Origin: Chitinophagales bacterium
GTDB lineage: Bacteria > Bacteroidota > Bacteroidia > Chitinophagales > S012-47
NCBI GenBank assembly: GCA_015487695.1
Contig: WFPF01000034.1
Coordinates: forward strand, 1 to 41,293
Direction of reading: 5' to 3'
DNA: 41,293 bases
Below are positions 1 to 41,293 of this stretch, in pieces. The notes beneath the pieces were generated by a model. It was not told where the DNA came from. It ran no database searches and worked only from the letters and a program-made list of their open reading frames with translations. The first letter of the stretch is position 1; each line of letters starts with the position of its first letter. The translations under genes were made by a program, and so were the position numbers.

Positions 1-2
1 AT

Positions 3-746
3 CTAAGCATTATCCTTTCGGCATTTTTCTTGGCTTCCTGTCAGCAAAATGAGCGTTCCGCAGCATCTTTATCCGACAATGAAAAGATCGAGTTTAAAAA
101 TATCTCTAATCAGATCAATGAAAGTGAGTTTTTCGTAGGTGATGTGATTATTAAAAATTATAATGATCAAGATATTGTGATCTACGTGAAGCCTAAAGGA
201 AGTAAGAATGTAAAAAGAGCATACTTAATTCAAAGGGATCAAGAGGTGATTAATGTGCAGGATAATGAACTTAAAAATGTATTAATCAGCTCAAACCCTT
301 GGGGAGTAATTATTAAAAGTTTCGATCAAATTTATGTATTTGAATTAAACAATGAAGCGGGAATGCAGGTTGCTGAGAAATTTAAAAATAACCTAAGTAA
401 GGTTAATGTATTTGAAGTGAAAGCAGAGGGAATTGCCCGCCATCGGAATGATTGGGATTGGGGAAAAATTACCAAAGGGGATAAAAAGGAAAGCGCCCTG
501 ATGGCAATTATCAACAATTCTCAGGATTTAAGTAAAAAGTACGAGCGCTTGGAAAACAAAAGGGGAAGGAATTGCACGAGCGGTGGAGTTGGTGCAACAT
601 CATGTTCCATTTCAGAATATTTTGGCGCTGTTAGTTGTGATGTTAGTTGTACGGGGACGAATAGCAAGGGTGAGCGTTATTGGGCTTGCTGTATGTCAAG
701 TACAACAACGTGTATATGTGTAACGGAAAATGACATTAATGGATAA
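3..746 (+). CDS. Lipoprotein with cysteine-rich C-terminal tail (5' end outside window)
   Basis: The reading frame is open from the window edge, so the true start lies upstream. The first visible residues are hydrophobic and end in a lipobox, FFLAS followed by Cys (Cys codon at 39-41), so this is very probably a lipid-anchored envelope protein. The TTG at 30 lies inside the signal peptide and is not a credible start. The middle is mixed alpha/beta with no family I recognise. The last 50 or so residues (from about 572) hold eight cysteines, including an adjacent pair near YWACC and a final CIC, with Gly, Ser and Thr between them. Such a tail could form disulfides or bind metal; its function is unknown. 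The gene is visibly more AT-rich than the cys genes that follow, and it is closed by a strong terminator at 815-847. Confidence 0.8.
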   Translation, partial: LSIILSAFFLASCQQNERSAASLSDNEKIEFKNISNQINESEFFVGDVIIKNYNDQDIVIYVKPKGSKNVKRAYLIQRDQEVINVQDNELKNVLISSNPWGVIIKSFDQIYVFELNNEAGMQVAEKFKNNLSKVNVFEVKAEGIARHRNDWDWGKITKGDKKESALMAIINNSQDLSKKYERLENKRGRNCTSGGVGATSCSISEYFGAVSCDVSCTGTNSKGERYWACCMSSTTTCICVTENDING

Positions 747-814
747 TTATGCTTCCTTAATAGGGTGCACTTTTACTATTTAACATAAGTATTAATTGGA
801 AGTAATTCTTCCGG

Positions 815-847
815 AGAGCCTGGGCAATTCCTCAGGCTCTTTTTTTT
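815..847 (+). terminator. Rho-independent terminator after the lipoprotein gene
   Basis: A perfect 8-bp stem, AGAGCCTG (815-822) with CAGGCTCT (833-840), encloses a 10-base loop and is followed at once by a run of T (840-847). It separates the first gene from the cysC operon. Confidence 0.85.
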
Positions 848-899
848 CGTTAACTTTAAAAAATCTACCAACTTAGTAGACTATTGGCTTTTATTGATA

Positions 900-907
900 T
901 AGATTTG
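900..907 (+). promoter_or_regulatory. Candidate -7 box (TAGATTTG) for cysC
   Basis: The sequence matches the Bacteroidota -7 consensus TAnnTTTG and lies 18 bases before the ATG at 926, which would give a very short leader. No good -33 TTG is seen at the usual distance. If real, it supports the ATG at 926 over the TTG at 884 as the cysC start. Confidence 0.35.
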
Positions 908-925
908 CAGGCAATTCGCAGTTTG

Positions 926-1534
926 ATGGCCAATCGTTCAGAAAATATACATCCCGATTTTGAGGGAATGCTCCGGAGAGCCGACAAAGAGAAGCTTCTG
1001 GGTCAGCGTGCATTGGTGCTCTGGCTCACGGGCCTTTCGGGCTCGGGCAAAAGCACCATTGCAAAGGCCCTGGAACGTAAACTGCATGAAGCCGGCCGGA
1101 TGACCGCCTTGCTGGATGGCGACAATATCCGGAGCGGGCTCAACCGCAATCTGGGCTTCTCGGTGGAAGAGCGGGTGGAGAACATCAGACGTATATCCGA
1201 AGTGGCCAAATTGTTTCTCGAAAACGGAATCATCACGCTGGCAAGTTTTGTTAGTCCGGGCAAAGATATCCGCGAGATGGCCCGCCAAATCATAGGACCG
1301 GATGATTTTTTTGAAATATTTGTGGATTGTCCGCTGGAAGAATGCGAGGCACGGGATGTGAAGGGCCTGTACAAAAAAGCCCGCGCGGGAGAGATTCGCA
1401 ATTTTACGGGCATTGATGCCCCGTTTGAAGCACCCGAAGCACCTGCGCTGACCTTATATACAAAGGAGGAAAGCGTGGAAGAAAGTGTTCGCAGGATCAT
1501 GGAATTTATAAAAGATAAAATAGAATTACGCTGA
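926..1534 (+). CDS. cysC: Adenylyl-sulfate (APS) kinase
   Basis: Phosphorylates adenosine 5'-phosphosulfate with ATP to give PAPS, in the cytoplasm. The P-loop GLSGSGKST is near the N-terminus, followed by DGDNIRSGLNRNLGFS, the family's substrate-binding segment, and a FVSPG motif. Length is about 202 residues, typical for a single-domain CysC. I chose the ATG at 926 because SENIHP just after it is the usual CysC beginning. A TTG at 884 in the same frame would add 14 residues and would overlap the candidate promoter. The stop overlaps the cysD start by one base (TGATG), so the two are translationally coupled. With cysD and cysN downstream this is a complete sulfate-to-PAPS set. Confidence 0.93.
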   Translation: MANRSENIHPDFEGMLRRADKEKLLGQRALVLWLTGLSGSGKSTIAKALERKLHEAGRMTALLDGDNIRSGLNRNLGFSVEERVENIRRISEVAKLFLENGIITLASFVSPGKDIREMARQIIGPDDFFEIFVDCPLEECEARDVKGLYKKARAGEIRNFTGIDAPFEAPEAPALTLYTKEESVEESVRRIMEFIKDKIELR

Positions 1535-2439
1535 TGTTTTCATACAGAATGAACCACCTGAAGGAACTGGAATCCGAATCCATCTATGTGATGCGGGAAG
1601 TAGCGGCTCAATTTGAGCGCCCCTGCCTGCTTTTTTCGGGCGGCAAAGACAGCATCGTCCTGGTGCATCTCGCGCGCAAAGCATTTCATCCGGCCAGGAT
1701 TCCCTTTCCGTTGGTACACATTGACACGGGTCATAATTTTCCGGAGACCATTGAATTCAGAGATCGTCTGGTGGCTGAAACCGGTGCACGCCTGATTGTG
1801 GGCTCGGTTCAAAAATCGATAGACGAAGGAAAAGCCGTGGAGGAGACGGGCTACAATGCCAGCCGGAATATGCTGCAGACCGTCACACTGCTCGAGACCA
1901 TTGAAGAACATAAATTCGATGCGGCCATCGGGGGAGCCCGGAGAGACGAGGAAAAAGCCCGTGCCAAAGAACGTTTCTTCAGTCATCGCGATGAATTCGG
2001 GCAATGGGACCCCAAAAACCAGCGGCCCGAGCTCTGGAATATCTTCAACGGATTTAAAAAAATGGGCGAGCATTTCCGTGTCTTTCCGCTGAGCAACTGG
2101 ACCGAGATGGACATATGGCAGTATATAACGATTGAGGACATTGACATTCCGGAGCTATATTTTTCGCACAAGCGAAAGGTCATTATCCGTGACGGAGTCA
2201 TTCTGGCCTGCACGCCTTTCCTGAAATTGCGCCCCGATGAGAAACCTGTGGAAATGGTGGTGCGTTTTCGAACCATCGGAGATGCCACCTGCACCGGAGC
2301 CACGCAGTCTACGGCCGCCAGCAAAGAGGAAATTGTGGACGAGGTGGCTGCCACACGCGTCACCGAGCGGGGCGGGCGCTTTGACGACAAACGCTCGGAC
2401 ACGGCCATGGAAGACCGCAAGCGGGAAGGTTACTTCTAA
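1534..2439 (+). CDS. cysD: Sulfate adenylyltransferase subunit 2 (ATP sulfurylase, small subunit)
   Basis: With CysN it forms the heterodimeric ATP sulfurylase that makes APS from sulfate and ATP. The PP-loop SGGKDS is at residues 35-40, followed by DTGHNFPETIEFRD and GGARRDEEKARAKER, both diagnostic of CysD. Length is 301 residues, the family's normal size. The ATG at 1534 overlaps the cysC stop by one base; an in-frame ATG at 1549 is a possible alternative. The C-terminus keeps the RxGRxDD/KR-type tail (ERGGRFDDKRSD) and ends GYF, as in other CysD proteins. A 43-base spacer with an A-rich stretch separates it from cysN. Confidence 0.97.
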   Translation: MFSYRMNHLKELESESIYVMREVAAQFERPCLLFSGGKDSIVLVHLARKAFHPARIPFPLVHIDTGHNFPETIEFRDRLVAETGARLIVGSVQKSIDEGKAVEETGYNASRNMLQTVTLLETIEEHKFDAAIGGARRDEEKARAKERFFSHRDEFGQWDPKNQRPELWNIFNGFKKMGEHFRVFPLSNWTEMDIWQYITIEDIDIPELYFSHKRKVIIRDGVILACTPFLKLRPDEKPVEMVVRFRTIGDATCTGATQSTAASKEEIVDEVAATRVTERGGRFDDKRSDTAMEDRKREGYF

Positions 2440-2482
2440 AAGCCCCTAAATTTTAAAAAAAAACGAGAGCAAAGAAAAGACA

Positions 2483-3772
2483 ATGAGCCAAAAGGAAAAG
2501 ATAAAGTTCGATACCGAAGCGTACCAAAAAATGGAGCTGCTTCGTTTTACCACAGCCGGCAGTGTGGATGACGGCAAGAGCACGCTTATCGGGCGCCTGC
2601 TCTATGACAGCAAAGCCATCTTCGAAGACCAGATGCAATCCATCGAAGAGACAAGCAAAAAGCGGGGAGAGGAATATACCAACCTGGCCCTGCTGACCGA
2701 TGGGCTGAAAGCCGAGCGCGAACAGGGCATCACCATTGATGTGGCGTACCGCTATTTTTCTACGCCCAAAAGAAAATTTATCATTGCCGACACTCCGGGC
2801 CATATTCAGTATACGCGAAACATGGTCACCGGTGCATCGACCGCCAACCTGGCCGTTATTCTGGTAGATGCCCGCCACGGTCTCACCGAGCAAACGCATC
2901 GCCACTCCTTCATCGCTTCGCTGCTGGGGATTCCGCATGTAATTTACTGCATCAACAAGATGGACCTGGTGGATTACAGCCAGGAACGCTATGAAGAAAT
3001 CAAAGCCGAACTCACCGACTTTTCTTCAAAAATGGATGTGAAGGATGTCAATTTCATTCCGATCAGCGCCCTTTTTGGCGACAATGTGGTGAAACGGTCG
3101 GAAAACATGGAGTGGTACACCGGTCCCACACTTTTGTATGAACTGGAAACGGTGCACATTGCCAGTGATTACAACCACATCGACTGCCGTTTTCCGGTGC
3201 AATATGTGATTCGTCCGCAGTCGCTCGAATATCCCGACTATCGCGGATATGCCGGCCGCATAGCCGGGGGAGTGTTCAAACCGGGCGACAGGGTGATGGC
3301 ACTGCCTTCGGGCTTTACTTCTACGATCAAATCGATTGATACATACGAGGGGCCGGTAGACGAGGCTTTTGCACCCATGTCGGTGACCATTCGCCTCGAA
3401 GATGAAATTGATATCAGCCGGGGAGATATGATTGTACGCGAAAACAATGTACCGGAATCCACGCAAGACCTGGAAGTGATGGTCACCTGGCTAAACGAAA
3501 AACCGCTGCAATTGCGCGGAAAATATCGACTGATGCATACCAGCAAAGTGGCCCGTGCGCTGATTCGTGACGTACGCTACAAAGTGGATATCAATACCCT
3601 GCACCGCATTGAGGACGACAAGCACGTGGGCCTGAATGACATCGCACGCATCAGTCTGCGAACCACCGAGCCGCTATTTGTCGATCCCTATTCAAGGAAC
3701 CGGCAAACGGGCAGCCTCATTCTCATTGATGAAGCCACGAACAATACGGTGGCGGCTTGTATGATTATCTGA
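2483..3772 (+). CDS. cysN: Sulfate adenylyltransferase subunit 1 (GTPase)
   Basis: GTPase subunit of ATP sulfurylase; GTP hydrolysis drives APS formation by CysD. EF-Tu-like G motifs are intact: G1 GSVDDGKST (residues 26-34), G3 DTPGH (103-107) and G4 NKMD (158-161). The beta-barrel domains II and III follow. At 429 residues it lacks a C-terminal APS-kinase domain, which agrees with the separate cysC upstream. The stop TGA at 3770-3772 overlaps the next ATG (ATGA), so cysN is coupled to a lipoprotein gene, which is not a usual cys partner. Confidence 0.96.
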   Translation: MSQKEKIKFDTEAYQKMELLRFTTAGSVDDGKSTLIGRLLYDSKAIFEDQMQSIEETSKKRGEEYTNLALLTDGLKAEREQGITIDVAYRYFSTPKRKFIIADTPGHIQYTRNMVTGASTANLAVILVDARHGLTEQTHRHSFIASLLGIPHVIYCINKMDLVDYSQERYEEIKAELTDFSSKMDVKDVNFIPISALFGDNVVKRSENMEWYTGPTLLYELETVHIASDYNHIDCRFPVQYVIRPQSLEYPDYRGYAGRIAGGVFKPGDRVMALPSGFTSTIKSIDTYEGPVDEAFAPMSVTIRLEDEIDISRGDMIVRENNVPESTQDLEVMVTWLNEKPLQLRGKYRLMHTSKVARALIRDVRYKVDINTLHRIEDDKHVGLNDIARISLRTTEPLFVDPYSRNRQTGSLILIDEATNNTVAACMII

Positions 3773-4473
3773 TGAAGACTCGGTTTTTCATAGGATTCCT
3801 TTTTGCTGTTCTCCTCCCGGCATGCCGTCCTTCGGACATGCCTCCCGTGGTATATGTGCCGGGCCCGGCATCAGCGGCTGCCACAGGCGATACTGTATCT
3901 CTTGAGCAGACCTATACGGATGATTATGAATTGCAGCGCGGGGGCATCCGGGTCAGCCCCGAGTTTGATTCCGTTCCGGGCATCCGGCCCCGCTGGCGGT
4001 TTGAAAGGCTATTTACACTCGAAGGCCGCACGGCTTTCAGGCAGGACACCCTCTATCCGGCCGACTCACTCAGCCGGGGCGACTACCGCATAAGGGTTTT
4101 CGCTGTCGATGCCGAAGGGCAAAGCGATACCCTGAAATATACCCTGCGACTCAGTTCTTCGATTGACCAAAACGGGCCGCTTATTGACAGCAGCAGCATT
4201 CCCGATACGGTATCGGAAGGTGAGTTGCTTCGTGTGATGCTTGAGATCAGCGATGATACGCGACTGGCTTTTGCCAAGATTACTCTGACAGCACTTGTAA
4301 ATGACAGTATTATTTTGCACCTTGACAGCGTCCTGACCGGTACACAGGCAGGCTTCCGTCTGGAATTAGACAGCATGGGGAAGTTTCAGCGCGTCAAACT
4401 GGAAGGGAAATATTACGATTGGGTCAATAATTTTACAGAGCAGACAGTTAATATAATTGTCAAAGAAAAATAG
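3772..4473 (+). CDS. Lipoprotein with repeated Ig-like domains, coupled to cysN
   Basis: I start it at the ATG at 3772, which overlaps the cysN stop. From there the protein begins with a clean lipoprotein signal: basic MKTR, a hydrophobic core, then LLPA-Cys18. The rest (233 residues) is beta-rich with phrases such as DGDT-like turns, SVTIRLE-like strands and YDWVNNFTEQTVNIIV at the end. This pattern resembles DUF4625-type Bacteroidota lipoproteins and is similar in plan to the next gene. It is presumably anchored at the outer membrane facing the periplasm or outside. The function is unknown. An upstream in-frame ATG at 3757 would put charged residues before the signal peptide, so I reject it. 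Confidence 0.82.
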   Translation: MKTRFFIGFLFAVLLPACRPSDMPPVVYVPGPASAAATGDTVSLEQTYTDDYELQRGGIRVSPEFDSVPGIRPRWRFERLFTLEGRTAFRQDTLYPADSLSRGDYRIRVFAVDAEGQSDTLKYTLRLSSSIDQNGPLIDSSSIPDTVSEGELLRVMLEISDDTRLAFAKITLTALVNDSIILHLDSVLTGTQAGFRLELDSMGKFQRVKLEGKYYDWVNNFTEQTVNIIVKEK

Positions 4474-4475
4474 AT

Positions 4476-5210
4476 ATGCGATCAGGAAAAATCATCATTA
4501 TATTTTCACTCCTTGCGACCCTCCTTTTGCAGGCTGCGTCCTGCACCGAAAAAGATGCGGCTCCGCCCGTCATTTCGCTCCTTTCACCTCAATCGGGTGA
4601 TACGCTGATGAGCGGGGAAAAATCGGCTGCGGTGCTCGAGTTGCGCGACAACAGCGAACTGCTTCAGTATACCGTCATTATGCGCATCAAAAATGATCCC
4701 ATCGCAGGCAATGTGATGGAGCCTTATCTGGCCGGCAAAGGAGTGGCCATCTTCGGTCAGGAACTGCGCGATACCTTTTGGTTTGACATTCCGAAGGAAC
4801 GTGCTGCCGGAGTTTATCTGATACAGGCTTCGGCCATTGACCTGGCGGCCAATCCTTCCAATGAGATTGAGATTGAAGTTTCTTTGCGCAATCCCATTGA
4901 CATGGAAAGTCCCGTCATCCAGGTGTCCTCTCTCAACGACAGTGGCAGCAATGTCTACGCACCCAATGCCGGCATTCAGATTGAAGGAACGGCCATAGAC
5001 AACCGGGAGCTTGGCGCCATGCGGCTCGAAATTTTCAAAGCCAACGGAGAGCGGGTAAGTCTGCTTGATATGTCTTTGTCGGGAGTAAGCAATGCTTTTG
5101 CGACTTCCATCGCGGCTCCGGCAGAAGCAGGTCATTACAATCTGCTTCTCACAGTGGCCGACAATGTCAATAACCTCACAAGCAGGACCTATGCGTTGCA
5201 GGTTCAGTAA
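4476..5210 (+). CDS. DUF4625-like lipoprotein
   Basis: This 244-residue protein starts two bases after the stop of the preceding gene. It has a lipoprotein signal peptide with LLLQAAS before Cys23. Two similar Ig-like halves are visible: one begins APPVISLLSPQSGDTLMSG and the other SPVIQVSSLNDSG, each ending in a strand with NPSNEIEIEV or NVNNLTSRTYALQV. This domain plan fits the DUF4625 family of Bacteroidota surface lipoproteins, but I have not run a profile search. Its position at the end of cysC-cysD-cysN and the sister lipoprotein suggests co-expression. What it binds is not known. Confidence 0.85.
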   Translation: MRSGKIIIIFSLLATLLLQAASCTEKDAAPPVISLLSPQSGDTLMSGEKSAAVLELRDNSELLQYTVIMRIKNDPIAGNVMEPYLAGKGVAIFGQELRDTFWFDIPKERAAGVYLIQASAIDLAANPSNEIEIEVSLRNPIDMESPVIQVSSLNDSGSNVYAPNAGIQIEGTAIDNRELGAMRLEIFKANGERVSLLDMSLSGVSNAFATSIAAPAEAGHYNLLLTVADNVNNLTSRTYALQVQ

Positions 5211-5243
5211 TTCCTTTGGCTTATTCAAGATACATTTTAACTG

Positions 5244-5816
5244 ATGCCGGGCGATGACTTGCGTTGTCCCTGGTGTCTGGGTGATCCGCAGATGGAGGCC
5301 TACCACGACCTGGAGTGGGGTGTGCCGGTCTATGATGACCGCGCGCTTTTCGAGTATCTGATGCTGGAAGGCTTTCAGGCGGGACTGAGCTGGCGGATCA
5401 TTCTTCACAAGCGGGAAAATTTCAGAAAGGCATTTGATTTCTTTGATGCTGAAAAAATAGCCCGTTATGATGATGCCAGACTGGAAGCACTCCGTCAGGA
5501 TGCCGGCATCGTGCGCAATCGCCTGAAAATAGCGGGAGCTGTTAAGAATGCACGTGCTTTTCTCCGCATCCGGGAAGAGGAAGATTCATTGTCCCGCTTC
5601 ATATGGAATTTTACCGATGGCCGGGTCATTCAAAATCAATGGAAAACGATGTCGGAGATACCGCCCCGGACCGGTCTTTCGGACCGCATGGCCAAAGAGT
5701 TGAAAGCCCGGGGCTTTACCTTTTGCGGGAGCAGCATCATTTATGCTTTTATGCAGGCATCCGGACTGGTCAATGACCACCTCGTCAGCTGTCCGCAGCA
5801 TCGCAATCTTCAATAA
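5244..5816 (+). CDS. tag: DNA-3-methyladenine glycosylase I
   Basis: Removes 3-methyladenine from alkylated DNA as the first step of base-excision repair. The N-terminus RCPWCLGDP and YHDLEWGVPVYDD is the Tag signature. The zinc ligands of the family are all present: Cys8, His21, His179 and Cys183, with the correct spacing of the last pair. LEGFQAGLSW (residues 41-50) carries the conserved Glu42 of the active-site region. Length is 190 residues, normal for Tag. It lies 33 bases after the lipoprotein gene and is convergent with sucD. Confidence 0.96.
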   Translation: MPGDDLRCPWCLGDPQMEAYHDLEWGVPVYDDRALFEYLMLEGFQAGLSWRIILHKRENFRKAFDFFDAEKIARYDDARLEALRQDAGIVRNRLKIAGAVKNARAFLRIREEEDSLSRFIWNFTDGRVIQNQWKTMSEIPPRTGLSDRMAKELKARGFTFCGSSIIYAFMQASGLVNDHLVSCPQHRNLQ

Positions 5817-5868
5817 AAAAGCCCGGCAATGCGAGCTTTCTTAAGTGATTGATTTCTTCAGAATATTT

Positions 5869-6744
5869 TCAGGCCTTTTTCAGCACCTCGGCCATGGTGG
5901 CTCCGATGTCAGCCGGACTTTCCACGACATGTATGCCGCATTCGCGCATGATTTTCATTTTGGCATCGGCCGTGTCGTCTTTTCCGCCTACGATGGCTCC
6001 GGCATGGCCCATTCTGCGGCCGGGAGGGGCGGTCCGTCCGGCAATAAACCCAACCACCGGTTTGCTTTGGTTTTCGCTGATCCAGCGGGCGGCTTCGGCT
6101 TCCATATTACCACCAATTTCTCCGATCATGATGATGCCTTCGGTCGCATCGTCATTCATGAGCAGTTCTACGGCTTCTTTCATCGAGGTGCCGATGAGGG
6201 GGTCTCCACCGATGCCGATGCAGGTGCTTTGCCCGAGGCCGGCTTTCGTTACCTGGTCCACGGCTTCATAGGTCAGTGTACCGCTTTTGGATATGATGCC
6301 AATGCTTCCCTCGCGATGGATGAAGCCGGGCATGATGCCCACTTTGGCTTTGCCCGGAGAGATGACACCCGGACAATTGGGCCCGATGAGGCGGGTCGGG
6401 CGATTGATGAGGTATTCCTTGACCTTGACCATATCCTGTGTGGGTATGCCTTCGGTGATGCAGATAACGAGCTCGATACCGGCATCGCTTGCCTCCATGA
6501 TGGCATCGGCTGCAAAGGCCGGTGGTACAAATATGACGGATGTGTTGGCATCTGTCGCTTTCACTGCTTCATCCACCGTATTGAAAACCGGAAGATCGAG
6601 GATGGTCTGGCCACCCTTGCCGGGTGTAACGCCCCCAACGACATTGGTACCGTATTCAATCATCTGACCGGTGTGAAAAGTCCCTTCTTTTCCCGTGATG
6701 CCCTGCACGATCAGGCGCGTTTCATTTCCGACTAATATGCTCAT
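5869..6744 (-). CDS. sucD: Succinyl-CoA synthetase (ADP-forming) subunit alpha
   Basis: Alpha subunit of the TCA-cycle enzyme that interconverts succinyl-CoA and succinate with nucleotide phosphorylation. The CoA-binding Rossmann part begins with [11 protein letters not shown] (residues 15-25). GPNCPGVI follows at 121-128. The phosphohistidine is His247 in [12 protein letters not shown]. Length 291 matches the family. The beta subunit gene sucC is not in the window, which is common in Bacteroidota. A good promoter lies upstream at 6788-6818. Confidence 0.97.
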
Positions 6745-6787
6745 TGCATTGTTTTTAAGATGAATATTCTATTGCCGATTTCCGCGG

Positions 6788-6818
6788 CAAAGTTAAACGG
6801 AAGCATGGAGACAAGCAA
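6788..6818 (-). promoter_or_regulatory. Promoter for sucD (TTG, 20-base spacer, TAACTTTG)
   Basis: On the minus strand the -7 box TAACTTTG occupies 6795-6788 and a TTG sits at 6818-6816, 20 bases further upstream, matching the Bacteroidota consensus TTG-N19/20-TAnnTTTG. It lies 44 bases before the sucD ATG and touches the end of mlaF. Confidence 0.6.
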
Positions 6819-6819
6819 T

Positions 6820-7584
6820 TTATTTGCCCTGAACTAATGCTTCTTTTGCTCTTTTCAGGAAGGACGATGCAAAGATGAAATCTTCGAGGAGCTGATTGTC
6901 CGATGTGAGTACATTGTCATGGTTTCCGCTCCACTCCACACAGCCTTTGTGCAGAAAAATGATATTCTCTCCGATTTCCATCACCGAGTTCATGTCATGG
7001 GTGTTGACTACCGTAGTAATGCTGTATTCTTTGGTGATTTCGTAAATGAGATGGTCAATAACCAGCGAAGTCTGCGGGTCGAGGCCCGAGTTGGGTTCAT
7101 CACAAAAAAGATACTTTGGATTCATCACGATGGCGCGGGCAATACCCACCCTTTTTTTCATTCCTCCGCTGATCTCCGAGGGCATCTTCTGGTTTTGCCC
7201 CTGCAGGTTGACCCGCTCGAGCACCTCATCCACGCGCATGCGCTTTTCTTTGTCGCTCTTGTTGGTAAACATGTCGAGCGGAAAGCGAACGTTCTCTTCC
7301 ACGGATTTGCTGTCGAAGAGGGCCCCGCCCTGAAAGAGCATGCCGATCTCCTGCCGGAGCAGTCTCATTTCCTTTTTGCTCGCCCGGGTGATGTCCACGT
7401 TGTTGAAGTAGATGTGTCCCGCACTTACTTTGAAGAGCCCCACAATACATTTGACAAGTACGGTCTTCCCCGAGCCCGATTTTCCGATAACCAGGTTGCA
7501 CTTTCCCGCTTCAAAAGTGGCATCGATGCCATGAAGTACCTCTTCTCCGTCAAAGGATTTCCGTATGTTTTCAAGTCGTATCAT
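6820..7584 (-). CDS. mlaF: ABC transporter ATP-binding protein, MlaF type
   Basis: Cytoplasmic ATPase that powers a phospholipid-trafficking MCE/Mla transporter with the permease encoded just upstream. Walker A is GKSGSGKT (residues 34-41), the Q-loop is FQGGALFDS, the signature is ISGGMKKR (about 138-145), and Walker B is YLFCDEPNSGLDP (158-170). The FQGGALFDSKSVEENV stretch and SGGMKKRVGIARA are characteristic of MlaF/MkI ATPases rather than importers. The length is 254 residues. It overlaps mlaE by four bases (ATGA). No mlaD-like (MCE-domain) gene follows; sucD is next. Confidence 0.93.
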   Translation of the reverse strand: MIRLENIRKSFDGEEVLHGIDATFEAGKCNLVIGKSGSGKTVLVKCIVGLFKVSAGHIYFNNVDITRASKKEMRLLRQEIGMLFQGGALFDSKSVEENVRFPLDMFTNKSDKEKRMRVDEVLERVNLQGQNQKMPSEISGGMKKRVGIARAIVMNPKYLFCDEPNSGLDPQTSLVIDHLIYEITKEYSITTVVNTHDMNSVMEIGENIIFLHKGCVEWSGNHDNVLTSDNQLLEDFIFASSFLKRAKEALVQGK

Positions 7585-8318
7585 GTCAGTAAGAATGCCA
7601 GTACATAATCGGCCAGCAATATGGCTACCGAACTGATGACCACCGCTTTGGTGCTTGATTTACCCAATTCATAGGCTCCTCCTTCCACGTAATACCCGTA
7701 GAAACTGGATATCGAGGTGAGCAAAAAGCCGAAGACCAGCGCTTTGATGAGCATAATGGTCACATAATAGGGGTCAAAAAAGGCATGTAGCCCTCTGAGG
7801 TACTCCGATATTTTTATCGTATGTGAAGTGGCCACGGCCATATATCCTCCCAGAATGCCCAGGGCGGATGAAAGGATCACCAGCAGCGGAATCGTGACAA
7901 CGGCAGCGATGACTTTGGGTCCGATCAAATAGGACCCCGTGTTGATGCCCATTATCTCGAGAGCATCAATTTGTTCGGTGATGCGCATGGTGCCCAGCTC
8001 GGAAGCGAGGTTAGAACCCACCTTGCCGGCCAGCACAAGACAGGTGATGGTTGATGAAAGTTCAAGCAGCATCGTATCGCGGACGACATAACCCACATAA
8101 TAAGGCGGAATGAAAGAGCCGACAAATTGAAAAGCCGTTTGAACAGCCGTAACGGCACCGATGAAGAAGGAGATAAGGGCCACGATGGGAATGGAGCCGA
8201 CACCGATGGCATTCATTTGCCGCATTACTTCCTTATAATACATGCGCCCGTTTTCCGGCCTGGAAAAAATGTGGCTCATGAGAATCATGTACTGCCCTAT
8301 GGAAGTGAAAATGCTCAT
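7581..8318 (-). CDS. mlaE: ABC transporter permease, MlaE type
   Basis: Integral inner-membrane permease of the lipid-transport complex, partner of MlaF. I start it at the ATG at 8318, giving 245 residues that begin MSIFTSIGQYMILMSHIF. The open frame extends further upstream but that part has no membrane-protein character and covers the promoter. The MlaE core is clear: IGVGSIPIVALISFFIGAV, the FIPPYYVGYVVRD segment, and SNLASELGTMRITEQIDAL, the conserved coupling-helix region. About five or six membrane helices are visible. It is divergent from the SDR gene, with a -7 box for each direction in between. Confidence 0.93.
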   Translation of the reverse strand: MSIFTSIGQYMILMSHIFSRPENGRMYYKEVMRQMNAIGVGSIPIVALISFFIGAVTAVQTAFQFVGSFIPPYYVGYVVRDTMLLELSSTITCLVLAGKVGSNLASELGTMRITEQIDALEIMGINTGSYLIGPKVIAAVVTIPLLVILSSALGILGGYMAVATSHTIKISEYLRGLHAFFDPYYVTIMLIKALVFGFLLTSISSFYGYYVEGGAYELGKSSTKAVVISSVAILLADYVLAFLLT

Positions 8319-8402
8319 ATTCTGTCTATGCTTTTCATTGCAATGATAGCTGATTTTTTCAGCTTGACCGAGCTTAGGAATGAAATTAAGATCATCACGG
8401 TT

Positions 8403-8410
8403 CAAAGTTA
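8403..8410 (-). promoter_or_regulatory. Candidate -7 box (TAACTTTG) for mlaE-mlaF
   Basis: On the minus strand TAACTTTG fits TAnnTTTG exactly. It lies about 85 bases before the chosen mlaE start, so it implies an untranslated leader and argues against the longer upstream open frame. No convincing -33 element is seen. Confidence 0.4.
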
Positions 8411-8428
8411 AAAGTTTAACAGCAATCG

Positions 8429-8436
8429 TAAATTTG
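8429..8436 (+). promoter_or_regulatory. Candidate -7 box (TAAATTTG) for the SDR gene
   Basis: TAAATTTG fits the consensus and is 18 bases before the ATG at 8455. It is back to back with the mlaE box at 8403-8410, so the two promoters overlap in a 35-base divergent control region. Confidence 0.4.
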
Positions 8437-8454
8437 GCAGAAATCGGAAATACC

Positions 8455-9153
8455 ATGAAAAGAATTGTAGTGAGTGGGGGAAGCAAGGGAATAGGCCGGG
8501 CCATTGCCTTGCGTTTTGCAAGTGAGAATTTTGCCGTGGCGCTTTATTCGAGGCATGCAGCTGACCTGGAAAAGGTGAAAGAGGAACTGAAGGAAGCGGG
8601 TGCTCCGCAGGTGATAACCCGGGAAGTGGATGCGGCCCGCACCGAAGAAGTCAGGTCATTTGCCGACAGTGTGCTGGCAGAATGGGAAGGCGTGGATGTA
8701 TTGGTAAACAACGTGGGCACTTTTCAGCCGGAAAATATACTGGACGCGGCTCCCGGAGCGCTCGAAAAGATGATCCAGGTGAATCTCTATGCCGGCTATT
8801 ATCTGACACGCTATCTGGCCGGGGAGATGCCGGAGGACGGGAAAGGCTATATCTTCAACATTTGCTCAACGGCCGGCCTGCAGGCGTATCCATCGGGCAA
8901 TCTATATGCCATCAGCAAACATGCCATGCTCGGCTTTTCGCGCGGATTGCGTGAAGAGTTGAAGGGCAGGGTGAGGGTGTCGGCCGTATTGCCCGGAGCT
9001 GTATGGACCGACAGCTGGAAAGGCAGCCCGCTGCCGCCTTCGCGATTCATGCCTGCCGAAGATTTGGCCGGGATCATATGGCAAGCCTGGTCGGCTTCGC
9101 CACGTACGGTAATTGATGAAATCATATTGCGGCCATTGGAAGGGGATATCTAA
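8455..9153 (+). CDS. Short-chain dehydrogenase/reductase
   Basis: NAD(P)-dependent oxidoreductase of the classical SDR family, 232 residues. The cofactor motif GGSKGIG is at residues 8-14, NNVG at 85-88, and the catalytic Ser138, Tyr151 and Lys155 (YAISK) are all present. The ATG at 8455 fits the normal N-terminus (MKRIVVSGG); the frame is open further upstream but would include the promoter. The substrate cannot be told from sequence. It lies 41 bases before ispG and may be co-transcribed with it. Confidence 0.92.
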   Translation: MKRIVVSGGSKGIGRAIALRFASENFAVALYSRHAADLEKVKEELKEAGAPQVITREVDAARTEEVRSFADSVLAEWEGVDVLVNNVGTFQPENILDAAPGALEKMIQVNLYAGYYLTRYLAGEMPEDGKGYIFNICSTAGLQAYPSGNLYAISKHAMLGFSRGLREELKGRVRVSAVLPGAVWTDSWKGSPLPPSRFMPAEDLAGIIWQAWSASPRTVIDEIILRPLEGDI

Positions 9154-9194
9154 AGAGATGCCCTTAACTTCATGACCGAAATCAGAGGACAACC

Positions 9195-11135
9195 ATGAGG
9201 AAGCAAAAGACAGAAATGCTGTATTGCGAGAGTCTGACACAATATCAACGATGGAAAACCAGGCCTGTGGCCATCGGGAAACTGCCTTTGGGCGGGGATA
9301 ACCCCATTCGTGTACAGTCGATGACCACCACCGACACACGCGACACCGAAGCTACAGTGGCACAAAGCATTCGCCTGTTTGAGGCAGGTTCGGAATACGT
9401 GCGCATTACGGCCCCCAGCAAGCGCGATGCCGAAAACCTGGCCCGCATCAAATCGAAATTGGCGGAAGCCGGTTACGATTTGCCGCTTATCGCAGATATC
9501 CACTTCACACCGAATGCAGCCGAGATTGCGGCCGGCATCGTGGAGAAGGTACGTGTCAATCCGGGCAACTATGCGGATAAAAAGAAGTTTGAAACCCACG
9601 ATTATAGTGATGAAGCCTATGCTGCCGAGCTCGAACGAATAAAAAAGAAATTTCTGCCCCTCGTTCGCCTTTGCAAGGCCAAAGGAACAGCCATGCGCAT
9701 CGGGACAAACCACGGATCGCTGAGCGACCGGATCATGAGTCGCTACGGAGACACCCCCCTGGGAATGGTGGAAAGTGCCATGGAGTTTCTTCGCATTTGT
9801 GAAGAGGAAGACTTCCATGACATTGTTCTCTCAATGAAAGCCAGCAATCCCCAGGTGATGGTGCAGGCTTACAGGCTGCTGGTGAAGACGATGAAAGAGA
9901 ACGGCATGAACTATCCCCTGCATCTCGGGGTCACCGAGGCGGGTGACGGGGAGGATGCTCGTATTAAATCGGCCATGGGCATAGGCGCATTGATGGAAGA
10001 CGGGCTGGGCGATACGATCCGTGTTTCGCTGACGGAAAAACCCGAGGCGGAGATTCCTGTGGCCGGGGAACTTGTAAAACGTTATACAGAGCGGGCAGGC
10101 CACGAAGCAATCGAGGCGATTGACACGCTGCCATACGACCCGTATAGCTATCGCAGGCGGGAAAGCCGCAAAGCAGGCAACATAGGTGCGGGGCAGGTAC
10201 CTGTCGTTGTGGCGGATATGCAGGATACGGACATGGATAACCCCCTGCTTCTGAAAACCATCGGATACCATTATGATCTGCTTCTCGATAAGTGGCAGAT
10301 CCGTGATAATGCAGCGGATTATATTTTCACGGGAGACCGGACCCCGCAGTTTGCATTGCCGGGAACGCTGAGAGTCATCGTGAATGCCAGGGCCTGGAAA
10401 CCCGGTGTGAAAGGCATCTTCCCACTTTATGAAGCGGCCGATTATATGCAAAGAAGCCAGCGCCCGTCCCCCTTGAATTTTGTTTTGGCTACTATTCATG
10501 ATCTGCAGCGGGATTTTTTGGATGAGATAAAAAAAGACCCCTCGGCAGTGCTTGTGCTCCGTAGTGATAACCGCGCTGCTATGCCGGAGATGCGCAGGGC
10601 CTTTATTCGACTGATGGAGGAAAACATATCGGTACCGGTGCTGATCAGGCGTGAATACCCGGATGAGAGTCCGGAGCAGTTTACTCTCTTCAGTGCCACG
10701 GATGCGGGTGCTCTGCTTCTGGACGGAATGGGCGATGGACTGTGGCTGAAAGCCGGGCATGCAGATGCGGAAAAGATCAACAACGTGGCTTTCGGCATTC
10801 TGCAGGCGGCCCGTACCCGGATAACCAAAACGGAATATATCAGTTGCCCCAGCTGCGGGCGCACGCTTTTCGATCTCGAAGAGACCACCGCAAATATCCG
10901 TAAGGCCACCCGCCATCTGAAAGGTGTCAAAATCGGAATCATGGGCTGCATTGTAAACGGGCCCGGTGAAATGGCCGATGCCGACTACGGATATGTGGGC
11001 AGCGGCCCGGGAAAAATCACCCTCTACAAAGGGCAGGAGGTCATCAAGCGAAACATTCCCGAGGACCAAGCCCTGGAAGAACTCATCGCACTCATCCGGG
11101 CCAACGGAGACTGGGTAGATGCCGGGGACCTGTAG
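9195..11135 (+). CDS. ispG: (E)-4-hydroxy-3-methylbut-2-enyl-diphosphate synthase, long (inserted) form
   Basis: Converts MEcPP to HMBPP in the MEP isoprenoid pathway using a [4Fe-4S] cluster. The N-terminal TIM barrel is clear (PIRVQSMTTTDTRDTEAT, then PLIADIHFTP and RVNPGNY). The C-terminal cluster domain has Cys551, Cys554 (SCPSCGR) and Cys585 (GIMGCIVNGPGE), with Glu592 as the fourth conserved position. The protein is 646 residues, against about 370 in E. coli, because of an extra central region of roughly 250 residues. This long form is the usual one in Bacteroidota, Chlamydiae and plants. GAGG-like purines (AGAGGA) precede the ATG. Confidence 0.96.
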   Translation: MRKQKTEMLYCESLTQYQRWKTRPVAIGKLPLGGDNPIRVQSMTTTDTRDTEATVAQSIRLFEAGSEYVRITAPSKRDAENLARIKSKLAEAGYDLPLIADIHFTPNAAEIAAGIVEKVRVNPGNYADKKKFETHDYSDEAYAAELERIKKKFLPLVRLCKAKGTAMRIGTNHGSLSDRIMSRYGDTPLGMVESAMEFLRICEEEDFHDIVLSMKASNPQVMVQAYRLLVKTMKENGMNYPLHLGVTEAGDGEDARIKSAMGIGALMEDGLGDTIRVSLTEKPEAEIPVAGELVKRYTERAGHEAIEAIDTLPYDPYSYRRRESRKAGNIGAGQVPVVVADMQDTDMDNPLLLKTIGYHYDLLLDKWQIRDNAADYIFTGDRTPQFALPGTLRVIVNARAWKPGVKGIFPLYEAADYMQRSQRPSPLNFVLATIHDLQRDFLDEIKKDPSAVLVLRSDNRAAMPEMRRAFIRLMEENISVPVLIRREYPDESPEQFTLFSATDAGALLLDGMGDGLWLKAGHADAEKINNVAFGILQAARTRITKTEYISCPSCGRTLFDLEETTANIRKATRHLKGVKIGIMGCIVNGPGEMADADYGYVGSGPGKITLYKGQEVIKRNIPEDQALEELIALIRANGDWVDAGDL

Positions 11136-11159
11136 ATCAGTGTGCTAATTTTTGCTTAA

Positions 11160-11474
11160 TTACTTCGGATAGATAACCCTGATCCAGAGATTGAGGATGG
11201 TGCCGACCAGAAAAACCCACGCAAATAAAGGAATGCCGCGGGAGGCCAGGGCCAGCAGAATAATCATGAGGATAACCGCATAGCCTGCCATCTCGGCCCG
11301 AACACGTTTGGGCCTTTTTGCCGGAAAACGAAATGCTTTTACCAGATAAAAGAAATGTGCAGTGAGCAGTACGGCTGTGGCCAGTCCGTTCCAGCGGCTG
11401 AAAGGCATAAAGAAATAGGCAATGACGCAAAGGAGGAGGAGACTCCCAATCAGCAACAGCCCCGTCTTTTTCAC
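11160..11474 (-). CDS. Small membrane protein of unknown function
   Basis: This 104-residue protein starts with GTG at 11474, directly abutting the metK stop codon (TGA then GTG), so it is probably read from the metK transcript. It has three to four hydrophobic segments (residues about 5-23, 29-46, 65-79 and 82-98) with a basic loop (FRFPAKRPKRVRAE) in the middle. I recognise no family. The conserved-looking membrane topology and tight coupling support a real gene. Confidence 0.72.
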   Translation of the reverse strand: MKKTGLLLIGSLLLLCVIAYFFMPFSRWNGLATAVLLTAHFFYLVKAFRFPAKRPKRVRAEMAGYAVILMIILLALASRGIPLFAWVFLVGTILNLWIRVIYPK

Positions 11475-12731
11475 TCAGGAAATGCCAAAGGCTTTTTTTA
11501 TTTCATCCATGTAGTCGAGCTTTTCCCAGGTAAAGAGCTCTACCTTGCAGCGAATCACTTCCCCGTTGTTCATCTCGAAGCTTTTCTCAACGCTTTCGGG
11601 TTTGCGTCCCATGTGCCCGTAGGCAGCCGTCTCGCTGTAGATCGGATCTTTGAGTTTGAGACGCTCCACAATTTTTGCCGGTCGCATATCGAAGATCTCC
11701 GACACTTTTTCGGCAATCTCTCCGTCACTGAGTTTTACGCGGGCACTGTTGTAGGTATTGACATAGATGTTCATGGGTTCGGCCATGCCGATGGCATAGG
11801 CCACCTGCACGAGCACCTGATCGGCCACGCCCGCGGCCACGAGGTTTTTGGCTATGTGCCGGGTGGCATAGGCTGCTGAGCGGTCAACTTTTGAGGGGTC
11901 TTTCCCGGAGAAAGCCCCACCGCCATGGGCGCCTTTCCCGCCATAGGTGTCCACAATAATCTTTCTGCCTGTCAGCCCCGTATCGCCATGGGGGCCGCCA
12001 ATGACAAATTTCCCTGTGGGGTTGATGTGGTAATGGATGTTTCCGTTGAATAACTTCCGGTTTTCCGGATTCAACCCGGCTTCGACCCGGGGGATCAGGA
12101 TTGTCCTGATATCCGAATATATTTTTTCATGCATCTCCTTTTCGGAGGCAAAGTCATCATGCTGGGTAGATACCACAATCGTATCAATCCGCAGGGGCCG
12201 GTTGCTGTCGTCATATTCGATGGTGACCTGTGCTTTGGCATCGGGGCGCAGGTATGGCATCTCATTGCCGTGTTTCCTGATTTTTGCCAGTTCCTGCAAT
12301 ATGCGGGTGGAGATAAGCAGGGGCAGGGGCATGTATTCTTCCGATTCGTTGGTGGCATAGCCGAACATCATGCCCTGGTCACCGGCTCCCTGATCTTCAG
12401 GGAAAGCCCGTTCCACACCCTGGTTGATATCGGCCGACTGTGCATGTATGCTTGAGATGATGCCACAGGAGCTGGCGCTGAATCCCAACTCGGGGTCATT
12501 GTATCCGATGCGGCTGATTACATCACGGGTTACTTTTCGGTGGTCGAAGAGCGCGTGCGACTTGACCTCACCGCTCAAAACGACCAGTCCCGTAGTGACC
12601 AGTGTTTCACAAGCGACCTTCGACTCCGGGTCGCCAGCCAGAAAGTGATCGAGAAGGGCATCTGAAATTTGATCGGCTACCTTGTCCGGATGTCCCTCCG
12701 ATACCGACTCTGAAGTAAAAAGATAGGGCAT
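11475..12731 (-). CDS. metK: S-adenosylmethionine synthetase
   Basis: Makes S-adenosylmethionine from methionine and ATP. The N-terminal SVSEGHPDKVADQISDA carries the ATP-binding His, and GAGDQGMMFGYA and GGGAFSGKDPSKVDRSAAY are the two signature motifs of the family. Length is 418 residues, slightly longer than the E. coli enzyme (384), as usual in Bacteroidota. The gene follows the E1 gene by 66 bases. That gap contains a -7 box but nothing I recognise as a SAM riboswitch. Confidence 0.98.
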   Translation of the reverse strand: MPYLFTSESVSEGHPDKVADQISDALLDHFLAGDPESKVACETLVTTGLVVLSGEVKSHALFDHRKVTRDVISRIGYNDPELGFSASSCGIISSIHAQSADINQGVERAFPEDQGAGDQGMMFGYATNESEEYMPLPLLISTRILQELAKIRKHGNEMPYLRPDAKAQVTIEYDDSNRPLRIDTIVVSTQHDDFASEKEMHEKIYSDIRTILIPRVEAGLNPENRKLFNGNIHYHINPTGKFVIGGPHGDTGLTGRKIIVDTYGGKGAHGGGAFSGKDPSKVDRSAAYATRHIAKNLVAAGVADQVLVQVAYAIGMAEPMNIYVNTYNSARVKLSDGEIAEKVSEIFDMRPAKIVERLKLKDPIYSETAAYGHMGRKPESVEKSFEMNNGEVIRCKVELFTWEKLDYMDEIKKAFGIS

Positions 12732-12761
12732 TGTGCTATATGTTAGTATGATTCAGGCTCG

Positions 12762-12769
12762 CAAAATTA
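12762..12769 (-). promoter_or_regulatory. Candidate -7 box (TAATTTTG) for metK
   Basis: On the minus strand TAATTTTG matches TAnnTTTG and lies 30 bases before the metK ATG. No clear -33 TTG is found at the expected distance. Confidence 0.4.
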
Positions 12770-12797
12770 CTGCTAAAAGTAGAATTGACCCTATGCA

Positions 12798-14876
12798 TTA
12801 ATAACTTAAGAGAAAATCTATCCGCTCGCTGACGATTTCGGCATTGGGCAGTATGGCTGCTTCGAGTGCCACATTGAGCGGCACAGCCGGCACATCGCGG
12901 GCTCCGATAACCTGCACGGGGGCATCGAGGTGCTCAAAGGCATCGCGGGCAATGCGCCCGGCCAGTGTTTGGGCAAATGAGTTGCTCACAGTTTCTTCAC
13001 TGAGTACAATTACTTTGTTGTGTTTTTTGACCGCATCCATCACCGCTTTTTCATCAAGGGGTTGCAGGGTGCGCAGATCCAGTATCTCAACATTTCCTCT
13101 GAAATTATTTGCCGCCTGAAGTGCCCAGTGCACACCCATTCCGTAGGTGATGACCACCACGGATTCGCCTTTGGCTACTTTTTCAGGAAAGGCTTCAAGA
13201 AAAATATTGGCTTTGCCCAGCGGGATGATATATTCTTCATCCGGTTCTACCGCCTTGGCACCGAGGGTTCCGGGCACTTTCGACCAGTAAAGGCCTTTGT
13301 GTTCGAAGATGACCACCGGATTGGGATCAAGGAAGGCGGCTTTCATCAGGCCTTTGATATCGGCTGCATTGGATGGAAAGACAACCTTAATTCCTTTGAT
13401 CGGAAGAATCGAAGATTCATGACAACCCGAGTGATAGGGTCCGCCTCCGCCATAGGCTCCGGCCGGAATGCGAATGACCGAGGCCACCGGAAATTTGCCC
13501 ATGGTCAAATAGGAAGCCTTGGCCAGCTCCGTAACGAGCTGATTGATGCCGGGCCACAGGTAATCGGCAAACTGCACCTCCACAATGGGTCGCAGACCCA
13601 CGGCCGACAGGCCGGCTGTCGATCCGATAATATAAGCCTCCTGGATGGCGGTATTGAAGACCCGGTCGTGGCCATATTTTTCGGCCAGCGTAGCAGCTTC
13701 TCTGAAGACACCGCCCAGGCGGCCGCCTACATCCTGCCCATAAAAAAGGGCTTCGGGATGTGTTTTTAAAATTTCATCTACGGCATGCAATGCGGCATCG
13801 ACCATCACTACCTTCTCTTTGCCGCCCGGATTTCGCACTCCTTTTTCTTCTGTGACAGGGGTGGGTGCGTAGACGTGGTCCATGGCGCTGGCAGGGTCGG
13901 GCTCAGGAGCCTTCATCGCTTTTTCAAATGATTCGTGTGCAAGGGCTTTTGCCTTTTCTTCGATTTCGGCCAGCTCCTTTTTATCAAAGCCGTAGTCGCT
14001 GAGGAGCATCTGATAGAGTTTGGGGCCCGGGTCGTCCTTGGCATGCCTGGCGAGGTCCTCCTCCGGGCGATACCATTCTTTGCGAACCCCCGAAGTATGA
14101 TGTCCCAGGAGGGGAACACGGGCATGAACCAGCACGGGACTGCGTTTTTTTCGCACCTGTTCGAACACCTCATCCATGAGCAGATAAGAGGCGATGAAAT
14201 CGCTTCCGTCAACCTGAACCCGGTCAAGGCCCTTGAATCCGGCTGCAAACTCATAGGCGTTCATGCTGCGGGCTTCACTTGCCGTTACGGATATCCCCCA
14301 GTTGTTGTCCTGAACCAGAAAAACAATAGGTACCTGATGCAGAGCGGCATATTGAAGGGCTTCCGACACTTCGCCTTCGGTCATGGCTCCATCTCCGATC
14401 GAACACAGCACCACCGGATGCCGACCCGACTGATCAAGGCCTTGTTTTTCGCGGTATTGCAGACCCTGTGCCAGTCCGGTGCTCGGTATGGCTTGCATGC
14501 CCGTAGCCGATGACTGATGAATCATTTTGGGCCTTTCGGGATCGTTTGAGTTGGCATGGGCATAATAGCTTCGCCCGCCCGTGAACGGATCATCCTTTTT
14601 GGCCAGCAGTTGCAGCATCAGTTCATAGGGGGTGAAACCCATGGCCAGAAGAAGCGACTCATCGCGATAGTAGGGCGAGGCCCAGTCCCACGGCTTCAGA
14701 TGATAGCCTGCAGCAAGTTGAATGGCTTCGTGGCCGCGCGAGGTGCTGTGTACATATTTTGTCACCGAACGATTGTCGTCATAGATTTGCGCCATCTCTT
14801 TTGCCAGGCACATGTGGTGATATGCTTTGAGTAAAATATCCCGGTCCACCTCTATTGTTGCTTCCTGATTTGCCAT
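12798..14876 (-). CDS. Branched-chain 2-oxoacid dehydrogenase E1, fused alpha and beta subunits
   Basis: Thiamine-diphosphate-dependent decarboxylating component (EC 1.2.4.4 type) for leucine, isoleucine and valine breakdown or branched fatty-acid primer supply. Residues 1 to about 335 are the alpha part, with the ThDP motif from GDGAMTEGEV to QDNNWGIS (161-196). Residues about 350-692 are the beta part, with EAYIIGSTAGLSAVGLRPIVE and the terminal transketolase-C domain (ILDLRTLQPLD). Two-subunit versions have about 340-400 plus 330 residues, so this is a natural fusion, common in Bacteroidota. Pyruvate as the substrate is not excluded by sequence alone. The E2 gene is not nearby. Confidence 0.92.
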   Translation of the reverse strand: MANQEATIEVDRDILLKAYHHMCLAKEMAQIYDDNRSVTKYVHSTSRGHEAIQLAAGYHLKPWDWASPYYRDESLLLAMGFTPYELMLQLLAKKDDPFTGGRSYYAHANSNDPERPKMIHQSSATGMQAIPSTGLAQGLQYREKQGLDQSGRHPVVLCSIGDGAMTEGEVSEALQYAALHQVPIVFLVQDNNWGISVTASEARSMNAYEFAAGFKGLDRVQVDGSDFIASYLLMDEVFEQVRKKRSPVLVHARVPLLGHHTSGVRKEWYRPEEDLARHAKDDPGPKLYQMLLSDYGFDKKELAEIEEKAKALAHESFEKAMKAPEPDPASAMDHVYAPTPVTEEKGVRNPGGKEKVVMVDAALHAVDEILKTHPEALFYGQDVGGRLGGVFREAATLAEKYGHDRVFNTAIQEAYIIGSTAGLSAVGLRPIVEVQFADYLWPGINQLVTELAKASYLTMGKFPVASVIRIPAGAYGGGGPYHSGCHESSILPIKGIKVVFPSNAADIKGLMKAAFLDPNPVVIFEHKGLYWSKVPGTLGAKAVEPDEEYIIPLGKANIFLEAFPEKVAKGESVVVITYGMGVHWALQAANNFRGNVEILDLRTLQPLDEKAVMDAVKKHNKVIVLSEETVSNSFAQTLAGRIARDAFEHLDAPVQVIGARDVPAVPLNVALEAAILPNAEIVSERIDFLLSY

Positions 14877-14886
14877 AGTCTGCTTG

Positions 14887-15501
14887 TTAAGGTCCCTTTA
14901 TCTCACAATTGAGTACATTTTTTCCTTCTAGAAGTCCCCGAAGCCGGTCACCGGTCAGCACCGGACCCACGCCTTCCGGTGTACCTGTAAAAATAATATC
15001 TCCGGGCTCCAGAGTGAAGAATTTTGTGATATATTCCATCAGGTAGTCAAGCGGAAAAATCATATTGGCCGTATGGCCGCTTTGAACGGTCTTTTCGTTT
15101 CTGAGCAGTTCGAAATGGATATTACCGAGATCAAAGTCGGAGGGCTCTGTCCAGCGGCCAATGGCAGCCGACCCGTCAAAGGCTTTGGCAATTTCCCAGG
15201 GCCGGCCTTTTTCTTTGCATTTTTTCTGAAGGTCGCGCGCAGTGAAATCGATTCCCAGACTGATGCGATCAAAATAATGCACATATTCCTTCCGCGAGAT
15301 CTTTTTGGCTTTGCGCGAGATCCGGACTATCAACTCGAGTTCGTAGTGAATATCCTTAGAAAATTCGGGATAAATAAAGGGCCGGTTTCCGTCAAGGATT
15401 GCCGTCTCCGGTTTCATAAAAATGAGGGGCTCTCCGGGCACCTGATTGCCCAGCTCGCTGGCATGTGCGGCATAGTTTCGCCCGATGGCTATGATCTTCA
15501 T
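14887..15501 (-). CDS. Fumarylacetoacetate hydrolase (FAH) family protein
   Basis: Metal-dependent hydrolase or decarboxylase, close in size (204 residues) to bacterial acylpyruvate hydrolases. The N-terminus is the short FAH form (IAIGRNYAAHASELG). The metal ligands are the Glu54 and Glu56 in HYELELIV and Asp85 in GIDFTARD. The GDIIFTGTPEGVGPV motif near the end is typical. The substrate is likely a small oxaloacetate- or acylpyruvate-type acid, but that is family knowledge. It ends 10 bases before the E1 start and starts 11 bases after the pth stop, so all are likely on one transcript. Confidence 0.9.
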   Translation of the reverse strand: MKIIAIGRNYAAHASELGNQVPGEPLIFMKPETAILDGNRPFIYPEFSKDIHYELELIVRISRKAKKISRKEYVHYFDRISLGIDFTARDLQKKCKEKGRPWEIAKAFDGSAAIGRWTEPSDFDLGNIHFELLRNEKTVQSGHTANMIFPLDYLMEYITKFFTLEPGDIIFTGTPEGVGPVLTGDRLRGLLEGKNVLNCEIKGP

Positions 15502-15512
15502 TTGGGCATGAA

Positions 15513-16076
15513 TTAATTCTTGTTATACAGATTCATGGTTCGTTGCAAACCCATAAATCCGAAGTTAAGAATTATTTCTCCTGCGAGATCGATTTTGCTT
15601 TGTACGGCCTTCCATTGCTCTTCGGGCCAGGGGCTGAGGACGTAGTCGGATTGGCGTCCTTTGGAAAAGTCATTGCCTACTCCGAAGCGGAGGCGGGGGT
15701 ATTGCGTGGTAGCAATGCTTTCCTGAATGCTTTTGAGGCCATTGTGCCCGCCATCGCTGCCTCCGGGCCGCAGGCGGAGCTTGCCGGGGGGCAGGGCGAT
15801 ATCATCTACCACCACCAGCAATTCTGCAGGACTGAGTTTGAGCTTGTCAAGCCAGTATTTCACGGCTCGTCCGCTCAGGTTCATGAAGGTCATCGGTTTG
15901 ATGAGGTGATACTGCCGTCCTTTGTATTTCAAAAGCGCATGATCGGCCAGGCGTGCCGCTTCGAAGCTCAGATCGTTCTTGCGGGCGAGCCGGTCGAGTA
16001 CGTCAAATCCGATATTGTGGCGGGTATGTACATACTCGGCCCCCGGATTTCCCAAACCGACAATTAGGTATTTCAA
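15513..16076 (-). CDS. pth: Peptidyl-tRNA hydrolase
   Basis: Recycles tRNA from stalled peptidyl-tRNA. The N-terminus YLIVGLGNPGAEYVHTRHNI contains Asn10 and the catalytic His20, and VVDDIALPPGKLRLRPGGS carries the conserved Asp91. GGHNGLKSI (about 109-117) is also diagnostic. Length is 187 residues, as expected. It follows rplY by 46 bases; rplY-pth adjacency is widespread in bacteria. Confidence 0.97.
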   Translation of the reverse strand: MKYLIVGLGNPGAEYVHTRHNIGFDVLDRLARKNDLSFEAARLADHALLKYKGRQYHLIKPMTFMNLSGRAVKYWLDKLKLSPAELLVVVDDIALPPGKLRLRPGGSDGGHNGLKSIQESIATTQYPRLRFGVGNDFSKGRQSDYVLSPWPEEQWKAVQSKIDLAGEIILNFGFMGLQRTMNLYNKN

Positions 16077-16122
16077 GATCTGAATATTTTAGACCTCAGC
16101 GAAAATAAAACGAATCGGAAGA

Positions 16123-16743
16123 TTATTCCGCAGCGGCTTCTTCTTCGGCCTCTGCTCCTTCCTCGCCAGCTTCTGCTGTTGACTTCGAACGCAGGGCACG
16201 AGGTGTGATCACCGAAACTACCGGGGCATTCGGATTGTTGAGAATCTCAATTCCGTCCAGCCCTTCTTTCAGGTCTTTGACCTTAAGTGACTTGTTCAGC
16301 TCCAGATCAGTCACATCTACCACGATAAAGTCGCAAAGCTTTTCAGGAACCGTTTTTACCCGGAGCGTTCTTACCTTGGGTGCGAGAACCCCGCCAACGG
16401 TTACTCCTTTGGCCCGGCCTTCGGTGCGAATGGGAATCTCCGTGATGACCGGTTTCCCGGGAACCAGTTGAAGCATATCCACATGCAGCAGTTCATCGCT
16501 CAGGGGATGAAATTGGGTTTCTTTTACGATGGTATCAATTTCTTTTCCTTCCACCTTAATGCGGATAACGGCCAGGCCGGGCTGATAAATGGCTTCCTTG
16601 AGGTCCCGTGGCTTCACCACGACATGCATATTCTCATCGCCACCATATATCTCTACCGGCAGGTATCCTTCTTTTCGCAGTCTTTTGCTGTTTGATTTTC
16701 CAAATGCGCTTCTGGGTTGTGCTTCGACACTGATTGTTTTCAT
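16123..16743 (-). CDS. rplY: 50S ribosomal protein L25/general stress protein Ctc
   Basis: Binds 5S rRNA in the large ribosomal subunit. The 206 residues give the long Ctc/TL5 type with an N-terminal L25 domain (AQPRSAFGKSNSKRLRKEG) and a C-terminal beta domain (GRAKGVTVGGVLAPKVRTLRVK). The tail is very acidic (GEEGAEAEEEAAAE), common in this form. It sits between prs and pth, a conserved order in Bacteroidota. Confidence 0.96.
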   Translation of the reverse strand: MKTISVEAQPRSAFGKSNSKRLRKEGYLPVEIYGGDENMHVVVKPRDLKEAIYQPGLAVIRIKVEGKEIDTIVKETQFHPLSDELLHVDMLQLVPGKPVITEIPIRTEGRAKGVTVGGVLAPKVRTLRVKTVPEKLCDFIVVDVTDLELNKSLKVKDLKEGLDGIEILNNPNAPVVSVITPRALRSKSTAEAGEEGAEAEEEAAAE

Positions 16744-16753
16744 CTCTTTCTTT

Positions 16754-17698
16754 TTAAATAGCGTTCTCTATAAACAATGAACTGATTGATTTGTGTTCAT
16801 GGGTATTCGTAATGGCCGTGGCAAACAGGCTTGCCACAGACAGGATTTTAATTTTGCCGGATTCCTTTTTCAGCGGTAGGGTATCGCAAACAATCAACTC
16901 ATCGAGGTGTGAGTTTTCAATGTTTTCATAGGCCTTGCCGCTCAATACCGGATGGGTAATCATTGCCTTGACTGATCGTGCGCCTTTCTCGTGCATGATA
17001 TTGGCGGCTTTACACAGCGTATTGGCCGTATCCACGATATCGTCTACCATGATAACTTCTTTGCCTTCCACATTTCCGATGACGGTCATTTGGGCCACTT
17101 CGTTGGCCCTTACGCGCTGCTTGTCGCAGATCACAAGGTCCGTTTTAAAGTATTTGGCATAGGCCAGGGCTCTTTTTGTAGCTCCCACATCGGGTGCGGC
17201 AAAGACCAGGTTGGTTTTGTCAATATGCTCCAGATAGGGAATGAAGATGGCCGTACTCGTCAGATGGTCTACCGGAATGTCAAAGAATCCCTGTATCTGA
17301 TCGGCATGCAGGTCCATCGTCACCACGCGGTTGGCTCCGGCTGCCGTCAGGAGGTTGGCCGCCAGTTTTGCCCCGATGGCTACCCGGGGTTTGTCTTTGC
17401 GGTCTTGCCGAGCCATTCCGAAATAGGGAATGACCGCGGCAATATAGCCGGCCGAAGCCCGCTTGGCCGCATCGATCATCAGCAGCAGTTCCATAAAATT
17501 GTCTGCCGGTGCATTGGTCGATTGAATGAAGAAAATAAATTCTCCCCGCACCGACTCCTGAATGACCGGCTGATATTCCCCATCACTAAAACGCTGCAGC
17601 TTTATTTTACCCAGAGCTTTCCCGTAATACCGGGCTATTTCTTTAGCCAGGTAAAGGGAGTTCGTTCCGGAAAAAAGCTTTACTTCTGATGAGTTCAA
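16754..17698 (-). CDS. prs: Ribose-phosphate pyrophosphokinase
   Basis: Makes PRPP from ribose 5-phosphate and ATP for nucleotide and amino-acid synthesis. Family motifs are clear: FSDGEYQPVIQESVRG near the N-terminus, the RQDRKDKPR flexible-loop region, the metal-binding DLHADQIQGFF, and the PRPP loop VDDIVDTANTL. Length is 314 residues, normal for class I enzymes. It is the first gene of the prs-rplY-pth group and has a -7 box at 17721-17728. Confidence 0.97.
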   Translation of the reverse strand: MNSSEVKLFSGTNSLYLAKEIARYYGKALGKIKLQRFSDGEYQPVIQESVRGEFIFFIQSTNAPADNFMELLLMIDAAKRASAGYIAAVIPYFGMARQDRKDKPRVAIGAKLAANLLTAAGANRVVTMDLHADQIQGFFDIPVDHLTSTAIFIPYLEHIDKTNLVFAAPDVGATKRALAYAKYFKTDLVICDKQRVRANEVAQMTVIGNVEGKEVIMVDDIVDTANTLCKAANIMHEKGARSVKAMITHPVLSGKAYENIENSHLDELIVCDTLPLKKESGKIKILSVASLFATAITNTHEHKSISSLFIENAI

Positions 17699-17720
17699 AA
17701 CTGCGTTTATTTTGGGCTTG

Positions 17721-17728
17721 CAAAAATA
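17721..17728 (-). promoter_or_regulatory. Candidate -7 box (TATTTTTG) for prs
   Basis: On the minus strand TATTTTTG fits TAnnTTTG and lies 22 bases before the prs ATG at 17698. The sequence around it is AT-rich, so a chance match is possible. Confidence 0.35.
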
Positions 17729-17787
17729 GAAAAATAATTAGGAATGAGCTAAGCCCCAACGCTGATAATTTTAAGGAAATGACCACT

Positions 17788-18180
17788 TTAGGTATTTAGG
17801 GCCTGCAGAGCCGACCTGACCCAGCGGGCATCGATGGCATTGTGGGAGGCATGAGCCTGCACATGGCCCCTGTGAAGGAGCAGAACCTGGGGGCTTTCAT
17901 GTCTTATGCCAAGGTCATCTGCAATGATCTGCGAGAGCGACTTCCTGTTTACCACATTGACGACATACATTTTTGCACGCTCTTCTATCTCCGATTTCAG
18001 ATGTAAGACTCTGGTAAGAGCCACATCGCTCAGTGAGCAACGCCTGCTGTGTTTGAAAAGCAGCACGGGCTGACGGTTGGAGCCGGCAAGAATGCGCTTC
18101 CATTCTTCGGTCGTTGCAATTTCACCCAATGCAAAGGAATTGCTTTTGCTGCTGATGTCTTTAATCCACTTTCTGATCAT
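17788..18180 (-). CDS. ytxJ: YtxJ-like bacillithiol-system thioredoxin-fold protein
   Basis: A 130-residue thioredoxin-like protein of the YtxJ (DUF2847) family, which is proposed to act in bacillithiol-dependent redox reactions. The key motif is LLFKHSRRCSLSDVALTRV (about residues 40-58), with a single active-site Cys in the HSxRCxxS pattern typical of YtxJ. ESPQVLLLHRG holds the cis-Pro loop (SPQ). The start overlaps the end of the DUF547 gene by 20 bases, so it is the last gene of that operon. Confidence 0.85.
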   Translation of the reverse strand: MIRKWIKDISSKSNSFALGEIATTEEWKRILAGSNRQPVLLFKHSRRCSLSDVALTRVLHLKSEIEERAKMYVVNVVNRKSLSQIIADDLGIRHESPQVLLLHRGHVQAHASHNAIDARWVRSALQALNT

Positions 18181-18958
18181 CCCGGGCTTCGTTTATTTTC
18201 CAGTTGTATTTTTTGAATTGAATGTGCTTTGGCAATTCTTCCTTTCCGGTCCAGCTTTTCATTTTTTCTCTGAGACCCTCCTCGCCTCCGAAGTCATCGA
18301 GAAACCAGCCGAAGATGGCCGAGAGTTCCGTGTGTTCTTCGTCTATGACATTACGAGCCGGATCGGAAAGAAACTGAAGGGTTCCGCTCTGCAACTGCTG
18401 CTCCAGTTTCCGGCTCTTATACGCTTCGCGTGAGAGAGCCGGGCATGACTCGGAAGCGCAATTGATGGCAAAATGTATGCGGGGCTCTTTCAGCCTGCGA
18501 AGTATGCGATGCTCTATGTCGTTGAGAGAGAGTTTCATTCCGGCCACCGGTATAAAATGCCGGTCGAAGATACTACCGAAGAAAGGAATGCGGTTTGGGG
18601 TCTTTATGTCGCGGATAGATTGCACGGGATAGTGCCGCAGCATGAGGCTTACGGTAGCTGCATTGTACAGATTAATCCAGTAGGCCAGCTGGTCTTCGCG
18701 CGACCACTCGGCCGAAGGAGCCTGTCGGCCAACGGATGTGATTAGCTCTTCAAGCTTTTTTGCTTCGTGCCGCCACGCTCCGTACCTTACTTTGCCATCA
18801 CTTTGTACATAGCGCCTAAGCATTTCTTCCCAATCATTCCAGTGCGGAGGATTGGTCTGCCTGCTTCTGCGGGCAATTTCTTCCATCAGTTCAGTGCCCT
18901 TGCGGAAGGGGTATCGAAGTCGGAATAGTATTTTGAAAGCCGTTCGGGCGAGCGTCAT
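18161..18958 (-). CDS. DUF547 domain protein
   Basis: This 265-residue protein matches the DUF547 pattern: WNDWEEMLRRYVQSDGKVRY, then DQLAYWINLYNAATVSLML (about 88-106), HFAINCASESCPALSREAY (about 163-181) and an FGWFLDDFGG end. The conserved NCAS(x)SCP cysteines are present. DUF547 proteins are of unknown biochemical role; many are secreted, but here the N-terminus (MTLARTAFKILFRLRYPF) is only a weak hydrophobic, basic segment and not a clear signal peptide. It overlaps the upstream gene by four bases (ATGA) and the YtxJ gene by 20 bases. Confidence 0.88.
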   Translation of the reverse strand: MTLARTAFKILFRLRYPFRKGTELMEEIARRSRQTNPPHWNDWEEMLRRYVQSDGKVRYGAWRHEAKKLEELITSVGRQAPSAEWSREDQLAYWINLYNAATVSLMLRHYPVQSIRDIKTPNRIPFFGSIFDRHFIPVAGMKLSLNDIEHRILRRLKEPRIHFAINCASESCPALSREAYKSRKLEQQLQSGTLQFLSDPARNVIDEEHTELSAIFGWFLDDFGGEEGLREKMKSWTGKEELPKHIQFKKYNWKINEARDDQKVD

Positions 18959-19851
18959 TTTACCATATTCATTATTCGTATGGCTTTGTCAATTCCCTCG
19001 TCAAAAAACTCGCGCAGCTGATAGAGCTGTTCTCTGGCCGAAGGGATGGCTGCCAGCACGCTGCTTTTCAGAAATATGCCATAAAATCCCGCTGTATGCC
19101 AATAACCTTTTGAGAGCAGGCCGGGCAACTGGAGCGGCCGGGCATGATCCCATGGATAGAAGGTAATGTAGAAATAGGGCTCGGGAACGTGTTCATCGGC
19201 TATGTTCCATCCTGCATAGATACCTTTTGTGACATTTCCCTCTTCGTCTTTCCGGTAAGGAATAAAAATACCGGAATCAAAATGATGGGGCCAGATGCGC
19301 ACTTCACTGGAATCTTTGAAGCGGAGGGCAATGTTTCCGAGTATAATATTGGCATTGGAGCGATAGGCAGCGAGGTCGTTGCGTGCATCAATTTCCGGTA
19401 TCCGGTAGGGTTTCCCCTGGTCGAATTCATATTGGGGAATCTCATAATGCAGATCCCATTTCAGCAGGGCGGGGTCGAGGCCACGCTTTTCCACTTCGGC
19501 CCGCAGCCACTCCAGCACCTCTTCGCGGGTCTTTCCATGGAGGGGCAGGCGCGTCCATTCTTCCGTTCCGTTGTCAACCAGAGCCAGGGAGAAGTCATTT
19601 GAATCGAGGGCGAGAGAGAAGATAGCCGACCCTGTGATGGGGCGTCCTGTGTACGCCTTTCGCGGGCTGTCCCAGGCCATATTGGTGTGGCTATCGTCCT
19701 CCATATGTGCCAGGTATGCTTTCCCGGCCATGGCAATAAACTGTGCTGCATGATGAAAAGGCCGGATGGCTTCATTCAAAATGGCGGGATCGCTGATGCT
19801 GACTGCCCTGTAGCCCGGGGCTATGGTGTTTACGTTGATAAGCTTTGCCAT
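18955..19851 (-). CDS. Conserved protein of unknown function (possibly DUF5996-like)
   Basis: I do not recognise this 298-residue protein with confidence. It begins IAPGYRAVSISDPAILNEAIRPFHHAAQFIAMAGKAYL and has no signal peptide or membrane helix, so it is probably cytoplasmic. Conserved-looking aromatic and charged patches include EVRIWPHHFDSGIF, YAGWNIADEHVPEPYFYITF and WHTAGFYG. The plan vaguely recalls DUF5996 (LPL-strand after a substrate-like half, then VEIP and a WPHHFD-type segment), but this is a guess. It is the first gene of a tight operon with the DUF547 and YtxJ-like genes; no good -7 box was found in front of it. Confidence 0.75.
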   Translation of the reverse strand: MAKLINVNTIAPGYRAVSISDPAILNEAIRPFHHAAQFIAMAGKAYLAHMEDDSHTNMAWDSPRKAYTGRPITGSAIFSLALDSNDFSLALVDNGTEEWTRLPLHGKTREEVLEWLRAEVEKRGLDPALLKWDLHYEIPQYEFDQGKPYRIPEIDARNDLAAYRSNANIILGNIALRFKDSSEVRIWPHHFDSGIFIPYRKDEEGNVTKGIYAGWNIADEHVPEPYFYITFYPWDHARPLQLPGLLSKGYWHTAGFYGIFLKSSVLAAIPSAREQLYQLREFFDEGIDKAIRIMNMVK

Positions 19852-19992
19852 CGTTGCTGTTTTCTTTTAAGTTGGTATGCGTTCAAATACGAAAGTCCTT
19901 ATTTCGTTCTTGAATTTGCATTCTTTGACTATAAATGTAAGGGGTCTGACAAAGAAAAGGCGCACGGAGGATAAGTGAATAAAGGGCCTCCG

Positions 19993-20030
19993 AAAAGAAA
20001 AAAAGGAGTTTCCGCGAGGGAAACTCCTTT
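19993..20030 (-). terminator. Rho-independent terminator for the tRNA-Gln gene
   Basis: A perfect 12-bp stem, GGAAACTCCTTT (20019-20030) with AAAGGAGTTTCC (20002-20013), encloses a 5-base loop. Reading the minus strand, the hairpin is followed by a T-rich run (TTTTTTCTTTT). It begins immediately at the tRNA CCA end. Confidence 0.92.
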
Positions 20031-20105
20031 GGCTGGCCGACTAGGGCTCGAACCTAGACTCTTCTGGACCAAAACCAGACGTGTTGCCAATTACACCATC
20101 GGCCA
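20030..20105 (-). tRNA. tRNA-Gln (anticodon TTG)
   Basis: On the minus strand the sequence folds as a full cloverleaf. The acceptor stem is TGGCCGA with TCGGCCA, the anticodon stem TCTGG/CCAGA encloses the loop TTTTGGT (anticodon TTG, reading CAA/CAG), and the T arm is CTAGG-TTCGAGC-CCTAG. The discriminator is G (20033) and the 3' CCA is encoded (20032-20030). It has its own promoter and terminator. Confidence 0.97.
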
Positions 20106-20115
20106 AAATGGAATG

Positions 20116-20145
20116 CAAAGTTAAAAAACAATTAATTAGAGCAAA
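20116..20145 (-). promoter_or_regulatory. Promoter for tRNA-Gln (TTTTG, 18-base spacer, TAACTTTG)
   Basis: On the minus strand the -7 box TAACTTTG lies at 20123-20116 and a -33 TTTTG at 20146-20142, 18 bases upstream. Transcription would begin at about 20109-20105, right at the mature 5' end of the tRNA. This is the best promoter in the window. Confidence 0.7.
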
Positions 20146-20239
20146 AGTGCGATTCAATAAAAATTGAATTAATTACAGGATGCCTCTGATGTCTTGTGAA
20201 GTAAATGGATGAGAGCACCTGAAAACCGCTTTCATTTCT

Positions 20240-20247
20240 TAAATTTG
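20240..20247 (+). promoter_or_regulatory. Candidate -7 box (TAAATTTG) for the DUF2723 gene
   Basis: TAAATTTG matches TAnnTTTG and lies 38 bases before the ATG at 20286. Transcription would start near 20254, so the in-frame TTG at 20256 could hardly be used. No clear -33 element. Confidence 0.4.
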
Positions 20248-20285
20248 GGCACCTTTTGCTTGGCAATAAACAAAGATCAGAACAC

Positions 20286-23200
20286 ATGAACGGATTCAAG
20301 AAAATAAACACACTGGCAGGGTGGATGGTATTCCTCTTTGCTCTTGTAGTGTATGTACTTACACTCGAGCCGACCGTCAGTTTTTGGGACTGCGGAGAAT
20401 TTATCTCTGCAGCATACAAATTGGAAGTCGTTCACCCGCCCGGGTCTCCGATGCACATGCTCACGGGGCGCTTCTTCTCCCTTTTTGCCCCGGGCTTGCA
20501 GTATGTGGCCTATATGATCAATTTCCTCTCGGCCCTGACGAGTGCCTTTACCATCCTCTTTATGTTTTGGACATTGACCTACCTCATGCGGAAGGTGTAC
20601 AAAGCCGGACAGGAATATGACCGGCTCGATACCTTGCTCGTCATCGGCAGTGCAGTGATCGCGGCTTTGTCGGCTACTTTCCTTGATTCTTTCTGGTTTT
20701 CGGCTGTGGAGGGCGAAGTTTACGCCTACTCAGCCTTCTTTTTCTTTGCCATCGTGTGGGCCATGATTCGATGGGATGCCGCAGCCGACACACCCTATGC
20801 CGATCGCTGGCTGATACTCATAGGCTTTCTGGTGGGCCTCGGCCTCGGGGTACACCTCCTGCACCTGCTGGCTTTGCCGGCCCTGGCCTATATCTACTAT
20901 TTCAGAAAATACAAACCCTCACCCAAAGGATTCCTGATAACTTTCTTCGTAGGCTTTGGCTTGCTGGCCTTTGTCATGTGGGGGGTGCTCGACTATTTCA
21001 TTAAGATTGCCGTGAAGCTGGACATTCTTTTTGTGAACAGCTTCGGACTGCCCTTCAACAGCGGTGTGATCTTTTTCCTTTTGCTGGTATTCGGTCTTGG
21101 CATTTACTTTATCTCCTTTGCAAAGAAGAGAAAGAAACCGGCCCTGTGGACAGGCATTCTGGCTTTTCTCATGCTGATTATCGGCTTGTCGTCCTATTCA
21201 ACCGTCATGTCGAGGGCCAAAGCCAATCCGCCCATCAACATGAATGAACCGGCCGACATTGCCAGGCTCTATTCCTATCTGAAACGCGAACAATACGGAA
21301 GCCGTCCGCTGATCTACGGACCTACTTTCATGGCACAGCCGCTGGATCAGAAAGTGACGGGTACCCGCTATCAGGCAGATTTTGATGCGGGCAAATACAT
21401 TGAGATCGGAAAGAAAACAGAGTATGTTTTCGATGTAAGTAAAATTGAAGATCGCCTGAGGGCCTCTATACGGCAGGGAAACCCCAATGCTTCGGAAGCA
21501 CAAATCAACAATCTCCTGAACTCTTACCGTAAGAAAAACAAAAAGATGCTCTTCCCGCGCATGGGCTCGCTGATGAACAACGACCATGCCCGGCAATACA
21601 GGAAGTGGCTCAACCTTAAAGAAGGGGAAGTGCCCGGCTTTGGAGACAATATGCGTTTCTTTTTCGACTACCAGATCGGCTACATGTATTTCCGCTACTT
21701 CATGTGGAACTTCAGCGGCCGACAGGACAACCTGCAGGGGCACATCGACCGTGGTCTGAAAAACGGAAACTGGCTGACAGGTATTCGTTTTCTGGATGTC
21801 ATGCGACTGGGCAAGAGCAAACTGGATGATCCGGAGTCGAAGAACAATCCGGCCCGAAACAATTTCTACATGCTTCCTTTCCTCCTCGGTTTGCTGGGAC
21901 TGGTCTACAATTACAAAAAGAACAAACAGGTCTTCACGGTTCTTATGGTTCTCTTTTTCTTCTCGGGAATCATGCTCATCATCAATGCCAATGAACCTCC
22001 GAGCGAACCGCGCGAAAGAGACTATGCCCTGGCTTTGTCGTTCATCACCTATGCCATGTGGATCGGCATGGGCGTATTGGCGCTCTTCGAATTCCTGCGG
22101 GAAAAGATGAGCCGCAAGGCCGCTCTGGCGGCATCTCTGGCTGTCAGTGCCATCGTTCCGCTTATCATGGGCTTCCAGGGATGGGATGATCACGACCGCT
22201 CAGGCCGTTATGTGGCCCGTGATTCGGCATGGAATTATCTGGAATCGCTGGCACCCAATGCCATCCTGTTTACACAGGGCGACAACGATACCTATCCCCT
22301 TTGGTACATTCAGGAAGTGGAGCACGTACGACCCGATGTGCGCATTATTAATCTGAGCCTGCTGGCTGTAGACTGGTACATTGATCAGCTGAACAATCGC
22401 ATCAATGATGCTCCGCCTCTGAAACTCACATTTAACAAACGCGATTACATGGGTGACGGCCTTATCCAAACCCCCATCCAGAAGAGCAAGCGATTTATCA
22501 ATAAATACGGATACGACCTGCCTACGGTGTTGAAATATGTAAGGCAGCAATCACGCACCGGAGAGCGGGCCATTATTCCGGTCAAGAAATTCACGGTGAA
22601 AGTGGACTCTGCCCGTGCGGCCCGTGCCGGACTTATTCCCGAAAAATATGCGAACTACGTGGTGCCGCAAATTGAAGGCAAATTGAGAGGCAACTCCATT
22701 TTCCGCGATGAGCTGATGATCCTCGATATTATTGCTTCCAATTATCCGGAGCGCCCGATTTACTATTCGATTACGGTTGACCCCGCCAAGCAATTGGGCC
22801 TTGGCAAGTACTTGCAGCGGGAAGGTCTGGGCTATCGCCTCATGGCCGTGGCACCCCCGAGCAATGCGGGCGGAAATGGATTCGTCAATACGGATTTGAT
22901 GTATGATAACATCACACAGAAGTGGAAATTCGGCAATGTAGACAAGAAGAAAATGTTCATGGAGGAGTGGACAGATCGCACCGTACGCATGCTGAGGGGC
23001 AACCTCATCTATCTGGCCAATGTGATGGAAGTGGCCAATGAAAGCAAGGAAAAACGCAAAGATCTGCTGCGCATGACCTGGGAGAAATTCCCAAGCTGGA
23101 ATGTGCCCTACTATGATCCCAATGAACTCTATCCGGTATTAAGCCTCTCGGTCAATGCCGGTGACGATTCTCTGGTGCCCGTAGTGATTGAAGAAATGAT

Positions 23201-23507
23201 CAGGGTGCTGAAAGAGGACATCGCTTATAATTATGATGCCGGGGATATGGAGGTGAACCGCTCGAAATACGGGGGCGGAGCACGTGATTTTCTGTTCAAG
23301 GTATCGTCTCAGCAGGGGCAGAGCTTATCGGTGCATGGACGTCAGTTGCTGCGCGATGTATCGCTCATCAACACCATCGCCTCGCAGTTGGAAGACAAAG
23401 GGAAAAGTGAATGGCTGGATGCCTTCAAAAAAGGAATCAATGCCCTGGAAGAAGAGTACAATATGCAGCTGATCAATCCGGACCTGATGAATGTAAGCGG
23501 TGGATAG
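20286..23507 (+). CDS. DUF2723 multi-membrane protein (TMEM260-like glycosyltransferase, GT-C fold)
   Basis: A 1073-residue integral membrane protein. The N-terminal half has about ten hydrophobic helices with the DUF2723 signature near the start: EPTVSFWDCGEFISAAYKL followed by VVHPPGSP (about residues 28-55), an acidic luminal/periplasmic loop expected to hold the catalytic Asp/Glu of GT-C enzymes. The C-terminal half is soluble and periplasmic (NAILFTQGDNDTYPLWYIQ). The human relative TMEM260 is an O-mannosyltransferase, so protein or lipid glycosylation from a lipid-linked sugar is the likely role; this is family-based inference. Translation probably starts at ATG 20286. It overlaps rlmB by eight bases. 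Confidence 0.9.
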   Translation: MNGFKKINTLAGWMVFLFALVVYVLTLEPTVSFWDCGEFISAAYKLEVVHPPGSPMHMLTGRFFSLFAPGLQYVAYMINFLSALTSAFTILFMFWTLTYLMRKVYKAGQEYDRLDTLLVIGSAVIAALSATFLDSFWFSAVEGEVYAYSAFFFFAIVWAMIRWDAAADTPYADRWLILIGFLVGLGLGVHLLHLLALPALAYIYYFRKYKPSPKGFLITFFVGFGLLAFVMWGVLDYFIKIAVKLDILFVNSFGLPFNSGVIFFLLLVFGLGIYFISFAKKRKKPALWTGILAFLMLIIGLSSYSTVMSRAKANPPINMNEPADIARLYSYLKREQYGSRPLIYGPTFMAQPLDQKVTGTRYQADFDAGKYIEIGKKTEYVFDVSKIEDRLRASIRQGNPNASEAQINNLLNSYRKKNKKMLFPRMGSLMNNDHARQYRKWLNLKEGEVPGFGDNMRFFFDYQIGYMYFRYFMWNFSGRQDNLQGHIDRGLKNGNWLTGIRFLDVMRLGKSKLDDPESKNNPARNNFYMLPFLLGLLGLVYNYKKNKQVFTVLMVLFFFSGIMLIINANEPPSEPRERDYALALSFITYAMWIGMGVLALFEFLREKMSRKAALAASLAVSAIVPLIMGFQGWDDHDRSGRYVARDSAWNYLESLAPNAILFTQGDNDTYPLWYIQEVEHVRPDVRIINLSLLAVDWYIDQLNNRINDAPPLKLTFNKRDYMGDGLIQTPIQKSKRFINKYGYDLPTVLKYVRQQSRTGERAIIPVKKFTVKVDSARAARAGLIPEKYANYVVPQIEGKLRGNSIFRDELMILDIIASNYPERPIYYSITVDPAKQLGLGKYLQREGLGYRLMAVAPPSNAGGNGFVNTDLMYDNITQKWKFGNVDKKKMFMEEWTDRTVRMLRGNLIYLANVMEVANESKEKRKDLLRMTWEKFPSWNVPYYDPNELYPVLSLSVNAGDDSLVPVVIEEMIRVLKEDIAYNYDAGDMEVNRSKYGGGARDFLFKVSSQQGQSLSVHGRQLLRDVSLINTIASQLEDKGKSEWLDAFKKGINALEEEYNMQLINPDLMNVSGG

Positions 23508-24246
23508 AGAGTCGGGCGACAGGGTATATGGGCGGCACCCCGTGTTTGAGGTGTTGCAGTCGGGCAAATCAATTGACAGGGTCTGGATCTCCCGGGATGC
23601 GAGGGGCGAGTTGATCGGAGATATCCGTAAAATTTGCAAAGAGCGCAAGATCCCGGTACTCAATGTTCCTGCCCAGCGCCTAAAGCAGGAAGTAAAAGGC
23701 AATCACCAGGGGGTGTTGGCCTTTCTTTCCGGAGTGGAGTTTCAGCAGCTCGAAGATGTTCTTCCGCTGATCTACGAATCGGGCGAGCTCCCTTTCCTTC
23801 TCATTCTCGACCGTGTTTCGGATGTGCGCAATATCGGGGCCATTGCCCGGACGGCCTACATCGCGGGTGTACACGCCATCGTGGTGCCGAAAAAAGGATC
23901 ATCGGCTCTGGGAGCCGATGCCATGAAAACCTCAGCCGGAGCCCTTCAGCATATTCCCGTTTGCCGCCATCAGTCGCTTGACGAGGTCATGCAAATCTGC
24001 CACGACAACGGCATACGCATCTACGCACTGAGTGAAAAAGGAGAAAAAATGATAGGAGAGGAAGCTTTGAAGCTGCCGCTTGCTCTGATCATGGGTTCGG
24101 AAGGTGAGGGCATACATCCTCGTCTGCTTGCGCAGTGCGACCGGGTGCTGAAACTGCCCATGACCCGCTCATTCGACTCTTACAACGTGTCCGTAGCAGC
24201 CGGAATGGCCCTTTATGAAGTGATGCGCCAGAACAATCAGATGTGA
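23500..24246 (+). CDS. rlmB: 23S rRNA 2'-O-methyltransferase RlmB-like (TrmH/SpoU family)
   Basis: SAM-dependent 2'-O-ribose methyltransferase of the SPOUT class acting on RNA, most likely 23S rRNA. The N-terminal substrate domain starts VYGRHPVFEVLQSGKSIDRV; the knotted catalytic domain has RVSDVRNIGAIARTAYIAG (about residues 107-125), GSEGEGI (about 200-206) and LPMTRSFDSYNVSVAAGMAL (motif 3). Length 248 residues is normal. The start is GTG at 23500, overlapping the DUF2723 gene. Its stop overlaps the convergent threonine dehydrogenase gene by 10 bases. Confidence 0.93.
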   Translation: MDRESGDRVYGRHPVFEVLQSGKSIDRVWISRDARGELIGDIRKICKERKIPVLNVPAQRLKQEVKGNHQGVLAFLSGVEFQQLEDVLPLIYESGELPFLLILDRVSDVRNIGAIARTAYIAGVHAIVVPKKGSSALGADAMKTSAGALQHIPVCRHQSLDEVMQICHDNGIRIYALSEKGEKMIGEEALKLPLALIMGSEGEGIHPRLLAQCDRVLKLPMTRSFDSYNVSVAAGMALYEVMRQNNQM

Positions 24247-25169
24247 GCGAGCATGTCGGCAGTCATTCTGTCCAAATCATACCCGGCCTGCCAGCCCCAG
24301 TCTTCGCGGGCAAATGAATCGTCTATGGAATGTGGCCAGGAGTCGGCAATTGCCTGGCGAAAATCGGGCTTGTAATCGATCCGGAATTCAGGAATAAATT
24401 TTCTGATGGCATCGGCCAGTCCGGCCGGAGTAAAACTCACCCCCGCAAAATTATAGCTGCTGCGAATGCGCAGGCCTTCGGCCGGAGCGTCCATCAGTTG
24501 CAGGGTGCCACGGATGGCATCGGGCATATACATCATGGGCAGTTCGGTGTCGGCCCGGAGAAAAGAAGTATAGTGTTGCTCATACTTTGCGGCATGAAAA
24601 ATGGCAATGGCATAATCGGTGGTGCCTCCGCCCGGTTTTGTTTTATAGCTGATAAGGCCCGGATAGCGGATGCTGCGCACATCCAGACCGTATTTCCCGA
24701 AATAATACTGGCACCATCCTTCCCCGGCTTTTTTGCTGATGCCATAGACCGTGGTCGGGTCCATAATGGTGATTTGCGGAGTCTGGTCCTTGGGGGTGGT
24801 CGGGCCGAAAGCACCGATGGATGAGGGCCAGAAAACTTTAGATATACCCAGGTCCACGGAAGCCTGAAGAATGCTGAGCAGGCTGTTCATATTCAGATTC
24901 CAGCCGGCAAGGGGCTTTTGCTCGGCAACAGCCGAAAGCATGGCAGCCAGATGATAGACCTGGGTGGGGCGATATCTTCGGAACTTCTCTTCAATGGCTT
25001 TTCTGTTCAGCACATCCAGGATGTCCCAGGGCCCCGCATCGGGGTGTGCAGGCGCACGCAGATCCGTGGTGATGATATGGTCCTGTCCGTATCGATTGCG
25101 CAATGCTTCTGCCAATTCGCTGCCTATCTGCCCGTTGGCCCCGGTGATCAAAATACGCTCTGCTCCCAT
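24237..25169 (-). CDS. SDR-type L-threonine 3-dehydrogenase
   Basis: NAD-dependent enzyme of the extended SDR family, related to threonine dehydrogenases of Flavobacterium and Cytophaga, which oxidise threonine to 2-amino-3-ketobutyrate. The cofactor motif TGANGQIG is at residues 9-16. The family hallmarks are VYHLAAMLSAVAEQKP, KVFWPSSIGAFGPTTP, the catalytic TVYGISKKAGE (Tyr-x3-Lys) and RSIRYPGLISYKTKPGGGTT. Length 310 is normal. A general sugar epimerase is less likely given these specific motifs. The partner kbl is not in the window. Confidence 0.92.
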   Translation of the reverse strand: MGAERILITGANGQIGSELAEALRNRYGQDHIITTDLRAPAHPDAGPWDILDVLNRKAIEEKFRRYRPTQVYHLAAMLSAVAEQKPLAGWNLNMNSLLSILQASVDLGISKVFWPSSIGAFGPTTPKDQTPQITIMDPTTVYGISKKAGEGWCQYYFGKYGLDVRSIRYPGLISYKTKPGGGTTDYAIAIFHAAKYEQHYTSFLRADTELPMMYMPDAIRGTLQLMDAPAEGLRIRSSYNFAGVSFTPAGLADAIRKFIPEFRIDYKPDFRQAIADSWPHSIDDSFAREDWGWQAGYDLDRMTADMLAHI

Positions 25170-25188
25170 GTTTCCGTTTTATGCACGC

Positions 25189-25196
25189 CAAAATTA
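25189..25196 (-). promoter_or_regulatory. Candidate -7 box (TAATTTTG) for threonine dehydrogenase
   Basis: On the minus strand TAATTTTG fits TAnnTTTG and is 19 bases before the ATG at 25169. No -33 element was recognised. Confidence 0.4.
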
Positions 25197-25266
25197 AACG
25201 TTTCTGCATATTGTGGGCAGCGTGTATTTTAAAAAAGAATGCCTTACGAAGGGTATGAATAATTTT

Positions 25267-25274
25267 TAACTTTA
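25267..25274 (+). promoter_or_regulatory. Possible -7 box (TAACTTTA) for the YfhO-like gene
   Basis: Seven of eight positions match TAnnTTTG (last base A). It lies 22 bases before the ATG at 25297, the same spacing seen for other genes here, so it may start the YfhO-glycosyltransferase-propeller operon. Confidence 0.3.
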
Positions 25275-25296
25275 GCCTGCTTAAAAATCAGCACTC

Positions 25297-28203
25297 ATGC
25301 TCAATAAAAAAACAAAGAATCAGATCTTTCTGAATGTGCTCATCCTGCTAGGTTTTCTCTTGATTGCCGTCATTTACAGCTATCCCGTTCTCGAAGGGAT
25401 GGTACTGATACAGGGCGATATAGTACAACACAGGGGAATGGCTCATGAGTTGATTACTTACCGCCTGCTCACGGGCAATGAAGGCCTGTGGACCAACAGC
25501 ATGTTTAGCGGGATGCCCGGATTTTTTATTTCTGTTCATTACACGGCCAATCTCGTATGGGTCTTCTTAAAAGGACTTCTGAGTCCCTTCCCCGTGGCTG
25601 TCAACCTGCCTTTTATTTTAAGTGTGGGCATGTTTGTGCTGCTGAGGGCTTTCAAAGTCAATATCTGGCTGGCGGCTGTGGGAGCCCTGGCTTTTGCCTA
25701 TTCTTCAAACTATCTGATTTCGCTGGAGGCCGGACACAATACCAAAGTGGCTACCATGGGCTATTCAACCGGAGTCCTCGGAGGAATCATTATGGCCTAC
25801 CGGGGCAAGATCAGGCAGGGCCTTGCGATCATTCTCATTTTCATGGCCTTTATGTTTATTCCGAGCCACTTCCAGATTATCTATTACTTCCTTATCATGT
25901 CGCTTCTGATTGCCTCGTATTACTTTGTGGAGGCCTTGCGCGAGAAAAGGCTGATGCACTTTGCTAAAGTGAGCGGATGGATCATCCTTTTCGGAATACT
26001 GGCCTTGCTGCCAAACACAGCCAAAGTTTGGAGCCAGTATGAGCATTCGAAGGAGACCATGCGGGGCGGAGCTTCGGAACTGACGTACAAGGAAAACAAA
26101 GGAGGTCTCGAACGCGACTATGCATTTCGCTGGAGCCTGCGGCCCGAAGAGGTATTGACCATTTATGTGCCCTATTTCATGGGAGGCGGAAGCGGAGAAG
26201 CCCTGGGAGATAACTCAAATGTGGCCAAAGCACTTAAGAAGTTTAATATTCCGAGAGCGCAGCAAAAACAAATACTGGCCAGCGTGCCGACCTATTTTGG
26301 CGAGCAACCCTTTACGTCCGGGCCCAATTATTTCGGTGCCATCGTCATCTTCCTCTTTATTCTGAGCTTTTTCTTGGTCAGGGAGCCGCTGCGCTACTGG
26401 ATTTGGGCAGCTATCGTTCTTTCTTTTTTTATGGCCTGGGGCCGGCATTTCCCGGCTTTCAATAACTTTCTCTTTGACCATCTGCCGCTTTACAATAAAT
26501 TCCGCACCCCCTCGATGGCGCTTCACATTGCAGGTGTTATGGTTCCCTTGCTTGGTTTTGCAGCACTGATGAACTACTTCCGGAAATCGGGGGCTGCATC
26601 GGCCTTCTCGGGAATGGCAAGAATGGAAAGCAAGGAGGGAAAAGCCGGCCTGACGGAGGCAGTGAAGAAGAGTTTTTTCATTGCCATCGGCATACTTCTG
26701 CTTCTGGCTGCCTACGGTCTGGTGCGCGACTTTTCACCGGCCATTGATCAGCAGCGCCTGGGTGGTTCATTCTGGCTGCAGCAACAGGAGTTGTATGACG
26801 CGCTCGTTGCCGACAGGAAGTATCTCTACTTTATGGATATCCTCCGGTCGGGCATTTATGTGACACTCGCTGCTTCCCTGCTCTGGTTCTATCTCAGGGG
26901 AAAGCTGAAGAGCGGACTCCTCCTGCTGGCCGGTCTGGCCCTGCTCACCGTGGTGGATGTCTGGTCGGTGAGCAAGCGATATTTCAATGCCGATGATTTT
27001 GTGGAGGCCCGCTTTGCCGAACAGCGTGTTTCTCCCAGCGGAGCGGATATGCAGATTTTGCAATCGGAATTTAAAAAATGGCCCGAAGCACAGAGCAAGT
27101 TCGAAGCTCTTCGGAAAATATACGGACGCCAAAACAGGGAAGAACTGACCAAAACCCGTTTTGACGCTTTGCTTCTTGCATCGGACTACCGGGTTTTCAA
27201 TCTGAGTACCAACACTTTTAATGACGCCATTACCTCCTATTTTCATAAATCGGTAGGGGGCTATCACCCGGCCAAGCTGCAGCGCTATCAGGACATGATC
27301 GATTATCACCTGAGCAGGCGGCACATCCCGGTTATCAATATGCTGAACACACAATACATCATTGTTCCGGGCAGGAGTAAAGATCCGAACCGGAGTCCGG
27401 ATCCGATTGCTCAGCAGAATCCGGGGGCACTCGGCAATGCATGGTTTGTCTCGGGATTGATGGAAGTGCGGGGACCCAATGACGAGATTCGCATGCTTGA
27501 CAAAGCATACAGGGTGGAAGACCTGACCGGAAAGAACGGGACACACGTGCACAATGAGACCTTCTCGATCGATACCATCGGTTCATTTGAAGAGCTTATT
27601 CTTTCGACCGGCAGCGATTGGGCTTCCAACGGCTTCCGTTTCAATATGGAGAGCCTTCAGCTGCAAGCGGGCCAAAGCATCGTGATAGGCAGCAGCGATT
27701 CGGCCGACATCAAAGCAGGGGCATCCAATCCCGGAGTGGCTCCCCTCCACGCCCGCATTACGCTGGTCTATGAATTCCGCCCCGACCGCGATGCGATCTA
27801 CTCACACAAGCAGGCGGCTTACTTCGGGGGATTGCAGAATTTTGCTCCCGGAGAGGGCGATTATATCAAGCTGGAATCGTATGCACCCAATCGTTTGCTG
27901 TATGAAAGCAATGCATCAGGCGAGCGTTTGGCGGTCTTTTCGGAGATCTATTACCGCAATGGCTGGAAGGCCTATATAGACGGAGAATCGGTAGCACATG
28001 CCAATGTGGATTATATCCTCAGGGCTTTGCGGATTCCGGCAGGCAAACATCAGATTGAGTTTAAGTTTGAACCCAGGAGCTATTATACCGGTTCGAAAGT
28101 ATCGCTGGCCGGTTCCATTGTTTTGATCCTGGTCTTGCTGGGTCTGCTTTACAGCATGTATCGCGATGCGGCAAATGAGCCGGCAGCAAAAGAAGAAGCC
28201 TGA
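25297..28203 (+). CDS. YfhO-like multi-membrane protein (GT-C-type glycosyltransferase)
   Basis: A 968-residue membrane protein. One membrane helix near residues 10-28 precedes a periplasmic loop with GDIVQHRGMAHELITYR (acidic motif), then many helices up to about residue 490, where a further helix block starts (YVTLAASLLWFYLRG). A long soluble domain (about 550-920) ends in NGWKAYIDGESV, and a final helix is followed by a basic/acidic tail. This is the plan of YfhO-family proteins, some of which glycosylate lipoteichoic acid in Firmicutes; the Bacteroidota members are untested. Its stop overlaps the glycosyltransferase start (TGATG), so the two act in one operon, probably in glycan assembly. 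Confidence 0.88.
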   Translation: MLNKKTKNQIFLNVLILLGFLLIAVIYSYPVLEGMVLIQGDIVQHRGMAHELITYRLLTGNEGLWTNSMFSGMPGFFISVHYTANLVWVFLKGLLSPFPVAVNLPFILSVGMFVLLRAFKVNIWLAAVGALAFAYSSNYLISLEAGHNTKVATMGYSTGVLGGIIMAYRGKIRQGLAIILIFMAFMFIPSHFQIIYYFLIMSLLIASYYFVEALREKRLMHFAKVSGWIILFGILALLPNTAKVWSQYEHSKETMRGGASELTYKENKGGLERDYAFRWSLRPEEVLTIYVPYFMGGGSGEALGDNSNVAKALKKFNIPRAQQKQILASVPTYFGEQPFTSGPNYFGAIVIFLFILSFFLVREPLRYWIWAAIVLSFFMAWGRHFPAFNNFLFDHLPLYNKFRTPSMALHIAGVMVPLLGFAALMNYFRKSGAASAFSGMARMESKEGKAGLTEAVKKSFFIAIGILLLLAAYGLVRDFSPAIDQQRLGGSFWLQQQELYDALVADRKYLYFMDILRSGIYVTLAASLLWFYLRGKLKSGLLLLAGLALLTVVDVWSVSKRYFNADDFVEARFAEQRVSPSGADMQILQSEFKKWPEAQSKFEALRKIYGRQNREELTKTRFDALLLASDYRVFNLSTNTFNDAITSYFHKSVGGYHPAKLQRYQDMIDYHLSRRHIPVINMLNTQYIIVPGRSKDPNRSPDPIAQQNPGALGNAWFVSGLMEVRGPNDEIRMLDKAYRVEDLTGKNGTHVHNETFSIDTIGSFEELILSTGSDWASNGFRFNMESLQLQAGQSIVIGSSDSADIKAGASNPGVAPLHARITLVYEFRPDRDAIYSHKQAAYFGGLQNFAPGEGDYIKLESYAPNRLLYESNASGERLAVFSEIYYRNGWKAYIDGESVAHANVDYILRALRIPAGKHQIEFKFEPRSYYTGSKVSLAGSIVLILVLLGLLYSMYRDAANEPAAKEEA

Positions 28204-29513
28204 TGAAAAAAGTGCTGATAATCAGCTATTACTGGCCTCCGGCAAGTGGCCCGGGGGTGCAGCGTTGGTTGAAATTTGCCCGCTACCTACCGGATTATGG
28301 TTATCAGCCTCTGGTCATCACACCGAAAAGCGGAAGCTATCCCAACCGCGATGACACACTTCTTGCTGAGGTTCCGCCCTCGATTCAGGTGCTGCACACC
28401 AGGACGGTGGAACCGTTTAAGCTTTTCAACCTGCTCAGCGGGCAGCGCAAACGCGGCAAGGCCTCCGCTGTGGGGATGGCTGATATCCGGGGTTCGAAAT
28501 CATGGATTAAAAAGGCCGCTGCATATATCCGGGCCAACTGGTTTATTCCCGATGCCCGTGTCGGCTGGGTGCCCTACGCCCTGATGGCGGCTGAGAAACT
28601 GTTGAAAAGTGAAGAAGTGGTGGCGGTAATTACGACCGGTCCGCCACACAGCACGCACCTTAGCGGCTTGCGGTTGAAAAGAAAATACGGAATAAAATGG
28701 CTTGCAGACATGCGCGATCCGTGGACGGAGATTTATTACAATGCCTATTTGCCGCGAACGGCCAAAAGCCAGGCCCGGGATCAGGCGCTGGAAGACGAGG
28801 TTTTGCGTTCGGCAGATTTGGTGTTGACCGTAAGCCCGGGTCTTCAGCGCGCTTTTAGCAATAGGGCGGCTCGCACGGAAGTGATCTACAACGGCTATGA
28901 CCCGGCTGACTTTGACGAAATGAAAACAACAGAGGCTACGGACTCTTTTTTTAAGCTCTCCTATGTTGGGAATTTTAAAGCCAATCAAAATATCGAAGCT
29001 TTGTGGCAGGCGATTGTGTCATTGCTTGAAAGAAATGAAGCTTTTAAAAAGCATTTCAGGCTGGAGTTGACCGGAAATATCAGCCCCAGCGTGGTGGATA
29101 CAATAGCAAAGACCGGCCTGGAACCTTATCTGGAGCTGAAAGAATTTGCTGAGCACCGCAAGGCCGTGGCCACGATGCTCAGCAGTTCGGTCCTTCTTTT
29201 CCCCATTCCGCAGACGGCCGGAAACAAGCAAATATTAACAGGTAAAATTTTTGAGTATCTGGCATCGGGCACACCCATGCTGTCCATCGGACCGCTTGAT
29301 GGGGATGCCGCTCATATTTTGAGCCGGGCCGGACGCTATCCCATGATTGATTATGCAGATCAGGAATTGATCGAGAAAAGACTGGGTGATCTTTTTGAAG
29401 CGTGGCTTCCGGAGAAAAAATTAAAGAAAGTTCCTGCGAAGAATGTCGAAGAATTCTCGCGTCCTGCGCTCACCGGCCGGCTCGTGGAACTGATTGAAAC
29501 GCTGCGAGAATGA
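28203..29513 (+). CDS. Glycosyltransferase, family 4-like (GT-B fold)
   Basis: A 436-residue cytoplasmic or membrane-associated glycosyltransferase that transfers a sugar from an activated nucleotide donor. The N-terminal acceptor domain starts VLIISYYWPPASGPGVQRW, with the loop ITTGPPHSTHLSG and WLADMRDPWTE; the C-terminal donor domain has SYVGNFKANQNIEALW and GKIFEYLASGTPML (about residues 341-354), where the Glu is in the usual E-x7-E region. It is coupled to the YfhO gene (ATG at 28203) and to the next gene (ATGA at 29510-29513). The sugar is not predictable. Confidence 0.9.
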   Translation: MKKVLIISYYWPPASGPGVQRWLKFARYLPDYGYQPLVITPKSGSYPNRDDTLLAEVPPSIQVLHTRTVEPFKLFNLLSGQRKRGKASAVGMADIRGSKSWIKKAAAYIRANWFIPDARVGWVPYALMAAEKLLKSEEVVAVITTGPPHSTHLSGLRLKRKYGIKWLADMRDPWTEIYYNAYLPRTAKSQARDQALEDEVLRSADLVLTVSPGLQRAFSNRAARTEVIYNGYDPADFDEMKTTEATDSFFKLSYVGNFKANQNIEALWQAIVSLLERNEAFKKHFRLELTGNISPSVVDTIAKTGLEPYLELKEFAEHRKAVATMLSSSVLLFPIPQTAGNKQILTGKIFEYLASGTPMLSIGPLDGDAAHILSRAGRYPMIDYADQELIEKRLGDLFEAWLPEKKLKKVPAKNVEEFSRPALTGRLVELIETLRE

Positions 29514-30628
29514 AAGAAATCATTGATATTGCCACATTCGAGCGATCCTCCTCCTTTTATCCGGAGCTGGATCTCATACTGACGGTCAAGAGTTTCGACT
29601 TGTCGGGTATTCGGAAGAGGTATCTGAATTCGAGAAAAAAGAACAGCGGCCGGGCAGGAAGTGTAGAGCGCAGAGAGCCGGGAAAAGGCGGATTGGTAGA
29701 GTTGAAAATTGCCGCTGGCCGCATTCGCGATTTGGAGGTGATAAGCCGCCTGACAGAACCCCGGGGCATTGATATGTCCGGGGGTGCATTGGCCATAGCC
29801 GCAGAAAATAAGATTTATCATCTCAGCAGGGAGGGAAAGACAAGCGTACTCGAGGACCCCTGGTTCTCATATATTCATACCGTACGTTTCAATCCGCATG
29901 ATCCCGCTTACCTTCTGATTTCCTCTTCCGGCCTTGATCTGATCAAAGAATATGATATCAACTCGGGAAGGTGTAGCTATGAATGGCTGGCCTGGGAACA
30001 CGGGTATGCAAGAAGCCGCGATCCGGAAAGCGGTGAAACGATCTGGCTGACGCGTTCACCCACCGAAGCAGAACGGAGGCGAAGCCGCGGTGAGCAGGTA
30101 AGACTGCTGGAAAACCCGCAGAACGAGCATCTTCCCACTGCCATGCGGGCCGCCTTTATCAACTCCGCAGACTATTCGGACAAGCCGGGGAAAATTATCG
30201 CTACATTTTTTCATGAGGGCAAGGTGGTGGAGATTGACCGCGAGAGTGGCCGCACACGTGATCTTCTCAATGATCTGAAGAATCCGCACGGAGGGCATGT
30301 CTATAATGCGCAGCTGCGCGCAACAAGTACCGGATCAGGTGAGATTGTTTTAAAAGGCGAGAGGGAACAGCGAATCTCGCTGGCTTCACTCAAAGGAAAG
30401 CCCAGGGAGTTGGGCGATCTGGAATGGATACAAAACAGCATTTCGCATGAGAATCTGATCATTGCCATCGACTCCAACCGTACTTCATTTGTAATAATAG
30501 ATCCTGCCTCTGCCCGCTATGATCTCATTCCGTATGATGACAACTGGGCCGTTCAGGACCTCGTGATAGGCCGGGCAAGTGAGGCCCAGCATCATAAACT
30601 GAATGCCTTAAGTGAACCACCGGATTAG
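29510..30628 (+). CDS. Protein of unknown function, probable beta-propeller
   Basis: This 372-residue protein starts inside the stop of the glycosyltransferase gene (ATGA), so it is made with it. It has no signal peptide or membrane helix. Repeating strands with small-hydrophobic-aspartate turns (GGALAIAAENKIYHLSREG, HTVRFNPHDPAYLLISSSG, GKIIATFFHEGKVVEIDRES) suggest a WD/NHL-like propeller of about six blades. The motif NPHGGHVYNAQL (about residues 262-273) carries conserved-looking His residues. I do not recognise the family. A role with the YfhO and GT proteins in glycan synthesis is inferred only from the operon. It overlaps the convergent PIG-L gene by 21 bases. Confidence 0.75.
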   Translation: MKEIIDIATFERSSSFYPELDLILTVKSFDLSGIRKRYLNSRKKNSGRAGSVERREPGKGGLVELKIAAGRIRDLEVISRLTEPRGIDMSGGALAIAAENKIYHLSREGKTSVLEDPWFSYIHTVRFNPHDPAYLLISSSGLDLIKEYDINSGRCSYEWLAWEHGYARSRDPESGETIWLTRSPTEAERRRSRGEQVRLLENPQNEHLPTAMRAAFINSADYSDKPGKIIATFFHEGKVVEIDRESGRTRDLLNDLKNPHGGHVYNAQLRATSTGSGEIVLKGEREQRISLASLKGKPRELGDLEWIQNSISHENLIIAIDSNRTSFVIIDPASARYDLIPYDDNWAVQDLVIGRASEAQHHKLNALSEPPD

Positions 30629-31234
30629 CTCGAAAGCTTCGGCATATTCCACATTGATTTGAATTCCGCGCACCTGCGCCAGGCTTCGTATGAAATTATC
30701 TTTCATGTAGGGGCGGTGTTGCTGGCTTTTGTACTCATGCAGGGCATTCATCTTGGCGTCCAATTGAGAGGAACTCACTTTAACATGAAAATTGGAATTA
30801 AAAGAGAGGCTGTTCCATGGAAGTTCATATCCCAGAATCCGTGAATGTTTAAAAGCCCTGAGGCCTTCTTCGTATATCACATGGTGGTCCTGGTGTACAT
30901 CATTGCTGTTGGGAAGCAGTACAAGATCAGGACTTATTTCCTTCTTTAATTTTACCATTTCTTCGAGAATGGCCTGCCTGTATTGAGGGAAGTCGCGCAC
31001 CGGAAAATCGAAAGTGATCGTATGGCTTTTGTCAATGCCCAGTTTTGAAACGGCTGACCGAAGTTCCTCATAGAGCTGGTACGAAGCATAGCCGGCAGGC
31101 AGGGATTTCTTGCAGGGCGAGAATGCCGCATACCAGATTTCCTTTCCTTCATCTGACCATCGTCTGAGCGATGCCCCGCTTGACAACTCTCCATCATCGG
31201 GGTGCGGAGCAAGTAACAATATTCTTTCAATCAC
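30608..31234 (-). CDS. PIG-L/LmbE family deacetylase
   Basis: Zinc-dependent N-deacetylase of the LmbE/PIG-L fold, acting on N-acetylated sugars or related small amides. The metal motif PHPDD is at residues 10-14 (His11, Asp13, Asp14), and a second ligand region NDVHQDH follows at 111-117 (His114, Asp116, His117). Length is 208 residues, normal for the compact bacterial form. It lies 16 bases after the polysaccharide-deacetylase-like gene on the same strand, so the two are probably one operon, and its neighbours suggest a sugar substrate for the surface glycan. Bacillithiol-type deacetylation is a possible alternative given the YtxJ-like gene, but the locus is different. Confidence 0.9.
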   Translation of the reverse strand: MIERILLLAPHPDDGELSSGASLRRWSDEGKEIWYAAFSPCKKSLPAGYASYQLYEELRSAVSKLGIDKSHTITFDFPVRDFPQYRQAILEEMVKLKKEISPDLVLLPNSNDVHQDHHVIYEEGLRAFKHSRILGYELPWNSLSFNSNFHVKVSSSQLDAKMNALHEYKSQQHRPYMKDNFIRSLAQVRGIQINVEYAEAFELIRWFT

Positions 31235-31250
31235 GGATTACATTTTTTTA

Positions 31251-32591
31251 TCAGAAAGAGTCAAAATTAATGGAATATTCTTTTTGAATCTCTTCGGGCC
31301 CGATCGACCGGATATTGTGATCGCGGCAATACTGTAGAATGCTTATGTATACAGACTTCCAGCCTTTAAACTTGTATGGGGTAAAGAACTGGTTATGCCA
31401 AAGGATGCTGATTACGGCATCATTCTTATACGATTCGAGAAATTGAAGAATGAGTTCCTGCGCCCGTGAAGGCGAAAATTTCTTATAATTCCTGAGTGTA
31501 CGATCCATGATATTCAACGGGACTTCGACAAAATTAAAGGGCCGGTCATTCAAAATGTCATAGGGATGATAGGGCAGCGAAAAACAGTTTCTGAATCCCG
31601 GTTCTTCGGCAAAACCGAGGGAATAGTCCTGGGTTACATTGTGGGAAAGAACGGGAAAATCATTTTGAATATTAAATCGAAGGAAATGATAGCGGTTAAT
31701 CTTTTCATATAAACCCTCAGGCAGCTTTTCAAATTCTTCGCTGAAAGAAAAGTGAGAGGCACTTTTATGCAGGCCATTGACCGAGCCCCTCGATTTAATT
31801 TTTTGCATCAACTCGCGGATCTGTGCAGACCCAATGCGATAGTCGGCATTCTTAATTGCCGGGTCAAGCGTGCTTTTACCTTTTACGGGCAGCCAGAAGA
31901 AGACGGAGGTAAACCCAAATTGCTCTTCAATTTGCAGGATATCCTCGATGGTATTCCATACACTTTTTGTCTTTGGATTGGTGAGAAGTGCCGTTAGCAA
32001 GCTGATAAACCCTTTGGCATTCCCTTGTTTCAGGGTGGCCAGCCAATCCTGGGGAAAAGAGCCAAAAAGAGAATCAATATCATGAGTCAGCACAATGCGT
32101 GATGATCTCGGCTCCCTTCTTGAAACCCGGTGACGTGTTTGAATTTCTTTGATTAGTGCATCGAAGTATTTGTTAACGAGATTCTTTCCGGCCACAGCGT
32201 AGTGCTTCTGATAACTGGCCTCGTATGGAAATCTTCCAAATGCATCACGGGCATTGTTGTCGTATTCCTGCAGGCAGCTGATCATGTAAAAGGCAGAAGA
32301 AAGATAGTCCGGCCTTCCATCCTCACATTTGATTACAGCTTCCTCCTTAAAATATTCTCTCCAGTCAAAACTATGGCTGCAATATTTCTCAAGAAACAGC
32401 TCCGATATGCGAATGTCTGCTTCAGCATCTTCAGAAACAGTTATCACCGTACCCGCTTCGAATGAGAGTCCGCACGTATGCTGAAGCAGAGCAAGCGTGT
32501 ATTTCAAAGCATTTTCCGCTTTTTGATATTGTGGTTTGAGATTGATCCTGAATGACACGGGCAAGTATTCTTGAGGCATGAAAATACTCAT
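31251..32591 (-). CDS. Polysaccharide-deacetylase-like protein (NodB-type fold, long N-terminal region)
   Basis: I start it at the ATG at 32591, giving about 446 residues; an in-frame TTG at 32609 and an ATG at 32579 are alternatives. The N-terminal 160 residues resemble DUF7033, which is often joined to deacetylase domains in Bacteroidota glycan loci. The NodB-like domain shows LTHDID (168-173; Asp pair as in the metal site), a FFWLPVKG strand, VNGLHKSASHF (271-281) and a C-terminal ISILWHNQFF. No signal peptide, so it may act in the cytoplasm or on membrane-linked sugars. Deacetylase activity is likely but not proven; some DUF7033 relatives may be inactive. Confidence 0.83.
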   Translation of the reverse strand: MSIFMPQEYLPVSFRINLKPQYQKAENALKYTLALLQHTCGLSFEAGTVITVSEDAEADIRISELFLEKYCSHSFDWREYFKEEAVIKCEDGRPDYLSSAFYMISCLQEYDNNARDAFGRFPYEASYQKHYAVAGKNLVNKYFDALIKEIQTRHRVSRREPRSSRIVLTHDIDSLFGSFPQDWLATLKQGNAKGFISLLTALLTNPKTKSVWNTIEDILQIEEQFGFTSVFFWLPVKGKSTLDPAIKNADYRIGSAQIRELMQKIKSRGSVNGLHKSASHFSFSEEFEKLPEGLYEKINRYHFLRFNIQNDFPVLSHNVTQDYSLGFAEEPGFRNCFSLPYHPYDILNDRPFNFVEVPLNIMDRTLRNYKKFSPSRAQELILQFLESYKNDAVISILWHNQFFTPYKFKGWKSVYISILQYCRDHNIRSIGPEEIQKEYSINFDSF

Positions 32592-32658
32592 GCCAGGCAC
32601 TTTATCCAATTGAATTAAGGTTCTTTGAAAGCAAAATGATATTATTGACCGAGCCGAG

Positions 32659-32666
32659 TATATTTG
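32659..32666 (+). promoter_or_regulatory. Candidate -7 box (TATATTTG) for the asnB-glycan operon
   Basis: TATATTTG matches TAnnTTTG, 106 bases before the asnB ATG, so the transcript would have an untranslated leader of about 95 bases. No usual -33 element is seen at about 20 bases; a TTG lies only 11 bases upstream. Confidence 0.35.
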
Positions 32667-32772
32667 CAGGAGCAGAGAAAGAGAGGCTGAAATAGCTTTT
32701 TATTATGCGAATCAAAAATGAAGTTCGAAGCAGCATTCATGCAAATAGCCAGTAAAAAAGAGACAGAATAAA

Positions 32773-34602
32773 ATGTGTGGTATAGCCGGTTTTATTGACG
32801 CAGGGTTTGGCAGGGATTCCGGAATGGAGCTATTGAGCCGGATGCTGGAAACAATCGGACATCGCGGGCCTGACTCCCGGGGATTATGGAATGAGGGTCC
32901 TGTATTTCTGGGTCACAACCGACTAAGCATTATTGACCTTTCGGACGAAGCGAACCAACCTTTTTCGGACGGGGAATTGCACCTGGTTTTTAATGGTGAA
33001 ATTTACAATTATATCGAATTGAGGGAGGAGTTGATATCTCTCGGACAGGAGTTTAGGACGAGCTCCGATACGGAAGTACTAATTAAAAGCTATCGACAAT
33101 GGGGCACGGAATGTGTGGAGCGCTTTGTGGGCATGTGGGCATTTGCCCTGTGGGACAGCCGCTCGGAGCAACTTTTTTGCTCTCGTGACCGCTTCGGGAT
33201 AAAGCCTTTTTATTATATAAGCAATGGGGAGCGTTTCTGCTTTGCATCAGAATATAAACCATTAAAAAAGACAGACCTCTTTTCAAACGAGCTAAATATA
33301 AATCAGATATACAGAGGCCTGCAGCTCGGATGGTTAAATTACAAGGATGAAAGCTATTTTAGCTGTATTAAAATTCTGCCGGCCGCACACAACTTGCTGA
33401 TCACCAAAGGCCGGATAAAGATTTGGAGATACTGGGATGTGGATGTTACCCGAAAAAGCTCACTTGGATTTGAGGAAAAGAAGGAAGAATTCAAGAGATT
33501 GTTTTTACAGAGTATACGCCAGCATTCCCGTTCAGATGTGGTGCTGGCCAGTTGCCTGAGCGGTGGATTGGACAGCTCTGCCATCGTGTCTGCAGCCGCC
33601 AGGCTGAATTCGAAAAATGTATTTAAGACATTCACCATATACTATGACGGAGACGGGGAGGTAGATGAGCGGGAATTCGCCAATGCCGTTATTGAGGACA
33701 ACTCAAATGTGGAGCCCTATTTCTACTCTCCCCGCGAGACGGAAATAGAAGAGGCCCTTCATGATGTGATCCATTATTTTGACGTTCCCATTGCCGGTAG
33801 TGCCCCGATTTCACGGCATTTTCTGATGCGGATGATTCGGGAGCATGACATTAAGGTAGTCCTGGATGGCCAGGGGTCAGACGAGTATCTGGCCGGATAT
33901 CGGCATACGGCTCCCAGATATCTGGCAGATGTCATAAGCAGGCTACATCCGGGCAAATATATGAAAACGCTTTCTGTCATCCGGCAGAATGAGGGTCTTG
34001 CATTTGGAAACGTGATGGATGTTATTGCAAAATCCTTTCTGCATTTGTTTTTAAACGAGGAACAGATCGCTAACCTTGAATACAGAAAAGGTATTTTTCT
34101 TCCGTTAAACAATCAATCAATTGTCAGACTGAAGAAGCAGAAAGGCAGTAGAGTGGATGAGTTTCTTTATCACTTGCTCTTTGATACCAAATTGAATTCC
34201 CTCTTACATACGGAAGACAGAAATTCCATGGCCTACTCCATTGAAGCCCGGGTTCCGTTTTTAGACCATCGATTGGTCGAATTCGGATTCACACTGAGCA
34301 ATGATGACCGATATCATATGGGCGTGAGCAAGTATATACTCAGGGAGGGATTGAAGGATCTACTGCCTGACAAAGTTTATAACAGAAAAGACAAAAAGGG
34401 ATTTGTAACACCCGGAGAAACGAAATGGCTTAGAGGGCCACTTAGGCATTACCTCGGGGAAATGAAGCAGGCAGACTATGATTTTCTGCATATGGATCGT
34501 GTGAGGTCACTGATTGCTGAGTACGAAAGTGGTTCAAATAAGGATGTCAGGCTGATTTGGAGATTAATGACTTTGCACATTTGGTTGAAGAAGAATATAT
34601 AA
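32773..34602 (+). CDS. asnB: Asparagine synthase-like glutamine amidotransferase
   Basis: Transfers ammonia from glutamine to an acid group in an ATP-dependent reaction. The N-terminal glutaminase domain begins MCGIAGFID with Cys2 as the nucleophile and continues IGHRGPDSRG and GEIYNYIELRE. The synthase domain has the PP-loop SGGLDSS at residues 263-269 and VVLDGQGSDEYLAGY later. Length is 609 residues, as in AsnB. In glycan clusters such enzymes amidate uronic acids or similar sugars rather than aspartate (compare WbpS-type proteins), and the neighbours fit that reading; plain asparagine synthesis is the alternative. It is first in the plus-strand operon with a glycosyltransferase and a sulfotransferase. 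Confidence 0.9.
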   Translation: MCGIAGFIDAGFGRDSGMELLSRMLETIGHRGPDSRGLWNEGPVFLGHNRLSIIDLSDEANQPFSDGELHLVFNGEIYNYIELREELISLGQEFRTSSDTEVLIKSYRQWGTECVERFVGMWAFALWDSRSEQLFCSRDRFGIKPFYYISNGERFCFASEYKPLKKTDLFSNELNINQIYRGLQLGWLNYKDESYFSCIKILPAAHNLLITKGRIKIWRYWDVDVTRKSSLGFEEKKEEFKRLFLQSIRQHSRSDVVLASCLSGGLDSSAIVSAAARLNSKNVFKTFTIYYDGDGEVDEREFANAVIEDNSNVEPYFYSPRETEIEEALHDVIHYFDVPIAGSAPISRHFLMRMIREHDIKVVLDGQGSDEYLAGYRHTAPRYLADVISRLHPGKYMKTLSVIRQNEGLAFGNVMDVIAKSFLHLFLNEEQIANLEYRKGIFLPLNNQSIVRLKKQKGSRVDEFLYHLLFDTKLNSLLHTEDRNSMAYSIEARVPFLDHRLVEFGFTLSNDDRYHMGVSKYILREGLKDLLPDKVYNRKDKKGFVTPGETKWLRGPLRHYLGEMKQADYDFLHMDRVRSLIAEYESGSNKDVRLIWRLMTLHIWLKKNI

Positions 34603-34631
34603 AAATAGAAGTCAAATCATAAACATCAGAG

Positions 34632-35777
34632 ATGAGAGTTGCGATCGTACAGAATAGAATTGTAGTAGGCGGGATTGTGCACGTGATGATGAATATGATT
34701 GAATATTTGAATCATAGAGGAATTAAACCGGATATTGTCACGCTAAAAAGCGAATATGACGAAGAAGGTCTGAAGCAGCTTTTTAATAAAGAAGTTGATT
34801 TCGGCCTGAAGAAGATTTTTATTAACACCAAGATGCCTTACGAATGGAACCTCCTGTGGTTTAACATATTACTCAGGAGATATGCGCGAAACTATGATTT
34901 GATCATCTCACATAACAACGTTTCTTTTCTCGGCCCTGATGTTCCAACGCTTTCCTACATTCATTTCCCCAGAAAAGCCAGGGTAATGAGCAAGTGGCGC
35001 TCGATTCATGATAAAAGTGCGGGAAAGATGCATCCCTTTATAGCTAGCCGTGATCCGTTTTATTTGGCGCGGGGTCTGTATTCTTTGAACAGGAAATTCC
35101 GTTCCAATGAGGTAGTAATGGCAAATTCTGAATTTACACGAAATGAAATTGCACGCTGTTACGAGATTGATAGCAAGGAAATTATTGTGGCATATCCTCC
35201 GATTGTAAATCGTGATAAGGGTGGTGGAGGTATATTGAGTGGAAAACGAAAAAACATTATGACCCTCGGGCGTTTTGTGGCTTCAAAAAGGCAGATTGAG
35301 CAAATTCAAATGGCCAAAAAACTACCTCAATACCATTTTTTTATCTGCGGTTTTGTGGATGACCAGTCATACTTGGAGAAGTGCCGGCAGATCTTACGGG
35401 ATGAGCAAATTGAAAATGTTTCTTTGCACCCGAATTTGGAGTCGACTGAGTTGAAAAAGATTTTTCAGAGTTGTGCTTTTTTCCTGCATTCGGTTCGAAA
35501 TGAGCCTTTTGGAATTACAGCCATTCAGGCAGTACAGAACGGGTGTATTCCTATTGTTCACAATTCAGGCGGACAGAAAGAGACGGTACCGATAGCAGAA
35601 CTGCGATATGAGAACATTGAGGAGGCCATTGAGAAACTTAGTGCATTGTCGGAAATGAATGATGCTACCTTGCAGTCCTTTCATAAGGAGTTAAAGGATA
35701 ATCTTGATAAATTCACTGAAGAAGCATTTTACAGGCAGATGGAAAGAGCTATGAAAAAGTTATCCTTCAATGATTAA
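34632..35777 (+). CDS. Glycosyltransferase family 4-like
   Basis: A 381-residue GT-B glycosyltransferase. The N-terminus VAIVQNRIVVGGIVHVMMNM has the Gly loop of the acceptor domain. The donor domain is clear: IMTLGRFVASKRQIEQI (about residues 212-228), then HPNLESTELKKIFQSCAFFLHS and EPFGITAIQAVQNGCIPIV. In the last motif the second Glu of the E-x7-E pattern is replaced by Gln (Glu in EPFG is kept), a feature seen in some GT4 enzymes. It follows asnB by 29 bases and overlaps the sulfotransferase start by eight bases. The donor and acceptor are unknown. Confidence 0.88.
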   Translation: MRVAIVQNRIVVGGIVHVMMNMIEYLNHRGIKPDIVTLKSEYDEEGLKQLFNKEVDFGLKKIFINTKMPYEWNLLWFNILLRRYARNYDLIISHNNVSFLGPDVPTLSYIHFPRKARVMSKWRSIHDKSAGKMHPFIASRDPFYLARGLYSLNRKFRSNEVVMANSEFTRNEIARCYEIDSKEIIVAYPPIVNRDKGGGGILSGKRKNIMTLGRFVASKRQIEQIQMAKKLPQYHFFICGFVDDQSYLEKCRQILRDEQIENVSLHPNLESTELKKIFQSCAFFLHSVRNEPFGITAIQAVQNGCIPIVHNSGGQKETVPIAELRYENIEEAIEKLSALSEMNDATLQSFHKELKDNLDKFTEEAFYRQMERAMKKLSFND

Positions 35778-36642
35778 TGAGTACTACCATAAAAGTTTGG
35801 ACCTTCTGAAAAGGTGGTGGAATCGAAACCGGCAATTTCTCGGTGAAGAAGCGGAGCGAAGGACCGTCTATACGTATAAAGATAGGGATATTGATAAATT
35901 GCATGAGCGAGTGCTCAATGAGGCGAGTCCCTGCTTTGTGCTTTCCACAGGCAGAGCAGGTACGGCATTGCTTACGAAGATTCTGTCTTATCATAGGGGA
36001 GTGAGTGTTGAGCATAACCCGATTCCCGAACTTACTTTTCATAGCGGCTATGCATACAAGCACTGGAAGGACAAGGATGTAGTTTGCAGGGCTATGATAG
36101 ATGCTGCGCGCTACGAATATGTCCGCAATGCATTTATACGGAATGAGATTTTTGTTGAAACCAATCCACGAATCACCTTTTTTGCGCATCAGTTGGCGTC
36201 CTTATTCCCCAAAGCAAAATTTATCCATCTGATTAGACATCCTGCAGATTTTATTGCAAGCGGCATAGCAAGAAACTGGTATAACGAAGGCCGCATCAGG
36301 GATGAGGGGAAGATAAAAGCGGAGAAACGGACAGAGTGGGAGAAGTGGTCGCAGGCAGATAAAATAGCATGGCTTTGGCAGGAGACAAATGCTTTTATAG
36401 AAGAGTTTAAAGAGCAATGTGGTAGAGACCGCATTCATACGGTACGTGCAGAAGATTTTTTTAAAGACGCAAATGTATCGAGGGAAATATCAATGTTCAT
36501 CGGGCTGGAACCATTGCCGGACAAAGCGTTGGAAAAGCTTATTTCAAAACGTGTAAATGTACAGCACGGGAAGGATAAGGTTGAATTGGCTTCTGAAACT
36601 CTTCAAAGCATGCCTTTAATGCAAAAATATTATTCTAGCTAA
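35770..36642 (+). CDS. Sulfotransferase family protein (first)
   Basis: Cytosolic or membrane-associated sulfotransferase of the PAPS-using P-loop fold, 290 residues. The 5'-phosphosulfate loop is LSTGRAGTALLTKIL (58-72), and the 3'-phosphate motif is FIHLIRHPADFIASGI (151-166), with Arg157 and Ser164. These are the two best-known PAPS contacts. The likely acceptor is a sugar or glycolipid, given the GT and flippase neighbours. The start overlaps the glycosyltransferase by eight bases, which implies co-translation. The short spacing of four bases to the end of the convergent second sulfotransferase is notable. Confidence 0.87.
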   Translation: MINEYYHKSLDLLKRWWNRNRQFLGEEAERRTVYTYKDRDIDKLHERVLNEASPCFVLSTGRAGTALLTKILSYHRGVSVEHNPIPELTFHSGYAYKHWKDKDVVCRAMIDAARYEYVRNAFIRNEIFVETNPRITFFAHQLASLFPKAKFIHLIRHPADFIASGIARNWYNEGRIRDEGKIKAEKRTEWEKWSQADKIAWLWQETNAFIEEFKEQCGRDRIHTVRAEDFFKDANVSREISMFIGLEPLPDKALEKLISKRVNVQHGKDKVELASETLQSMPLMQKYYSS

Positions 36643-36646
36643 GATC

Positions 36647-37591
36647 TTATTCGAGGTACTTTAAGTCGATGCCAAGCATTTGCAGAGCTTCCTCCCAGCG
36701 TGGGTCTTTTGCCGCAAACAAAGGTCTGGGTGATTTTACGTTTTCCTTAACCCAGTGAATGACATTTTTGGGTATTTGCAGATCTAAAAAGTTGTAGATC
36801 TCAGTTATTTGTCGGACTGGATCATTACAAAATGTTTCGTGCTCAATGCTTAAAAACTTTTCTCCAAAATACTTCTGTCCGTCTGCAATCATCTTTTCGT
36901 TAAATTCCTTCCAGATAAACAAAAGCTTTATATATGCGGGCTGATCTTCCAGGTCTTTTCTCTTTGCTATATCTCTTATGTAGTAATTGGCAATATCTTC
37001 CTGACTCCAATGATTGTATCCGGCACGTATTCTGAAGAACTCCTCGGGGTCTGTCTGCTCATACTTATTTGAATACCGACCAAGTACTCGGGATGTTTTT
37101 CTTTTAAGTAAAGAGATGCCACTTAAACGATTGTCCCTAATCCCGAATATGTGCGAAGTGACAAAGCGTATCGGGTTCTTTTGAATATGAATCATGTTCG
37201 AGTTGGGAGCAATATGGTATAACTGATCAATGAGAAATGTAGCACGAACGAATTTAAGAACTGTATTTTCTTCGGAATTGATGAGAAACGATAAATATGC
37301 TTTAATAAATTGGGGTAGTTCATGTCTGCTGCTTTCCAGCAGATAGTTGCTACCGGCTCCAAAATTAAAATCGGATATCTTTTTTTTTAGATGTTGATCT
37401 TTAATAAAAGCCTGGCGCATCGTCCTAATCTTTTCATTGAAGTCAATATCCGTTGCCATAGAGCCTCCGCCTTTCATTTTGACTGCGCGATTTAGTGGCT
37501 CGTAGAACAAATGAAGATTGGCATCTTGAAAAAATGTATCAAATAATATAGTTGTACCTGACCTCCGCAGCCCGATAATGTATGCATTCAT
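36647..37591 (-). CDS. Sulfotransferase family protein (second)
   Basis: A 314-residue PAPS-type sulfotransferase on the opposite strand to its neighbours. The 5'-phosphosulfate loop is at the very start, GLRRSGTTIL (residues 7-16). The 3'-phosphate motif is MIHIQKNPIRFVTSHIFGIR (133-152), with Asn139 and Ser146 where Arg and Ser are usual; the normal Arg is replaced by Asn-Pro-Ile-Arg, so the position is ambiguous. Little similarity to the first sulfotransferase is visible outside these motifs, so it is not a recent duplicate. It has its own -7 box at 37622-37629. Confidence 0.87.
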   Translation of the reverse strand: MNAYIIGLRRSGTTILFDTFFQDANLHLFYEPLNRAVKMKGGGSMATDIDFNEKIRTMRQAFIKDQHLKKKISDFNFGAGSNYLLESSRHELPQFIKAYLSFLINSEENTVLKFVRATFLIDQLYHIAPNSNMIHIQKNPIRFVTSHIFGIRDNRLSGISLLKRKTSRVLGRYSNKYEQTDPEEFFRIRAGYNHWSQEDIANYYIRDIAKRKDLEDQPAYIKLLFIWKEFNEKMIADGQKYFGEKFLSIEHETFCNDPVRQITEIYNFLDLQIPKNVIHWVKENVKSPRPLFAAKDPRWEEALQMLGIDLKYLE

Positions 37592-37621
37592 TGAGTTGTT
37601 TTTAAAAACTATGGAATTTTA

Positions 37622-37629
37622 CAAAGTTA
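37622..37629 (-). promoter_or_regulatory. Candidate -7 box (TAACTTTG) for the second sulfotransferase
   Basis: On the minus strand TAACTTTG fits the consensus exactly and is 30 bases before the ATG at 37591. It sits in the short gap to the divergent flippase gene. No clear -33 element. Confidence 0.4.
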
Positions 37630-37665
37630 TCTTTTCAGACATTAAAAAAATATCTTCGCAATGAG

Positions 37666-39141
37666 ATGGGTATAGTCATTCGTCAGAGTATCAGATCATC
37701 ATTTTTCAATTACATTGGGATAGCCCTGGGCTATATCAATATGGTATGGTTATTCCCAAGCATACTTTCAGAAGACAATTTCGGTATGATCCGTGTACTG
37801 GTTTCTGCTTCGATGCTGGTAGCCCAGATTGGTGAATTTGGCATGAGCAATACCCTGATACGATACCTGCCATTCTTTAAGAATGATCCAAAGCGAAAAC
37901 GAAGTTTCCTTGGATTTGTCTTTCTGGTTGCGTCTGCTTTGTCTACGGTACTTGTATCGGTGGTGTTAATATTTAAAAAAGTAATTTTTTCTTTGGCGGG
38001 AGGAAGGGAGGCCTTACTGTCGGAGCACTTTGCCATTGTGCTTTTTATAGCCATATCCATATTGTTTAGCGAGATATTGTTTTCGCTCTCAAGGGCGACA
38101 TACAAGGCCGTCTTTCCCTCATTTGTAAAGGAAACGGCCTTAAGGCTCTTTCAAACAGTTGTGATTCTTCTTTACTACTATGATATACTGGATTTGAATC
38201 AATTTGTGCTTGCGTTCTCGTTAAGCTATTTTTTGGCTTTCCTGATCATACTTGTTTATACGAGATTGAGTGGGATATTACAAATTGCCTTCCCGGAGAA
38301 AATAGGAGAAGTTCTTGCTGTTCGCGAGATGCTCACTTTTTCCTTTTTTGTTTTTCTGAATAAATTGCCAAACCGGGCGCTCAATCAAATTGATGTGTTA
38401 ATGCTGGGGGCATTGTCCGGACTAAAGTCGGCAGGGGCCTATGCCATTGCTTTCTTTATTGCGGAAGTGGTGCGTATACCGGCAAGAAACATTTTGCTTG
38501 TCAGCAATCCCTTAATTGCGGAGGCATGGAAAAATAATGACCTGAAAAAAATCAGTAAGATGTACAGGCAGTCTTCGATCAATCAACTGCTCATCGGGGG
38601 CTTTGTCTTGGTGCTTATTCTGAGCAATGTGAGCGATTTTACTTTTTATCTGCAGAATAAGTACACGAATTTATATCCGATTATTGCTTTGCTGGGACTG
38701 GCAAAGGTTTTTGATATGGCTACAGGGATCAACGGTCTGATCATCTCTAATTCAAAGCTTTATCGCTATTCTTTATATTTTAATGTTTCATTGCTTGTAC
38801 TGGCTGTCATTGCAAATTTTATTTTGATTCCGCTCTATGGGATTATGGGTGCGGCACTGGCAACAGCTTTATCGGTATTCCTCCTGAATGTAATAAAAAC
38901 GCTTTTTGTAAAAATTAAATTTGGCATGCAACCGTTCTCCGGTAAAACGCTCTTGGCGCTTGTGATTCTTCTGTTTGTTTTTGTCTTGTCAAATTATTTG
39001 TCGCTGCATTTTACACATCTTTTGAATATGGGGATTCGGGTATTTGTTTTATCGGCTGTCTTCTTACCGGTTATTTACGTATTGCGATTGTCAGAGGAAA
39101 TAAACAGTATTCTTGATGGCTTAATTAGATCTCGGAAATAG
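37666..39141 (+). CDS. Wzx-type polysaccharide flippase (oligosaccharide translocase)
   Basis: A 491-residue membrane protein with about 13-14 hydrophobic helices spread evenly over the whole length. The plan is that of the MATE/MOP-superfamily flippases that move lipid-linked repeat units across the inner membrane. Signature-like parts are NYIGIALGYINMVWLFPSIL at the start and NKLPNRALNQIDVLMLGAL in the middle. ADNFILIPLYGIMGAALATALS-like sequence (LYGIMGAALATALSVFLLN) is typical of Wzx. It starts 74 bases after the divergent sulfotransferase. Codons are strikingly A/T-rich. The lipid-linked sugar is unknown. Confidence 0.92.
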   Translation: MGIVIRQSIRSSFFNYIGIALGYINMVWLFPSILSEDNFGMIRVLVSASMLVAQIGEFGMSNTLIRYLPFFKNDPKRKRSFLGFVFLVASALSTVLVSVVLIFKKVIFSLAGGREALLSEHFAIVLFIAISILFSEILFSLSRATYKAVFPSFVKETALRLFQTVVILLYYYDILDLNQFVLAFSLSYFLAFLIILVYTRLSGILQIAFPEKIGEVLAVREMLTFSFFVFLNKLPNRALNQIDVLMLGALSGLKSAGAYAIAFFIAEVVRIPARNILLVSNPLIAEAWKNNDLKKISKMYRQSSINQLLIGGFVLVLILSNVSDFTFYLQNKYTNLYPIIALLGLAKVFDMATGINGLIISNSKLYRYSLYFNVSLLVLAVIANFILIPLYGIMGAALATALSVFLLNVIKTLFVKIKFGMQPFSGKTLLALVILLFVFVLSNYLSLHFTHLLNMGIRVFVLSAVFLPVIYVLRLSEEINSILDGLIRSRK

Positions 39142-39488
39142 ACAGGGATAAAGATTAATTAAATTTTCTTTCCTGTAGCAAGATAAAAAGTTACAGTTAA
39201 TAACTTCCACATCGTTTATGAAGGATTTTCGCGGAATTAATGTTCGTGACCTCTCAGATTCCCAAGAGGAGTAATTGCATTCAATCATGGATAGGTATCA
39301 TCCTTGCCTGACAATCAATGATTCATATTGCAGTAAGTCCCTACCAAACAACTACTGATCGATTCCTCACTCTTGCCAGTCAACTCCACATTACAAATGA
39401 AAATGAGCAGCTGGTATGTAATCTTTCTCAAAACAGTAAGCTAGAAAGGGAGTATATTCTTATATTTAACGAGTATAAAGGCAATGAT
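39142..39488 (+). other. Gap between flippase and protease; no gene seen
   Basis: About 350 bases without a convincing gene. It holds a small open frame (39218-39274, 18 codons) that I do not believe, and a frame that is open from the ATG at 39318 straight into the protease gene. No TAnnTTTG box or strong terminator was recognised; TATATTTA near 39460 is a weak match. Confidence 0.6.
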
Positions 39489-41293
39489 ATGGCAACACTT
39501 CGGCAATTGGCGTTTATAATCATGGCGATGCTCCTGGGATTGGCTGCGGGGGCACAATCCGTAGATAGAGGTAGTGATTATGAAGCGGGTAAGATATTCG
39601 TAAAGTTCAGCGATACAGTTCCGATAGAGGAACTGCGAACGGGGAGAGCAGCGTTGCTGCGGGCATTCATGGAGGAACTGAAGGGGAAGGACTTCGGGGT
39701 AATATCGAATGAATGGCCTTTCAGGGAAGAGTGGCCTGGGCTAAACCGGGTACTGTTGCTGCAGCTGGAAGCGGGTCAGGAAGAACGATTGTGTGAATAC
39801 TTGTCAGGCGATGCCCGGGTGGAATACGCAGAGCGCTTGCCGAGGTACCATCTGGATTATACCCCGAACGACTATCAGGCGCAGCAGTGGAATCTGGACA
39901 AGATAATGGCGCGCCAGGCATGGGATGTTACGAAGGGGAAAAGCCATGTAACGGTAGCGATCGTAGACGATGCGATCTCCCTGGGTCATGAAGATTTATC
40001 TCCGGTACTGTGGACAAACCCCGGAGAGATAGCGGGGAACGGAATAGATGATGACGGGAACGGTTATATCGATGATGAGCATGGCTACGACACGGGGATG
40101 AACGACCCGGACCCGAACCCGCCAGCGGGGGCATCGTCCACTTATTTTTTTCATGGCACGCATACCTCGGGGATAGCGGGAGCGGCCACGGACAACAGCA
40201 CGGGCATATCCTCGATTGGATTTGGTATTTCGATCATGGCCGTAAAGATAGCCGATGACAACGGCTCGCTGGTGGGGGCCTATGGGGGGATAGAGTATGC
40301 CATAGCCAGCGGAGCGGATATCATATCGATGTCTTGGGGGAGCTATGTGTATTCCAAGACCTACCAGTTGTTGTTTGACAAGGCGTATAATGAGGGGATC
40401 GTATGCATAGCTGCTGCGGGGAACGACAATACGAACACGAAAGCCTATCCGGCCGCCTATAATCACGTGTTGGCGGTAGGGTCCACGGACGGGAATGACC
40501 GGAAGTCAGGATTTTCGAACTACGGGAGCTGGGTAGATGTGATGGCCCCGGGAGAGGGGATATACAGTACGGTACCGGGAACGGGTCCGAAGTATGCGAG
40601 CTACTCGGGAACGTCCATGTCGGCACCGCTGGTATCGGGTTTGGCGGCATTGATCAAGTCGATAGACACGAGCAAGACGGTAGAAGAAATCACGGGCTGT
40701 ATACTGAGTACGGCCGATGACATAGCATGGAATAATCCGGGCTATCTGGGAGCGCTGGGCAGTGGACGAATCAATGCATGGGAAGCGGTAAAGTGTGCGG
40801 CATATATCACGGCAGATTTCAGCAGCGACAAGCGGGAGCTATGCCCGGGGGGGCAGGTGAGTTACCGGGATGAGTCTACGAACAATCCACAGAGCTGGGA
40901 GTGGCATTTCCCCGGGGGGACGCCAACGAGTTCCACGCTGCAAAATCCGGTGGTACAATATTCATTTTCGGGTCAGTATGATGTAACGCTGATCGTGAGC
41001 AACTCGAAAGGCAGTGACACACTGACACGCCAGCAGTATATTACGGTGGGCCTTCCGACAGCGACACTGAGCGGAAACTTCAGTGTATTGCCGGGCTATC
41101 CGGTAAACCTGCGTTTGGACCTGACGGGCAATCCACCGTGGGAGGTGACGTATACGGACGGGAGCCAGTATTACACGCTGAGCAATATCATGAGCAGTCC
41201 GTACTACTTTCCGGTGGTGGTATATGACACGACCGAGTTCAGTCTGGCCTTTATGAAGGACAATGGCTGCAACGGGACGGTATCGGGCACGGC
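39489..41293 (+). CDS. Secreted subtilisin-like serine protease (S8) with PKD domain (3' end outside window)
   Basis: At least 601 codons are open to the window edge. The start at ATG 39489 gives a classic signal peptide (MATLRQLAFIIMAMLLGLAA, cleavage near GA-Q23). A short propeptide-like region follows, then the catalytic domain with Asp160 (VAIVDDAI), His222 (HGTHTSG), the oxyanion Asn312 (AAAGNDN) and Ser376 (SGTSMSAP): all four are in order, so it should be active. From about residue 441 a PKD domain runs to about 520, followed by an Ig-like stretch with a GC-G-type end (NGCNGTVSGT). Such modular proteins in Bacteroidota usually end in a C-terminal sorting domain for type IX secretion, which would be outside the window. 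Codon use is unusual: many GGG, ACG, GCG and GTA. Confidence 0.95.
   Translation, partial: MATLRQLAFIIMAMLLGLAAGAQSVDRGSDYEAGKIFVKFSDTVPIEELRTGRAALLRAFMEELKGKDFGVISNEWPFREEWPGLNRVLLLQLEAGQEERLCEYLSGDARVEYAERLPRYHLDYTPNDYQAQQWNLDKIMARQAWDVTKGKSHVTVAIVDDAISLGHEDLSPVLWTNPGEIAGNGIDDDGNGYIDDEHGYDTGMNDPDPNPPAGASSTYFFHGTHTSGIAGAATDNSTGISSIGFGISIMAVKIADDNGSLVGAYGGIEYAIASGADIISMSWGSYVYSKTYQLLFDKAYNEGIVCIAAAGNDNTNTKAYPAAYNHVLAVGSTDGNDRKSGFSNYGSWVDVMAPGEGIYSTVPGTGPKYASYSGTSMSAPLVSGLAALIKSIDTSKTVEEITGCILSTADDIAWNNPGYLGALGSGRINAWEAVKCAAYITADFSSDKRELCPGGQVSYRDESTNNPQSWEWHFPGGTPTSSTLQNPVVQYSFSGQYDVTLIVSNSKGSDTLTRQQYITVGLPTATLSGNFSVLPGYPVNLRLDLTGNPPWEVTYTDGSQYYTLSNIMSSPYYFPVVVYDTTEFSLAFMKDNGCNGTVSGT

Follow-up and report, generated by a model that had tools for sequence, protein, structure and literature searches.

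Gene organization of the locus

The window, i.e. the whole stretch of 41,293 nucleotides that was analysed, contains three consecutive genes on the forward strand: a YfhO-family membrane protein of 968 aa, a putative GT-C glycosyltransferase (25297..28203, Pfam PF09586), a GT4-like (GT-B) glycosyltransferase of 436 aa, hereafter GT (28203..29513, Pfam PF13439, E 6.5e-9 and PF13579, E 2.2e-8), and a third gene encoding 372 aa (29510..30628) with a predicted six-bladed beta-propeller fold. The original prediction that these genes overlap by one to four bases was correct and all three open reading frames were found. The YfhO stop codon TGA (28201-28203) shares one base with the GT start codon ATG at 28203, and the GT stop codon TGA (29511-29513) and the propeller gene start codon ATG at 29510 form a 4-base ATGA overlap. 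The YfhO match is above the PF09586 cut-off (33.2 vs 28.5 bits) and covers residues 859-936 only, corresponding to the last 78 profile positions. When the third gene was shuffled 2000 times by mononucleotides, the longest open reading frame was 331 aa and none reached 372 aa.

On the reverse strand a PIG-L (LmbE-like) de-N-acetylase gene (30608..31234, Pfam PF02585, E 1.2e-15, 58.6 bits vs a cut-off of 28.2) is convergent with the propeller gene and the tails of the two genes overlap by 21 bases. It is followed by a DUF7033/VimE-like polysaccharide deacetylase gene (31251..32609, reverse strand, Pfam PF23019, E 1.6e-15, NCBIfam VimE 78.5 bits with a cut-off of 440), which is part of a surface-glycan locus downstream of the propeller gene, and on the forward strand by genes for an asparagine-synthase-like amidotransferase of the glycan locus (32773..34602, TIGR01536, 438 bits) and a Wzx-type flippase (Polysacc_synt, 37666..39141, Pfam PF01943, E 8.6e-9). 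A DUF2723 gene (Pfam PF11028, E 3.1e-66) ends 1.8 kb upstream of YfhO and had been taken as a hint of two related membrane glycosylation steps, but this was not supported: of the 21 close loci whose upstream DNA extends for at least 9 kb, only one has DUF2723 nearby. The open-licence literature search gave no paper combining DUF2723 with YfhO.

The layout resembles that of CsbB-GtcA-YfhO systems, which PMC8035078 describes as multi-component transmembrane glycosylation systems, in that a YfhO-type membrane protein is encoded together with a sugar-handling glycosyltransferase. CsbB is a GT-A enzyme, whereas the coupled GT of the window matches GT4 models and does not correspond to the GT-A C55-P sugar-activating enzyme of those systems, and the propeller and PIG-L are additions at the window locus. 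A GT4 enzyme plus PIG-L is also the BshA/BshB layout and the best NCBIfam match of the PIG-L protein was BshB1, suggesting a bacillithiol-type pathway with the propeller as an accessory. We regard this as very improbable, since the genome has BshB1 (C53, 242.6 bits vs a cut-off of 182.5) and BshA (C130, 566.4 bits vs a cut-off of 273.7) elsewhere. The PIG-L gene itself reached 56.4 and 51 bits, under the BshB1 (TIGR04001) cut-off. Barring inactive C53 and C130 genes, the bacillithiol pathway was therefore rejected for this genome.

Predicted fold and conserved residues of the propeller protein

The propeller protein had no match in Pfam at E<=1 or in NCBIfam at E<=0.1, in agreement with the view that it has no known family, and no signal peptide was seen by eye. 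The propeller expected for 29510-30628 was recovered by fold prediction, the AlphaFold2 model being a six-bladed propeller with a pLDDT of 95.6 and a pTM of 0.92. Two peptide patterns were used to collect the family loci, so that the set is biased towards similar proteins, and three order-wide matches, all of them weak (E 1e-7 to 4e-4), were excluded from the members. The resulting alignment has 51 sequences, including that of the window, and covers all of the 54 loci but L034, L040 and the two fragments L045 and L055.

Thirteen columns of this alignment are invariant, and among the residues present in 51/51 sequences are E83, H123, N218, H260, Q308, D321 and R324. Within the motif NPHGGHVYN, which is present as predicted (residues 258-266), P259 is kept in 50/51, H260 in 51/51 and G261 in 47/51 sequences. 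In the model E83, H123, N218, H260 and Q308 are placed at the starts of inner strands, and the six inner-strand starts have a mean column entropy of 0.68 bits compared to 2.04 for random blocks, none of 20000 being as low. The invariant residues at these predicted positions suggest an active site or a site for a ligand. Since propellers often only bind partners, such conservation might equally reflect binding rather than catalysis.

A PDB sequence search with the propeller protein alone gave a single match, RACK1 at E 2, and a search with the 51-row profile gave a Pizza propeller, which is a designed protein (E 1.3e-4), together with weaker matches, none of which offered a functional clue. The Ca-bound protein Cj1041c was at rank 2 in Foldseek for the propeller model and at E 0.23 by profile; no paper on Cj1041c was found in the literature search.

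Profile comparisons tie the propeller protein weakly to DUF4915/TIGR03032 (PF16261), a group of similar length in which the PH motif and the first His align (probability 89, E 2.4e-6). Of the 51 family members 11 matched PF16261 at E<=1, with 7.9e-7 as the best value, the window protein not being among them and thus below the curated DUF4915/TIGR03032 cut-offs, and the link fell to a probability of 15 for the 40 close and 28 for the 11 distant members when the family was split. Two other genes of the same genome are over the DUF4915 cut-off. A PDB sequence search with a DUF4915 protein of the source genome gave nothing, and the open-licence literature yielded no paper on either DUF4915 or TIGR03032.

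By structure search the propeller model matched, along most of the chain, arylsulfate sulfotransferase (3elq, Z 22.5, rmsd 3.4, 285 residues) and Cpz4 (9kf4, Z 22.4, 276 residues), and it is modelled with the same six-bladed fold as AssT/ASST (PF05935) and Cpz4, 275-289 residues being aligned. LRP/Pizza propellers had equal Z but only about 240 aligned residues. According to PMC13426309 the catalytic set of the sulfotransferase EcAST is H252, H356, N358, R374, H436 and T501. This full set is absent from the propeller protein: H252 and N358 have counterparts by alignment (H123 and N218), H356 and R374 are replaced by F216 and F234 (position 216 is His in 10/51 family members), and H436 is matched to H260 by blade order alone, hhalign setting PH260 opposite a sulfotransferase APHKGW stretch. 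Nor could the propeller protein accommodate the N-terminal beta-sandwich found in EcAST. The profile link between family and ASST had a probability of 64 for the whole family, in an hhalign comparison with 17 DUF4915 rows and 3 ASST rows, and of 0.9 for close relatives alone and 80.6 for the 11 distant members. The ASST model PF05935 was matched by 3/51 members at E<=1 (best 2e-4) and gave no match for the window protein.

The lack of a counterpart to R374 (F234 or other residues in the family) would fit a role as scaffold or sensor, without catalysis, in which the propeller holds the GT and the deacetylase together or gates them, as would the highest-scoring propellers for the model, LRP6, LRP4 and nidogen, all of which are binding proteins. 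We consider such a role possible, though somewhat doubtful, given that conservation clusters at the inner-strand starts and extends to polar residues shared across several phyla.

Gene neighbours in related loci

Of the 42 testable close loci (of 43), 39 have a GT homologue immediately upstream of the propeller gene, and the two genes overlapped in 32 of these 39, a tight coupling that also speaks for a scaffold. The distances of the propeller and those of the GT were correlated over 30 loci (r 0.78, 0/2000 permutations). L034, L040 and L056 have no adjacent GT, with PIG-L being kept in L040 and L056. YfhO was upstream in 26 of the 35 close loci with enough upstream DNA, and the whole YfhO-GT-propeller-PIG-L set is carried by Salibacter halophilus KCTC 52047 (L035). 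Neither of the outcomes that would have spoken against the original prediction, a failed propeller model or a third gene lying away from YfhO/GT in most genomes, was observed. The proposed three-gene unit is supported by this linkage and is at the same time incomplete, as it did not list the de-N-acetylase partner and the YfhO-GT pair occurs without the third gene.

A narrower reading, in line with the original prediction, would place the propeller in the YfhO glycosylation step only. The frequent presence of YfhO upstream is compatible with this idea, but we find it quite unlikely because YfhO-GT pairs exist without the propeller and the 11 distant loci had no YfhO match at E<=1e-4. YfhO homologues were found at E<=1e-20 in 94/99 related genomes, indicating a common core gene, and given that YfhO-GT alone is common (the 11 GT loci checked with YfhO were chosen among the better GT matches after most had been seen beside YfhO) the propeller is an add-on. 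The close-locus and 99-genome counts overlap, L015, L016, L033, L041, L048 and L049 being G001, G012, G015, G002, G076 and G051, respectively.

It is a de-N-acetylase whose occurrence follows that of the propeller. In 38/42 testable close loci PIG-L lies downstream of the propeller gene at a distance of up to 1.3 kb; in L012 an antisense open reading frame hid PIG-L and tblastn placed it at the same spot (L048). Three of the exceptions, all Bacteroidota, have PIG-L elsewhere in the genome (216-281 bits) and the fourth, L034, has an unrelated CE4/NodB-type deacetylase in its place. The distances of the propeller and those of PIG-L were correlated over 30 loci (r 0.59, 0/2000 permutations). When read by eye from match positions, with most genomes showing one GT place, PIG-L adjoined GT in 7/7 related genomes with the propeller compared to 1/47 with a GT match and no propeller. 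G047 has a GT paralogue with a weaker match at a distance of about 3.7 kb from PIG-L. PIG-L was also present at 190 bits or more in 16/92 related genomes without the propeller and therefore has other uses, and since polysaccharide loci commonly hold deacetylases, some adjacency is expected for free.

In the distant loci a CE4/NodB-type deacetylase was beside the propeller gene in 5/11 (L057, L062, L063, L067 and L068), neither deacetylase was matched in another five (L058, L060, L064, L065 and L066) and the DNA of L059 was too short. Pfam PF01522 was matched by 2/5 of these partner genes at E<=10, the best at 9e-4 and 19.6 bits, below the cut-off of 23.1. According to the L057 model (pLDDT 82.5 from 5 rows) the partner has a predicted NodB-type fold: the best structure match was PplD (Z 13.6 over 175 residues), the best 50 matches listed were all CE4-, NodB- or ChbG-type deacetylases or esterases, and in Foldseek ranks 1-6 were CE4, followed at rank 7 and nearly the same E by homocitrate synthase. 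A change of fold in the partner deacetylase should break a specific interface, which argues against the scaffold role.

A possible pathway and its implications

We base the placement of the propeller in a surface-glycan pathway on the order of the genes, the predicted fold with its structural matches, the conserved residues at the strand starts and the link to GT and deacetylase. The pathway would be a general one, not specifically with YfhO, and the protein probably helps build the surface sugar coat. In the pathway that we propose, the GT4-like enzyme would add an N-acetylated sugar to a carrier-bound or nucleotide-bound acceptor, PIG-L (or a CE4/NodB enzyme in other phyla) would then strip the acetyl group, and the propeller would act on, or hold, the amino sugar so formed, using a central channel with E83, H123, N218, H260 and Q308. 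Export of the glycan and its use by membrane enzymes, Wzx and YfhO among them, would follow. We infer the order of these reactions and their substrate, and the channel-facing position of the residues is likewise presumed. We judge it about as likely as not that a cytosolic propeller works alongside GT and deacetylase and that their target is an amino sugar in a surface glycan. In the open-licence literature we found no paper joining four of PIG-L, deacetylase, beta-propeller, polysaccharide biosynthesis and Bacteroidota.

The propeller may be an enzyme as well as a binding protein. It is conceivable, if unlikely, that it represents a new kind of cytosolic transferase in which a propeller with the central histidine H260 would transfer a group, sulfuryl or acyl for instance, to the amine freshly uncovered by a neighbouring deacetylase and could work with two unrelated deacetylase folds. 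In heparan sulfate synthesis an N-deacetylase is paired with an N-sulfotransferase, and the candidate transferase would be the propeller counterpart of this arrangement.

The protein family delineated here has no name as yet; its predicted fold is clear, it has a likely site and it follows a partner rule, and DUF4915-type propellers may become accessible through it. The partner rule, a GT together with a de-N-acetylase that may have one or the other of two unrelated folds, makes the function of the family directly testable.

A conserved propeller protein of the three-gene operon

The three open reading frames of the predicted operon, encoding a YfhO-like protein (25297-28203, + strand), a glycosyltransferase (GT; 28203-29513, +) and a third protein of 372 aa (29510-30628, +), were all present in contig C34 of this 2.77 Mb genome, and their proposed overlaps were confirmed as one base (TGATG) between the first two genes and four bases (ATGA) between the last two. 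The first protein was YfhO-like through its last part only (Pfam, 33.2 bits vs. a cut-off of 28.5) and the second was a GT4-like glycosyltransferase (Pfam). The third reading frame was genuine, an equal length being found in 0/2000 shuffles; homologues were found across several phyla in a genome scan, and the alignment of 51 family members contained 13 invariant columns.

As originally predicted, the third protein belonged to no known family, with no Pfam match at E≤1 and no NCBIfam match at E≤0.1. Among the 51 aligned members, 11 matched DUF4915 (best E 7.9e-7, Pfam), 3 matched arylsulfate sulfotransferase (ASST, Pfam) and 5 matched TIGR03032 (NCBIfam). The suspected propeller fold was borne out by an AlphaFold2 model built with 51 rows (pLDDT 95.6, pTM 0.92), whose predicted strands could be read as a six-bladed arrangement in which N-terminal strands complete the final blade. 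The best 50 matches listed by Foldseek, and likewise those listed by VIA-align, were propeller or propeller-bearing proteins, as recognised by title. Among the VIA-align matches listed, LRP6, LRP4 and designed Pizza propellers gave Z 20-23 across about 216-251 residues, the arylsulfate sulfotransferase 3elq Z 22.5 across 285 and Cpz4 (9kf4) Z 22.4 across 276. Given that the Z values of the LRP/Pizza and sulfotransferase groups are tied, it is coverage that favours the latter. In profile comparisons, the link to three ASST rows had a probability of 64 when the whole family was used, 80.6 with only the 11 distant members and 0.9 with only the 40 close members; for 17 DUF4915 rows the corresponding values were 89, 28 and 15. 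Common ancestry is thus likely, though not settled. The family is real, conserved and unnamed, and belongs to a known propeller fold group; its function is inferred.

A predicted site and its relation to AssT

The six inner strands of the model, with blades assigned by reading, would begin at residues 84, 122, 217, 259, 307 and 347. Four columns per inner-strand start had a mean entropy of 0.68 bits vs. 2.04 for random blocks (0/20000 as low); for the starts of other strands the mean was 2.32 bits. Residues E83, P84, H123, N218, H260 and Q308 were invariant in 51/51 sequences, as were D321, R324, W159 and W162. The inner-strand starts with E83, H123, N218, H260 and Q308 are therefore the likely site predicted from alignment and model.

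The site of E. coli AssT consists of H252, H356, N358, R374, H436 and T501, as given in PMC13426309. By alignment, H252 and N358 correspond to H123 and N218, whereas R374 is replaced by F234 and H356 by F216 (His in 10/51 family members). The place of the sulfated H436 is taken by H260 through blade order only, a match that the sequence alignment does not show. Given these replacements, an ASST identity was rejected; the protein is fold-related to ASST with part of the site kept.

Glycosyltransferase and deacetylase neighbours

In all, 54 loci came out of the genome scan, 43 of them close (L015-L056, L061) and 11 distant. The expected association with YfhO and GT held in most close loci: a GT lay directly upstream in 39 of the 42 with upstream DNA (exceptions L034, L040 and L056), overlapping the propeller gene in 32/39, and YfhO lay upstream in 26/35 and elsewhere in the locus for 3 of the remaining 9. 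A PIG-L de-N-acetylase gene (30608-31234, - strand, in the window) was found at most 1.3 kb downstream in 38 of the 42 close loci with downstream DNA (exceptions L023, L025, L034 and L050), convergent in all but L051, and one further gene separated the two in L022, L027 and L028. The genomes of L023, L025 and L050 carried PIG-L elsewhere (216, 243 and 281 bits; 250-291 bits in three control genomes by the same search), and the best match in the L034 genome (Phycisphaerae) reached only 64 bits.

Extra genes were located beside or between GT and propeller genes at L022 11110-11883, L027 5275-6048, L028 9419-10150 and, in L049, as a 251-aa gene (L013 8044-8799); those of L028 and L049 are methyltransferases and that of L022 had no Pfam match. 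The suggestion that a nearby DUF2723 protein marks a second, related step was not supported, DUF2723 being near only 1/21 close loci. In the window this gene, which is TMEM260-like, shares 8 bases with an RlmB rRNA methyltransferase ORF (20286-24246); L049 also has DUF2723 and RlmB upstream of YfhO.

In L034, the place of PIG-L is taken by a convergent gene that is truncated where the contig stops; it encodes at least 214 aa and contains an RHDVD motif. Its homologues, in records titled as Proteobacteria, Melainabacteria and Woesearchaeota, immediately precede the propeller gene in L057, L062, L063, L067 and L068. The model of the L057 protein (pLDDT 82.5) matched CE4/NodB-type deacetylases, among the matches listed PplD (Z 13.6, 175 residues), PgaB, IcaB, ArnD and others. 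The Foldseek result taken by itself was less strong, with CE4 at ranks 1-6 (E 2.7e-4 to 8.4e-4) and a homocitrate synthase at rank 7. PF01522 stayed under its Pfam cut-off for these partner genes. Neither deacetylase type was found at L058, L060, L064, L065 or L066, and L059 had only 278 bases of upstream DNA. L058 (Omnitrophota) contains an ORF of more than 4100 aa (8765-21073, running off the locus) with the family propeller domain, HEAT and TPR repeats. In the betaproteobacterial L064 and L066, genes labelled by eye as 413-426-aa FG-GAP-like repeat proteins, MmgE/PrpD-like and YggS-like lie nearby.

An addition to the YfhO-GT pair

Among 99 related genomes, the one studied here among them, YfhO was present in 94 (E≤1e-20), GT in 54 (E≤1e-30), PIG-L in 31 (23 at ≥190 bits) and the propeller in 7, spanning four families. 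PIG-L at ≥190 bits occurred in 7/7 propeller genomes and 16/92 others, and within about 1.5 kb of GT in 7/7 vs. 1/47 (G028), counts that are not independent events given that the genomes are mutually related. In 11 chosen GT loci lacking the propeller, YfhO was directly upstream in 10 and PIG-L present in 1. The gene was rare elsewhere, with 3/395 genomes in the phylum sample, counting this one, and strong matches in 7/298 genomes in the order sample. The propeller is an add-on to a common YfhO-GT pair. Across the 30 loci where the pieces of the three proteins were sufficiently long, pairwise sequence distances were correlated (propeller vs. GT, r 0.78; propeller vs. PIG-L, 0.59; GT vs. PIG-L, 0.71), which shared descent alone could produce.

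Downstream in the window, the deacetylase, an amidotransferase, a GT4, two sulfotransferases and a flippase form a surface-glycan locus. Its two PF13469 sulfotransferase genes stand tail to tail (35770-37591), near a propeller whose fold resembles arylsulfotransferases. Across the locus GC drops from about 0.52 to 0.40 (34000-41293), as if part of it had been acquired, and a subtilase with PKD domains extends past the window end. According to PMC8035078, YfhO in Gram-positives passes sugar from a C55-P carrier to a polymer outside the cell, and PMC10584680 describes a PglB/STT3-like branch of YfhO-like proteins.

A scaffold or sensor for the enzymes is one possible role of the propeller, to which we give the lesser weight. 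The recurrent partnership with GT and a deacetylase suggests that the propeller handles a sugar that loses its acetyl group. It might transfer a group to this sugar or bind the product, and we consider the chances about even that it has a role on the amino sugar.
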